A stretch of DNA of 64,000 bases from Gracilariopsis chorda (Eukaryota > Rhodophyta > Florideophyceae > Gracilariales > Gracilariaceae): the NCBI GenBank assembly GCA_003194525.1, contig NBIV01000031.1, positions 342,953 to 406,952 on the forward strand, read 5' to 3'. A program made the translations under genes and the position numbers. How positions within the stretch are numbered: position 1 is the first letter of the stretch; the number at the start of each line of letters is the position of its first letter. The notes under the pieces were generated by a model. That model was given only the letters and a program-made list of their open reading frames with translations, was not told the DNA's origin and ran no database searches. Positions 1 to 64,000 of the stretch are shown here, piece by piece.

Positions 1-1290
1 TGTCTGGTTCCATTGCAGAGTTTTGGGAGTGGTGTTGCTGTGTTGTGTCGTGATTTTTGGGTGTGTCGTTTTGGTTGATAAGAACGTTGTGGTATAGTGC
101 TGTTGTAATGTCGTTTATGTTTTTGCGAGTTTTTCGTCGTTGACGACGTGCTGTGCGGGAGTCTGTGATGGGTTGGTGTGTGTGAATGAGCGTTAAAATG
201 GAGGATTGGTATGCGCTAGATGTGTGCGGCGTCGGGGCCATAACCTTTTGAGAGTTGAAGCTCTAACCGTTCTTTTACTTCAATCTCCTTTTCTCTTGGC
301 TTAAGTACTGTTGTTTCCTAATGTACTGTTTGACACATTCATCGAACAATTTTGGAGGTATGATAAAATGTAGGAAGCCAGGCTGTGTTTTCCTCCCTCG
401 AAAACCGACCTTCTTCACCACAACAGTCGTCCTTTTCCCACCATTGTCGAATATCTGGCATGAAGAGCATCCAGGTAAACAAATCGCACCATGAAATCCT
501 TCCACCCTGATCCATCAACCCCCTGCTGACGTCCCCATCAATTTAATCTCCTTCTATGCCATTGCTCTCTTCAATGGGGTCCCAAGAAACCATTTCAAAA
601 GATCTATATTTTAAAGTCATTTCCTATACCAATAAATGTTTTGCATTTCAGTCATCAAACAAAGGGCGACTATGCCTCATCGTATCTTTCACTCCCATTC
701 AGATGGATATTTGCGCATCGGTGAACCATCGAGATTTTATTAACCCATTTTCTCTGCTTGACAGCACTTCATCCCAACACACTTTATTATGCACGGAATT
801 TGAATGAATTGAAAATGGCAGTTCATTAGCCAGCTTGCACTACGAAAAAAATCTGCAAATTGTATCGTTGCTGGGCGAATTCTTTTGCTGAAAACTTCTT
901 GAAGTGTTGGCTCAAACGTGTTACGCAATTACAGGCAAAATGAAGCTTGAGTAGTAGTATCAGCTGCATCGTAGCACTGCAGTGCAGTCAGTCACACTTG
1001 GACATGGCTCGCTGTCGACATAAATCCCACTTTTCAACTGTTTTGAACACTAGAGCACTGTAGACCTGCACCATTTTGTATAGACTTACACAAAAGCGTC
1101 ACGAGTCGTCTCCCGTCTCTTCTAACGCATGTCTCCTTTGGATTGCGCAAAAAGATGTGGAAAACAGAAACAATCTTTCTACTCACTTGCTTCGTATAAA
1201 GCGCATCTCTACGACGTATTTCTCGTTCAAATTCAACAAATTAGCGAAGCTGCTTGCTTGTTACATTGTCAATTCCGAAAGCCACACTTG
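1..1290. other. Left edge, no firm gene
   Basis: No gene can be assigned with confidence. A 76-codon minus-strand frame at 275-505 is rich in Lys/Arg and reads like protein but is short, unrecognised and has no visible partner exon. An 83-codon plus-strand frame at 556-807 is equally anonymous. The stretch may be flank or remnant of the Harbinger-like element that begins to be readable near 1290. Confidence 0.4.
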
Positions 1291-1296
1291 CTGCAC

Positions 1297-2340
1297 CTAA
1301 TGCAAGTAGTGGGTTGTCTGCGTTATAAAAAGCATACAAACCGCAATCAATACAGGGTACCACCTATTTTGGCTTGCTGTGTTGTACTTCGGCGACTTGC
1401 AGCTGCGGCACGCTGAAAAGACTTGGAAGAGATTCTCGCGGAGAACAGCCGTCAACTCTGCGAAATATTCTGAGCGGCCATACAGCACTTGATTCATGAA
1501 TGGCAGCATCTTGTCACCAATACGATTAGTGGACATTTTGTTGCAACGAAGCTAGAGAATAATGCGCAACCTCTCTACGATAAATCCCACACACCTACAA
1601 ACTGCATAGGATTTATTGATGGCACTGTCATTGTAATCTCAAGGCCTAAGGGAAGTCTAGCTCATTGTGCACTGTAAACGGACACAAGAGAAAGCACTCC
1701 CTGAAATATCAAGCCGGTAACACGCCTTACGGTTTCATTCTACAGGTCTATAGAACTCTTGACGCTCTTCAACATGAAAGGACTCTCTACGTCAAGAGTG
1801 AACTCGACGATATACTACCGGCAATTTTGGAATCAACTGGTGTTCGATACTGCATTTATGGGGACTCGAGATGACAGATGGTTCTTGGAAGCTCCTGTTC
1901 AGGGAGCTGCGTTGTCACTGGCATAGGGTGCGTTTAACAAAGCGATGTCGTCCGTTTGCATCAGCGATGGATGAGTGTTCAAAGATATTAAGATTCATTT
2001 TCTAACTTTGGAATTTAAGAGAAAGATGAAGATTTTTGAGTCACGGATCGGCATGTTGTACATCGCATGTATGCTTCTTTCCAACTTCCGCAATTGTTTT
2101 TACCGGAACCAGATATCAAAGTACTTTGGCGTAGAACCTCCGATATGGGAAGAATATGTTTATCACGAGTAGTCGAGTGGGGGGCCAGAGGAGCCAGGAG
2201 AAAGTCCACCTTCCGAGTGTACCGTGGGCTCGAGGCCAGCGGACTTTGTACGCGCAACGGTCTAGACGTTTTTGCAAAAATCATTGACTATGCTGTACTG
2301 AAAGGTGGTGTTTTGTACCCATTTACTTGTTACGGTTGAA
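1297..2340 (+). pseudogene. PIF/Harbinger-like transposase remnant (copy 1)
   Basis: A decayed DDE transposase of the Harbinger superfamily, read across all three frames. An N-terminal segment near 1345-1415 has the family helical region (NRNQYRVPPILACC followed by LRRLAAAAR). The first catalytic Asp lies in CIGFIDGTVIVISRPKG (about 1597-1650). It is followed after a stop by the NGHKRKHSLKYQ block (1674-1710) and a degraded C-terminal part to about 2340. Stops at 1675 and 1873 and frame changes near 1420-1490 and beyond 1970 show that it is dead. The element has the classic two-gene Harbinger design: this gene runs plus and converges on a minus-strand Myb/SANT-like gene that ends at about 2336. 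Family assignment is firm; element ends were not found. Confidence 0.75.
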
Positions 2341-3194
2341 AGACTCAATCATCGCTTCGAACATCTCAAGCTCGAGCGTTTGCTGCTCAACGCGTTCATC
2401 TCAGCGTTATTGGCGTTCCGCTTCCCTTTCGAAGCGTTTTTCTTCACGCGCCTTTTCGCGTTCGATGCGGTCTGCAACGGCTCGCTCCTTCTTGAAGGCA
2501 AGACGTTCTCTTTCGGGAGCTATTTTGCCAGACTGGCCTCTTTCATGTGCAATCCAAAACGATCCATCTCGTCGCTATGCAACTTATTTGACAAACGCCT
2601 CTTTTTGTTCTTCCTAGCGGTAGAAGGAGTAGAGCCCTCATCATCCGAATCTTTGACACTGTCCCCCTCTGAGTTGCTCTCACTCTTCCCTACTCTTGTC
2701 GCAGCATCAATCAACGCCTGACCAATCCTCTCCTTCTCTTCTTCTTTCTTTCGCTCAGCGGTTTTTGTAGCCCTTTTTTGCGACTCCCAGTTGTCTTTGG
2801 CTTCTAGTAATCGTAAATTAGAATAATACGGTGAATAATTTCTTAGGTTTTGTACACGAATCGTCATAAGAAGTTCAGCTAGCTCCCCCATCTCTCCATC
2901 ACCTACACCTGAAAAGCGCTGATTGTCATCGTACTTCACGCGGTATTGCTCCCCCATCTCCTTGTATTTATCGTATTCTGATTTCCATGTAACAGGATCG
3001 TCTTCAAAGGTTTCATTTGCGTTACCCTTTGCGGCAGCGCTTCCAAAGCGTTTTCTGGTTTCGCCGTAATTATGCGTATTTGCCTTTGTTGCTGCCACTT
3101 CCCTCGCTATTATCAGATCCTGAGCTGTCGTAAACCGCGAATGACGCCCCGTATTGCCTGTTGTAGGCGCCGGCTCAGTCAACACCTCAGCCAT
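2336..3194 (-). pseudogene. Myb/SANT-like partner of Harbinger copy 1
   Basis: The accessory DNA-binding protein usually encoded beside Harbinger transposases. The probable start is the ATG at 3194, preceding an acidic N-terminus. A trihelix/SANT-like segment follows (RHSRFTTAQDLIIAREVAAT about residues 17-36, then the Trp of VTWKSEYDKYKEMGEQY). The C-terminal half is charged, with a nuclear-type basic cluster (KNKKRR). The open frame stops at 2520, but an adjacent frame continues a Glu/Arg coiled coil and ends with a hydrophobic helix of the LEMFEAMIESF type near 2340. The original protein was therefore probably longer, and one indel near 2520 broke it. It converges on the transposase remnant, exactly as in copy 2. 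Confidence 0.6.
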
Positions 3195-3350
3195 CTTTGC
3201 TTCGGTTTGGTCAATAGTTTGGTCAGTGCCTTTGCCATCGCGTACTATTATTTGTGTCCAGAATGTTTGTGCGAAAACGTGCATACGTTTCACCAGTGTT
3301 TGCTCACAACTGCGCTTACGGGCCTTCACTAACAACTCACCTTTCCGCAT

Positions 3351-3740
3351 CTTTCATCACATGTGTGGAATAGAACTCTGCATTCTGCAATTCAGTGTAA
3401 TAACAGCTACAGAATTCTGCAAAAGAAATTGCTGAAATGTCCTGGCGTACTTTCACTATTACAATTAGCCACAGAATCCGCTAAATAGATTTATAGATAT
3501 TGAATAAATATAGTGACCGGTCTCACTCTCCTCAGAGAGAAAGTGGCAAACACAGCGACAAGCGCTATATTGTAGCATTGCTGCAGGCATAAGACACGCC
3601 TTAAGGCGATTATATATTTATACGATATCAGTAATTGTATCGAAAAGTAGATAGTGGTGGACGATGGAACAGCATACAAAAGAATTTCGAAGGACTAGCG
3701 TTGTTTTAGCACTCATTGCTTAACTTAACCTAACCAACAA
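3351..3740. other. Intergenic, AT-rich
   Basis: No coding frame of interest. The stretch is AT-rich with short inverted segments and probably belongs to the right flank or end of the first Harbinger-like element; no terminal repeat could be matched to the left side. Confidence 0.3.
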
Positions 3741-4311
3741 GTGCAGAGATGCTCGTCTCCCTACTCTCAAAAAGATCGGAGTACTAGCCGCCCCTCCATT
3801 GAGGCTTGTGTGCTCTGTCTTGGCATCCACACCCTTGGCAGCTTTCTGCCTGTGACTGCCTTTCTCCGCGCTAGCCTTGCGTTTCTTCTTGCGCACGCGA
3901 CTCTCTTTCTCTTAAAGTTGTTGTTCTCGGCGGCGGCTGTTCGTGCTGGGAATCAACCTGAACACCTTTTTTCGCTTATGGCTCACAATTTTCCTCTCCC
4001 CACGCCACCTCTCTCATACCACCGCCAGCCTGTGTCTTCTTCTGCGCCTCTTCTACGCTGACTAAACAACAGCTTCCGCTTCGGGCTCACGTTTTCTTCT
4101 CCTCTCCCACCGGGACTTCCTCTAACATTTCGCCGCCGGCCTTGCGCTTTACTTGGCACCACATGTTCTGGCACTCGACAATGGCTTCCAACTTTGGCGC
4201 GAGTCCCTCCCCCACCCTCCGCCACCCATCTCTGTACCGCTTTCTCAGCAACACTCTCGGCCTATAGCAGACCCGTGCTCCCAGTGTGCAATATGTCTCA
4301 GGCCTGAACAC
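3741..4311 (-). pseudogene. Possible SANT-domain fragment
   Basis: On the minus strand a frame from 4311 reads YRDGWRRVGEGLAPKL followed by a CQNMWCQVKRKAGGE block. This is the spacing of Trp and basic residues seen in Myb/SANT-like helices of transposon accessory proteins. Further minus-strand frames down to about 3741 are Lys/Arg-rich but carry stops. It could be what remains of a third Harbinger-type accessory gene. The evidence is a short pattern only, so a chance reading of a C/T-rich tract cannot be excluded. Confidence 0.3.
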
Positions 4312-5145
4312 AAGGCCCTGCCTGCCACTACCCCAATAGGAACTTTGACTATAATACGAGGAGTTAATACCCGAATAGGGCCTCAGCCGCCATTAACTAC
4401 GCGTGGAAATTGGCAACTGGTCTTTCAAAGGAGTCCGCAGGCTGAGTACCGGAAGGGAACCGAAAGAGGACTTGAACTAGTCTGACGGCAAGTAAGCACA
4501 TTAGATATCTGGCTCCGCCGGGGTGTTGCTGCGAACCGTCGGTGACAGGGTGTCCCATTGTTCAGCCTGGAATCCAATGAAAGAACAGCAGACGAATCGG
4601 AGCACGTTTGCCGAGCAAGTAACCGAAAGCTATCAGAGGAGGTAAACTGCTGAACCCTATCCAGCTGTTAGTAACCTCTCCTTGACACCCCGTTCCTCAT
4701 ATGCACCTCGTTCTAGATATCGCAAAACTTGGGCTGGCTATAGAAATCGCATGTCACCGAGAGAGTCTTATTCGAAGCCAGTGGTCTGACCTTTAGCGGT
4801 TCTGGGATAGCATCTCCTGAGAATGGCCCCGAACGTTCAAGAAGTAAAAGAAAGATCCCTCTCCTGGTAGGACACTGGTGAGGGAGTTTAATCTGCCACC
4901 TTATCTGCGTCTTGAGTAGAGTTTCTTCTGCGATGGACATTAGTAAATAACACGAGACGAAACGTATACCCAGAATAAAGGGCAACGCAGACTAATTTAC
5001 ATGGTGCGTATACGTGTGGGACCTCATGCATAGCCTGCAAGCACTATTCGTGCTCATGTAAACACGCCAAACTGATGGTAGCACGCAAGCACGAAACCGC
5101 TGATACGAAGCCGATCGAAAAGGAGGATCGGCCATAGTACATAAC

Positions 5146-5700
5146 TTGGGTGCGCAGTCTATCGTCGCTGTATTTGATTTACTGAAACGGGAGTACTGCT
5201 TTGCATTGGAGGTGTGGAAAAAACTAGAGTTCATATTCAAGAAAGATGACATGCAATACAATCGAAACCTCCAGCAGAAGCTAAGCACCTTAACATTCAA
5301 AAATGGTGAGGACATACAAAAACACCTCATTGAGTTGGAAACAACTTACTTGAAACTTGGAACACTTGGTGATCCGCTGACGGACGAAGAACAAACTGCC
5401 ACTCTGCTTTTCACATTATTAGACTCACTTATGGCCATAACAATACTATCAGATGCTACAAACATGGAGTACGACCCAGTAGTATCACTTGTCCGTTCTG
5501 AGATGGATCGTCGGATACACATACCCTGTACTTCCCCCTTAAGGACTGAAGTAACCAACAAATACAGCTTATACCCATACTTCGCAGCAAAAAAGTCTAC
5601 CTTTCGTGGCAAGCAGCCCTCCCGAAGAAGAAAGACATGAGTCCAGTGCTGGAATTGCATACGAATAAGACATATCTGTTCTGAGTGCTTGTCACCGAAG
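5146..5700 (+). pseudogene. copia gag with zinc knuckle (copy 1)
   Basis: A 164-codon open frame at 5146-5640 has the copia gag (UBN2-type) pattern: ALEVWKKLEFIF, a basic helix, then LGDPLTDEEQTATLLFTLLD with the conserved LGxPLTDEE turn, and a VSLVRSEMDRR segment. After the stop at 5638-5640 the CCHC knuckle can still be read in another frame at about 5648-5688 (CWNC, RH, C spacing). This protein would form the particle and bind RNA. It is broken between the capsid and knuckle parts. Confidence 0.7.
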
Positions 5701-5919
5701 AGGAGCCATACGGAGAGCAATAAACTCACCGCAGTTCTTATCGGAACAAGAACCACGACGAGAACAGAAACGAAAACCGAGACAGGAACCGTGATACGAA
5801 CCGTAACCCACGACAAGCAAATAAAAATCGTAATAAAAGCGACAAAAGTGGTGGTCCCTACCGAGCTTTCCTTTCCATAGCAAATGAACGTCTTCATTAT
5901 GATGACAGCATAACACCAC

Positions 5920-7264
5920 GGCTAGTATCAGGTACAAGTCACGTCTTCGTCAAAGACAAGGATCTGTTTTGGAACTATCAACCCAGTACAATACAAACGG
6001 TAAACAATTGTGACCATACGTCTGATATAATAGGCTTTGAAACAATACAACCACCGCTTGGGAGTGGAATGCTGTTGCTTGCGAGGCATACGACATCTTT
6101 TGAGTCTAACCTCGTATCCCTCTCCGCGCTTTCAAGGCACGCACACTTGCACTGTTCCAATAGCCACGAAAAAAGTCGATGTTCATCATCAAAAATTGTT
6201 CAACTGGCGAAGAACTTTACCATTCCATACCAAAGGACGGACTTTTTCCTTTTGTAGGTCCCATATCTCTCCCGTGTGCACAAAATGTTTCACAATCTCT
6301 AGGCAACACTGCCAAGGAATGGCATGAGAAACTTGGACACCTCGGTCGCAATAGGCTGCTATCGTGCATCGACCAATGCGATGGAGTACCCATACTCTCT
6401 GCGATGTAAATCAACAATGTTTTCTGTACTCCATGCATCGAAGCTGGTACCAAACGTGCTCCACTCATATAATCTGACTCGGTCGCAGAAGAACCATTGG
6501 AACTGACACACAAGGACATCACCGCCCCCATAACCCTAGCTCCCTACAAATTTCTAAATACATGCAGGTACTTATCGATGATAATGTAAGGGTAGGCTTC
6601 GTTTACTCTCTCGACAAAAAACCAGTTTTTCGGGTCACTACGTTGGTACAAGGATCGCGTAGAGAATGAACTCTCCCCAAACTGGATATACCGCGTTCGC
6701 CTTGACGGGGCGGGTGAGAATAGGTCCGATGAATTCCTCACCTATGCCGTTGAGAACGGAATGAAACTCTAGATCACTTCATCGTATTCACATCAATCAA
6801 AATGTGTCCTGGAGAAAATCATCTAGGACTTGTGGAACATAACTCAAACTTTTATGTTCGCTTCTAAGCCGCCTCACTAGCTATGGAAGGAAGCAACCTT
6901 GCATGCCAATTACCTAGGGAACCACCTACCAAATCACCCAGTACCTATTAAGGTCCTTTTCAAACTATGGTTGGGACGACAGCCAAACTTTACCAAAACT
7001 CCAAAGTTCGGACAACAGGGATATGCGTACATATATAGGTCCGAGACAATAGCCAACAAGAAGCTCCTACCTCGATCTGTTCCAGGTCACTCTGTTGGGA
7101 CCCGTAGCACACAAATCCTGTTAAGGATCTACAATTCCTCGATAGGAGACGTAACAAAGTGCCGCGAGGCAGACTTCAAAGTAAACAAGGAAGCCTTTCT
7201 ATCCATCAAAGAACTAATAGAAATCTCTTACCGTCGATGTCACGAATCCAAGAAAGAGATGTAA
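5920..7264 (+). pseudogene. copia protease and integrase remnants (copy 1)
   Basis: Around 5930-5990 a protease-like stretch reads LVSGTSHVFVKDKDLFW; the catalytic DSG of the family has become VSG. Near 6320-6350 the gag-preintegrase motif EWHEKLGHLGRNRL is clear. Integrase core pieces follow near 6560-6770, and the C-terminal part near 6899-7264 has HPVPIKVLFKLWLGRQPNF and a FGQQGYAYI block. Stops and frame changes are frequent, so this is not a functional polyprotein. The order fits copy 2, where the same blocks recur. Confidence 0.65.
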
Positions 7265-7329
7265 GAGAATGACGAAGAGCATTTTGATGCCTACATGGCC
7301 CAAGATTTGACTGCCAATTCTAGCTCCAA

Positions 7330-8270
7330 ATATCTTAAGGATGATGGCAGAGTCCTTAAGAGCTTTGAAGAAGCAAAATTCATGCCGAGATCGGCAGAAG
7401 CAATCGACAGAGAATACAACGCCTTATTGTAACGCATAAAGTGGTGAGTTTTAGATAGAAAACAAATTATGAAGCCCTTACCCTTTCTTTCGAGATTCAT
7501 AGTGAAATACGTCAGCTTTGACTCTCCACAGATCCCTCTGAAATCACGCTGCGTCGCACAGGGCGACCTACAATGTCCTTTCCTGGACCTCGACCCCATC
7601 GACTTGTACGCTAATGTGGCATGAAAAGAGAATAAAAGTCTCATCCTCACCAAAGATGCATCCCAAGTTCTATTATTGGAGTCGATGGACATGAGCAACG
7701 CGTACCTCTATGGGGATCTCGACGAACCCTGAATAATGGAGCACACACAAAATGCCTCTGGATCCTCCTTCGTCTCTAGCAAAGTATGCTTGCTGCTCAA
7801 ATCTCTCTATGGGGCACGTCAAGCCAATAAGATATGGGGCTCACTACTACATAAGGCAGTATTACGACTGGGACTCACACAATAAAGTACCGATAGTGGC
7901 CGTTACACATATAAATCCACAAGTAGAACATTGAAACTAGTTACCGTTGTAGATGTCATCTGGATGTCATGTGAGCTGCATTCTCCACTTCATGACTCAA
8001 AAGTGGAGATGCAGAAGGTGTTCAAGGTCAAGCGTCTTGGAGACGTTAGGTCATTCATTGTCCTAGACATTGAGAGAAACAACACCGGCATCAAGGTCTG
8101 ACAGACTAGATATATCGAAAAGATCTTGAAAGAAAACGGATTGAGCAACTCAAACAGTGCTTGGACACCACTGCATTCTCAATGCAACATTACAGGCCAC
8201 CGAGAAGACGAACGCAGTCTTGAAGCTGTCATTAATAATCGGTACCGGAAAAATGTCTTCATCGCTCACC
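7330..8270 (+). pseudogene. copia reverse transcriptase remnant (copy 1)
   Basis: The RT starts with RSAEAIDREYNALL and the LDRK-PLPFL segment near 7390-7500. It continues with SMDMSNAYLYGDLDEP near 7685-7730 (the copia block that carries one catalytic Asp), then the LLLKSLYGARQANK segment near 7795-7830, and ends with KVKRLGDVRSFIVLDIERN near 8015-8085. The YVDD-type catalytic block reads only as a degraded VTVVDVIW. Multiple stops (for example at 7431, 7730 and 8100) inactivate it. Confidence 0.7.
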
Positions 8271-9629
8271 CATCCCTCCACTACAACCCTGAACTATACC
8301 TCTTTCCACGTTAATCCCCCCACCCCCCCGATCGCCACTCTGAAGTTTTCCCTCCGGACATGAACAACGTACTTCTCTTCTCATCGTAGCACTGCAGCGT
8401 ACCCCTCATTTACCGCAACTCCCCCAAAGAACGTGGAAGTCATTCTAGGACCCCAAGTCTACATGGTATATTTGGTCGTGACTACACCTCTAGACGACCA
8501 GCAGCGTTGATGGGCTTTCTCGGTTATGGGAAAAACCCATGCGCCGTTGTCGAAACTGTCTATAATTTCGTTTTAGCAACCCACTGTCCGCTGTGTCTTT
8601 CCATTGAAAACAGACACGTCGTAAAACGACATTATAGTCCCACATTGCATCATGGAGATGGAAAATAGGGTAACCATACAACTACTACTCAGCTTTCACA
8701 CCCTAATCCAAGGAAGTTCATTTTTTTAAAAGGGCTTGTGTGTCCAAACCCCGCCATTACAACCACACTTACCTTGGACGTTCAAACTATCTCTTCGATT
8801 TATCAACCTAAGGCAGAACAGCTTGCATGCGGAGTAGCCGGAAGGTAGTCGATTGGGCACTTGTTCCAATCCTCAGGATTTGATATCCCACTTGCTAACC
8901 GGCTCAGCAGCCTTTGGTGACACGGTGTGTCGTCGTTCGGCATGAGCTGTTCAATAATCATTTTTCTTCACTGACCAACAAAGTAGCGCTGGATTCTTAC
9001 AAGGAACTAGAAGTGCTCAACTGGTGAAAACTTATCTTCAGTTAGTAACCACCCTTGGAGTTTCGGTAGAGACTAAATGCTCGACGCTCTTGTTCGCGCA
9101 GAGCATCACAGGCTGCAGAAAGTCGTGACACACCGGGACAGAGTAAGTCGGGTCCAGAGGACAAAACTCTAAGATAGTGGAGGTAGTTTCTCCGGTCAGT
9201 GCGCCTGAACAAAAGAAGAATCCAAAAAGGAACTTCTCTAGGTAGAGGTCAAGCAGACTATCAAAAAAACCGCGCTAACCAAGTTCGTCACCCTCCTTTT
9301 ACTTCTAACCCAAACACATGAGTGGAAGTTGAGAAGAATCCAAGAGAGCAATCCCACGCCTTAAGAGACCCCCGGACTGTTACACATGGAGAATATATGT
9401 TCGATACATAATGAATGCTGACCAAGTTCTCTTTGTACTAACGGATGCCCGCCTATTGGGAAGTGAGAGCTGTGCCCAAGCTCGCAGCGGATGGGGCGAC
9501 GTGCATAAGAACGCATGACCACATATGGTGCAGAGCCTTGGTACTCAGCCAGTTTTTGGGGTGTCAGAGCTTCTTGGAAGAGCGCAATGTTCTGCATTAG
9601 ACTTTTGGACCAAGCGTTAGACTACTTAC

Positions 9630-10090
9630 AAAAATTATAACATTCAAACGAAGAAGACTCTTCTACAACGTCTCAACAGTCTCGTGTTCAAGGATTATGG
9701 GAACACTCTCGAACATCTCTACGATATGAAAACAATATTCCTTCAGATTGCTCGTCTTGGAGATCCATCAATCGACAAGGAGCGAACATCTTGTTTATTG
9801 AGAACCTTACCAGACTGGTTAATGGCAACTAAATTACTCGCAGAAGCCAGTAACATGGTACACGACCAGCTGGTCTCGTTGATAAGATCTGAAATGGATT
9901 GCTGCAAACACCGTGATTCCACTAGTACCATCAAAACAGCTGGTAACCAAAGTGGTTCTCAATACCTTTATCTGGCTACGCAGAACCTAAAACCACAATT
10001 CTAAAGCCATGCAAGAGGTCCGCAATGATTCGATTCTGGCATTGTGGAAGTCGTAGCCACGTCCGATCCCATTTTCGTTGGAGAAAATAA
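9630..10090 (+). pseudogene. copia gag remnant (copy 2)
   Basis: The 9684-10004 frame matches copy-1 gag segment by segment: FKDYGNTLEHLYDMKT, then RLGDPSIDKERTSCLLRTLPD, then VSLIRSEMD. Upstream bases in the same frame carry the LLQRLNSLVF end of the preceding helix. A vestige of the CCHC knuckle (FWHCGSRSHVRSH) is readable near 10032-10070 but has lost cysteines. Confidence 0.65.
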
Positions 10091-10249
10091 TCAAAACAAA
10101 ACAAGGACTACCGGAAACAATCTTCCAACCGAGCGCGGAGTAGCAATTTCAGATCGAAGGAATGAGACTCCAATGAAAGAAATTCCAGCAAACAAACCCC
10201 GATAGACATAACACCAAACCTTGTGGGTTTGTTGCTGTACCACAGGCAA

Positions 10250-11480
10250 AGCTATCTGTTTACGAACATGAGGTATTCATAGGGTTTGACTGCGGCGCAA
10301 GTCATACTTTCGTTAAAGATAGAGCCCTATTCTGGGATTATAAAGCCGTTGAGAATCAATCATTGTGTACGTCTGACAGAGAGTCTGAAATAAGAGGGAC
10401 AGGAACGATCATGCTGCCTTCGGGAGATGGAATCTCTTTACCTGCAAAACACACTCTCTCATTTGATTCCAATCGCGTCTATCTACCAGGACTCGTAGAT
10501 CATGCTTCTGTCACATTCAGTTGTGATAGTACCTTTACCGGTTTTATCATAGAGTAGTCTCGAAACCAAGCACTACTTCACCAATGCACAGCGAAGAACG
10601 TAATTCATCCACTACCAAACCCAATCCATTCGCTTCGTGCTCTGGCCAGGTTTACAGCACCTGGAGATACAGCAAAAGACTGGCACAAAAAACCAAGACA
10701 TCCAGGAAAAGATCGACCACTCTCTACCGTCCAACAGTTCAACGGTGTACCCTACCTGTCGCAATCCGATGTTGAAAACATCCATTGCGCACCATGCCTA
10801 GAAGCAAGATCTATACGAGCTCCACTACAACGATCTTCATCCTTAGTGATTTCCTTACCGAACCTTATGCATACAGACCCAACTGATCCCATCAACCCGC
10901 CGTCATTACAACGATCAAAGTACACGCAGATACTACTTAATGACCACACAAGAACATCGTCCATTTATTTCCTATCCAAGAAACCACAGTTAGTCGTCTC
11001 CATAAACTGATACAAGGGTTTCACTGAAAAGAGCAGCCAAGGAACCGTCTATACCGCATTCGCTTTGACGGAGTGGACGACAATAAGGCGAGCGATTTCG
11101 TCACTTATGCATTGAAGAACGGAATAATCTTTGAATATACACCACCTTATGCACACGAGTCGAACTACGCTGCTGAGAAAATCATCTAGAATTTGAGGAA
11201 GACGGCTCGAACATTTCCCCAGCCATCCAAACTGCCACTGAAGCTTTGGGAAGAAGCCATATCCCATGAAAATTGGATACAAAACCGCGTACCAAACTCC
11301 AGAATCAGCATGAAGGTCCCTTACACGGAATGCTTTCGTAAAAATGCCAAGTTACCCACTCTACTTAAGTTCGGCCGAAAAGGCCATGCGTATATCTATC
11401 GATCTGATACTGCAACAAACAAGACGTTACTACACCGATCTGTTAGGAGACACTTCGTTAGAGTGCAAAGCACTTAAACG
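10250..11480 (+). pseudogene. copia protease and integrase remnants (copy 2)
   Basis: A protease block near 10280-10330 reads GFDCGASHTFVKDRALFWDY. The canonical DSGA triad is DCGA here, one substitution away. Preintegrase and integrase pieces follow in scattered frames. The 11193-11477 frame carries the integrase C-terminal end (NRVPNSRISMKVPYTECF, then FGRKGHAYIYRSDTATNK), which aligns with the 6899-7264 frame of copy 1. Confidence 0.65.
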
Positions 11481-11513
11481 ATATACATACTTGACATCAC
11501 TTCCACCTAGAAG

Positions 11514-12630
11514 GTGATCATGGTTAGGCAAAACGATTTCAAGATTTCAAAGGACTATCTACCGTCCATCAACACGCTACTTCATTTCTTGTCCTTGGCT
11601 CCGACGGAAGCTGAGCAGCGAATTGATGAAAAAAAACAGGAGTACCATGAGGCCGCTCTTTTGCATTGCTTCGTTGCACACTCTCGCTCAAAAGATGAAA
11701 ACCACCCGTTAAAGGTACCGAATAGCTTCGCAAAAGCAAACCATATTCCCGAATGGACAGAAGCAATCAACAGGGAGTACGATAATGTCATTGAAAGAAA
11801 CACTTGGCGACTCTTTGACCGGAAGGCAGGAATGAAACCCCTTCCATTTCTGCGGAGTTGTAACGGAAAATAAATAATTATAAGTCCTACAGAAATTCTC
11901 CTCGAAGCTTGATGTGTCGTAAGAGGCGAAATTCAAAGAAACCCGTATTTGCGCTACGATGCTGACATTCTGTATGCACCTGTGGGTCTGGTGGAAGCAT
12001 TCCGACTACCTTTGGCAAAGGCAATCGCACAGAAGTTGCTTTTCAAGAGAATGGATACTAGCAACGCTTACCTTTACGGTGATATAGAAGAACCGTCGAT
12101 AATGGAGCAACCCAACAATGCCTCTGGCTGGTCTTGTGTTCTAGCAAAATTGTGCTTACTGTTGAAATCCATTTACGGTAAAGCAAGCGGGACAAATTTG
12201 GAGATCTCTCTTTCACACAAAGTGAGTTGGACTGAGATTGAAGCAGTCAAAGACTCACAGTTGTCTGTAAAGTTACAGGTCCGGAAGTGGCAAAATAACT
12301 ATTGTCGTCTTTGTAGACGACATTTTGATTTCTTCCGATTCAAAGTATCTATTGGAGAACTTTAAAGCCGAAATGAAGAAACTGTTTCGAGTAAAACTTC
12401 TTGGTAAGGCTAAGTCTTTCATTGGTCTGGAACTAAAAAGAGAAAAGAACGGCATTCGTGCAATACAAGAGAGTTATGTGTACAAAATACTTCGGGAATA
12501 CAATCTCTGCAATGCGACTCTGACAAATACTCCATTACCGTCACGTTGTACTGTTTCATCGAGAGTGCATAGTGAAACAAATCTTCCATCATTGCTTCAC
12601 GCAAAAATCGTTAATTGGTTGGTCACCTGA
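11514..12630 (+). pseudogene. copia reverse transcriptase remnant (copy 2)
   Basis: The RT begins with IPEWTEAINREYDNVIERNTW (near 11745-11805). It continues with MDTSNAYLYGDIEEPSIMEQ (near 12051-12110) and LLLKSIYGKASG, and finishes with VKLLGKAKSFIGLELKREKNG in the 12325-12630 frame. The catalytic Asp-Asp block lies near 12300-12325 and reads FVDDILISS across a frame change. At least three frame changes separate these pieces. Confidence 0.7.
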
Positions 12631-13217
12631 TGTACTGGGCAGTGGCATCGAGGCCTGATGTTATGTTTGCGGCATCAATGGTGGCGAGACAGATACAAAA
12701 TCCTTTTCAAAGGCATCTTTCATCGGCAAAAAGCATCTTAAGATCCTTGGAAACAAAAAAGAACCTTCATCTCTACTTTCCGTCGAAAATTCGTGCTTCA
12801 ATGGAATCATCCTGTGATGCTGACTGGGCGTGTTGTGAAGAATCTAAAAAGTCTACAACTGGCATACTAGTAAATTTCAACGATAAACCAATGTTATGGA
12901 CGACGAAGAAGCAAACACTAACTGCTTTGCCTTCTGGAGAAGCAGAATATATTGCCTCCTATATTTTGGGAAGCTGGTAACGTGGTTAATAACACTATAT
13001 TAAGAGCTTCACTGCAAATTCTAATATGAATGAGTCCAAGACTTCTGAAAGGAACAAGAATGTTGCGGTAAAGTTCCATCATGGTAGAAAACTTGTGAAG
13101 TCTGGCGTGTTACGTATATCCCAGATACGAAGCGAAGTTCGGCCAGTGTACATTATGACGGAAGCTGTTTCTCAAGACCATTTGGGGAGGCTTTCTATTC
13201 TTTGCAGTTTGCAATAG
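12615..13217 (+). pseudogene. copia RNase H and C-terminal tail (copy 2)
   Basis: A 121-codon frame at 12615-12980 holds the end of RT and the copia RNase H: HLMYWAVASRPDVMFAAS, then SSCDADWACCEESKKSTTG with the catalytic Asp, then LTALPSGEAEYIA with the catalytic Glu. It is cut by a stop after SW. The following frame (13026-13217) holds the usual tail, VKFHHGRKLVKSG and a VSQDHLGRL end. This is the best preserved part of either copia copy. Confidence 0.75.
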
Positions 13218-13220
13218 TTT

Positions 13221-13690
13221 CTTTATAAGGCATTTCTAATCCATGTTTTCCTCCTTTTTTGTGTAGTGAATGTTTGCAGAACTTATAAAAAATGACCTTG
13301 AGAAAGTCAAACTAAGCTGCGCCTATACCTCCTCCTATTGTACACGAATTCATTTCGTACAAGGTTTTTACTGATGCAAAAGGTTTCCACCGGTAGCAGT
13401 TAAGCTACAAAACTTTAGCATAGTTATAACCTCGTATTGTTTTCATCCAACGCAAAAAAATCAGAGTTGTTTGCGAAGGATGGCGTCAGAGTTAGACTTA
13501 GAGAGAGTCGCATTGCATTTCTCTCAATTACAACGCAACTCCGAATTGAGAATGCACTCGGTATTCCCCTTCCATTATGTTTACGAATAATTAAAAGATC
13601 GAGTCTATAAAGGAGTGGCCAGTGGCGCAGTTGGTGCTTTCTGCCGGCCACACACTTTTTATCGATCACGGGCTGTACAAATAATCGTAG
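13221..13690. other. Intergenic, no gene seen
   Basis: No coding signal. A short GTGGCC...GGCCAC stem with a TGGCGCAGTTGG string occurs at about 13616-13653; it resembles a tRNA A box but lacks a B box. The 3' LTR of copia copy 2 should lie here but could not be defined. Confidence 0.3.
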
Positions 13691-15664
13691 CCTGCTTAGG
13701 GTTTGACGTTGTATCTTGAAACTCGATGAACCTTCTCATTGGATGTCGTTAGGGCTTTGCATGACTTTGTTTGTGTAATCGGGGGCAGTTCTTGCGAGTT
13801 TTTGAGATCATGCTGGTGGCTTTTGGGCTCTTGTGGCCCGTTTGGGCTTTTGAGGATGCTCTCTCTAATTTGATTTGCTGATAGATCCAAACGGATCTTT
13901 ATATAGCTGCGTCAACGGCAGCGACGTTTTACTCTGCGTTGGTGGTTTGGGTCAGTAGAGTTGGCTTAGTTTAGGTTTATTTGCGACACGGGATCCGCCG
14001 GGCTCGACTCGGAAGAGATATGGAATGGAATGGGTCGCATATCGTGTGCCTGCGTGATTGCGCCAAACCGCTCACACTGACACGCAAGAAATGAGCTCAA
14101 AGATTTACTTTTCTGAAGGCCTTGAATAGCAACCATTGAGTGTGAAAAGAGCACCAACGTTGTGCGCCACTGAGGTCTGGATATGACCTATTCGAGACTC
14201 AGATATGCTGTCATGGCCTCGAGCTCGTTTGTATAGCCTTATGTCTCTACCGGTGTACGAACGTCGTTGTCCAGTGTTTTCTTTCGACATAGTTTCTGGT
14301 GAAATTGTCTGGCTTAGGGTCAAACTCGGGGTCTGCTTCAAGTACAGCTGGGAGAGTTTCAATGGAGAACTCGGTGTGGACCAGCGCTCCTACAAACAGC
14401 GATGTGTCGAAGGAGAGAACTAATTGGGAAATTGGCTTCTTCAAAATCACAACAGAGAGTCAAAGTAGGTGGGCTAATCTTTGTATTTCTTCTATTGCTT
14501 TGGTTTGGAGCACTGAGGATTTCCGTTTCTGTGCTCCGCTTTCTAAAAAGCGATATATGTTGAGCAGCGTAGAGATCAGCCGTGGGTTTCCGAGAGACCC
14601 TCAGATCGGTTTAGCAATGATGGAAGCCCATAGCTTGTCATTGATTTTTTCTGAGACTTTGGGGACACGGGCGTATCGAATTGTTTGCATTGATTTGAAA
14701 AGATATGGGTATGCATTGCGCTGGGCGAGGTCTACCCACCACCCTATGAATGGGATGAATTTTTCGGAGAGTTTCTCAAGGACACATGATTTGCTCGCCT
14801 TAATGGGAAGAGAGAATGCTCTGAACCTTTCGTGGCATAGACTTTGAAAAACAGGGCTACATTGCGCGGCTTCCGGTCGTTAAAGATCAGATTAATGTCT
14901 TATGTGATATGTAGGTAGAACGCATCGCCTGGCTTATGGGAAATAGAATTACTCGGCTGCAAGGGCCAAAACGGTCAGGGAACGTTTTGGACATTGCGAA
15001 TGGCTTAGAAAAATGCGGGATGCTTGCTTCATGATGTTCTGAGCTTGGCTGTGGGCGATGACGACTGCCCATTTATGACGCATTGGTAGAGTCTTCTGAA
15101 GAGGTCGTAGTGATATGTTCGAATTGGATGGAAGCGCGATTTCCTCAGACATGCATTTAATAATCATGTCAGAGGAGAGCTCGGGCACATGCAAGGATTG
15201 GAAGGGAAAGAGTTTTGCTATTTCTAAAGGGAGAAGTATGTTACCTAAAATGTTCTCTATGTCCAAATACAAGGCGCAAAGCGCGTCTTCTGATGCAGTG
15301 CAATTTGTGAGGACATCTGGATACGGAAGGTAAGTTGGTCTATGTTCTGCATCGTTTCTTGATGTGTACAGAACGGTGATCTATCAATGTATTTACAGAA
15401 TGGTGTTTTTAAGTTATGCTTGTGATCAGCCCCCAAAGTGAATATTCTGGTAGACCAAGTAATTCAGTTGGCGGCGTATCCTTTTGGAACTGTTATGCGT
15501 TTATGTTTCGTCGGTACAATGGTGAAACAGTTGTGATGGAGAAGCTGGATATGACGTGCTTGGTGCTTCATTATGTGCAGCTGTACCCAGTGAGATGCTA
15601 GGGACTTCATGATGGTAGCTCTTCTGCGTTGTGATCTAGGTTTGCTGGATTTGAAACTTCGCAA
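13690..15664 (-). pseudogene. Decayed minus-strand coding tract, family unknown
   Basis: Consecutive minus-strand frames with protein-like composition run from about 15664 to 13690, separated by stops and frame changes. The longest is at 15272-14949 (107 codons: LDIENILGNILLPLEIAKLF...). Another lies at 14847-14450 and reads around KASKSCVLEKLSEKFIPF and GSLGNPRLISTLLNIYRFLE. Others lie at 14450-14247 and 13890-13696. They may come from one former gene of about 600 residues. No domain was recognised; a retroelement or transposase of an unfamiliar type is possible. Confidence 0.35.
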
Positions 15665-15669
15665 ACCCG

Positions 15670-17040
15670 TGTTTTGCCACAGACGTGGCTCTGTAGGGTC
15701 TTGGTTTGCCAGAGAGGTTGCTCCGTTAGGACGTTATTGTTCAAATTATTGATTCACTGGGGCGTGATAGTGAAAGCTGTTGTATTGCTAGGTAGTAATA
15801 GGGTCGCGTCCAAACCAGCTTTGAAGTTGGTGTTGGTGGATGGAGGGGAAGGCCAAACTGTTACTAATTGATGTATGTTCGATAAAAGAACAGAAAAATG
15901 CAGCCTGGGTAGCAAAGAACTGTAGTAAAACGCTGGTACGGTGGTATGGTACAGCGGTTTGAGTTTAGTTGCGTAAATAAATAAACAGGTTGAGATATGC
16001 ACGCAAAGATAGATAACGCGAAGGCAACCAGCGCAGAATTTTGCTCCGTGATAATTATGAAGTGTTTCAAGCTTGTATTGTTTTCACAGCTTCTCTGAGG
16101 ATGGCGACGGGCGTCATAGAGTCGAGCGATCTGTTGCAGAAGAAAGAATCGCAAAAGCAATAACAGCCATTTCAATGATGATGATGCGCGACGACGGAGA
16201 TGTGGAAGACGGATTTACAGCACGACTTCCATTACCTTTTCCTAGTCATTCTACCCTTTACGTAACTGCCAATAGAAACTACATTGCCATTCGGTCAGTT
16301 GCCACTGGCAAACGCGATAGATGTGGCCTATATTTTAATATGGTTTCCCAATTTGCAAACTGGAGTACCGTTTTAATTGTGAGGTTATGCAGATGAAAAT
16401 TCTATGAGTGTCATGTTGCACGATTTCACGACACCACACGACAAAAGCGCGTTTTGTACCCTTCTTTGCCAGAGAGTAGCTTGAAAATAAATATTCTTAG
16501 CTCGAGAGTACCAGCATTGGCGTGCAATGCCAATAGATAGTAGGTCGAATGGCATTAATAGCAAAGTGAGTACTGCCGCGGTAGGCATAAGAATTGCACC
16601 ACCTTGAATAAGGCAAGGCGGAAGTAGATGATGTTAAAAGGGTACAAATGGCAGTGTTCCACTAGCAGCGGTAGAGAGGAACAATGGTGAGAACAGATGC
16701 GCTACCAAAAACTTAGGTATAGCGCAGTAGAGATACAAGCATCTTCACTGAACACGCAAAAACAAAACCTTAGGTCTAGTGCGTGGCTTGGAACAAACTA
16801 ATACGATGGCTGATCTTGTAGCAGATCGAGGCAGCCGAGTTACTCACGATTTGCAGGAGACCAAGCTGCAAGGTTAGAGAAGAACATTGGAGTAGTGTTG
16901 GAGCCAAGGAGAAGCAGACAGCTCTAAGAGAAGATAAGGTCGTCAAAGAAAGGAGAAGTGGGCTTGCCCGAGTCGGCTTAGAATACACCGAATAAGTGCT
17001 TTTATATATGAGTAACCTCTAGTTCAGCATACTAGATCTA
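15670..17040. other. No gene seen, repeat-like
   Basis: Only short unrelated frames. The 16600-17000 part is purine-rich and unrecognised. It leads directly into the conserved upstream block of the repeat-borne gene at 17190. Confidence 0.3.
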
Positions 17041-17043
17041 GGT

Positions 17044-17150
17044 AATATCTCATAAAAACCTGTCAGGGGACACTTTCTTGCCATAAAAAGCAGCTTGGCA
17101 AATGCACTGTCTGTTTTAGGGTATCTTGTGTCTATATAGCACCCTTCGAT
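17044..17150 (+). promoter_or_regulatory. Conserved upstream block of repeat gene, copy 1
   Basis: This block recurs in inverse orientation upstream of the related gene at 45843-46268. Shared strings in order are ACCTGTCA-GGGACACTTTC, TTGCCAT, CAGCTTGGCAA, GCACTGTC, TTAGGGTAT and TTGTGTCTATATA. The last contains a TATA-like box about 50 bases before the first ATG. Conservation outside the coding part suggests that the repeat unit carries its own promoter. Confidence 0.5.
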
Positions 17151-17189
17151 GTCACTTTCCAGCTTCAATTCTCTTGTTCCATCAAAGAC

Positions 17190-17620
17190 ATGATGGCGCA
17201 GCCAGTTACAAGCTCTATCATTTGCGAGATGACGGAAGATTCTAGTTTGTCACATCATTCCGTTCCAGACTACCCGTTCAATGATATGGATGCTGAAGAG
17301 TCCGAGGACACGCATCCAGTCATGCCGGCAGCTACTGCACAAGATGATAGCGATGGAATCCTTTCCAGCAAAAGGGTGTTTGGTTAGTGCAACTATTCAC
17401 TAGTAGAGTTGGAGGAAACACTGCGTCGCATATCTGCAAACAAGACCACAATGGAAATCCAGCATACCAAGATCAACGACATTATCCCCCAGGCCCCCAC
17501 TTTATAGGTGTGCGGACTATTGACTTGCCTGGTATTTGCGGCAAACTGTTGCAGTTTGAAAATCGTTGCTCTACTGCATCTGCTTCTACCTTTTAGTCGG
17601 TACCCGTCTACACAAGTAGA
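17190..17620 (+). pseudogene. Repeat-borne small gene, broken copy
   Basis: This frame is a diverged copy of the intact 141-residue gene at 46268-45843. The two share a Ser/Asp-rich N-terminus (IICEMTEDSSLSHHSVPDYP here; IICNRTDDSSMSGHSIPYYP there), the MDAEESEDTH acidic stretch, and after a frame break the LEETLRRIS, QAPTLYVCGLL and FAANC blocks. A stop follows KRVFG at 17385, and another cuts the frame near 17505, so this copy is dead. Function is unknown; no known domain was recognised. Confidence 0.6.
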
Positions 17621-17629
17621 ATTCCTTCC

Positions 17630-18370
17630 TCAATTCTTGCCAAATTACTATTCTCTCTGGCAGCGCAAGGCTGACTGGGGTACGGTTTGGGGGTGGGGCG
17701 CAGTGAAGCGAACAGGCGGGCACGACGAGGCGCTGCAGGAGGCAGTGGTGGCACTGAGGGTAGTAACAGCTGTTTGGAGCATGGGCTGACACATAGGGAG
17801 GCAGTCGGTCGTTTTTAGTCACATCGCTCGCAGCATAAATGAGCGGAATCGGGAGTGGGGGCGAGGACGACGAGCCAGCCTCCAGGCGGCCATAGTCGAG
17901 TCACGGCGAACGTCACTCTGTTCCATGGGAGCCCTCGGCGGTGGCGGGTGCGTTTGTGATGGAAACAGGCGAGAAGGAGTGGGTCTGAAATGAGATTAAA
18001 TCTCATACATAATGCCTCTATCGCCCATGACATTTAGGGCAAAAATTAGGGGGGGTGAACTGCATGACAGACTCTGCAGCTATTCATACGTTCTTCACTA
18101 AGTACTCTACAACAGAATTCTGTAAGCAAGGAAAACGCATAATATATTACTCAGTCCCACTATCATGTAGACAGTTCTGCGTCCGATTCATAATCTTTTA
18201 TCCTTACTAATCTTTCCACTTTCACAACACACGAAACTTGATATGCATTCTAAGTGCTCTCTCATCATTCATCCAAAAACATTCTCGCTGCATTCTAGTA
18301 GAAAATATGCCCGTATAACAAGTTCACCTATCAGACGTCACCACCACATGGTTTCAGCCCATCAACCTAT
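17630..18370. other. No gene seen
   Basis: GC-rich to about 17990, then AT-rich. A minus-strand frame at 17815-18033 is short and anonymous. The AT-rich part probably holds the left end of the second Harbinger-like element. Confidence 0.3.
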
Positions 18371-18373
18371 CTA

Positions 18374-19370
18374 TTGAAATCATACAACCAATACAATCGT
18401 CACTACAACATCTACCATCATGCATTTTTGAGAACTCAGCTTATTGTCAGAACGATTTTCGAAGATATATTTGACAATACAACTAGTCAAGAGTGTCTGT
18501 CACAGTTTAAATTTTTGAAACAAGATTTGGTTAGGCTAGAGCCAGTCCTAAGAATAACCTATGAATACACAACTGATCAGAACAGATACAGAACCAATTC
18601 ACTTCTCACAACAAGTGTAATACTTAGCAGAATTGAATCGCCATATCAATGGACTGATAACGAAGTTTTCTTTCCAAAACATGCTTCACAATTGAGTGAA
18701 ATATTCTGGGAAGCAATAAACAGCATCCTTCAAGAACATGAAGAAGTTGAGACTGGGTCTCTGGGTTGCTACTACATCGCTAGAAACGCAGCGCGATGAA
18801 TATATTCAGTAGAACTAGAAACAGGATCATTGGATCACTGTATTGGATTCATAGATGTTACAGTGCTGAAGATCGCAAGAACAAGGAACGATGGACTTCA
18901 AATTTTTGTCAATGTTGGGCACAGAAGGGCGCATGCCCTCATGTTTCAAGCGATGATTACGCCCGATGGTATCATTATGCATTATGAATGCCTACGGCTC
19001 TGTAGAAGGACGCCGACATGATTGGACTCTGTAAGTTAGGTTGGAATTGGAAAAACAGCTTGAACGTGCACTTATGGTAGAAGACAAGCAGTATTGCATG
19101 TATGGGGAATGTGCCTACCACGAAAAGGACTCTTACAAGTCCCAATCCAAAGGCCTGCGCTCAGCGACGATCAGAATGCCTACAATGCTGAGATGGCTGC
19201 TGGGCGCATACTGGTAGAGTGGGGTTTCAAATAAGTGAAGCGGTACTGGAGTATAACAGAATTTCTGAGAAAGCTGAGATTTATGCAGACATCTCTTGGT
19301 TCTCTCTACCTTACTGCACTTTTACCCATAAACGTGCGAACGGGCTTCAACGGAAACCATATATCAAAGT
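18374..19370 (+). pseudogene. PIF/Harbinger-like transposase remnant (copy 2)
   Basis: The first 141-codon frame (18374-18799) holds the family N-terminal region: NRYRTNSLLTTSVILSRIES followed by SQLSEIFWEAINSILQ. The first catalytic block CIGFIDVTVLKIARTRND is readable from about 18836; the Asp is kept but the following Gly of copy 1 is Val. It continues as VGHRRAHALMFQAMITPDG. After a frame change the GSVEGRRHDW-type block with the second acidic residue lies near 18990-19025. Later pieces to about 19370 are in several frames. It converges on a Myb/SANT-like gene, as in copy 1. Confidence 0.75.
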
Positions 19371-20498
19371 AATTTGATTGCAGGCCTCTGTCTCTGGTCG
19401 CATAGTTTTCTTCAAAAGGCATAACTTGAACAGATCAGTCCGATTGGCCAATTCAAGTGGCCCATTGTCATCTGAGTCCAATGCGTGTGATGCTTTCTTG
19501 TCGGGAGATGTGCCGTCTACTCCTAAATTTCCGGTAAAAAGCTCCAGTGTAGGGTCCGGATGTACTGCGGGACTATTCGTCGTCGATTTGAACCCACTGA
19601 TGACTTCCACCATAGTCTGACGCTTCTGTAGTTTACGTTTCTGCGCTTCCCGCCTTTCTTGCGATCGCTATTCCCTGTCTGGCACACCTTCTTTTCGAGC
19701 TGCTTCAACAGGTTCCCTCTCTAGTTTGAGTTTCTCCTCCTCTATAGTCAATCACTGGTTATCGCCTCGCTCAATAGCTGCCTTAAACGCTGAAGTCTCG
19801 TCCCCTAGAAAAACTGATGCCAACGAGGGATTCTTTTTCGTCGTCTTGAGTTGAGGCTCATCTTTACTTTCTGCGATATCATAACTCCCAGCAAGAGCTT
19901 CGTTTCGACGTGCAGCCCACTCTATAATCAGCGCACCCTGTCTTTCCTTCCTCTCATCTAGTTCTACTTTCTTCCTCTTCTTATCAACAAGAGCCTCAAC
20001 CAAATCGTCTCTGGCTTCTTTCAATATGCCAAAGAGTTCTTCTAGCTCTCCCATCTCACCACTGAAATCATTCATTTTTGCTTTGATAGCTTCCAGTGTT
20101 TCTTTTTTTTCTTGCAATCGCTCGTATCTGTCGTGAATAGAATTCCATGTCACCAAGTGTTTCATGAATTTTCCACCAGTAATCTTTACGGCGGCTATCT
20201 CGAATCGTTCTTTGGCTTTGCCATTAAGAGCTACGTGTGACTTTGCTGCAGCGATTTATCGGACGATTACGAGATCATCCTCTTTGGAGAATCTGATCGT
20301 GGGCTTGGAAGCTTTTAAAGGTGTAGATGTTGGCATTGGGTTTGATGGGGTCACTGGCGTATCGGAAGGATTGCCAAGCAGCTGTGGGACTGTTGTTGTG
20401 AAGGAACATGGTTCGAAGGCTTTCGATGGTCGTTTGTCTGCCATATTTGTGTGTCTTCGAACTAGCAGATTGAGGTAGAGGAACGTGAGATAGGTCAA
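19347..20498 (-). pseudogene. Myb/SANT-like partner of Harbinger copy 2
   Basis: The gene starts at about 20440 (MADKRPSKAF) and carries TIRFSKEDDLVIVR, equivalent to the SRFTTAQDLIIAR block of copy 1. A stop follows at 20256. Another frame continues to the WNSIHDRYERLQEKKE helix and a long Glu/Lys coiled coil (20165-19752). A third stretch at 19613-19347 is the acidic C-terminus. The gene is split by at least two lesions. It is expected to have aided DNA binding or nuclear import of the transposase. Confidence 0.6.
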
Positions 20499-20499
20499 A

Positions 20500-21920
20500 G
20501 CTGGTATTTACGTGATTTCACTATACTGCAATTTTCACTTTTTGAGAATGACAGATTTCAGTAAGCCATATGACAGCATTGACAACTACAAACGTGTATG
20601 TTATTCTTACTTACCAAGTTTCAAAAGCATTATATACCTAGTGTGGCCCAGTACCATTCTCGAAAGCTACATTTGGCACAGGAAATGGTAATGTAAACAG
20701 AGAAACAATGTTTATTTAGCCATTCGCATTCAAACGGCTATATCAATAACGGGCTTCAAGAACTGATTAAGATGATGTGAAAAATGTCACACAACGTTCT
20801 AGATGAGCTTTGAGACCTCGACATCTCTGCCATGCCCACCAAACCACCTCAAGAGGGCCAGGGGGAACTATGGACCAAGACACCCTCCTCACTTTAAACG
20901 TTCGTCACATCCTCATAGCCTCTAGGACAAGTTCGGCGGCGTACTGGAAGTAGTACAGTGCAATAGTTTGCCCCTTTCTACTGCGTTGAATCGACATTTC
21001 AAGCAGGCGCCTCTTCTTTGAAATTCTCTGACCTAACTATCGTGCATTTTGTGAAGCAATATGCTTAAGCGGGAAATCCTCTCAAGGTGTTTGCAGCCTT
21101 GCTCTCTTGTTAGGTACACGCAGCGACAAGGCCCTCCGTACCACACGGTGTTCGGTTGTAAAACCGAGGTGGGTTCCTGCTCTACAAACGGAAGAGATAC
21201 CGAGATTCGGGTTACCAGCTGGTCAAAGAAGTGCACAGGTCCGTGTGAGTGGTGTTCCAGTCCACGCAGAATCCACAAAGAGAAAATGGAGAAAAGAGGA
21301 GAAACCAAAAGGGAAGGTACAAACCGGCGAGTCGTGCGGAGAGCGAAAGAGGCAGGGCAGTAGGGGGTGTTGCTTGTTCAGCCAGCACGGCAAAACGCAA
21401 TACTAAGTCGAACGGCTATCTGATTCCGCAATAAAAAGTAACCAAAACGGTAAAAACAGTGAACAATGGGCAAACCAACGATGTAAGACAGATCAGAGGT
21501 CCTTGCTGATACTGTGCGAGTGAGTACAACGAGACCGAACGCGGTGAAACCCAAGCAGGAGTTGGTCAATTTGAGCAGGCGATAAACTCAGAGCCGAGTA
21601 ACAACTTGTCTTTACTTCAGGGTGAAACGGCATGGACGTCCTCCCTTAAGTATTATTGGGTCACAATAAATTAAGAATAGTACTACTGTGATGGGCCATA
21701 TTTGTGGTGCACACACTTGTGTCACTTTGCGGCACTGCCGGCCATGGCACAACAAGACACTTGTAAATCATGCCAACCATGAATAATATCCGTACACTTT
21801 CCTCGCGTCCATCTGTTCCAGATACCACTGAAAACAACGACAAAGGTTCCAAAAATACCAATTAAAATTCATATCGAAGTTCACCCAATATTTCCGAGGG
21901 TCCAATCATACCTGAGTCGA
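20500..21920. other. No gene seen
   Basis: About 1.4 kb with only short overlapping frames on both strands (for example 21033-21308 minus and 21107-21406 plus), none with a recognisable domain. Probably transposon flank. Confidence 0.3.
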
Positions 21921-21924
21921 ACTG

Positions 21925-23125
21925 ATGCCACGTAGGTATTGCATCATTCATCATCCACCTCGCCTAGAGGGTTTGCGCGCACGCACTGCCGTATACGTTC
22001 CGACGCAATCTCTTTGCAAATTGTTTCTTTTGAATGCTCCGATCTCTTGTTTAATGGCATTGAAGAATGACAAGCTGCGGGTGCTCTCGGTGTTCCAACT
22101 TCTTGAACTCTTTCTTTTCTATCTCATATGCACACTTTTCCGCCGTTGCCTCAGCTTTCTTACACTCACCAATTCTTCCTTATTCTTTGCGCGTTTTCTC
22201 CGCTAATCCATCTTTCTCTGCTTTCTACTTCTCTTCTTCTGCCGCCCTCCTTTTGCGTATCTGCTCTCCGTGTGTCACCTAATCGCCAGGGACTCCAGCT
22301 TCGTACAGATTTGCTGTCCCTGCTTTGCCGTTTCTTTATTGATTTCCCCGATATTTGCCATGATCTTGTGCATAAGAATGCTGTTTACAGTGTTTTACTT
22401 CTTCAGCATGGTCTGAATCTGTTGTATCTTTGCAGGTAAACCCCGTGTCCTTCCATAATGGTCTTCATTTCGTTAAACAAAGACTGGTCCGACTTGCGCC
22501 CTCGCACACCCAGTAGACATGAAGCAACGGTAACGTCTTGAAATGGTTTTGATTCTTCTCAAACGCTTTCGATCTGCTCATCTGTGAAAGGCTTGTATTT
22601 ATTAGCAAAATGTTTTTGGAACGGAAACGTACCAGTCACCTTGAATGACGTCTGTACGAGCTCGAGAGTGATGGTTTGCCAGGCATGAACTGCAAATGCC
22701 AGAGTGAAGTACACTCTTGTAGAATCAAAGCAGCCCTGTTCACAGAACTCTTTTGTTATCTCTCGTATGAGCTCATGGAAGGGTTTTTTGATTATATGGT
22801 CGGAAGGCCGGGGTATAAAAGACGCGTTAGTGGCATTGATTACGGAATCCATCAAGTTTCGAAAGTAGTACTCAATATAACTTGGATGCCTTCTAGATGA
22901 GTAGCAGTTGAGAACAACCATAAAAGCCTTGTCTACGTTTATAGTTTGTGGTGCTGTATGGTGAACATGCTGAACGAATGAGTGCAGAGTAGGGCATTCC
23001 ATTGAACAGTTATCGGTTATAGTAGTGCAAAAATCTAATGAAAACACCCCTGCTTGCTTAAGGCGCTTATATAACTCTAACAGGAGGATGAGGTAGATGA
23101 CTCCAAACTTGGCTTTGCCAGTCAT
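21925..23125 (-). pseudogene. pogo/DDE_1-like transposase fragment
   Basis: A 188-codon minus-strand frame (23125-22559) resembles the C-terminal part of pogo-family DDE transposases. A TLHSFVQHVH segment precedes the strand where the second Asp is expected (VVLNCYSSRRH; the usual LDGHSSH pattern with Asp replaced by Asn). A PRPSDHIIKKPFHELI block takes the place of the SHxxQPLD motif, and LVQTSFKVTGTFPF matches the typical SFxxTGIxPF end. Downstream minus-strand frames to about 21925 form a charged coiled coil. The Asn in place of Asp and the stops argue that it is inactive. Confidence 0.5.
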
Positions 23126-23129
23126 CGTT

Positions 23130-24335
23130 AATTTTTTCCGGCAGTTATAAAGAATTTAGAAGTAAACTAGTTTGCTTTAAGTGCAGTACTAACAGCAGTT
23201 AGGTGATTGATAGCACCTTAAGTTGACGTACCACCTCTATGTCCACCATTTTTACTCTCGCGCGAAGTTAATACTTTTGCCTACTTGCGTAGCGTGCAAT
23301 CAACTGCTGTCTCATTCAGATTTTACAGTAGATGTGCATAAAAGAGAATTACCGCGTGCAAGACCTAACCTGAATCCAGTGCTATGATAAAAATGTAAAT
23401 TGGTCTGTAGTTTTTGGCTTTAAGTTTAACAGACTCTAATATCTCTGTGCCTTTGTACAAAATGTCCATGATTTGCGCAAGATAAGCTCGGATAACCTCA
23501 TTATCGGAAAACCGTTTTCATAGCCTTTTATTTGGACCTTCAGAAGTCCCTCGTGATAAAACATGTGTAACCTCAGGCTTTTCTAGAGCTAAAAATCGCT
23601 TTGCTACCAACTTTAGTCTTTGTATGGTAAAAATGGCTTTGTTTGGCTTCATTACACGCGCTCGCTTGAACAGCGCAAATCATAAGGGTTTTCATACAAA
23701 AAAGAAAAATCATTGTATTTATTTGTATCAATTTCATGTTGAAGGCATTAGAATTTGCCGTTGAATACCAGAGTTGCCATTCCTGGTTTGCGGATGGCAT
23801 GGCCTAAATTTGGAAGTTTGAAGGAACAAAGATGGTTATGCAATTGAATAGGAAGTTTCTTATCTCGTTTCTAATACTCTGCCGCTTGCTTCCGCGCCCA
23901 GGGAGACATCATGCTTTTCTGACAGATCTTAGTCCTGCACAGCGCTGAAGCTTGATCCTCGCTGCATATGGGCTACTACTCGGGCACGGTGGCATTTATG
24001 GTTAGATTGTAGGGTTGGATGATACCTTTGTACGCTGTCTTTCGCGAGAGAGCTTTCTACACTTCTTGCTGCTGCTGGTCTCTGAGCTATGGCTGGGGGT
24101 TTGGGTTGTAAGCAAAGGGGTGGGAAATCGTTCAATATATCCCCCTGTCCATAATTAGGTTTTTGAGAAGGGTACATACAGTGCGTGTCAACAGTGTAAG
24201 ACCAGCCACTCAGAACGGCAGGCATAGAGGAAACAATTCAAACCAGCAGCCACTTGAAGCTGTTTAGAACTTTAGTTTAATATAATAAAAAGTTTATACA
24301 GATCAGAAGTACTTCCTCTGAAATGTATAGAAAGT
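23130..24335. other. No gene seen, AT-rich
   Basis: About 1.2 kb of AT-rich sequence without a convincing frame; short minus-strand frames at 23573-23800 and 23929-24225 show no known motif. Confidence 0.3.
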
Positions 24336-24337
24336 AT

Positions 24338-25555
24338 TGCAGAGTAAGCCATAAATATAGGACCAAAACAATTCCGCTCACATTTGCCCCCAATTGGAAC
24401 GATAGCAAACAGTCCATTGTTCCAAAATGCTTCCTAAACATCTCCCTCGTTCTCTCAGTTTTATTGCAGAGCTGTGGAAGAAGTACATCATGCCTCGTGG
24501 ATGCTCTATTATCGAAGAAGAGAAAGGAGCGATTGTGGCTCTCAGCCAACAAAACCTTAAGCGCAGCGAGATTCCTCCAATCATCAAGCGCTCTAAAGCT
24601 GATGTACCAAAACTTTTAAAGGCCTCAGGAACGTACGGTACCACAAAATAGAATTAGAGGCCACAAGAACTCACTCATTTTTGCCGATAAACGAAGGCTG
24701 TTTCTACAAGCAAAGAAAACCGTTGAGAGTACTTTAGTGCTCAAAAGGATTCTGCAACTCTCTGTATCAACGTTTACTACTCGTCTTGCGTTGAAATCAA
24801 ACAACTGGTTTGTTCAAAAGAAGCCGAAAAAAACTTTCTTTCTAATACCCGATCAAAAAATATTTCGTCAAAAATTGGCTACAGGACACGTCAGACGGAG
24901 CGCTATAAAGTAGTGCAAAGATATTTTTCTGGATGAGAAAAAGTTTACCGTAAACGGTTTGGATGGCTTTGCATCGTAATTGCATGCCGTTGGTTCAATA
25001 CAGTGTTTTTTCTAAATGACAAAAAGGAGGAGGTAGAATCATGGTTGCAGGCTATTATTCCTACTTTATTAGAGGTTTTTTGGTTGTCGTGAATGGGAAT
25101 TAGGACTCTAAGAAGTATACGAAGCCACTTAATGGTTCATTTATTGGACTGGGCTGCTATAAAACAAGGAGAATTGTAGGTCTTACAGATAACTGTCAAA
25201 ATCATGTATCGAAGCACTTAAAAAACTGGTTTGCTTCAAAAGACATTTCTTTATTAGACTGACCTATTTTTTCGCCAGATATAAATCCAATTGAAAACAT
25301 ATGGGCTATACTAGCGCGACGTGTGTAGTACAATGCACCCCAGTTTAGCTCCTTGGTAGAGCGAAAAGAAACAATTTTTACCGAGTGGAATAAGCTTAGT
25401 GATGAGGTACTGCAGGCTCATATCGACAGCATGCAGCGTCGCTGCATTGCTTTACTCACTGCCCAAGGTGCGAAAACTAAGTATTGACTGTGTAGTGTAG
25501 CCTAAGATATGCAGCAATAAAGTGGTCCTATACTTTTGATTGGTAAAAAGCAGTG
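24338..25555 (+). mobile_element. Tc1/mariner-type element with inverted ends
   Basis: A transposase pseudogene is flanked by related inverted ends. The left end near 24338-24370 contains ATATAGGACCA, and the right end at 25521-25555 contains TGGTCCTATA followed by a TTTTGATTGGTAAAAAGCAGTG tail. The inner ten bases match exactly in inverse orientation; the outer part matches only loosely. The size of about 1.2 kb is typical for the superfamily. Confidence 0.6.
24490..25487 (+). pseudogene. Tc1/mariner transposase pseudogene
   Basis: The probable start is ATG 24490, followed by a helix-turn-helix (IEEEKGAIVALSQQNLKRSE, then an IIKRS turn). After a stop at 24649 the second helical domain reads ADKRRLFLQAKKTVESTLVL. 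The first catalytic Asp is in IFLDEKKFTVNGLDG at about 24921-24965. The D-x-x-N-P-I-E-N block is degraded near 25262-25305 (FSPDINPIENIWAIL across a stop). The C-terminal helix HIDSMQRRCIALLTAQGA ends at about 25487. Numerous stops make it inactive. These motifs are diagnostic for the DDE/D Tc1-mariner group. Confidence 0.75.
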
Positions 25556-25911
25556 TTTTATTGATATTAGTCTACTCTAATGCTTTTTAGTTCATTACGA
25601 GCACCATTTGCTTGCTTTAGAGTGGAGGTTAGAGGAAATGGGGAATTGGCGTGAGGATTATGACTGGTGTTTTGTACATGACCGGTCTTATATTTTTGAC
25701 GCGGACTGTATGCAGTCATTCCAAATTGTTTCGGTCCTGACGGCCTGGGTCAACGTTCACACACGTGTTCACTCGACAGTGTTTGGTCAACAAGTCTTAG
25801 CTTCGCGACAGATGTACCAAGAGTATTAGTTTGCCATCTCCGAGTCGGCTCGCAAGCTCTCCGAGGTCAATTCTCCATTCACCTAAGAACTTCAGAGGCT
25901 TAGGGGAAGAC

Positions 25912-27252
25912 ATGGCACCTGCCCCAAAGAAGTTAATTTCGAGTGACCCATCATGTAGGGAAACACATCCTTCTGAAGCATTTCATGTACGTATTTCCAC
26001 ACAGGAAATCGTTGTATTCAATCCCAGCTAACCGTTCCTGTTTCCAAAGGCCAGCCGTCGTCTCTACAGCGCACTAGCACGGAAGCACCGGCATGAGCCT
26101 ATTTTTTTACCGCGCACCCTCCGCAGGACTTTTAAGCACCCTCAAAGAGACACTCCATATCACTGCTTTCGCGACGAAGTGCCAGACGTGACCTACAAGT
26201 CTTCCGAAACGGGAGTCCACTGGAATGAGGTAGTCAGAGAACTACGCTGTCTATGGTGCCGCGATTTGTTCTACCGTTTCTCTGGCGCAGATGAACTCGT
26301 ACATCACTTGCGAACTTTTCATAGCAAATTCCATTATGAGGTGCTGGTATCATTGCCAAACACCGGACAAGCTTCTCTTATATTGAGCATGGCGTTGTCA
26401 CGCGGAGGAAAGACTGACTCGCTTTCAGCACACGAGACGCTTAGTGACTATGACAAGGAATATGAGTACGTCGACGTATCTGCTTTTCTAAACGCCGTGC
26501 GCCGAAGAACGAGAACAAAAACCGCACCGCCCCACCGCTCTTTCTTGCTTTGCGACTCTCCGCGACCGTCGCGAGCGGCGTCGCGAGCGGCATCGCGTGC
26601 TACTCGTGACAGCATCAATCTTGATGTGAAGAAGAAAGCTATTGACAAAACGGCCGACGCCGACTACCGTCCAACGCGCGTGACAAAGAGGTTGTCGGAG
26701 GGTAAGAAAAGGAGGAAGGCAGGTAACCCAGCTTTCAGATCTATATCCGCTGCGGTACAAAACGACCGTCTTTACCATTCTGTATTGCAGCAGCCGCTGA
26801 ACTTGCAGCGTTACGACGAAGGTGCTGACTCCGACGCTGAGAGCGACGACCAGGATGAGCTCAAATGGAGGTCGGAGATTGTGGAGGACGAAATTGAAGA
26901 GTTTACGGACACCATTGCGGTCGAAAAGTTGTTCATGTGTCTGTGGAATCAATTCGCAAAGATGGAGAATCCGATTAGGGCGGATAGAGACGTGGCACCG
27001 GCTTGCCTACGTTTTGTGCAACTGTATCGCAAAACGTTGAAGCGATATAGTCTGCAGGTGACTTTTCTCCGACACTTGAAGGAGTTTACGCGTATGGGGG
27101 TGCTTGACGCGGATAGCGTGTTTGAGATTATGCAGGTGTTACGGAACCAAGATATGTCTGGGGCGTCAGATGGACGCGATGAGCCCCGCTTCTTGTATGC
27201 TGAGAGGTTGAGATTGGATGGTTCTGACGGAAAACGAGTCCGCTACCAGTAG
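25912..27252 (+). CDS. Su(z)12-type Polycomb (PRC2) subunit, short form
   Basis: Homologue of the Su(z)12/EMF2/VRN2 family, the PRC2 subunit that supports methylation of histone H3 Lys27 in the nucleus. Two exons are proposed: 25912-25986 and 26050-27252, with a 63-base intron with a GTACGT donor, giving about 425 residues. The join restores the N-terminal family motif (EAFHASRRLYSAL, then HEPIFLPRTL). A C2H2 finger follows (CLWC, then HHLRTFH), then a Ser/Arg-rich linker. A VEFS box lies at the C-terminus (LFMCLWNQFAKMENPI, then LRFVQLYRKTLKRYSLQVTF). Without the first exon the frame has no ATG before the finger. The long middle region of animal and plant members, between the N-terminal motif and the finger, is absent. 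Family is firm; the intron is inferred. Confidence 0.8.
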
Positions 27253-27885
27253 CTCTGTTCCCCGTGGGGCTGGATCAGAGCATTATGTCGTGACTGAAGC
27301 TCAAAGAGCATGGGTAACACGACAACGCGGAATTATCGACACAAGATTGTAGTAGGATAAACGAGGGATAATACACAACACATATGACTTTGATACCGTA
27401 CGGGATGGAGCGCAAGGAGGGAGTAGGAAGCACTGCGTTGCTTTTCGCGAAATGAACAGCCTAGCACGGGAGTAGGAAGCACAGTACAACGCTGAAGCAA
27501 GTGAGTCTTGCTTGTGCACGTGGAACACCACAAGTCAAAACAACAGTAGCGCGAGAAGAATGCAGAGGAGGTACAAAATTAGCCGCGTGGTATTGTGATG
27601 CTTGTTTACTTGAACAGGCGAGGAGTGCTGCATGCGATGAGCACGCGCAACGTGAGCGGAGTGTAGCATCTGTGCTGAGTTGTGTGGGGTTTCACACCTT
27701 TGACGGTAAGCGTGGTTGTATGCGGATTTGTCGTGAGGATGTTGCTCTCTTCCTGGCGAGCGCACTTTGTAAAAGCGGAATGAAGCTCGTTCAACAGTTT
27801 GGTGTAAATGTGTGAGCACGGATATTGTTGTTTGTCGGGCAGCATGTGTTTAAAGCAAAGACGAATAGCGAGACATGGATAGATC
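27253..27885. other. Intergenic, no firm gene
   Basis: A Cys-rich plus-strand frame at 27501-27815 (105 codons) and overlapping minus-strand frames are open but show no known motif. The stretch may be the 3' regions of Su(z)12 and SmD3, which converge here. Confidence 0.35.
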
Positions 27886-28385
27886 CTATCGCCCAGCTCG
27901 CGGCGGCGCGCCTCTGGGAAAGCCGCGTCCCCTACCTATCACAAACAAAAGAGAATAAAGTGAAGCTCGTTAGGTTAGTCAACTGCAAATCGAAACAACA
28001 AAGTAAACTAAACAAGTATTAAAACAAACGTACCAGCTGGCGGATTCGGTCTTCCAGAAACGGCGCCCAAACCTCTACCGCGTCCCAAACCCCTCGCTTC
28101 CATGGGTCTGCCCTCTTTCAAAGCCTCTACGCGCTTGAACATGGGTGCGTTTGCAAGGATATCTGGAAGAATAAAGAAGCGAATCTTACTGCCTCTGATG
28201 AAGACGTGTTCTAGGGTGGATACTTTGCCGTCGCGTCGGGTGAGGGTAACGCGCTTGAGTTGGACGTTCATGTTGTCTTCAACGGAGGTTAGAGTTCCGC
28301 GGTAGACGTCTCCCATGCGCATTTCGATTGTAACTATGTGCGGGGAGGCTTCGTGGAGCAGCTTAATGGGGATGCCGACAGACAT
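27886..28385 (-). CDS. SNRPD3: Small nuclear ribonucleoprotein Sm D3
   Basis: Core Sm protein of the spliceosomal snRNPs; it joins the heptameric ring on the U-snRNA Sm site. Exon 1 (28385-28034) holds both Sm motifs: [20 protein letters not shown] with the GDVYRGTL turn (Sm1), and [18 protein letters not shown] (Sm2). A GTACGT intron (28033-27936) separates it from a 50-base last exon (27935-27886). That exon completes an Arg-Gly tail ([10 protein letters not shown]...) and a stop at 27886-27888. The total is 133 residues, normal for SmD3. The start is the ATG at 28385, before [10 protein letters not shown]. The gene diverges from the small membrane protein gene starting at 28669. The splice is inferred from frame and sites; identity is firm. 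Confidence 0.92.
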
Positions 28386-28668
28386 TGTTATATGCGACAA
28401 GTATGGCGAGGGAAGGGGGCAGAAGGGTGGATATGTTAATGAAAGCTTGTGAAGGCGTTGATGGGATCACGAGCACTGAACTACTACACTAGTATGTACT
28501 GTATTAGAGCGCAGTGGTCGAGTGGCGAAATGTTCTTTGAGATTTATGCTGCTATTTTGCTTTTCTGAACAGGACAAGCGCAGAAGGTGATCGAGCCAAG
28601 CGCGTGGCCATCGTCATAGCATGCAAGGGCAGATTCAAGTTGAATCACTCAACTCACCCAAACCAACG

Positions 28669-29301
28669 ATGTCAGACTCCGAAGCAAGCCCAGGCAAACG
28701 GCTGAATCTATTCGGATACTACTCCACTCCGGAAAGGTAAGCGATCCACAAGCGCAAACCGCAGCGTGCCTTCCTACAAGCCACGAAAACAAGCAACTCA
28801 CACAGCATTGCGAAACGGAAAAAAGAGTGAGAGCGCGTTTCAACACAGTGTATCAGATAGGGAAGTGTCTCGAATACGACAGCAAGGCGAAGATCAGCCA
28901 TGACGACCTTGACAAATACGCAGCGCAGTTTCCCAAAGAAGCCGAGAAGATCCAGAGCATGAGAAACGTGATCAACTTTACCGGGGTGGGAACGGCGTTG
29001 GGGTTTGTAGCGAGCACGGTTCAGATGATGAGGTGGACCAAGACAGTTCCGTTAGTTATGACGGGTGTGTTTGTGAGCACAGTTGCAGCTCACGTTGTGT
29101 CAGACGATGTACGTTGCTGCTGCTTTTTGGTGTGCGAGATGGCGGAGTACTGACTAACTGGCTCTTGTGCAAACGTTTGGTGCGTCATAGATAGCGAGTT
29201 GGGTTTATGGGACGTATAAATTTGATGTGGGCGCGGCGAATGAACGGTTTCGTAAGTGGGTGTACATGACGAAGAAAGAGCAGCAACATGACGAACAATA
29301 A
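28669..29301 (+). CDS. Small predicted membrane protein, three exons
   Basis: A conserved-looking hypothetical protein of about 151 residues. Exon 1 is 28669-28736 (MSDSEASPGKRLNLFGYY...), exon 2 is 28832-29108 and exon 3 is 29191-29301. The introns are 95 and 82 bases with GTAAGC and GTACGT donors and AG acceptors, and the frame is kept at both joins. The middle exon contains two hydrophobic segments, around INFTGVGTALGFVASTV and VPLVMTGVFVSTVAAHVVS, so it is probably a two-pass membrane protein with a short charged tail (MTKKEQQHDEQ). Membrane and organelle are unknown. Its 3' end lies 17 bases from the 3' end of the KxDL-like gene on the other strand. Confidence 0.65.
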
Positions 29302-29318
29302 CAAAGCGAGTAGTAATT

Positions 29319-29776
29319 TCAGTGTGCATGTTGCTCAGACTGTTGTTGCAATTCACGCAACTCCTCCATCATAGTACGCACGGAACTAAAGTCAAAAAAA
29401 ACGACCACATGACGGACGATGAGTTTAGAAAGAGGCGCACACCAAGGTTGAGACGCGCACCAAGAGAAACGTACCGTATTCGCGACGAAACCTCATTGAG
29501 ATCGGCGTTGACGCGGGAGGCCAGACGGACGGCGCGCAGAAGGAGCGGTGCCAGAGTGGCGTACTTTTGCGCGCTGCTCTGGTTGAGCGCCTCGATGGCG
29601 GCGGAGATACGGCGAAGTCGAGTGAGCGTGGCGGCTTGATCGGCGGCCATGGCGCTCATCTGCGGGTTATTCCCGAGGGTAGCGATGAGCGCGCGCATTG
29701 CGGCAGCGTTTGCTCCCGAGGCCAGCAGCTGCGGCTGCTGCTGCTCGTCTTGCGGCTTGTCTTCGTGCTGTTGCAT
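29319..29776 (-). CDS. KxDL-motif-like coiled-coil protein
   Basis: Probable homologue of KXD1, a small helical protein of BLOC-1/BORC-type complexes that act on lysosome-related organelles and endosomes. Two exons are proposed: 29776-29475 and 29385-29319, joined over an 89-base GTACGT intron, giving about 122 residues. The start ATG at 29776 is followed by a Gln-rich segment. The family signature lies near the join: RVNADLNEVSSRIR followed by SVRTMMEELRELQQQ, comparable to the KxDL-x(4)-RIR-x-L pattern, with Lys replaced by Asn-Ala. Long amphipathic helices fill the rest. Because the motif is not exact, another small helical adaptor is possible. Confidence 0.55.
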
Positions 29777-30025
29777 GATTGCACGGGAGCCTTCTTCGTC
29801 CTCGCGCTTGGCCTCGCACAGCCGCGCTTGCGTCTCCGGAGGGAGCCTTTGTTGTGGCGGCTGGACGCCACATCGCCACTTGTGCAGCGACCAACTGACG
29901 CCGCACACGTACACCGCGCGCGCTCACAGCCAACGGCTCGTGTTCACAAACAGCAAAGCGCCGCAGCTTCGCCGCCACCGTCGTCGTCGCCGTTCGTCCC
30001 CCAGCGCCACCGCCCCGCCTTCGAA

Positions 30026-30391
30026 ATGCGTCTGCAGCCGCTGTGCCGCGCCGCGCACACGCTCCGTCGCGCGCGACAAGTGATGGCGCCCACGCCTGCG
30101 CCCACGTCCGCGCCGCCGAGTGGCGCGCGAACAACGCCGTGGCCGTCCGGCACGTGGGACGACCCCGTCCCAATTCACTCCACTTCTCACCAGCGCCTGG
30201 TCGCCTGCACAGGTCCTCCCTCGCACGTATCGCCTACCGCCGACAAGCACTTTCACCACACCGCATGGATAACCGTTCAATCCGGCCATCTCTCCCAATG
30301 TCCCCACTGCTCGCAAGTGTTCACCCTTCACCACCGCCCGCAACAACAACAGCTCTCACAACCCGTTATTCCGATTCGAAAAGAGCGATAA
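30026..30391 (+). CDS. COX5B: Cytochrome c oxidase subunit Vb (Cox4 of yeast)
   Basis: A nuclear-encoded zinc-binding subunit of mitochondrial complex IV, about 121 residues. The N-terminus is Arg-rich and lacks acidic residues (MRLQPLCRAAHTLRRARQ), as expected of a mitochondrial presequence. The COX5B domain follows: GTWDDPVPIHSTSHQRLVAC, then a short loop, then HHTAWITVQSG and CPHCSQVFTLHH. The CPxC pair and the Cys of VAC correspond to zinc ligands; the second Cys of the first animal pair is absent here. The start is the ATG at 30026. A longer upstream frame in the same phase lies over the KxDL-like gene and is ignored. The last 26 bases overlap the convergent PsbQ-like gene. Confidence 0.75.
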   Translation: MRLQPLCRAAHTLRRARQVMAPTPAPTSAPPSGARTTPWPSGTWDDPVPIHSTSHQRLVACTGPPSHVSPTADKHFHHTAWITVQSGHLSQCPHCSQVFTLHHRPQQQQLSQPVIPIRKER

Positions 30392-30929
30392 AATCGCCCA
30401 CCAACTTCTGCACGTCCTGCACAAGTCGCTCCACATCCTCCTCAATCTCGCCTCTTGACACTCGCAACGCCGTCACATCTGCACGTTCAACCGCTTGAAT
30501 CACCTCTTTATACGCCTTCTCAGCGCGGTTTCGCTTCTCACTATCGGAGATTCCGCGGTATAATACAGATCCGGCCGCCCGAATTCTGTTCAGTGGAGCA
30601 GCTCTTAACTGCAGTCGAAGCACGTCATACTTGGTATCTCTCGCCAGATCGACAATTGTTTCCAGAGCCTCTCGAACTGCACGCAGTTCCAATAAAGCTT
30701 CCGTTACTGTTGTCAATGCCTCTGCTCTTTGCGGTCCAGCTGTTGCGTACAGACAAGCCAGTGATGCCGTCGTCAAGAAGCGTCGCCTTGTTTGACGCAC
30801 TGATCTCATCGCTTGCTTGCTGCACATGCTTGCTGGAGCGCTGCGTCGCGTCGTGTCAGCGCCTAGCTTTGCTACGCTGGGCGCGATAAAGCCGCTTATC
30901 TTGCTTGCGTATTCGCCCATGCTCTTCAT
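30366..30929 (-). CDS. Plastid lumen protein, PsbQ-like helical bundle
   Basis: Predicted thylakoid-lumen protein of about 187 residues. A plastid-type leader with GFIAPSVA is followed by a twin-arginine signal (RQTRRRFLTTASLACLYA) and an AEA site before LTTVTEALLEL. The mature part (about 130 residues) is almost all helix (LLELRAVREALETIVDLA ... VERLVQDVQKLVGDFIALF). That layout is that of PsbQ and PsbQ' extrinsic proteins of photosystem II, but helix pattern alone does not prove it; another lumenal four-helix protein is possible. The start is uncertain: ATGs at 30929 and 30920 are candidates, and a short 5' exon could exist. It diverges from the aminopeptidase gene and is strong evidence for a photosynthetic host. 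Confidence 0.6.
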   Translation of the reverse strand: MKSMGEYASKISGFIAPSVAKLGADTTRRSAPASMCSKQAMRSVRQTRRRFLTTASLACLYATAGPQRAEALTTVTEALLELRAVREALETIVDLARDTKYDVLRLQLRAAPLNRIRAAGSVLYRGISDSEKRNRAEKAYKEVIQAVERADVTALRVSRGEIEEDVERLVQDVQKLVGDFIALFESE

Positions 30930-31282
30930 CTTCCAGCCTGCGTCTTGCTTGAAGTCCGCCCCTCTCTCCGCAGCAGACGTTTGAGGCCGAGTTGTGTGGT
31001 TGCGGGACTCTGTCTCTCTCCATCCCCAGCTGAGCACAATCACAACTCAACTCACGAAAATTAGAAACGTATGCCACTTGGAAAAATTGCTGTACCCTTG
31101 GTACCCTTGGTACCGTGTACGTGCTGTACTCGTATCCGCCAACCAACCCGCCGCTCCGCTGCAGCATCATCTCTCCCGTCTCCCCTCGCATTACTCCTCA
31201 CAGATCACATCTATATTCACCGCTGGTACCAAAAAGCTACGAAGGTATATATACTTGCAGCATCATCGCAAACCACGTAACC

Positions 31283-32761
31283 ATGGGCTCTGCGACCAAA
31301 CAAACCCCCCTCAAAATCGCACAGCACTTTCTCCAATTCAACGACAACAGTCGATCCCCGTTCCATGCAGTTCAGTCAATTGCCGCCCTGCTAAAGCAAC
31401 ACGACTTCCACACCATCTCAGAGTCCGATAACTGGGCCTCTATACTCACTCCAGGCGGGCGCTACGTCTTTACTCGAAACGCGTCCTCTATCGTGGCATT
31501 CTCCCTTCCGAACAAACACGACCCCGCTCAATTCGCCTTCAACGTAATCGGAGCCCACACCGATTCGCCCTGCTTCAAGGTCAAACCCGTATCCGACATC
31601 ACCGCATTCGGCTACCTTCAGGTCGGAGTTGAATGCTACGGAGGCGGGCTGTGGCACACCTGGTTCGATCGAGATCTCACCGTCGCTGGTCGCGTCGTTT
31701 TGCGATCTGAGTCGGGCAAACTCGCCGTCAAGCTCATATCTGTGCCGCGACCCATTCTGCGAATTCCCAACCTCGCCATTCACCTTTCTCGAAACGTGAA
31801 TACAGACGGGTTCAAACCCAACAAGGAAACTGACACCAAACCAATCCTGGCAACTCAACTAGCCGCCTCTCTCAATCAAATGCCATCCTCAAACGGACCC
31901 TCTGAAGAGCACAGCCGACAGCAACGACAAGAAAAGGGCAAAAAGGGTACCGGACTAGCTTCCGATAGACATGCTCCACTGCTGTTATCTGTGCTCGCTG
32001 AGCATTTGCAAGTGCGCGCGGAGGACATTGTAGACATTGATCTGTGCGTCGCGGACACGCAACCGTGCGCCATTGGTGGTGCCTTGAATGAGTTTGTATT
32101 CGCGCCCCGCCTTGACAACCTGGCTTCCTGCTTTACTGCCACGCGCGCCCTGATAGCCGCAACCAAGGCTACCTACGAGGATGTTGAATCAGCGCAAGTG
32201 TGTCGCATGATGTGTTGTTTCGACCACGAAGAAATTGGCTCCAAGTCCTCACACGGAGCCGATTCACCCCTTTTGGATAACACAATGCAACGCATTTGCG
32301 AAGCGGTCGACGTGCACCATGGGCGCGTGCTGCCAAAAAGCCTGCTAATCAGCGTGGATATGGCGCACGCCATTCATCCCAACTACAGCAACAAACACGA
32401 GAACAATCACAGACCGGCGTTGGGCGCGGGACTTGTGGTGAAAACAAACCAGAACCAGCGCTACGCCACATCGGGCATTTCTGGCCTACTGGTGCGGGAG
32501 GCAGCCAGGAGGGCGGGCAATGTGGCCATTCAGGAGTTCGTGGTACCGAATGACAAGCCGTGCGGATCGACGATTGGCCCGTTGTTGTCCAGTCGAAGTG
32601 GACTTCGCACGGTGGATGTGGGTCAAGCACAGCTCAGCATGCACTCGGTGCGGGAAATGTGTTCGGTACATGACTTTGCGTTGTGTGAACAGGTGTTTGA
32701 GGAGCTTTTGAAGAACCAGACGCTGATTCTGAACGACATTGAAGGTATGGAGCTGGCGTAG
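31283..32761 (+). CDS. DNPEP: Aspartyl aminopeptidase (M18 family)
   Basis: A cytosolic, zinc-dependent peptidase of 492 residues that removes N-terminal Asp and Glu; the length is normal for the family. All metal and catalytic blocks are present in order: GAHTDSPCFKVKP (His ligand), FAPRLDNLAS (bridging Asp), CCFDHEEIGSKSSHGADSP (catalytic and ligand Glu pair), SVDMAHAIHPNY (Asp ligand) and a C-terminal GQAQLSMHSVREM (His ligand). The start at 31283 has a strong ACCATGGG context. The frame also extends upstream to 31115, but that part contains a TATATAT string just before 31260 and is read as promoter and leader. No intron. Confidence 0.95.
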   Translation: MGSATKQTPLKIAQHFLQFNDNSRSPFHAVQSIAALLKQHDFHTISESDNWASILTPGGRYVFTRNASSIVAFSLPNKHDPAQFAFNVIGAHTDSPCFKVKPVSDITAFGYLQVGVECYGGGLWHTWFDRDLTVAGRVVLRSESGKLAVKLISVPRPILRIPNLAIHLSRNVNTDGFKPNKETDTKPILATQLAASLNQMPSSNGPSEEHSRQQRQEKGKKGTGLASDRHAPLLLSVLAEHLQVRAEDIVDIDLCVADTQPCAIGGALNEFVFAPRLDNLASCFTATRALIAATKATYEDVESAQVCRMMCCFDHEEIGSKSSHGADSPLLDNTMQRICEAVDVHHGRVLPKSLLISVDMAHAIHPNYSNKHENNHRPALGAGLVVKTNQNQRYATSGISGLLVREAARRAGNVAIQEFVVPNDKPCGSTIGPLLSSRSGLRTVDVGQAQLSMHSVREMCSVHDFALCEQVFEELLKNQTLILNDIEGMELA

Positions 32762-33485
32762 TTGACGGGAGATGGGCTGAGTTTGAACTGGGCAATGGTG
32801 ATGTGGTGTCAGGGATGCGTGTGCGAATGCGTGTGCTTGTTTCCGCCACAGGCGTCTTGATGGCGGTATGGGACAAGTGCTTTGGGGAGCAAATGCGGTG
32901 AACACGTTAGAGGTAGAGGCGTCCTTTTGCGCACGGAGCATCATGGAACGGCGCTTGTGGAACGACGGAGGTTGTGACACGCGTTTCTTGGGTGCGGGGG
33001 AGTGTCAGGTTGGGAAAGAGCCGCGTAATTGAAACGATGCGCCGGTTGGCGCTTGGCGAAAGAGGCACAACATCAGCGAAGCTGTTAGTCGGATAGAGCT
33101 GAAGGTGTAACGCGCAACAGAGCAAGCAAGCATCAATGAATACTCAACTGGCGGCAGCGCGAAGCCGCGCGTGGCAAAATATCTGCGCCGTGTACTCCAA
33201 CCGTCGACGTCAACGCCCGCGGCGATGCATTCATCGCATATTGTGTGTAAGCGATGGCTGCGTGAAGAGCATGCCGCCTGAAATCATACTGTACCAACGG
33301 TACCGAAGGGTAACTACCTCAACTTGCGTGCGCGCTCATTTCGTGTTGTGCTCGAGCGCAGCAGTAGGCGGTGGCGGAAGCGCGCCACGCACACGCTTTC
33401 TAACGTCAGATTTTTGTGCGTTGCAAACCGCCAATCGAATCATCGCCGCGTAAGCTACTTCGACCCCAAGTCCAAATATCTACCA
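32762..33485. other. Intergenic plus leader of LRR gene
   Basis: GC-rich, with several open but anonymous frames on both strands (33136-33453 plus; 33125-32907 minus). None shows a known domain. It probably contains the aminopeptidase 3' region and the promoter of the LRR gene. Confidence 0.35.
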
Positions 33486-35066
33486 ATGCCTCTCTGCGCC
33501 GTCTTCAATCCGCCGCTCTACAACTTACGTCTACAATCTCTCTCCCTCCCCCAACCTCCGCTGCCCACGTTCGAACGTCCTTCCGACCCCTCCACCCCCC
33601 CCCCTCCCGCGCAAACTCCTCCACACCTGAAAAAAGAAACACTTCCCGCCGGCCTTGTACTCTTTTCGCGCGCAATGCACGCGCAGAGCCCCGCCTGCTC
33701 CTCGCCGTCGCCCTTTGTCGACCTCGGCCCTGACGTTTTCGAGCTCTTGCTGGGCTACCTCTGCGGCGAACCGCTCAGCACCGCCATATCCACCGACGCA
33801 TACCGCCGTCTTCTCCCCTTCGCTATATGCTGCACACAACATTATGACCTCACCATCCGCTGCATCAAGGGTTTATCCCTTCTTCCTCTCCACTTCACTC
33901 AGCGCTCAACCGTTCGCTCCGCCCCACCAGTACCCCCCTTTCCGGTAGCCCTCTACAGTTTCTACAGCCCTGCCTACCATCACTACGGCAACCAATCCTC
34001 TCGCCATGCCCTGGGTTTCTCAGCACAATCACCCTCACGCACCTCTTCGCTGGACGTCCACCTTCCCCGTGCCGTAAAGAGCTTCCCCAACCTGCGCACC
34101 TTGCACATCTACCGCACTACTCGCCTTTCCAACCAAGGTTTCAACGCCCTTATCCTCAGTCTCCCAAACCTTCGAGAACTGCTCGTCAGCGCCAACCACC
34201 ACCTAACGCTTGATGCAATTCGCGACCTTCCCTCATGTTCCCAACTCCAAACCTTGGAACTCTCCTATTGCACCGGACTAGGCGGCGAGCAGTCCGTCGA
34301 AGGCGGCCAATTAATTGCCAGACTCACCCACCTCCGCACCCTCAGCGTCGCCTACTGGAACATAGCTGACCAATTTGTCGAACACGTCTCTCACCTTCCG
34401 CACTTGGAAACGCTCGATCTCAGCATGTGTAACAGGCTCACTTCGCGCTCCTGTTTCCACCTAGCCCGCAACGCCAAGCGACTACGCAACCTAAAGTTTC
34501 GCTGTTCCATGCACCTCACCGACTCCGGCTTGCGCGCCTTGGCCGCCTGTTCAAATCTGGAGTCCGTCAACTTCTCGCTCGCGAGGCGCATTTCCGATGC
34601 GGGCGTACAAGTCTTCGGGGACGCCCAAGCTATGCCCAACTTGCACACCGTCTTACTTTCTCAGTGCCACATGCTTACGGATGCGGGTGTCTCCCATTTG
34701 TCATCGAACCAAGCCATTCGTCGTTTGGATCTGAGCTACTGCGATTGCCTCACAGAGCGTATCGCGCACCCCTTAACGAGACTGCGAAACTTAGAAGAAA
34801 TCGATCTTACGGGCTGTCAAGGGATTACGGATCAAGTTGTTCAAGTTTTGGCACAATGTACATCTCTGAGAAGTATCAGTCTGGCTTACTGCTCACGGCT
34901 CACAGACGCGTCAGTCTCAGCGCTATGCTCTTCTGCGCGCAAGGAACCGTACAGTAGTGTCGATCTGAGAAATTGCTGTGATATTTCCGTCACCGCGCTG
35001 ACGAACTTGTCTTCCAGATGTCAAACTTTGAAAAGTGCCCTTCAAGAGAAAGTTCCGGCGTCATAA
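33486..35066 (+). CDS. F-box-like leucine-rich repeat protein (FBXL/AMN1 type)
   Basis: About 526 residues if the ATG at 33486 is used; the frame is open further upstream but that part is Arg-rich and unlike protein. A Pro-rich N-terminus is followed by a degenerate F-box-like helix set (FVDLGPDVFELLLGYLCGEP) near residue 75. Then at least ten cysteine-containing LRRs of about 25 residues follow: LETLDLSMCNRLTSRSCFHL, LRNLKFRCSMHLTDSGLRAL, IRRLDLSYCDCLTERIAHPL, LEEIDLTGCQGITDQVVQVL. This repeat class is typical of substrate receptors of SCF ubiquitin ligases and of AMN1-like proteins. The substrate is unknown. Intronless; its 3' end faces that of RIC1, 254 bases away. Confidence 0.8.
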   Translation: MPLCAVFNPPLYNLRLQSLSLPQPPLPTFERPSDPSTPPPPAQTPPHLKKETLPAGLVLFSRAMHAQSPACSSPSPFVDLGPDVFELLLGYLCGEPLSTAISTDAYRRLLPFAICCTQHYDLTIRCIKGLSLLPLHFTQRSTVRSAPPVPPFPVALYSFYSPAYHHYGNQSSRHALGFSAQSPSRTSSLDVHLPRAVKSFPNLRTLHIYRTTRLSNQGFNALILSLPNLRELLVSANHHLTLDAIRDLPSCSQLQTLELSYCTGLGGEQSVEGGQLIARLTHLRTLSVAYWNIADQFVEHVSHLPHLETLDLSMCNRLTSRSCFHLARNAKRLRNLKFRCSMHLTDSGLRALAACSNLESVNFSLARRISDAGVQVFGDAQAMPNLHTVLLSQCHMLTDAGVSHLSSNQAIRRLDLSYCDCLTERIAHPLTRLRNLEEIDLTGCQGITDQVVQVLAQCTSLRSISLAYCSRLTDASVSALCSSARKEPYSSVDLRNCCDISVTALTNLSSRCQTLKSALQEKVPAS

Positions 35067-35320
35067 TACTACCGCATCCATGTGAGCAACACTGACCCTT
35101 CGTACCGTTTAATACCAAGGGTGCGATGTATGGCAAGTTGAAAGTCAATTTCCGTGAGATTTAGGAAGAAAGTATATACCGTAACTCTATGTACATAATA
35201 TATTTCAGATGCCAGTTTGACGTACTCTAAGCTTTGAACAAGGACGTCTCGATCTATATCTAGTTGAAGTAATCACATTTGACGTTGCTTGACGTGGCAG
35301 CCATACATAGTTGCTACCCC

Positions 35321-38300
35321 TCATCTTGGTGCTGCGATTTCGTTCAGTACAGCGACAAGAGCATTGTACCCTGGGACATTGAATTCGTGGAGCGCTGCAA
35401 TATACGGTTCAAACAATTCCCCATGCCCTCGAAGCACCATCCGTAAGACGGAGATATCCAACAGCAGAGTTGCACAGCATAGTATTATATCCGGAGCTCT
35501 TGCTACTCTCCCCACCGTCATGAGATAATTTAGCTCCTGGCCACAGAGTTGTTTCGCCTTGGCTCTGATACTAACCAGCATCTCACTGTCGTAAGATGCT
35601 GGCGGTGGCGGTAGCTGCGATCCGAATGCACTTTCCGCCGCATAGTCGACGAAGCTCACCTTCACCTCATCTGTATCAGATGCCTCCTTCTCGTTTCTAT
35701 CTTCGTCAAGTTTCATTGCCCTCGCAATCTTCGTGAATTCAGAAAGCTGCTTCAAATCTTGTTCCGATGCTCCACGGTTTCGAGGCGTGTCGACATCTTC
35801 GTTGAAGGCACGCATAGCTTTCCTCACGTCGTGCATGTCGGGTTCAGGGAACTGGAACTGCCGATGTAAGGACAAAATCGTCGTACTGAAGTCTCTCACG
35901 AATGGGCGACTGGCGTTCTTTCCTTTCAGTTCACGTCGTAACCATTCTGCAAGCGGAAAGTTCATTCTAACAGCCAGCGCTGCAAGGTTTCGCAAGTCCA
36001 TCTTGTTCAGTAATAACCTTGCGTGATTCAGAACAGCGAGATCGACAGCAGGTATTCGGTTCTGGTGCTTTTCCGTTGAGTGATTCAGAGTTATGCTGTT
36101 TAGTGCATCTCCTTTTGGAGCCCCCACTGCCTCTCCAATCCACGAAACATCTTCATTTGTTCGCAGTTGTGATGAGTTGAGCATGCCGGCACGATCTGCC
36201 TTCCCGAGAAAACCGGCTAGATCTGCCGCGAGCTCTAGCTCCCCTCGTTCTAGTGCTGCTTCTACCAGACGCAACGAGTGGGGAGTTGACGAAATAAAAC
36301 CCCACATCTCCTGCAGAATAACTAATAGACAGGCGGCTGTGCGTAGTCTTCCGGAAACAAAGCATTGTTCCAGAAGGGCTGCCGGCTCGCCGGCGAGTGA
36401 AAAAAGTAATGGCCATCTCTTTGAGTCCAACTTACGTGCACAACGCACAACAATGTCCTCATATTCCCCAAAGTACCGCAGTAGTCGAATAACGCGCGGA
36501 AACAAGTTGCTTCCCGCCTTTTGCCGACGTGGGGATTCTGGATATACTTGGGGCCTGCTCTTTGGTTTTAGCGGAGGTGTACTTTCCTCAGAGTTCTGCG
36601 AAATGACTTTGTTGTCAGACTCGAAGCGGGCATTATCTCCGTTTGGCAGAACGTTTTGATCGTCCTCGTGTTCAAGCACAGCTTCGTACAATAGCCACTC
36701 TAAGGAATCAATAAACTGCGGTTGGGAGACGCATTTCAGCGCCACTTGGAGCGTAGTTCTCTCGTCCATCTTTGGCTTAATAAGCAAGTGACGCAGCAGG
36801 GTATGAAGGATGGGTTGGCGCTTGACTTGGATAGCATAGCTTGGAACAGGCGCACTCTCAACTTCAATATTGTGCAAGACCAGCCCCTGCGTTGCTCCTA
36901 GTAACATTCCGTACTGCGACATAATAGAAAGTGGATAGACCTCCGGATCAAGTTCAAACCACTGCTCAACTTCAACACCCTTCCTCCTTGTGATGTACGG
37001 CAGCAGAGATGGGTCCAGTGGAAGGTCCACGTCGAAATCATCCTTCTTAGCTATGCCATCATGGAAACAAACGTGAATTCCGTCGTCTCCATATGCCCAC
37101 CATACCGGTCGATGTGAAATCAAATCAAATGGAGTGCAGTCAACTGGAGTATACCAAAAGCGTTCAACATATCTTAGTAGCGCAGTGGATACCATGCTTT
37201 CTGTGTCCAACAAAATTAGTGATCCAGTGTTCCGAAGCATCATAATATGTTTTGGCACTGGCGGCTCTGATGAATCAGATGTTAGAACCGCTGATAGAGG
37301 AGGAAAAATTCGCGCTTCACTTATGCCGCCCCCCGGCGCTGGTGGTGCAACACCCGGAAGAGCCTTGTTTGAACTTGAGCCCACCTTTGTCTGTTTGTCT
37401 TGTTGATACAGAGGAATCATTTCTCTTGTGGGGAGAAACAATCGATACACCTCCCTGATATCAATGTAACTTCTGTCAACCCTTTCTGTAACTTTGTACA
37501 AAACGACTTGGGCATCTTCGCATATCACGAGAAGGTATCCATCAGCTCGCACATCGGTCAAAATCGGTCGTGACGGGAGATCTCTCTGCGCCTGCAACGC
37601 GCTTGCCTCCAGATGATCCCTCGCATAAAACAAAAGTTCAAAGCGACTTGCGCTGTCCGGTACTTCCGGTCTTGCAGGTGGGACTTCATTTCCGACAACA
37701 ATAGTCCTTCCTAGCCAAGCCAGAGCACAACATCGTATCCGCTTATCTTGCTGTAGGTCACCAAAAACCCTCCAGCGCTGCATCTTGACATGACAGATGG
37801 CCATTCCGTGCTCACCAGCAACGGCAACGTATGACGAATCAGAATTGACGGCTATACACGAAGGAGGCCAATTGCGCCAAAGATAATCGCTTGGAATGAT
37901 CAAGTGCTGCCATGCAAAGATGTCATTCGACGCCTTACCACTGTGATCGTGGTGTTCTCTTGCGCTTTCATCCGCTTTCCAAAGCATGAGGATTCTGTCT
38001 GATCCATACATGGCCAGCCTCGATGCAGTGCTATGATAGGATGTCGTTCCAGGCGTGGCCTTGTAGAATGAGAATTCCATAAAGTGACCTTCCCGCAGAA
38101 GTGCTTCGGTTGAATCACTCACACGCGGTGCAGCCCACAAGAAGAACCCTTTTGGACCCCAGCAAGCAGCCAACACACCGTTCTCCATAGGGGAGGCATG
38201 CGATCGCAGGTCCTTGCCAAGAAGCGCAGGTGTGGTGGGCAAGGTTCCCCCAACTTGCGGAAGCGTCCACATTAACCTACAACCAGACACGGACCACACA

Positions 38301-39334
38301 GCCAAACCTTGCTTTTCCCAGCCGACAAGAAGCGCGTATCCATCTTCCGTCCATCGCAAAACACGGGCAGCGCCTACATCAGTGGGCTCAAAGTACCAGT
38401 TGGAGAGGGAGAGGGTACGCATAACAGGACAGTGGTCGCCCGCGGGCACGCCGATGTAATACTGCTCAACATCGCTAGTGGTGAGCCCCACTGTAGCTAA
38501 CATTCGCTTCGGTTCGAGCGCTACAGCGACAGCGTGATCCGATCTGAGCCACCTTCCATCTATGGCGGATGGTCTGTTGAATCCATTGGAATGCAACGCG
38601 AGCAAAAGCGCGGGACCCGAACCTAGCACGATCGCAAGATAACCCAGTTCTGAATTGTAACACATATCTGTAATACCACCCGCGTCATCGCGGGCATCCG
38701 GTTCCAGAATAGCTTGAACGGCCGGATGAGCAAGCTGTGAATGGGAAGTGACGACGCCCATTTTTTCCAATGCGTTGTTGCAACGAAGCAGTTCTGGAAT
38801 GTGTGCACGCCATAACATATCGGCATCCCAGGCAATGCACGTAAGAATTGCCGAGGAGGTGGCGATGAGTGCGCCTGCGGGTGTTGATGTAATAGCGGTA
38901 ACGAGGGTTGATCCATGAGCGACGCGGAGTTCGGCGATACGTTTGATTTGAAGGGGATAGAGAGCAGCCGGTTCTGACAAATGATCGGAAGTCATTTCAA
39001 AATGTAAGACGGAACGGGAGGCATGTGGGCGGACGGAAAAAAGAAGGACGAGGCCATTGGATAGAGCGGCAGTGATACGCGTGGAGTCCGGGGACCAGAC
39101 AGCTGAGACGAAGGGGCCCTCCTCGTCCAAAACGCGACTGGAAATAAGGAATCGGGCGAGGAGAACGCGATGCTGTTGTGCGCTCCATAGATAGAGGCCG
39201 TAGTCTGTGAGGGTGAGAACGTATTTGGAGGACGCGTCCGGTTGAATGTGGCGGACGGAAGAAGGAGGTTGGGGCGGCACGGCGGTGGGAGGGAGGACAT
39301 AGGTCTTCGGGTGTCCAGTGACGAAGTAGCCCAT
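35321..39334 (-). CDS. RIC1: RIC1 homologue (Rab6/Ypt6 GEF subunit)
   Basis: A large intronless gene of about 1337 residues. RIC1 with RGP1 activates Rab6/Ypt6 at the Golgi for endosome-to-Golgi traffic. The N-terminus (MGYFVTGHPKTYVLP, then VLTLTDYGLYLWSAQQH and FVSAVWSPDSTRITAALSNG) forms WD40-like propellers. A second propeller continues to about residue 800 (SYVAVAGEHGMAICHVKMQRW). The C-terminal RIC1 domain is recognised from HTLLRHLLIKPKMDERTTLQ, FPRVIRLLRYFGEYEDIVVR and LFSLAGEPAALLEQCFVSGR at about residues 875-1050. The ATG at 39334 is chosen because the Tyr-Phe-x-x-Gly start is typical. An upstream Pro-rich extension in frame (to 39523) is probably leader. Confidence 0.88.
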   Translation of the reverse strand: MGYFVTGHPKTYVLPPTAVPPQPPSSVRHIQPDASSKYVLTLTDYGLYLWSAQQHRVLLARFLISSRVLDEEGPFVSAVWSPDSTRITAALSNGLVLLFSVRPHASRSVLHFEMTSDHLSEPAALYPLQIKRIAELRVAHGSTLVTAITSTPAGALIATSSAILTCIAWDADMLWRAHIPELLRCNNALEKMGVVTSHSQLAHPAVQAILEPDARDDAGGITDMCYNSELGYLAIVLGSGPALLLALHSNGFNRPSAIDGRWLRSDHAVAVALEPKRMLATVGLTTSDVEQYYIGVPAGDHCPVMRTLSLSNWYFEPTDVGAARVLRWTEDGYALLVGWEKQGLAVWSVSGCRLMWTLPQVGGTLPTTPALLGKDLRSHASPMENGVLAACWGPKGFFLWAAPRVSDSTEALLREGHFMEFSFYKATPGTTSYHSTASRLAMYGSDRILMLWKADESAREHHDHSGKASNDIFAWQHLIIPSDYLWRNWPPSCIAVNSDSSYVAVAGEHGMAICHVKMQRWRVFGDLQQDKRIRCCALAWLGRTIVVGNEVPPARPEVPDSASRFELLFYARDHLEASALQAQRDLPSRPILTDVRADGYLLVICEDAQVVLYKVTERVDRSYIDIREVYRLFLPTREMIPLYQQDKQTKVGSSSNKALPGVAPPAPGGGISEARIFPPLSAVLTSDSSEPPVPKHIMMLRNTGSLILLDTESMVSTALLRYVERFWYTPVDCTPFDLISHRPVWWAYGDDGIHVCFHDGIAKKDDFDVDLPLDPSLLPYITRRKGVEVEQWFELDPEVYPLSIMSQYGMLLGATQGLVLHNIEVESAPVPSYAIQVKRQPILHTLLRHLLIKPKMDERTTLQVALKCVSQPQFIDSLEWLLYEAVLEHEDDQNVLPNGDNARFESDNKVISQNSEESTPPLKPKSRPQVYPESPRRQKAGSNLFPRVIRLLRYFGEYEDIVVRCARKLDSKRWPLLFSLAGEPAALLEQCFVSGRLRTAACLLVILQEMWGFISSTPHSLRLVEAALERGELELAADLAGFLGKADRAGMLNSSQLRTNEDVSWIGEAVGAPKGDALNSITLNHSTEKHQNRIPAVDLAVLNHARLLLNKMDLRNLAALAVRMNFPLAEWLRRELKGKNASRPFVRDFSTTILSLHRQFQFPEPDMHDVRKAMRAFNEDVDTPRNRGASEQDLKQLSEFTKIARAMKLDEDRNEKEASDTDEVKVSFVDYAAESAFGSQLPPPPASYDSEMLVSIRAKAKQLCGQELNYLMTVGRVARAPDIILCCATLLLDISVLRMVLRGHGELFEPYIAALHEFNVPGYNALVAVLNEIAAPR

Positions 39335-39781
39335 GATGAGGGCAGCGAAAGAATAGTAGGAGGATGGAAGTGAGGGGAGGGTTTGGTGGGAAAGGGGAAA
39401 GGGATGGAGAAAGTAATTGAAGAAAGGGGGGGAGGAGGAGGGAGAGCGTAAGGAGTTTGGTTTGCTGGCGCAAGGGTTGCGTTTCGGGACTGAACAGGTG
39501 GGGGGCGGAACGTGATAGGGCAATGCGGCAGGCAGCGGCGGGAGAAGGCTCTACATGAATGACACGTTGTACGAGGAGGTGTGGCGCGCCACCTGGAACG
39601 GCGCGTTGTTTCAAGCGCGTCCGCCGCGAGCGCAACGCAACGTGCGACCGACGGACAGTCAAAGGTTAGATGCGGCACCGTGAATATTCGCGCACGTCCT
39701 CGCCGCAGAAGCGCGTGATGGGCGACGAGAGCAGGCTAGCAAGCAGCGGGGCGCTGAAGTAGTGTTACACAAACGCAGCAA

Positions 39782-40744
39782 TCAGGCCGGTAGCACACCG
39801 TTTTTAAGCATCATAAACCTCCTAAACTCAAGCAGCATAAGTTCAATTTCAGCGCAATACCGTCGCAAGCTGTTCTCGCCATCGGCCACCACCCTCTTCC
39901 ACAGCAATCGAGGCGAGATACAACCCATCTTCAAAAACGGTTCCAGTCTACCGCCAAAGCTAGTTCGCAACTTACCGCCATCAACTTTGGCCAATGCGCC
40001 ACTACAATACTCGTCCAGGCCACAAAGCGCCACTTTCTCACCGCCGCAGCCTTTGATACAACCTGGAATGTGTCCCGGCTGCACTCCGCTGACGGGTCGA
40101 AATGAATCGGGTACGGGGAGTGGCTCGTCCACGCGCACGGTGCGCACAGCGTTTGCAAACGCATCGCAATCCTGAGGCATATCCTGCACAGCGAACGGCA
40201 ACTGCTCCGGACTGAACAGACCACCGCTCCAAAACGTTGTCACATCGGTTCCCATCGCAGCCACCTCTCTCCTCACGCGTTGTTCCAACACTCGTTGCTC
40301 CCGGGAAACGCCCGCCGAAAAGTGCAATCTATCAGCTCTAACAGTGCTGCAAAAGTGGCTCACAGCGGCAACAACATCACGCGCAGCGCGCCTAACAAAA
40401 AGCTCACAGCCGCGACGACGCAGCGCGTCGCGCAAGTCATGCGCGGCGTCCAACGAAGCCTGCTGTGCGTTTTCGCCAAGCACGAGCAGGGGCGCAACAA
40501 CACAATCCTCAATTCCAGTCAGACAGGGGTTATCATGAAGACGCAAATCAGATCGAAACCACACGACGACGACCTGCGAGCAGGGGGCGGCCGCGTCGGG
40601 GTGCGGCGCGTTAGCGGCTGCAAGCGGCGTGCACTGCGCGAAGGGCGCCGGTGAGGCGCACAGCGGCAAGCTTCTCGACGCAACGCTGCTGGTCGGGGCG
40701 TGGGTGCGTGCTCCCAGCGCGAGCGGCGCGACAAAGGCGCCCAT
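39782..40744 (-). CDS. Plastid photolyase/cryptochrome N-domain protein (PHR2-like)
   Basis: About 320 residues. The ATG at 40744 gives the start MGAFVAPLALGAR, an aromatic-plus-AP plastid targeting motif typical of red algae, followed by a Ser/Ala/Pro-rich leader. The photolyase alpha/beta domain begins at about residue 60 (VVVVWFRSDLRLHDNPCLTG). Characteristic later segments are LRDALRRRGCELFVRRAARD, then DRLHFSAGVSREQRVLEQRV and a TTFWSGGLFSPEQLPF block. The FAD-binding helical C-terminal domain of true photolyases is missing: the protein ends after GGRLEPFLKMGCISPRLLWKR. This layout matches plant PHR2-type proteins, whose function is not settled; no repair activity is claimed. The frame continues upstream through a short tandem repeat, which is unlikely to be coding. 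Confidence 0.75.
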   Translation of the reverse strand: MGAFVAPLALGARTHAPTSSVASRSLPLCASPAPFAQCTPLAAANAPHPDAAAPCSQVVVVWFRSDLRLHDNPCLTGIEDCVVAPLLVLGENAQQASLDAAHDLRDALRRRGCELFVRRAARDVVAAVSHFCSTVRADRLHFSAGVSREQRVLEQRVRREVAAMGTDVTTFWSGGLFSPEQLPFAVQDMPQDCDAFANAVRTVRVDEPLPVPDSFRPVSGVQPGHIPGCIKGCGGEKVALCGLDEYCSGALAKVDGGKLRTSFGGRLEPFLKMGCISPRLLWKRVVADGENSLRRYCAEIELMLLEFRRFMMLKNGVLPA

Positions 40745-40892
40745 GGTCTGCTGCCGCGCTCTGCTCGACGCGCTCTTTCTCTTCGCCATAGCCGTCCTCC
40801 CCGTTCCGCCCCGTTGGAGTTCTGCGCGGGCGGTGCGCTCCTTCGCCTCCCCCCCCCCCGCCACCAACGCGTACCAGCCGCAGCTTTCCCAA

Positions 40893-40932
40893 CGTGGACG
40901 CGTGGACGCGTGGACGCGTGGACGCGTGGACA
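40893..40932. repeat. 8-bp tandem repeat
   Basis: Five consecutive units of CGTGGACG, the last one imperfect, lie between the divergent starts of the photolyase-like gene and NOT3. This is likely a promoter-region microsatellite. Confidence 0.85.
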
Positions 40933-41195
40933 CATGGCGATTTTGGCACCGCTTTACAGCTGATGCGGATCCATCATTTCAGTCAGCTGTGTCGCCTTGG
41001 AAGGGTACGCTTTGTCACCGCTCGCCATCAACAGCTGCCCACCGCCGCCATCGCCCCTCTCCCAAGCCACCAACCAGCCCACTCGAGCCGCCTTAACGCC
41101 GCCCTATCCCAATCGCAATCTCCGCTGCATCCCCTCCCTTTCGCTTCGCCTCGCACGCCCTTCTTCGTCGCCCCCCCCCAAAACTCCCAACAAAC

Positions 41196-42896
41196 ATGGC
41201 CAACCGAAAGCTGCAGGGAGAGATTGACCGCGTGCTCAAGAAGGTCGACGAGGGTGTGCAGGTCTTCGAGCAGATATGGGACAAGGTGTACAGTGCTACC
41301 ACCACCGCCCAGAAGGAGAAGTACGAGGGCGACCTCAAGAAGGAAATAAAGAAGCTCCAGCGCCTCCGCGACCAGATCAAGACATGGCAGGGCGACAGTT
41401 CCATCAAGGACAAGACAAGGCTCACCGCCGCCAGAAAGCTCATTGAAGAGAAAATGGAAAAGTTCAAGATTTGTGAAAAGGAAACAAAGACAAAGGCCTT
41501 CTCCAAGGAAGGTCTGGCACAGGACCGCACAGACCCCAAGCAAAAGGCAAAGACCGGAGTCGGCGAGTGGGTCAGAGAGGCCATTGCCGGCTTGGATGAG
41601 CAGACTGAAGAGCTCGAGGCTGAAATTGAAACCTTGAACTCGGGTAAGCGTAAGAAGAGATCAGAGGAAAACCCTCGCGTTTCTCAACTCAAGGAGGTCA
41701 TCACGCGTCACAAGTACCATGTCACTATGCTTGAGCGCGTCCTTCGAGCTGTTTACAACGATGCCGTAACCCCTTCAGAAGCATCAGAACTCAAAGAGAG
41801 TGTCGACTATTACATTGAGAGTAATCAGGACCCTGATTTCTACGAGGATGTAGAAATGTACGATGCACTTAACCTTGACTCTACCCCGGCACCGCAACCA
41901 ACAATATCCAAAAAGTCTCGTGCAAATGAACGAGCAGATGACGATGATGAAAACCACTCCCATTCAAAAAAGAATCCGTCATCTCCACGCAACACCCGCG
42001 GCGCTCGCAATAACTCCAAGTCCTCTTCAGCCCGCGCTGGTTCCCCGAAGAATGGCCGTGCCGTTGACAGGTCCCCCACTCGGGCTGAGACTAACAATAA
42101 TCGTTCTGGTGCTTCCGCCGCACGCGAAACCGCTTCTGGTCGAAGTAGCGCACCCCTCATGAGCTCTGTTGTCAAGGGCAACACCAACTCCAAACCTTCG
42201 GCATCGAATGCTCCCGTCACTGCAGCCTCAACGGTAGAAGCGTCGCAGGGTAGTGTTCAGCACACTACTGACACTTCCACACAACCTCGCTTCGTAGACG
42301 ACACCACACATCCTCGAGAGGCGGTGCCACCATCGAGTGCTGTCGCGGGGCCGTCATCTGCGGCAGAACTACCGGACGTGCGAAAACAAGACGAACACAA
42401 CGATATCGAAGACCTGGTTATCGATGAACTGGAGTTCGGCTGGAGACAATTTCAAGAGCTCGACCGCGACCCAGGTCTTACACCTCCCAATCCAACGCCG
42501 AGAGGTACAACAACAGCACAAACCCCACGGCATCCTGCCTTGGTTCCGTCTTGCTTCCCGAGCGTTGCCGCTCCGATCTTTGACAACCCTGAAATTTTCA
42601 AGAGGTTTGACCCGGATACACTGTTCTTCATCTTCTATTACCAGCAAGGTACTTACCAGCAATATCTTGCGGCAAGGGAACTTAAAAGGCAAGGGTGGAG
42701 GTTTCACAAGAAGTATCTTACTTGGTTTCAAAGACATGCTGATCCAAAGGTGTCGACAGACGAATATGAAACTGGTACCTTTATCTACTTTGATTACGCT
42801 AACGTAGTTGTCAGAGGGCACGGAAGTGGGTGGTGTCAAAGAATCAAGTCGGAATTCGCATTTGAGTACCGATTCTTAGAAGATGAACTGGTATAG
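41196..42896 (+). CDS. CNOT3: CCR4-NOT complex subunit 3 (NOT3/5)
   Basis: A 566-residue intronless gene for the NOT3/NOT5 scaffold of the CCR4-NOT deadenylase complex, which acts in mRNA decay and repression. The N-terminal NOT3 domain is unmistakable: NRKLQGEIDRVLKKVDEGVQ, IWDKVYSATTTAQKEKYEGD, LQRLRDQIKTWQGDSSIKDK and a long coiled coil to about residue 230. A Ser/Asn/Ala-rich linker spans about residues 230-430. The C-terminal NOT box follows: FFIFYYQQGTYQQYLAAREL, then FHKKYLTWFQRH and FDYANVVVRGHGSGW. The protein is somewhat shorter than animal CNOT3, with the loss in the linker. It diverges from the photolyase-like gene about 450 bases away. Confidence 0.95.
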   Translation: MANRKLQGEIDRVLKKVDEGVQVFEQIWDKVYSATTTAQKEKYEGDLKKEIKKLQRLRDQIKTWQGDSSIKDKTRLTAARKLIEEKMEKFKICEKETKTKAFSKEGLAQDRTDPKQKAKTGVGEWVREAIAGLDEQTEELEAEIETLNSGKRKKRSEENPRVSQLKEVITRHKYHVTMLERVLRAVYNDAVTPSEASELKESVDYYIESNQDPDFYEDVEMYDALNLDSTPAPQPTISKKSRANERADDDDENHSHSKKNPSSPRNTRGARNNSKSSSARAGSPKNGRAVDRSPTRAETNNNRSGASAARETASGRSSAPLMSSVVKGNTNSKPSASNAPVTAASTVEASQGSVQHTTDTSTQPRFVDDTTHPREAVPPSSAVAGPSSAAELPDVRKQDEHNDIEDLVIDELEFGWRQFQELDRDPGLTPPNPTPRGTTTAQTPRHPALVPSCFPSVAAPIFDNPEIFKRFDPDTLFFIFYYQQGTYQQYLAARELKRQGWRFHKKYLTWFQRHADPKVSTDEYETGTFIYFDYANVVVRGHGSGWCQRIKSEFAFEYRFLEDELV

Positions 42897-43309
42897 GTGC
42901 GTTCCCCCAAAGTACAGATTGTAAGTACCCATCGAGCAAGATTACGGTTGTACAGTGCGTCTGCGGTTTTGTCATAGCTGCCCAGTGCCGTCCGGTGCAT
43001 GCGAAGCAAACATAGAAGAAAGTAACAAAGCGAGCTCTTGCCAACACTAGACGGCGAATCGCATTACGCGGCTCGATGGCGCATTATATCCCTTAGCAAC
43101 GACGCTAATTGTAGCATACTCGACATGAACTCCTACTTCTCGTGTCCAGATGTCGATGCGGGTAGCAATTCAGCCTCACCCTTGATACTAATATAAGCTA
43201 CAAGGTAGTCTCACAGAAACCCAGCTGCCTTGATGTTACAAACTGAGACGCTTCGGTTCTATTATGCTTCAGATCTGTACTGTCGTCCCAAGATAATCGT
43301 GAAGCGCTG
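42897..43309. other. Intergenic, no gene seen
   Basis: Convergent 3' regions of NOT3 and the TMEM115-like gene; no coding signal. Confidence 0.4.
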
Positions 43310-44319
43310 CTATTGTCCTGAAGCATCAGTATCTTTCGCTTCGTCGGCTTTGAGCTTCTCTTCCAAAGCAAGAAGGGCTCGCTGGCGACGTCGTTCTGCG
43401 TCTCTGTCAGACGTCTTCGTCGCTGAGGGTTCAACGACGGGAAGACTCTCACTCTCCCCAGCGTTTTGCCATCTTCGCAGTACAGGGGACCAAATCAAAT
43501 ACGTTACACCGGCGATTGGAGTGATGATGGGGCGAATCGGATACGGAAAGAAAGCAGGGTACGCGAATGAATCAGAGGAGTCCCCAAAGCCCCCATCTTC
43601 CGTTTTTCTTAGGAATCGTAGATAGAACCACGCTACATGAGCTGCAAAAGCGGCAAAGCAAATGACTCCGAGCGGTGAGAGTTTCAGTAATGCCAATGCA
43701 ATTAACACCGTGATATAACAAAGCGGGAAGTATGTCGCTGAAACGCTCATGCCGCCGATGCTAACTGCGAATTCCGGATTCAGTTGCTTGAGTGCAATGA
43801 GCAGCGCAGCACAGAGGCCGCTTGTCGTTGCAATGGGCGTGAAGCTAGAGACGTGTGGAGTCAGTTTCTGGATTGCAATCAGGAATATTCGTCGGAAACT
43901 TACATATAAGTTCCTGCGCGCGTAACAACATAGGCTGCCAGCATGGCGACGCATGTGAAGCACGCCGCAGCAAAATTAACAATGAAAACATATCCGAAGA
44001 GCTGCCGAGCGCCCCACGGTGCAAAGCTATAGCGTGAAACGAGTAAAAGCAGTACCGTGTTGATTAAACTTCTTGCCGGATGCGACTCAAGATATGGCGC
44101 GGTTAAAACATTCCACACCTTTGATTGAGCTAAGGTTGCAGAAGGAAATAATGCAAAGTTTCGTAATAGCGGATCACGGAAAGCAGTCGGCGTGAGCAAG
44201 ACTGTTGTGAAACACGTTTGAGCTGCAAGAAATCTTATCAACTTTGTTGTTCCTGACGTTAACACGCTCCCTCCAGCCTGATCCCGCGTCAGTACTATGT
44301 CATGAAAAGGCTGAGACAA
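43310..44319 (-). CDS. TMEM115-like rhomboid-fold Golgi membrane protein
   Basis: Polytopic membrane protein of the TMEM115 family (DUF1751), a rhomboid-related Golgi protein without catalytic residues that is linked to retrograde transport. Two exons are proposed: 44319-43904 and 43844-43310, with a 59-base GTAAGT intron. The join keeps the frame and gives about 316 residues. Membrane segments are visible around FLAAQTCFTTVLLTPT, SLINTVLLLLVSRYSF and LFGYVFIVNFAAACFT, then after the intron SGLCAALLIALKQLNPEF, PLCYITVLIALALLKL and LGVICFAAFAAHVAWFYLRF. The KVWNVLTAPYLESH segment between the first two is typical. An upstream frame (44513-44339) could be a 5' exon joined through a 44-base GTAAGC intron; in that case MSQPFHDI is not the start. 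Confidence 0.75.
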
Positions 44320-44338
44320 ATGATAAATTCTCGCTTAC

Positions 44339-44513
44339 CGAATGAGGTTCCATATGTGCTGTAGCGCGCTCTTGCTTTGACCTTCGTGTGACAAAGGATG
44401 GAGATGTCGTATCTTTCGTCCTCCACGCCGTGCGCGAAGGGCTGCTGAAGTTGCAGGGTTACACCGAAGCATTCATTGACTTGCTGACAGATAACATGGA
44501 GATGCTCTGACAT
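44339..44513 (-). other. Possible 5' exon of the TMEM115-like gene or separate small gene
   Basis: A frame from ATG 44513 reads MSEHLHVICQQVNECF ... STYGTSFG and ends at a good GTAAGC donor (44338). A CATAG acceptor at 44295 would fuse it in frame to VLTRDQAGG of the next exon. Arguments against: TMEM115 proteins usually have a short N-terminus, and the intron would be only 44 bases. It could equally be a fragment of an unrelated gene. Confidence 0.35.
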
Positions 44514-44679
44514 CGTCGTTAGACACCCATAGCAAATCACACTGGACAACCTGTCCATCAGAGACGTGAATACAATTAAAGGTACGAGAATGTATTTCCT
44601 ATGAGTACTATAAGTCAGTCAGTTCACAACAGCACAAAAAAGGGGGGTATGGTAAATCAATAGTATGTCACATACGGCA

Positions 44680-44835
44680 CAATTTCAGCCAATCAGCGCC
44701 CGAGTTCCCGGGGATACGACTTTCGGTAAATCCTCCGATTCCTAATTTTTTTCCAATATATGCATTTCGGCCAATCAACACACCCATTCCTCAGATTTTA
44801 TGACACATCTACCTGTTTAAATATAAACCTCTCCT
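44680..44835 (+). promoter_or_regulatory. CCAAT/TATA promoter-like cluster
   Basis: Two CCAATCA boxes (AGCCAATCAGCGC near 44690 and GGCCAATCAACAC near 44770) are followed by TTTAAATATAAACC near 44816. Spacing is that of a eukaryotic promoter on the plus strand. No intact gene follows at the expected distance, only short frames and the broken tract from 45037. Confidence 0.4.
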
Positions 44836-45012
44836 CTTACTTTTTGCTTATTCGTTGATTTCAAACAGCAAGCATTGCATATTTGACGACCCCATTTCGG
44901 TGGCAATGAACGGCGTGGCAGTGACAACCTATAAATAAACAAAGGCTATATTCAGTGATTTGATGGGTGACAGCTTGCAAAATTCATCCATTCTGACTGT
45001 GAATCTGGGGAT

Positions 45013-45077
45013 ATGGCCTTGCCATGATGGCAGGACTTGCGCCCCAAATTGCCTTTCCCAGCCATCATGGCAAAGCC
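45013..45077. repeat. Inverted repeat around GCCATGATGGC
   Basis: Two arms, GGCCTTGCCATGATGGC (45013-45031 region) and GCCATCATGGCAAAGCC (45060-45077 region), are near-exact reverse complements separated by about 28 bases. They could form a hairpin in the leader of the transcript expected from the promoter-like cluster. Confidence 0.6.
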
Positions 45078-45840
45078 ATGCGTCTGCATAAGCATGCAAA
45101 CCAGCCGCTCTCCCCACCGCGCACCTTCAGCGCCCTTCCCACGCCCTGCGCCGCAGCCGCAGTTGCAACGGCCGGCCAGCGCACCCCTCGCCCCTGGCTG
45201 CGGCCGCTGTTGCTGTTGCTGTCGCTGTTCTTCGCGCCCCTGTCCGTCACCGCCGCCGCTGTCGCTTTTGCTGTCGCTGCTATTTCAGCCCGCGCCTGCA
45301 CTACCTCAACCGCCGCCGGCACTTCCTAAGCCGCTGTCTGCGCTACCCACCCAAGCGCAAAGTTCGCTGATCCGTTCTCCTGCTATGAGGACTGGGTTTG
45401 AGGGCGGTGCAAACACTGTTGATGGTTTGGAAAGGGCAGCTGTCGACTCCGTGATGATGATGAACGGAAATGAAAAGCGCCCTTTTCCGCCGGGCCCCAC
45501 GCACGAACCGTCACTGCACGAGGCCCTAGGCATCATGTAAACCGACGGCATGAACGGCATTCCACATCCAACTGTGTCAGCCACCAATGGTAGCAATGTT
45601 GAGCAACAGGGACACGTTCTTACAGGTGCATATGTGGTCTATACAGCTGGACAACCGACGAGAGTGACTCCCCACAAATGCCACGAGACTCTGTTAAGCG
45701 AAGGCGAGTTGTTGTGCACCATAACCCGTTTGTGTCTTAGGATCCCACGACTGGTGATACTACAAACTACGGCCATGTGCCGGCAGTACAGCGACAACAA
45801 CAACACAGCAGCCCCAATATCACAATGAAGATGAGATATC
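45037..45840 (+). pseudogene. GC-rich reading frame, possibly a broken gene
   Basis: A frame of 167 codons at 45037-45540 is rich in Pro/Ser/Ala and then more regular (MRTGFEGGANTVDGLERAAV...). After a TAA at 45538 the same phase continues with HPTVSATNGSNVEQQGHVLT to about 45830. No domain was recognised. It may be a host gene cut short by the repeat unit at 45.84-46.44 kb, or a chance open frame in GC-rich DNA. An alternative frame from 45024 has a hydrophobic stretch resembling a signal peptide. Confidence 0.3.
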
Positions 45841-45842
45841 TT

Positions 45843-46268
45843 TTATTTGTCCAAACGGGTATCAAGCATAGTGAGAAGGAGTGGAATAGGGCCGACGTTA
45901 GTCAGAAGACGACAGTTTGCAGAGAACACCGCACCATGAAGTAGCCCACGCACATAAAGATTCGGTGCCTGGGCAATGAGGTCATTTAGTACCACAGCAG
46001 CTTCTTCCCATTTCATTTCGCTTTCAGAAATTCTACGCAGTATCTCCTCCAATTCCAATAATAAGTCCTTAGACCAACCAAATCCTTTGACATAGGAAGC
46101 GAATTTATTAGTAGCGTCTGGTTCAGTAGCCGCCAGTGCCAGGTTATGCGTTTCTTCATGTTCTTTCGCCTCCATATCGATGAAAGGATAATATGGAATG
46201 GAATGACCTGACATACTGGAATCGTCAGTCCTGTTGCAAATGATGGCAGTGGTGGCAGGCTTGGACAT
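45843..46268 (-). CDS. Repeat-borne small gene, intact copy
   Basis: A 141-codon frame of unknown function. The N-terminus is Ser/Thr-rich with a SIPYYPFIDMEAKEHEE acidic run. The second half is helical and hydrophobic: LLLELEEILRRISESEMKWE, then APNLYVRGLLHGAVFSANCR and a PLLLTMLDTRLDK end. A broken relative lies at 17190-17620, and the upstream sequence is conserved between the two, so gene and promoter travel as one repeat unit. It sits immediately left of the giant element. It may be transposon cargo or a member of a host multicopy family. Confidence 0.5.
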   Translation of the reverse strand: MSKPATTAIICNRTDDSSMSGHSIPYYPFIDMEAKEHEETHNLALAATEPDATNKFASYVKGFGWSKDLLLELEEILRRISESEMKWEEAAVVLNDLIAQAPNLYVRGLLHGAVFSANCRLLTNVGPIPLLLTMLDTRLDK

Positions 46269-46289
46269 AGCGAGTTGGTTGACAAGAGG

Positions 46290-46440
46290 GTGCTGGAATC
46301 ATCTGCGGCGATCACTAGATATTATATAGACACAAAAATACCCTAAGCAGGACAGTGCCATTGCCAAGCTGGTTTTGCATGGCAGGAAAGTGTCCCATGA
46401 CAGGTTGTTATGGGTTATTATCTGGACCTAGTATTAATAA
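46290..46440 (-). promoter_or_regulatory. Conserved upstream block of repeat gene, copy 2
   Basis: The reverse complement contains the same ordered strings as 17044-17150, ending in TTGTGTCTATATAATAT about 50 bases before the ATG. The TATA-like box is conserved in both copies. Confidence 0.5.
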
Positions 46441-47034
46441 CTAGAGACTATGCGCACAGCCTAATTGCGTCGGTGTTTTCGGAATGCTAGTTTGACAATC
46501 AAAAGGGAAAGAATTGAAATGGACGGATATCGACTCTTAAAACCCACTTTTGAATGAATCAATTTCCATCAAAATATTTTCACACATTCAACACTGCTAG
46601 TTTTTTGAAAGTATAAACTAGTAAAGCACTTCACATTTCCAAGTTATTTCGGACCAAAAACCGAGTCCGGACTCCGCGAAGTGGATTCCAGACTCCACTA
46701 CTACATACCTTCACATGTGAACGTGAGATTGAAAATCTGACCGGACCACCGGAACTGCCCCTTCAAATAGAAGGATAGGATGCTCAGATAAATACATATA
46801 TAGGAAATACATTAGAGTTTACAAAACATGATAGCCCTCGCTATCCTTCACTCGTTGTCAGTGTCTGCGGCCTTGCATAGTATGCACCAGTCCACGAGCC
46901 AGCGCAAAACGCTCGGCATCACCTGCTCCACTTCATCCCCGTGCGCCATAATAATTACGCTCCCGCATTTCGCTCTCCAACAACCCCTTTGCTCCCCTTT
47001 CTCCTTCCAATCCTTCAACTCTCCTTCCCGCACC

Positions 47035-50000
47035 ATGTTCCCCTGTTGCTACCCTCGCTGCTCCTTCCACGGCCGCACCACATACTCTCTTCAGAGTCAC
47101 CAACGCAGGTGCCCCCATCGCCTCACCGCCAACAAGCGTTCCTCCTCCACAGCCACCGCTCCAGTTCAGTTCCCTCCCAGGACCAAGAAGCGAAAATCCG
47201 TTCCCAACCTCTCCATCAATTCTCCTCCCCTTCCCTCTCACCGTCCTTCCGACAACGTCCCCCTCGCCGATGATGATCCATATGAACTTCAACAGGCTTC
47301 CCTCTCTCTTCAAACCCAAGACGCTTACCATATCGCAAGTCACGCCATCGGCTCCGTCTCCTCCTCAAACCCCCTTCTCCCGCCCCCTTCTCGTTCCCCT
47401 TCCCCTCTCGCCGACAACCCTCATCTCGAACAACTCGTCCTCTACATCTCCTCCATCGCATCCTCCGTCAGCACCCGCAAAGCAGACGAGCTCATCTCCA
47501 TCCTCAACCATCCAGACTTCTCCAAGTCCTCCTTCCAGACCTCCATCTCCTCCGCCAGGCAGTGCCTCGCACTGCAAGAGGACCTCTTCAAGCAACGCAT
47601 CAGCTCCAACGGCTTCATCCCTTCCACCATCACAGACAAGCGCAACACCTTCTCCGCAACCCTCTTCCAGAAACGTGCCATCGACGTCCTCAAGCAACAA
47701 CTCGCACTCGCACACCTCAACAACACCTTCTTCCAGCCGGTATCTCAATCTTCCTCATCTTCTTCGTCTTCTGGTCACCCGGCTTTCGCACATCCCATGG
47801 CTGCAGCCCTCGGAAAGAAAGTCGTCCCAGCCATCAAACAGGAAATTATGCAGTCCCCCGTCGATGACATCGTCTGGCACACCCCCCAGGAAACCGGTAT
47901 CGAATCATTCATCGGCCTCGTCCAGCTCTACTCGGACAAGTCCGCAACCTCCCTGAAAAGCTCCTCCGTCAATTCCTACCCCCTCCACGTCACGTTTCTC
48001 AACTTCTCCGATGCCCTCCGCCGAAAGTGTATATCCGAAAATCTCACACTCCTCGGATACCTTCCAACCTCCTTCTCCCCGTTTACCGCCTTCGACGACG
48101 GCGGCGACTACGTCCCGAAATCATCCTCCAACATCCCACGCGAGACCAAAATGAACCTCATTCAGCGCGCCATCTCTACCATCCTCAACCCACTCCTCAC
48201 CTCTGCGCTCCCAGGATTCTCCTTCCGTGACGCTCACGGTGTCCTCCGCCACTGCCACCCCATCCTCGCCAGCTATTGCGCAGACATCCCCGAAGCAAAG
48301 GACATCCTCGCCATCTCCCACGGAACACGGCCGCAGCACCCTTGCCCGAGATGCACCGTCCCTCGGGAACACCTCTTCCTCAATACAGATCCCATCCCCT
48401 TCCGCACACAACTCCAAACTCGAACCAATCGCAGACAGCACACCTGCCTTCTCCGCGAATCCGAGGAAGCGCAACTCGCCCGGAAACCAAAAGTGGCACG
48501 CACCAAAAAAGAAGAGGCAGCAACAGCACTTCATTCTCTCTCCCTCGCAAAGTACACTTCTCTCTTCGAATCATACCCCATCTTCAACATCACTCCGCTT
48601 CTCTCTTCTTACAACATCTTCGCCTTCGAGCCACTGCATAACTTCCACCTCGGCGTCTCTAAACTCATCAAAGCCACCGCAATCGAACGTCTCCGATCCG
48701 ATTCCCTCTTCTCCATTGTCGGTCCCAGCAAATCCAAGAGATCCTTCCAATCCATCCGCACCTCCATCCTCAAACACTCCAACTCCATTCTTGCGGCCAT
48801 CGAAAAAGATTCCCCTGCAACTGGACTCCACATAGACTTCTCCACCTCCGACAACGCTCAAGCTCTTAACGGCTTCTTCACCACAGAAGGACTCCGTGGA
48901 ATGCTCGAAGCAAAAGATTACCGCGCACTCGACATGGTATTCCCCTTCATCGGAGCATTCTTCGACAGATGCTGCAACGAAATCGACTCCTCCCCAATCA
49001 CTTCCGTCTTCACCAAGTACACAGATCTCGTTCTCTACGCCATGCGATACAACTCCACTTCCGAATGGACCGAAGACTCTCTCAAATCACTCGAACGACA
49101 GATCACATCCTTCAAACTCACAGCCACCACCGTCCTCGGACCCTACCACTCTTCGCACCTCGGTACCCTCAAGTTCCATCTCCTCGATCACATCGTCGAC
49201 GACATACGTAGATACGGAGGTCTGCACTTCAACGACGCAGGCATATTCGAACATGCCCACGTCCTCTTCAAATCTCACTACTCCAAGACATCCAAACGAA
49301 GAGCCACTGCCCACAACGAAACCATCCGCGCTATAGACCGCTCCACCGCCATCAAGGATTGGAATCCACTCTCAGCAGAACCCTCTATTGCTTCTCATCC
49401 TCCATCAAAAACTCCAACCGAACCCCGAAAACCATGCTTTGTACGCGACGGAAAACAAATCTCATTCTACGACATCTTCACTGCTGCAAAGTACCTCGGA
49501 TCCAATCCAAACGCTTCTCCAAAACTTCTTCAAGAACTCTTCTCCGCAGACACTCTCTCCATCATCTCACAACTCGGTCACACGGCTCTCCATTCGTTTA
49601 TCTCTCTCTCAATCGAATACCTCAACCTCGACCTCTCCACGAAACAACTACGTCAAACTCGTCTCACCATCCTCAACTCAGGATACGTCGTCGGCGGCTA
49701 CACTCCCACCCTCGACAATTACAACCCCGAACAAAACGAACTCATGCTTCAAGAACCTCCTGTCTCTCTCCTTCAGCGCATCTTCGCCGTTCAATCCTTC
49801 GGACCCTCGAAGTCTGCAAAATTCTCCCACATCCTCGTGGCGGGCACAAACTCCTCCTCTTCATCCAAACCCATCGTATGGGTCTCCAAGCTCATCGCCC
49901 TCGTTCGCTTCACAGTACCTTCTGCTTCCTCAACTTTCCCCACCTCGACCACAGAGGAATTTTCATTTGTACAATTTCTCGAAGTCGTACCACCTCGCGA

Positions 50001-50298
50001 CCAAGTAGATATAACCCTCAACTGTGTATCCCTTCGATGGTCAACCGATGACGAACACAACCACACCACAAATCCCGTTCCCATCTCCAAACCATCCACA
50101 GACGATAACGTTTCCCCTTGGTTCGGACTCGTTCCTTCAACTTCCATTCTCGGTGCAGTGCACGTCGTGCGTCAAAACTACCCCGTCCCACCCTTCACGT
50201 CTCGACTTCACTGGCGTTTCCATCGTTTCTACATTAACCGCTTCTATCGCGACACCGCTTCAAAGCCCTACAACCCCCATTCCACTACCCCTCCATAA
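47035..50298 (+). CDS. Plavaka-type transposase with N-terminal zinc finger (gene A)
   Basis: About 1087 residues, intronless and uninterrupted. The start at ATG 47035 begins directly with a Cys/His finger (CCYPRCSFHGRTTYSLQSHQ, then RCPH), as in fungal Plavaka transposases; the frame upstream to 46828 lacks such sense. The diagnostic core lies at about residues 295-345 (LVQLYSDKSATSLKSS, YPLHVTFLNFSDALRRK, LTLLGYLPTSF). A ADIPEAKDILAISHG block and CPRCTVPREHL follow at about 435. Later segments also fit: YNIFAFEPLHNFHLGVSKLI, and a helical region with LGTLKFHLLDHIVDDIRRYG and GIFEHAHVLFKSHYSKTSKR. Other CACTA-like transposases are the alternative. The mRNA is strikingly C/T-rich. It converges on gene B with a 64-base gap. 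Confidence 0.75.
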   Translation: MFPCCYPRCSFHGRTTYSLQSHQRRCPHRLTANKRSSSTATAPVQFPPRTKKRKSVPNLSINSPPLPSHRPSDNVPLADDDPYELQQASLSLQTQDAYHIASHAIGSVSSSNPLLPPPSRSPSPLADNPHLEQLVLYISSIASSVSTRKADELISILNHPDFSKSSFQTSISSARQCLALQEDLFKQRISSNGFIPSTITDKRNTFSATLFQKRAIDVLKQQLALAHLNNTFFQPVSQSSSSSSSSGHPAFAHPMAAALGKKVVPAIKQEIMQSPVDDIVWHTPQETGIESFIGLVQLYSDKSATSLKSSSVNSYPLHVTFLNFSDALRRKCISENLTLLGYLPTSFSPFTAFDDGGDYVPKSSSNIPRETKMNLIQRAISTILNPLLTSALPGFSFRDAHGVLRHCHPILASYCADIPEAKDILAISHGTRPQHPCPRCTVPREHLFLNTDPIPFRTQLQTRTNRRQHTCLLRESEEAQLARKPKVARTKKEEAATALHSLSLAKYTSLFESYPIFNITPLLSSYNIFAFEPLHNFHLGVSKLIKATAIERLRSDSLFSIVGPSKSKRSFQSIRTSILKHSNSILAAIEKDSPATGLHIDFSTSDNAQALNGFFTTEGLRGMLEAKDYRALDMVFPFIGAFFDRCCNEIDSSPITSVFTKYTDLVLYAMRYNSTSEWTEDSLKSLERQITSFKLTATTVLGPYHSSHLGTLKFHLLDHIVDDIRRYGGLHFNDAGIFEHAHVLFKSHYSKTSKRRATAHNETIRAIDRSTAIKDWNPLSAEPSIASHPPSKTPTEPRKPCFVRDGKQISFYDIFTAAKYLGSNPNASPKLLQELFSADTLSIISQLGHTALHSFISLSIEYLNLDLSTKQLRQTRLTILNSGYVVGGYTPTLDNYNPEQNELMLQEPPVSLLQRIFAVQSFGPSKSAKFSHILVAGTNSSSSSKPIVWVSKLIALVRFTVPSASSTFPTSTTEEFSFVQFLEVVPPRDQVDITLNCVSLRWSTDDEHNHTTNPVPISKPSTDDNVSPWFGLVPSTSILGAVHVVRQNYPVPPFTSRLHWRFHRFYINRFYRDTASKPYNPHSTTPP

Positions 50299-50362
50299 AC
50301 TATCCGTTCCACTTGAACAACTACTCGCCTCCCTCAACACCCTCCATTTCACCGTAGAGCTC

Positions 50363-52690
50363 TTACCTTGAACCATTCCTCCCATTCCCTCCGTTCTCAT
50401 TCTGCAACCTCTTCATCCACACATCCTCCGGCCGACAAGCAGCAACATAACAGTCAAGCACCCCTCCAAGTCGTTTCGTCAGGTGCTCCACGAAGTACTC
50501 ATCCCTCATTGCCAAGTAGATCTCCCGCTTCGAAGGTATCCAAAGCGCAACCGTCGCTTTCCTATTCTCATTCCCTGCTATGCGACGCGGATCCCCCTCG
50601 TCGAACCCTTCATTCTCCAATTCCTCATGGTGCCGTTCCCTCACTCTCTCCCATGCCACCCCAATTATGTTCTCCAGAGCAAGCGGGAGATACTCACCAA
50701 ACAACTTTGAAAACAATAACTGCCGTTTTCCTCCACGGCCCACATTCGTGTCCAACGCAGTCAAAACACATCCGATCCAAGCATCCAAGCGTGCCAAATG
50801 CATCACAGTTCCATCCACATAATCTGTCTTCCCTTCGCCTCCCGGTACCACCTCATATCCCATAAACTCTGCCAGCACTTCTACCGCAGCTCCGTTCTTA
50901 AAGTACATGTCCTCCCCACCAAAGTCCCTTAACCTTCGAGCAACTTGAAATCCAGAATATGTAAGATCGTCAATCGCACTCATTCTCCATGCACATAAGA
51001 TTCGGCTCTTCTCTACCTCCTTTCCCATTAACTTGCTTCTCGCTTCCTCTAACTGCTTCTTCAATTCCACATCAAGCTCCGTCCCCTCCTGAGGTCTCAC
51101 ACGTCTTGCTATCAAGTCATACCCAAGTAGCGAAAACAACTTTTCCCGTGCCGCCCGCTTCCGAACCCCAATCACATCGCTCAACGTTTGCTTCATACGC
51201 TGCCTCAAACACCTGTCCCGAGCTACGTCCTGCATACACTGAATCTTCTTACCCGCTTGTCGAATCGACTCCCATCTATGCCCTTCAATCTCAACACCAA
51301 TCAAATACTTCAAAAGTTCATTGCTTCCTCCTCGCAAACTCGGTGTATACGCCCTCATCTCCGATACGATCTCAAAGGGACACCGAGGAACAATTTCGTT
51401 CCCTCCCACTACGAATACACTCGACTCCGTCCCTTTCCCTAAGATCTCACACCGGTTCGTCCAGTTCCTCTCCATTCGATCCGTAGTAAAACAAAGCTCC
51501 GACACTTCCAACTTTGCGTAATACAATATCCTATCATACACTACCCTAGCAAATCCATAAAAGCTCTCGTCCACATCAACCACATACTTTTTACGCCTCG
51601 TCAAATCAGTGTCTCCCCCTTCAGCTCTTCTTCTCTCCGCACTCCTTACCTTTATCCCTTCCCTCAAACTGTCAATCAGCATGTTCTTCTCGATCATTTC
51701 TTCCCTCATCCTCTTCAGTTCCTCCTGTGTCAGCTTCAAAGATATCTTTAAAGTAGTATGGTCCTCCTTAAGGCTTCCAAGTTCTCCCTTTAGCGAATTC
51801 ACCTTCTGAACCAATGTAGGTCTAGACAACACACCGATCTCATCATCATCAAGGTCCTTCACAACATCGGTACTCACCACTTGCTCATCACGGGGTGACT
51901 TATTCACATTCTCTTCCGCCTCCAATCCCATTTCGAAAGATCGGTCAAATGATACCGAAATTCTTCGCCTTCTCTCCCGCATTCCTTCCGGTGTACGCAG
52001 CGCATTGCGTCCGCTTTCTTTCTCTACGTCAGGGACGATGTCCATATTCCTCGATCGGATGGGAGTGCCACCATTTCCATCTTGATCTCTCGTGGCCTCA
52101 TTCTCATGAAATACATTAGAACACCGCCCGTGCTTCTCACGTGCACTTCCTTCGGTACACCTCCCCTTCGTAATCTCATCTTCGCGCTCTCCTTCGCTCT
52201 CAGGCAAATAAACATTCACCTCTTCTTGCGCGCGCTCTTGATTACCACTGGGAGCTCCACGTCGCTTGGAATTACGACACTCCTGCACCTCCTTTCCACA
52301 CGACAAGACCTTCCTCACTCCTGAGCCTTCAGCGCGTGCCTGCTCGGAAACACCATCTCCCTCCACTCCGCTCCTGTCGTGTTTCGCAGCTTCCTCGTTG
52401 GATCTCCGCTTCATCCGTTGCACGCGCCTTGGTTCCTTGCCAGACCGCGCCTCTCGGGAGAGCTCCGGCCTCAAATTATCGTTTATCGTGCGATCCGATG
52501 CGCCACTTGGGTTTGAACCCCCTGTCCCTCCTTTTCTCCCGGACAAACCGCTCCTCGGAACGCGGGTAGCTCCTACCTGAGGTCCTTTCGTGCCACTCGG
52601 ACTTCGTTCCTCCACACCCCTCCGTCGCGTTTTCGGTGCATTCGTCGCGCCTTCCCTCCCGGCGCTTCTCTTCTTCCCCTTCACGGGCAT
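50363..52690 (-). CDS. Coiled-coil protein of unknown function (gene B)
   Basis: About 775 residues, uninterrupted, start at ATG 52690 (MPVKGKKRSAGREG). Residues 1-280 are very basic and disordered (Arg, Glu, Lys, Gly), suggesting nucleic-acid binding or a nuclear address. A coiled coil spans roughly residues 290-350 (LVQKVNSLKGELGSLKEDHT, then LTQEELKRMREEMIEKNM). The C-terminal 420 residues are a compact, mostly helical region (ESFYGFARVVYDRILYYAKL, HLARLDAWIGCVLTALDTNV, KRQLLFSKLFGEYLPLALEN) with no recognised family. It is intact like gene A and lies tail to tail with it. Such position and preservation suggest a second protein needed by the element, but no function can be named. Confidence 0.6.
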   Translation of the reverse strand: MPVKGKKRSAGREGATNAPKTRRRGVEERSPSGTKGPQVGATRVPRSGLSGRKGGTGGSNPSGASDRTINDNLRPELSREARSGKEPRRVQRMKRRSNEEAAKHDRSGVEGDGVSEQARAEGSGVRKVLSCGKEVQECRNSKRRGAPSGNQERAQEEVNVYLPESEGEREDEITKGRCTEGSAREKHGRCSNVFHENEATRDQDGNGGTPIRSRNMDIVPDVEKESGRNALRTPEGMRERRRRISVSFDRSFEMGLEAEENVNKSPRDEQVVSTDVVKDLDDDEIGVLSRPTLVQKVNSLKGELGSLKEDHTTLKISLKLTQEELKRMREEMIEKNMLIDSLREGIKVRSAERRRAEGGDTDLTRRKKYVVDVDESFYGFARVVYDRILYYAKLEVSELCFTTDRMERNWTNRCEILGKGTESSVFVVGGNEIVPRCPFEIVSEMRAYTPSLRGGSNELLKYLIGVEIEGHRWESIRQAGKKIQCMQDVARDRCLRQRMKQTLSDVIGVRKRAAREKLFSLLGYDLIARRVRPQEGTELDVELKKQLEEARSKLMGKEVEKSRILCAWRMSAIDDLTYSGFQVARRLRDFGGEDMYFKNGAAVEVLAEFMGYEVVPGGEGKTDYVDGTVMHLARLDAWIGCVLTALDTNVGRGGKRQLLFSKLFGEYLPLALENIIGVAWERVRERHHEELENEGFDEGDPRRIAGNENRKATVALWIPSKREIYLAMRDEYFVEHLTKRLGGVLDCYVAACRPEDVWMKRLQNENGGNGRNGSR

Positions 52691-52950
52691 AGCTGTTAGA
52701 TAATGTCGCGTGCTTGTGGCGGGGAAACACCGCGGCCCTAAAACGACGTGTGCCGAGCAGGAAGAACTCACGAAAAGCCACGAAGGGTTTTTGGCATTAG
52801 TTCCACCTCTCTGAAAACATGAAAAAAATTACCCTGATGTTCCTACCACTCGTTAACCGAATGGGTACCCTGACATATCGCCCCCCCATCAAGGACTTTT
52901 TCACTAAAGTAGCTATGTGGTTTACAAACTCGGTTTCTTTAGTATATAAG

Positions 52951-55900
52951 CTAGTCAATTACAATAGCTCCATCATCTATACGCAGATGCGTCTGAGTAT
53001 GCCAATCATAGACATTTCCGTATTCACTAAAGATTTCGTCCCCTTCCTCTATTTCAACAAGGGCTTCCAGCTTGATAAGCCTGTAGTCTGTTAGTTTCCT
53101 ACGGTTCAGCCCTAGGCCAGGTGAACGTTTCATCCGCACGTTAGCCTCACGCTTTTTCACAAGGCCATCTACCGTAGCATCTAAGTCCTTATCGCCTTCG
53201 ACATACTTAGGGTCGTTAATATACCCTGCAACACAAAACGGAGCTGGAACAACCCAAAGAATCGGGTTGGTTTGTTTTCCATGGTTCAGTGTTCTCCGAT
53301 GAGGTAGTGCAGAGAACTGATGCCCATGAACATCCACCTCCACCGCATATTTTTGAAAGCGATCCTTCGTCACACCCATAACTCCGTCCCCGTAGGTCTT
53401 GTGCACTTCTTTACGGTTCGTCAGATCATGATACACGAGTGTCCCATAGAAGTAGCACACTACCTCCCCTACAGCAATTCGACGAGTTGCAAACACTCCA
53501 ACACCAGCGTTATCGTGGCGAATAGTAGACTTGCTGATTCGTAGTCCATAATGCACAGCTTCCATTGCCAGCAGCGAGTTCATGTTCTCCAGATTCATCC
53601 TACCCTGCAGCACGCTAGGCCATTGATCGAAGGTCCTGCTCTTACCCAATTTGGCTACCTCTTCACTTCTCCACAGCGTCGACAGGAAGTGGACGACGTG
53701 TGGGGAAAGCATCTGGTACGGAGAAAAGCCATTGACTGCCTTCCATGACAAGGTATGCCTCAATCTGCCCATTGGAAATGCGATGACAACAGTATGGGCC
53801 ATCTTCCTGAGCTCTTGGTTCTTCTCAAGATTGGTGTTTCCCTCCCGGATTATAGAAGCAAAACGAACAATAGCAGCATGCTTTGCGTGTTCAAAGCAAG
53901 CTTTATCGTCTTCACATCCTACAAATATCCGGTGCTTCGGCAGTTCCATGCATGCCATCGCTGTAGAGAACGTCCCCGCAAAGAGGTCAACCACTAGGTC
54001 TCCTGGCTGACTAAACCTGCAAATGAGTTCCTTCAGCAATGCCCTACACTTCTGTTCCGGTCGCACCTTTTTCCTCGTAGTGATTCTCTCCGAGTTTGTC
54101 ACATTCCATAGCAGAGTTTCGCCATAAGACATAGGCGGCACCTGGTCTATGATTGCGTGATATGCCGGGTAGCGTGAAGGGATAAAATTAAAGTTCTCAT
54201 AGTTCACCATTCTGTGCTGTTGGGAATACGGGACCCCAGAGCGCACTGCATGTACGGCATACTCCGACGTCTGGTACAGCCGACAGCTCCGCCTTCCCGG
54301 ATTACCCATCGAGTTCCCCATGGATCGTACGAACTGGAGGGTTGTTCGTCCACGACAAAAGAAAAACGAGTTGTGCCAGAGTCATCTGTGTACGTAACAC
54401 TCCGCAGCACCTCCCGCCACTTCTGTATCTGATCCCACGAGCAGAACAATATAACATGCCCACCGGGACGTAGCAACTTTGAAATTCTTTTCCCTGCCCG
54501 GGCCATGGTCTTCTCGGTGAGAACATCATGACCACTGTTCTCCCGATTACGCTCCGCACGAGTCCCATATGGGGGATCCGAAAGCACGAACTGTACCCTT
54601 CCTTCAATGGATAGTTCGCTGTCCCCGGACTTGTTGTCGTCGACTTCGACAAGGTCTTGGAAACTGCAGTTGTGAAGACGGAAGCTGCGGGACATCTGCC
54701 TCTCACAGTACTCGTACGACATCAACTGATCTAAAGTCTTCGGATACGGTGGAGGTTGAACACCAGTCTCCTTCACGCTGTACGTCAGTCTCTGAGACAA
54801 TGTCGTTGTCTGCAGACCAGTAGTAGCTCTTGGAGCAGCCACACTCTCCACCACCTCTTCGACCTCATTATCAGCGATACCTTCCTTTTCATGAATACCT
54901 TCGTGCCTCCCAGCAGCAGGGTTGGTCCGTACCGGCACCATCATGATATCGTCATCTTCCCCAGGCTCCTGCTTAACAGCTTGATGAACGGCGAAATTGC
55001 TTCCATGCGATTTAGTTAGCTTAAGAGGCTTGATGGCATCCTGAACTGTAGTGACAAGAGACTCACTAAAGTCCTCAAATCGTGTAGGGAAATGCCTTGT
55101 GTTCGTGATATTGAATCTCTTTAGAGCATCCCATTTACTGGGAGCAGAGATTTCGAACAGTTTCTCTTGTACTACCACACTGTAAAGGTCCCCAAGGTAT
55201 TCCTTTGCACATAAACGAAGTCCTGTATCAACTGCGCCAGGTAGGCTCCAAGCCCATTCCACAATGTTCTCCCTGATGGTAGTGGCGTTCTTCTCCTTCA
55301 CAAATTGTTTCGAGCAGTCTTTGTGTTGAAAACCCAGGGAAGGTTCTCCAATATCTTTGAATACCATGTTACGGTAGTCCAGTCGAGTGTACGGCAATAT
55401 CATAACCTCGACGTTGGGAAAACCAAGAAATTGTGCAAAGCAATCCCATGCCCTGGTAACCAGCTGGACGCCATAGCCCACTCTCTGACATTGCAGCTTG
55501 TCAGACAGGCTCACCTTCGAGAACTTCGTACTAGACATTCCGAATTTCCTTTTTCTACCACTCGCTTTCTTATGCAACGAGATGTTCTGCACCATAGACA
55601 AGGCTATGAAGAATTCGAAATCCGTGCAAGGTTTGGTGTGGAAAGGAGAAGAGTTATTGATGACGCCTAGCACTCGAGACTTGAAGAACACACTTAGCAA
55701 TACATTGCGTGGTATACCCTTATGCACCTCGCTTCCACAATAAAGCTCCCAAAAGTCCCTCACGCGTCGGTCCCCATCACCATCCTTCAGGTCCACTACC
55801 CTTGCCATCAAGTACATCTGACGTGCCGGACCCCTAGAAGCGACTTTCCGTAGCTCGGAATCGGAGTACGAGGTGTAATCCGGTCCGATGAGAGTATAGA

Positions 55901-56132
55901 ACATTTGCTTCACAGACTCATGAACGTTTCGGGTTTCCACCGCGAACGTCAAGAAATCGCTGTGCTTCAGACCTCTCGGCTCGTCAAAGTTTTGCCTCGT
56001 CGCCACGTAGGCGTCGCGAATACCCAGGTAAGCAGCAAGAAGCTGGTCCCCAGTTCCATGCATCTTACCGCTTCCCGAAGCACTCCCGGTGGCGGCCGAC
56101 CTCACATTAACTTCTTCGACGGAGGAGCCCAT
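52951..56132 (-). CDS. Amino-MTase plus SET-domain fusion protein (gene C), one interruption
   Basis: Two overlapping frames (56132-54204 and 54321-52951) together encode about 1050 residues. Residues 1-420 are unrecognised. An amino-type (N6-adenine or N4-cytosine) DNA methyltransferase follows: motif IV FVLSDPPYGTRAERN at residue 519, LRPGGHVILFCSWDQIQKW, then in the second frame GDLVVDLFAGTFSTAMACME (SAM-binding FxG) and a CEDDKACFEHA turn. The order IV before I is that of bacterial beta-class enzymes. The C-terminal 230 residues form a SET domain: GVGVFATRRIAVGEVVCYFY, VAGYINDPKY, ANVRMKRSPG and EIEEGDEIFSEYGNVYDW. The frame change lies between 54240 and 54305, inside the methyltransferase. 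A 35-base GTAAT...CAG segment (54305-54271) would restore phase if spliced; an indel is the alternative. Confidence 0.7.
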
Positions 56133-56455
56133 GATATACCTCGATGGCTATGCAGCTAGTTTGAAAATGAACGGACGTGGGGGAGGAACGCGATACTCCA
56201 CACGTTCGGAGCGGTCGCGGAGCAAAGAGAAAGTGGTTACCGTGTTTTTCGGTGGTCGTCAATGACCAAAAGTTGCAATCACGCGGATGAAGATTGGCAG
56301 GTTTTCGGAATCGTTGTAATGCTTGTGAGCCGGCGTGGTTGCACTGCGATGATAGGAGAGAATATCTGCGCATCGACACCGATTGCATGAAGGAGCGCGG
56401 CGGTCAGAAGATCATTGCGAGCAACTATGCTGATGTTGAACTGCTAGGGGGGTGG

Positions 56456-56531
56456 AGGTCCGTGGACCGGAGTGTCGTGGCGCTTCATCAGGCGCCTGAT
56501 GAAGCGCCACGACACTCCGGTCCACGGACCT
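56456..56531. repeat. Perfect 76-bp palindrome
   Basis: Two 38-base arms meet without a spacer between 56493 and 56494 (centre CAGGCGCCTG) and match at every position. The ends read AGGTCCGTGG...CCACGGACCT. A further GGTGG/CCACC pair extends it past a 3-base bulge. Such a perfect palindrome can extrude as a cruciform and is unusual outside replication origins, hairpin telomeres, regulatory sites or recent inverted duplication. Confidence 0.95.
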
Positions 56532-56538
56532 TCGCCAC

Positions 56539-56677
56539 CCAGCTGTTCAGAAAATCAAAAAATTAGTGTAAAATGAACCATGCATCTTCCGCCCATGACC
56601 TACTAGGTCGTACCGCAGATGTCCGTTCATTCCAGACACTAATTTTAAACTAATTTTTTGATTTTCGGAACTGCTGG
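56539..56677. repeat. Inverted-repeat unit, MITE-like
   Basis: A 29-base arm at 56539-56567 (CCAGCTGTTCAGAAAATCAA...) is matched at 27 of 29 positions by the reverse complement of 56649-56677. The unit is 139 bases long. The hexamer CGCCAC occurs directly left (56533-56538) and one base right (56679-56684) of it, like a target duplication. It begins only 8 bases after the palindrome and ends 84 bases before the ATG of gene D. It may be a small non-autonomous transposon or a paired binding site. Confidence 0.7.
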
Positions 56678-56760
56678 CCGCCACGTGGTGTAAGAGTTCT
56701 ACGAAGACGAAGAAGCATTGTCCCAGGAAATCCGCTTCGCTGCGAAGGCCTGACATAGAA

Positions 56761-59700
56761 ATGCCGACTACGCGAGGAAAAGCGAAAAGCATGGGCAGCT
56801 CCAGAGCTTCCAACCTTTCCACGCCTCCGCCCGCTCAACGCGATGCAAACAGAGAGCTCCATGGTGGGGCGTCTGTCAATATGTTTGTGCGAATCGGTAA
56901 TAGCGATGAAAAGGTGAAGGTTGGCAAAGCACAATTGCGGGGTATGGACGTAGCGGGTGGATCTGGGCCTGGAACAGGACTCTGCCGATCTCTGCATCGC
57001 CATCCGTTGTCGTCTTACCAGAAAGAGGGACAGGATTTGGTAGTGATATGGAAGGCTAATATATCGTCACATGGAGATGAAAGGTATCCGTACGTATTTG
57101 GAGGTCCTGAGGAACCGCCCGCTACTCTGAAGGAGATGGTGTCTGCAGGGCTGTATGCGTGGGACACTGCAATGATGAGCAGTAGGGAGGAAGTGGGAGA
57201 GGGGGGTGAGTCGGTTCCACCGCAGTCAGCAATAAATGTGAAGGCTGCGCAGCCAAGCACTAGTGCTAGTACTGCAACGACTCCTATGAAGCCAAAGAAG
57301 CCCCTGGCCACTCCGAAGACCCTTTCGAAGCAAAAGAACCCCCCCGCGACCAAACAGAAGAAGCCGCTGGCGACTCCGAGGGTACCTGGTACACGTAGGA
57401 GGCTCGTTTCAACTGCCTCTGGTACGCCGTCAAGCATTTTGACGAGTAGAGCACCAGTTAAAAGGATTGAGAGTGGTGAAGCGGCCTCAGGTCCTGCCGA
57501 TATAGAACCCTTTCCAAGAGGAAGCTCAGGAACGAGAGGCCGTGGCCGTGGAAAGGGAGATGTGACACCGCGACCTGCTAGCAGAGGAGTTAGAAAACCG
57601 CAGGAAACTGAACGTGAAGAGGTGTCTGCTCCCCTCATTATTCCTGAGGCACAAGAGGAAGCGAAAGAGGTGGTAAGCGTGGAAGACTCTGATGATGACG
57701 TCATAGAGGTGCCGCGACAGTCCAAGAAGGACCTCACCCCAGAGGAGAGGGTTTTGTATGATGAGGGGGATGTAGTTGGTTCAGAAGCGGTGGACAGAAC
57801 CTTAGGTGTTTTGAACATCAATCATGACGACTATGAGCAACATGATTGTGTCATTGACGTACACATGATTCGATTTCCGAAGAACATGGTACGGTCAAAG
57901 AATGAGAAGCACCTTCGAGAGACGTCGAACAAACTGCCAAAATTCGGATGGCTTCCTTCGCTTGGGTCTATTGCAGTTGCCCTAGCGGAGGACGTACCGC
58001 TGAGTGAGGCTATCGATGCGAACGGGCGGCTGGTTGTGCCTGTTGTTCTTGTAGACGGCTACCATCGCATCACTGTTTTGCTGGAGTTGGAGAAGGAAGG
58101 TGGGAAATAGGCTCGTATTGTTTCCGGGTTGAACGTGACACTCTGGAAGCGCAAGGACACGCAAAGAATGACTTTCAATGAGGTGTTATGGCTCGGAAAG
58201 ACGTTGAATGATTTGAGTTCTAATGTTCTGGTGATGTCTTTTGCTGATAGGATTCACACTACGGTTTCGTTTATTCGCAATGGCGTAGAGCAGGACGGTT
58301 ATGACATACAGAAGCTGACGCCAAGCCAAATAACGGGGGTGCTGTGGAGCAGTGACACTGAAGGAAATGAAGGAAGGATACGCCATTTCAATCGACATTC
58401 CGCTCTTGCTCTGAAGTTTGCACGGAACCCGGGGTTGCTCGAGTTCTTCGATGGCGTATGGCAGGAAACACCTCAAATTGGGGTTACCCATGTGTCTAGT
58501 GACATGCTGCTCCGGATGTCTGCGGATAGGTTTCGTTTTACTATCCAATGTCTACAGGCACACGTGCGAGTGAGGTCCGCCGCTACGGTGAGGATGGGGC
58601 CGTTTGAGGATTTCCGAAAGTACTTCTTTCACTGCGCTTCTAAAGTGTATGACCTATGCATTGAACTTGGTAGAACTATGAAGAAGAAGAAAGGCGTAGA
58701 GGAAGTGATGAGTATACCAATGAAGATTGGAGATTCGGACCAGATGGTATCCAAATATATCGTATCGCGTCTTGGAAAGTGGTATACGAAGGGGAAACAC
58801 AGTTCTTTGGAGTCGAGGGTGGAGAATAAGGTGAGAGAGATACGTAGGACGTTGTATAGAGCTCTGAAGGAGGACGGGCCACAGGATTCAGAGCCGGTCC
58901 TCGATCAATCTGTTGAACCGAAGTTGCTCGGTTTATACGAGTCGACTACCTTGAATTCGGCTACCTTGGAGCCTAGACGAAGTAAGAGAATCGCCGATGG
59001 TCGGGTGGGGAACTCCAAGAAAAGGAAAGCGGAGGTCCTTGACAGTGATAGTGCCAAAGCCTTTGAACCATCACTGAAGAAGCCGAAACGGCCGCAGCGG
59101 AAAGGGCCGAATCGAAACCCCACGAAGACAGGAGGCGTGAACAGACCGAGTATTGCGCGAGAGGTAGTGGAGGTATTGCGCAGTATGGGGAGATGGGAAC
59201 TGAAGAGGTGGTTGAATGATGAAGATATCATTGCCCTGTCGTCTAGTGAAGATGAAGCAAAGGACGACTTCGAGTTTGATGAAGAGAATGAGGAGGGGCA
59301 GCAGACTGCAGGAAGGTTTGAGGATAGCAATCCGGAAAAGCTTCCGGAGGGGTTAAGTCGCCCAGCTGACGTGGCTACGGGGTCGTACATGTCTTGGTTA
59401 GACCTCGTGTACTCGTTGCCGAGTGAGTGGCTTGGGAACGAGAACGGAGTGAAGCATCCGCATCCATGGATGCAGAGGATTCACTTGAGGAAGAATCATC
59501 GAGCTGAGTGCTTGTCAGTGGAGGACTTCCGGATGGTGCACCATGCTGTGTATTGGAGGGCATCCCGTAACATGCACAGGGAAATGGGAACGACGAGGCA
59601 TCCGGTGCTGGGAGTGAAGATGCCGAAATCCGGAAACCCTACAGATGAGGACGAAGCATTATGGATGGCTGCGTTTGAGAGGGAGGATTTGGCTCGCGTG

Positions 59701-60771
59701 TACTTTGCAAAGAAGAGAATGGAACTTTCAGAGAGAGGTTTCTGTGTGTTGGAGGAGTTTGGGACGGATGAAGGTATGGCTACTGCGGCGATGAAGAAGG
59801 GTGTGAAAGTGGATGAGGATGTGGTAGGGGAACTGATGGAGTTCTTTAGAAGTGATTTTGAATCGCAACCGGACCTTGCGGATGAGAGGAATAGGATGTT
59901 TTGGAATCTCATCATTAATGCGGGGGGAGAGAGGGATGCTTTGAACCTCCTAAAGGCAGTGGGACGTTTTATAACAACGAAGAGGGGGATTGTGGATAGA
60001 ATTGAGGCGCTCAAAAACGCTGCAGTGCTTGTGCGGAAGAGGGCGTTGTTGGATGCAAGAATTGGTCAGATTGCGGCAGCACTTTGGTTGACTGAGCGAA
60101 ACTCAGAAGGTGGAGCGATGTATGCGCCTGAAACTGGTGGTCGTGTATTGTGTACTGGAGAGGATTGCCCTAGGCAAGTGTTGCACACTGATTTTAGGAA
60201 TCTGTCGGAGGCGGATAGGAAGAAGGAAGCAAACCCGGGCTATTTCGTAATGGCATCTGGGCCAGATGCGTTCATGATTTGGGTATGCGAGAGGTCTCAT
60301 AACCTGACTATGACTCGGGAGAACGTGAAACGGCTTTCTGGTTCTATGGTGGTGCGAAAGGTGAGGATTCCGCCGTTTTCTGTGTTTATTGGAAGAGGGG
60401 ATGTATTCCACGCTGGAGCTGGGTATGATGATGCGATTGTGAAAGGGTATTGCTTCCGCTACCATATGTATCTTGTGCCTGACGGATACAATCTCCCGGA
60501 TGCTGTACATAGACAGGTCGGATTTACACCTCGATTTGAGGAGGAAGAGGAAGATGAAGAGATGGAGGTGGGAGGTGGTAGTTCTGATGATGGAGACGTT
60601 GATATGGACGATGTGGAGGGGAACAATCAGTCAGACGATGAGGAGGAGGATTACGTATGGAAGCCCGTGGAGATGAATACTGATGGGGATTATGAACAGG
60701 ATGATGAGGAGGGAGAGATGGTCCCTAAAGGATTGCAGGGTCTGATAGGAGAGGACGATGAAAGTGATTAA
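56761..60771 (+). CDS. ParB-like plus 2OG-Fe(II) dioxygenase protein (gene D), in-frame TAG
   Basis: Two frames in the same phase (56761-58107 and 58111-60771) are separated by a single TAG at 58108-58110. The upstream part (449 residues) has a Pro/Lys/Thr-rich, probably DNA-binding stretch (PKKPLATPKTLSKQK), an acidic patch and a ParB-like fold ending in VPVVLVDGYHRITVLLELEK. That fold continues naturally after the stop (RIVSGLNVTLWKRKDTQ). The second part carries basic and acidic linkers. Its C-terminal double-stranded beta-helix dioxygenase shows RQVLHTDFRN (His and Asp ligands, about residues 686 and 688 counted from 58129), VFIGRGDVFHAGAGYDD (His 761) and CFRYHMYLVP (Arg 777 for 2-oxoglutarate). 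It ends in a long acidic tail. A CAG-to-TAG change would explain the stop; read-through is the alternative. The substrate is unknown. Confidence 0.65.
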
Positions 60772-60904
60772 TGATGATAAGTAGTATATATGGTGATAAA
60801 CTTTTGTAAAACTTGACTTAAATTAGTGCAATGTGTTTATTCGTTTCTTTTGAAATGGATGTGAGCAAGTATCATACTCATGATGGGTCTTCTATTGAGT
60901 ACTA

Positions 60905-61225
60905 TCATACAATATGGAACTGGATAACGTCTACGAGCCTTGTATGGAGGGGGGCTGGGTCCTTAGCTCCAGCTTCCTTCAATTTTCTTGAGATTTCGTA
61001 GAAGAAACCGTTTCGAACGTGAAACTCAGAGAAGGAGGCCTTGAGGGATGTGAGGGATTTTCCGTACTTGAGTAGTGCTTCCATGGAGTGCTCATTGGTG
61101 AGAGTATTATGATGAATTCGTGTATGAAGAGCTACAAGGCGCAAAAGTTCTCTCATCACGACGGGTACCTCCTCCCGATGTGTTGTTGCGACATAAGGAT
61201 GAGGAGGGAAGCGACTTTCTGACAT
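60905..61225 (-). CDS. Small helical protein (gene E)
   Basis: A 106-codon frame starting MSESRFPPHPYVATTHREEV, mostly helical (VVMRELLRLVALHTRIHHNT, then LLKYGKSLTSLKASFSEFHV). It has a good ATG, regular composition and lies alone between D and F. No family is recognised. It could be an accessory protein of the element or a chance frame. Confidence 0.45.
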   Translation of the reverse strand: MSESRFPPHPYVATTHREEVPVVMRELLRLVALHTRIHHNTLTNEHSMEALLKYGKSLTSLKASFSEFHVRNGFFYEISRKLKEAGAKDPAPLHTRLVDVIQFHIV

Positions 61226-61786
61226 GTTGAATAGATGTAAATAGAGGGACAGGGTGATGGGAGTGGAAAAGATGACGCCATTTGTGTTGGATGATGTTTA
61301 ATAGTGAAGGGATGATGTCTGGAAAGATGAAGCTCTGTTATATTTTATTAAGAGAGGTACAGGTATAAGAAGAAACTTGGTGGGCGGGTATATCGGTGGG
61401 GAGAATAAAGAAAGGTATAGTGGACAAATCATATGAGATATGAATGTAAATGAAAGTGAATATGTAATTATTTATGAGAATAAAAGGAGATTGTAGGGAT
61501 GTGAAGCACGACATTGCTACAGGGAAAGACTGCGGTTCCCAAATGTGTCCATAGTGAAGGTAGTGGTTCCTTTCATATCAGAATGCGGTGTGGGGTGCAA
61601 GCAGTGCTTGATTTATGAAAAGGAGTGTAGACACTGAATGCATTATCGTGTACTGGTTCAAAACACTGCTTCGCGTGTTTGGAATTGGGAGGGTTTAGCA
61701 AGTCGGAGGATGGTACGTTGTGCATATAAGCGAGGAAGAGGTTGGTTCAAGTGGGGAGGAGGTACAATCGTGATCGACATTCAAAC
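61226..61786. other. Intergenic between E and F
   Basis: Purine-rich on the plus strand, no coding signal. It should hold the divergent promoters of E and F. Confidence 0.35.
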
Positions 61787-62984
61787 ATGGCATTCGAGAA
61801 CATCCACAAGCACCACGACTACTATTTGCAGTCTTCCGAGAGTGACCGGAGGACTCGTGCGTATCTGAATATCTTTCCGAATGAGACGGTGATTCGGTTT
61901 GACGAAGTACTTGAAATTCGGTATAGTACGGATACGGAGAAGGGTGTTGTGCGAGGGGCGTCAAGGTTGCTCACCGCGGGTGTTTTGGAGGATGTGACGG
62001 AGATATACGAGGTTCTAGACGAAGTACCGACACATAATTATATCTTAACGAATTCAAATTTTTTGCACGTGCTGTACGGGAGTACTCATTTGATACAATA
62101 TCTGGAGAATGCGCCAAACCTTTCTAGAAGCCCTCGTCATATGTTCAGTTTCAGGGCTTGGTGCGCATATGCGTTTCTGTTTTCATTAGCCATTGGTGCT
62201 CTTTATGGGGTATTGAAACCGCTTTTGATGCATTATGTGGTAGGGGATGTTCGAATGTCTCCGAAGATGTTGATTGTGGTAATTCTGGAGACTGTTTTGC
62301 ATTTGTTTATCTTCGATATGGTGTTTGCATTGCATAGAAGGCATTTTGGTTCATTGGCATACGTACCTTTGCGGGACAGCCAGCGAATGGCACGGATTTC
62401 TGTGATTCGAAACAGACTACTTGGATTCACGATGGCAGGTCTTTTGCCGTTGAATGTTTGTATTTTTGTTGGCTATCACTTCTTGGAAGCGCCAATTTCG
62501 ATTGGAATGGAACTTAGGACTGGTGCTCTTGCATTTTTCACTGGTGGTTTCATGTTTGGGGGTATGTCGTATGTGGTTGAACGGCTAACGATGTTTTTTT
62601 GTGACTAGGGACAGCATTAACAATGAGAGAGAGCTCCCATATGTGCAGAGAGGTAGTGTTGGGCTGATTTTGGATGTGTGCAGGACCGTATACGGTGGTT
62701 TGAATAAGGTGCTTGGGTTTAGAGATGGTGTGGCTACTATGAGGCTCTATATCGGAAGGGTGTTCCCTGTTGTGTTTACCTACTTGATTTTCACGTTCCT
62801 GAGCGATACTTCTTTGCACAAGGTAAGGGGACTCGCGCCTGTAGTGGAGAATACTATCTTTTTCGTGCTGCTTCTTTTGGGTATGGCTGTGGATATGGAC
62901 TTGGAGTACCATTTTCGAAGGTATGTTGCGAATCTAGGAGAGCACTGTAGGCCTGTTGGTTCTCGTTTTGAACCATTTCTTTAG
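61787..62984 (+). pseudogene. Polytopic membrane protein (gene F), one frame change
   Basis: The start is ATG 61787 (MAFENIHKHHDYYL). A soluble N-terminal part of about 110 residues (RAYLNIFPNETVIRFDEVLE, LLTAGVLEDVTEIYEVLDEV) precedes four hydrophobic segments (AYAFLFSLAIGALYGVL, MLIVVILETVLHLFIFDMVF, RLLGFTMAGLLPLNVCIFVG, ALAFFTGGFMFGGMSYVV). The frame stops at 62608. The next frame (from about 62601) continues with two more (VFPVVFTYLIFTFL, NTIFFVLLLLGMAVDMDLEY) and ends at 62984. The switch falls at a run of seven T (62594-62600), so a single-base slip, a sequencing error or recoding could explain it. About 398 residues in total. Family unknown; a membrane protein is unusual transposon cargo. 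Confidence 0.5.
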
Positions 62985-63228
62985 ACACGTTCGTAGTTCT
63001 ACCTGTACATACCTAAGTTAGTGTGATAGAGTTGTTAAACTGAAGGAAGTGTTAAACTAATGTCGTTCTAAATTTTTCGTTTCAGATTATTGGTGGGACA
63101 CGACTCGGTGGGAAATGGCGCGAAAACGGGCGAGTGAAAAAAATGCGGTTGGATAAGTACCTGGGGAGTGCTCGCTTGGTGGTTGGGTTAGGAACGGGAG
63201 CGCCGTTGTGGTGGGGCGTGTAGTAGCC

Positions 63229-63951
63229 ATGTCTAGCGAAGACGTGAATGATGAGGAGCTACTGGCGTTGTTGGATAAAGCGGAGAAGAGGGAGGTCCCC
63301 GAGACGCCTCCAAGGACGAAGAAGGAGGAGGAAGGGAAGGGTGATGGTGAAGAGGGCAAGGGAAGGAACGTTGTTGGGTTCGGGGAGCTTGGGTTGGGAC
63401 GATGATGGGAGGGGATGGGGGGAGGGAAGTGAGGGCGAGGGAAGTCGAGGAGGACGGGGGAGGAGGAGGAGGTGGGGCGGGGCGAATGAGTCGGTTTTAC
63501 CGCGATGTGAAGAAACTGGTGAGGAGCGTGGGCGGAGGGCTTAAGGAGCGTTTTGGATGAGTGTATCGAGGAGGTTGTGGTGGAAGATGGGGGGGATGGT
63601 GCTGAGTTCTTCAGAGGAAGGGGTGCCTATGGGTGCTGTGGGCTGAGCTGCGTAGGAGGGCAAGGGAGGCTGGGGTGTGGGCGGAAATGCATGTCGATGG
63701 GGTTGTGGCGTGTGTGGGTGAGGGAGCTGAGGAGACTGTGGAAGGAGAACGAGGAGATGCGTAGACGGGTTTTGGTGTTGGAGAAGCAACTTTTACTGGT
63801 TGGTAGGGCTGTGCATCTAATCGAGGAAATGCAGAAGAAGGTGTGTGATGCGGAAGGGAGAGCTGTTGTCGGGGAAGGCACTCCTGTTACTCCCGGTCGA
63901 GGGGCTGTAAGGAAGAGGTTGGAGGAGAAGGACGACGAAGGAATAAGGTGA
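63229..63951 (+). pseudogene. Decayed coiled-coil gene (gene G)
   Basis: The ATG at 63229 opens an acidic start (MSSEDVNDEELLALLDKAEK...). The frame stops at 63405. Coding-like pieces continue in other frames: MSRFYRDVKKLVRSVGGGLK near 63486, ECIEEVVVEDGGDGAEFF from 63553, WAELRRRAREAGVWAEMHVD near 63625, and a terminal coiled coil (LWKENEEMRRRVLVLEKQLL) that stops at 63951. At least three frame changes within 700 bases, in G-run-rich DNA, suggest decay or sequencing errors. The reading may extend past the window. Function unknown. Confidence 0.4.
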
Positions 63952-64000
63952 GAGTCGGTTGAAGAGGAGGCGTGGAATGAGAGGATAAGGAGAAGAAGGA

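Follow-up and report, generated by a model that had tools for sequence, protein, structure and literature searches.

A putative giant Plavaka-type transposon with a DNA methyltransferase-SET gene and a continuous GC-skew gradient

Giant Plavaka repeats of intron-poor genes have been published from Amoebidium appalachense, where, as far as the covered parts of the report go, they form tandem clusters and contain many tyrosine recombinases (PMC11244446). Plavaka families bearing TET/JBP are described from Agaricales fungi in the covered portion of another report, which gives the termini of Plavaka elements as 5'-TGT..ACA-3' with a 2-bp TSD or as 5'-CATCA..TGATG-3' with a 2-3 bp TSD (PMC12730594). 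The locus considered here, a series of open reading frames designated A to H, resembles the Agaricales families in that a Plavaka element appears to have captured a DNA-modifying enzyme, but where these have a TET/JBP dioxygenase (PMC12730594) it has an amino-methyltransferase with SET (D/C), and its frame F is 2OG-like by motif only. It differs from the Amoebidium elements in that its visible part gives no significant tyrosine recombinase match, the best being Phage_int_M at 63157-63405 (E 0.21, 12.3 bits vs 27), and in the presence of the methyltransferase-SET fusion, which goes unmentioned in the covered text of the Amoebidium report (PMC11244446). As in SETMAR, a SET-type lysine methyltransferase is tied to a DNA transposon, but SETMAR, in the part of its literature covered, is fused to the Hsmar1 transposase and is without the DNA methyltransferase found in D/C (PMC9062482). 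D/C is furthermore related in both halves to the beta-class methyltransferase M.PhiCh1-I of a halovirus, whose N-terminus resembles ParB, being homologous to annotated ParB domains of phages; there the ParB-like part belongs to the same protein and no SET is seen, whereas here a ParB-like motif is found in the divergent neighbour gene E. The methyltransferase of bdelloid rotifers is reportedly joined to a chromodomain and serves as a host gene, whereas here the gene would belong to a transposon and has SET. What the rotifer 4mC methyltransferase and the present gene would share is bacterial-type DNA modification in a eukaryote, as judged from the covered part of the rotifer report (PMC8885841).

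The window, by which we mean the whole analysed stretch of 64,000 nucleotides, is eukaryotic nuclear DNA, since it holds host genes at 26-45 kb (VEFS polycomb, LSM, M18 peptidase, LRR, RIC1, photolyase, NOT3/5 and DUF1751). Seven of nine host genes are present as one open frame (SUZ12-like, LSM, lumen-like, M18, LRR, RIC1 and NOT), and the element probably sits in an intron-poor nuclear genome, probably that of an alga and most likely of a red one. The lumen-like ORF, at 30366-31046 on the minus strand, appears in our reading to encode a plastid lumen protein bearing a twin-arginine signal; in Pfam it matches only Sld7_C, at an E-value of 0.0022 and under the cut-off. At the left of the locus, A (46816-50298, plus strand) is an uninterrupted ORF of 1160 aa from stop to stop, which the preliminary description had called a Plavaka-type transposase, and this assignment is borne out by a match to PF18759 over residues 321-614 (E 2.7e-21, 76.6 bits vs a cut-off of 26.3). 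In our reading its start methionine may lie at about 47035, and several Met codons occur upstream. From its family the A transposase would be expected to move the element by cut and paste. Profile searches of the individual proteins likewise recover the amino-methyltransferase and SET of C, and they give no relevant family for E/F, which had been labelled ParB and 2OG. ORFs A to F and H are each longer than any ORF obtained in 200 dinucleotide shuffles of the DNA concerned.

An unexpected feature of the locus is a gradient of GC skew, which climbs approximately linearly over 46.9-64.0 kb; values are about -0.5 at 47 kb and reach +0.6 at 64 kb. When 43 blocks of 400 bp are fitted by linear regression, r is 0.949, the slope 0.069/kb and the zero point 55,949. 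This r was not attained by any of 20,000 block permutations, and elsewhere in the window, over 30 overlapping windows, the slope is at most 0.0175/kb. At four-fold sites the skew rises monotonically from A to G (A -0.82, B -0.57, C -0.38, D -0.19, E +0.34, F +0.55, G +0.81), with the two parts of H slightly under G (H1 +0.79, H2 +0.57), in an order that is independent of gene direction and passes zero at 55628. Noncoding pieces at 50.3, 52.9, 60.8, 61.3-61.8 and 63.0-63.2 kb lie on the gradient, as does 56678-56763 (+0.07), while 46447-46815 (-0.09) lies off it and 56148-56436 (+0.26) above it. The skew of the left flank is about zero, and placing a break at 46.90-46.92 kb improves the fit by 199 units of lnL over a model with no break. 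The preliminary description had placed the Plavaka transposase and its neighbouring genes in one element, and since the gradient is unbroken across A to H and ends close to the left edge, it supports that proposal and argues that these genes have long been together as one unit. On balance we consider it probable that A to H constitute a single DNA transposon of the Plavaka type, related to CACTA and at least 17 kb long, for which we propose self-marking by the methyltransferase-SET protein of D/C. It counts against the one-element reading that within the window neither a TIR nor a TSD, a right end or a second copy is observed, that the noncoding piece at 46447-46815, which is possibly element DNA, is almost free of skew, and that the four-fold skew of host genes also varies, from -0.48 to +0.68 (8 genes; the +0.68 comes from 69 sites).

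It could alternatively be that A is an ordinary short Plavaka transposon that has inserted next to B to H, a mobile element or gene cluster with no relation to it, as would be in keeping with the position of A at the edge, its direction opposite to that of B to D, and the fact that no terminal repeats are seen that unite A with B to H. A nevertheless lies on the skew line of B to H, where it has the strongest value (-0.82 at four-fold sites), and its coding strand is C-rich, in contrast to the G-rich coding strands of B, E, F and H; we find such a chance neighbourhood quite unlikely. The inverted pairs listed in 45-64 kb consist of hairpins at the centre of the locus and of weak pairs of the kind expected by chance. 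Eight 9-mers shared by the left end and the central spacer were considered as transposase sites, but 70 of 2000 shuffles equal that number and one of eight control stretches has a similar density, and the idea was dropped.

For the single transposon that we prefer, the left edge falls in the interval 46447-46920, delimited by the end of host repeat homology at 46446 and the skew break at 46900-46920. The former is given by a paralogue of a host repeat that matches the left flank at 69% over 435 columns, and it may be noted that the host repeat unit may itself finish at that position. No right edge is found within the window; the visible element reaches 64000 and appears to continue beyond the window's right end, and if the gradient is symmetric the right end is predicted at about 65.1-65.5 kb in window coordinates, for a total of about 18-19 kb. 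No second copy of the element is found inside the window by blastn, and there are no Rfam matches in the window at the gathering threshold.

The cause of the skew is of interest in its own right. Since it is missing from the flank, the skew presumably came from the element's own history rather than from the insertion site, and the gradient suggests that the element replicates, or exposes its strands, in its own way. Transcription as the sole cause was rejected, since A and G oppose the outward direction of their arm and yet follow the gradient, and plain cytosine deamination is disfavoured because AT skew shows no gradient (p 0.07 at four-fold sites). A step model with one origin leaves a residual of 1.22 vs 0.55 for the linear model. 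Protein-primed replication of the phi29 kind was also set aside, as phi29 has a skew of the same sign and a quarter of the slope (+0.018/kb), and the gradient is absent in the other linear phages Cp-1 (+0.002/kb) and PRD1 (0.000). An ascending linear skew is expected where replication starts bidirectionally over a broad zone. It can be added that the G-rich strand is the 3'-ending strand at both arms, and that end resection with loss of cytosine would give the same result.

Between the divergent genes D and E lies an adjacent pair of hairpins, of which the left (56437-56549) is a near-perfect palindrome (91% over 114 columns) and the second (56539-56677) is a stem-loop with 36-nt arms that are 92% complementary. 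The segment 56430-56690 folds with an MFE of -92.6 kcal/mol (z -15.75, 0 of 200 shuffles), and the pair starts 0.5 kb to the right of the fitted skew zero at 55,949 and 0.8 kb to the right of the four-fold zero at 55628. The hairpins may serve as an origin or as a bidirectional regulatory site, or they may be a small repeat that has inserted there. If they were an origin or initiation zone, the locus might be a virus- or plasmid-like replicon, in which the Plavaka transposase serves integration only and internal replication with a G-rich leading strand has built the skew. A replicon of this kind would account for the gradient and its zero point near the hairpins, for a left flank so close to zero that the skew was not made at the present site, for the membrane-protein-like ORF H and for the ParB-like motif beside the palindrome. 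The offset of the hairpins from both zero points is however in poor agreement with it, as is the lack of skew of such strength in the protein-primed linear phages phi29, Cp-1 and PRD1. Furthermore, the element ORFs scanned in the visible part contain no capsid, polymerase, packaging or Rep family, and none of the hallmarks of Polintons and giant viruses (capsid, polymerase B, packaging ATPase), the nearest match being Phage_int_M at E 0.21. Searches of IMG/VR, a viral collection, with A, B, C, D, F and H likewise gave no relatives, as did searches of the GTDB genomes, a prokaryotic collection, with A and C, single-sequence queries of this type reaching close relatives only. We regard the replicon as unlikely, and a giant Plavaka replicon that has its own internal bidirectional replication, a coupled DNA-adenine/histone self-mark laid by the methyltransferase-SET protein and integration by the transposase as very unlikely. 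The reading as a transposon is the one followed below.

The cargo that sets the element apart is encoded by the overlapping minus-strand ORFs D (54204-56147) and C (52951-54381), which lie in different frames. C matches PF01555 (1.4e-12) with the C-terminal half of a beta-class amino-methyltransferase at about 53881-54312, for which DpnA and CcrM are found in the PDB, and PF00856 (3.6e-5) with a SET domain at about 53017-53505, whereas D holds the N-terminal half with DPPYG at about 54297-54674, as seen from a match to the PhiCh1 adenine methyltransferase (tblastn E 8e-4). The approximately 480 N-terminal residues of D that precede this half belong to no family. In beta-class amino-methyltransferases DPPY is followed by a C-terminal SAM motif of the form FxG, and the order of DPPYG in D and DLFAG in C fits this class. 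When compared with M.PhiCh1-I as single sequences, D and C match its two halves in order (E 2e-11 and 1e-8), and because of this order D/C can be read as one methyltransferase domain that a frame change within 54204-54381 divides in two. The methyltransferase is thus not contained in a single open frame in this copy, and the fusion of an amino-methyltransferase to SET put forward in the preliminary description stands in so far as the C-terminal half and SET share ORF C, but not for the whole enzyme, since the frames of D and C differ.

The SET match in ORF C scores 24.6 bits vs a curated cut-off of 22.4, and 27.2 bits (5.4e-6) for the domain alone, while comparison with the PDB yields weak matches to KMT2 and KMT5A (best E 0.018). 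At E 0.1, ORF C finds matches in 190 of the 50,697 records from phages and in 164 of the 72,556 from plasmids; the best 25 of the 190 phage and 15 of the 164 plasmid matches cover the methyltransferase part of C only, no record among the phage and plasmid matches covers 80% of ORF C in one place, and among phage records nothing matches SET by itself at E 1. The match to the CcrM model, at 34 bits far under the curated cut-off of 830, shows kinship only, and although the CcrM and DpnA matches point to N6-adenine as the probable target base, the beta class also contains N4-cytosine enzymes. In the D/C protein a SET histone-lysine methyltransferase would be linked to a putative bacterial- or phage-type DNA amino-methyltransferase, the latter most like the adenine-N6 enzymes. 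Such a protein could mark DNA and histones together at a single site, which would most likely be in the chromatin of the element itself, and this dual mark may allow the element to escape silencing or tag it as self. An earlier suggestion that the element may write and oxidise or read marks thus retains its writer half at the level of domains, and the oxidising and reading half, which invoked 2OG and ParB, finds no support.

That half depended on E (56662-58110, plus strand), which ends at a TAG at 58108-58110, and on F (58111-60771, plus strand), its same-frame continuation of 886 aa. The two form one frame broken by this in-frame TAG; the proposed ParB-2OG fusion is interrupted in this copy, and both of its labels are at the level of motifs. 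The ParB-like motif of E is VDGYHRI at about 58050-58070, and the pattern [VIL]x[DG]GxHR occurs once in 51,921 aa of window ORFs. It sits just before the TAG and, in our reading, fitting sequence is found past the stop. The label ParB is nevertheless not sustained, as Pfam, NCBIfam and PHROGs yield no match to ParB, and the PDB none that is relevant; the weak matches listed for the region are to DUF5815 (E 0.098 and 0.17), a histidine kinase (E 1) and phrog_22569 (E 0.42). Alignment by hhalign to 11 phage ParB-type domains, taken from 51 records, does bring the expected motif into line, but at E 0.32, and three of four control proteins do better (E 0.086, 0.091 and 0.12; the fourth is worse at 0.54). 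The motif in E neighbours a methyltransferase gene, and ParB-methyltransferase fusions exist in haloviruses.

In F, HTD (60184), FH (60406) and RYH (60457) supply HTD, H and R in the order HxD...H...R, an arrangement suggestive of a 2OG dioxygenase, but such a loose pattern occurs 20 times in window ORFs of at least 150 aa and is not specific. The 2OG-Fe(II) dioxygenase label thus comes down to short motifs, as neither HMM searches nor the PDB yield a match for F. The ParB-like and 2OG-like regions gave structure models too poor for use (mean pLDDT 34 and 41), and the finding that Foldseek returns nothing at E 0.001 with the 2OG-like model is meaningless given the quality of that model. E/F has no tblastn match at E 1 among phages and plasmids either, and it may best be described as a large putative accessory protein of unassigned activity with ParB-like and 2OG-like motifs.

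Of the remaining frames, B (50363-52828, minus strand) is an open ORF of 821 aa with, in our reading, a basic N-terminus and a coiled-coil-like middle; it has no family in Pfam, PHROGs or NCBIfam, and its matches in the PDB are of the coiled-coil type only (E 0.28 and 0.52). G (60905-61297, minus strand) is a small ORF of 130 aa from stop to stop whose coding status is uncertain, its length being reached in 3 of 200 shuffles. H (61730-62984, plus strand, first ATG at 61787) has hydrophobic segments and resembles a membrane protein; it changes frame between 61730-62608 and 62589-62984, and it has no family (ECF_trnsprt at E 0.069 is far under the cut-off) and no PDB match. The strongly G-rich tail at 63087-64000 contains no ORF above chance, the length of the ORF in the 63-kb stretch being reached in 136 of 200 shuffles.

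In this copy D/C and H are split by frame changes and E/F by an in-frame TAG, whereas A and B are open. Either the copy would be decayed, or splicing or recoding would bridge D/C, E/F and H; lesions, introns, recoding and assembly errors are each possible. Three interruptions, compared with seven of nine host genes open, may suggest that the locus is a dead relic, a former element or cluster in decay whose gene set is without present function. A seemingly similar interruption is however seen in the DUF1751 host gene, which appears to span two frames (43900-44334 into 43310-43975), and the photolyase ORF comprises the N-terminal domain only. Since these two genes show that introns or assembly errors occur in the window, the interruptions of the element need not be mutations, and with A and B open we find a relic rather unlikely.

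Returning to the single giant transposon, it is known already that Plavaka elements can be giant, as in Amoebidium, and can capture a DNA-modifying enzyme, and what is new is probably the methyltransferase-SET cargo. No methyltransferase-SET gene in a Plavaka element is described in the parts of the Plavaka literature covered, although an earlier description is possible, and no such element appears among the matches listed, by title and start of abstract, in the literature on methyltransferases, SET, ParB, red algae, GC skew and giant transposons, in two Gracilaria papers by word search, or in the covered part of a 2025 survey of eukaryotic 6mA. An element with a fused DNA and histone methyltransferase would constitute a natural case of two-mark control over its own chromatin, and eukaryotes would have in it a source of bacterial-type DNA methylation. 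Recurrence of the skew gradient in other copies would furthermore give a direct clue that some 'cut-and-paste' transposons replicate in their own way.

The putative Plavaka-type transposon displays a linear GC-skew gradient across 46900-64000, whatever direction its genes take, and the skew is close to zero in its left flank; this gradient was absent from the preliminary description. Close to the point at which the fitted skew line crosses zero (about 55.95 kb), two long adjoining hairpins (56437-56677) are found between the divergent genes D (the methyltransferase N-terminal half) and E (an ORF with a ParB-like motif). Since inspection of the sequence places the short direct repeat CGCCAC on either side of the second hairpin, this hairpin may be a small repeat that was inserted.

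Next to the element is an open copy of a small host gene family (45846-46446), and another copy (17017-17588) is degraded, with two stops; the two are 48% identical at the amino acid level and have their upstream DNA in common. The host DUF1751 membrane-protein gene (43310-44334) appears to run on into a second frame, which would reflect an intron, a mutation or an assembly error. A photolyase-like ORF occupies 39782-40978, its match being limited to the N-terminal photolyase domain, and ORF fragments at 4900-13000 look by inspection like degraded Copia-type retrotransposons.

Within the element, a very weak Phage_int_M match (63157-63405, E 0.21) is worth mentioning only because tyrosine recombinases are, according to a passage of PMC11244446, present in Amoebidium Plavaka repeats. 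In the adenine methyltransferase of halovirus PhiCh1 (694-1953 of its record), to which both methyltransferase halves of the element aligned, the N-terminal part shares homology with phage proteins that carry a ParB-like annotation.
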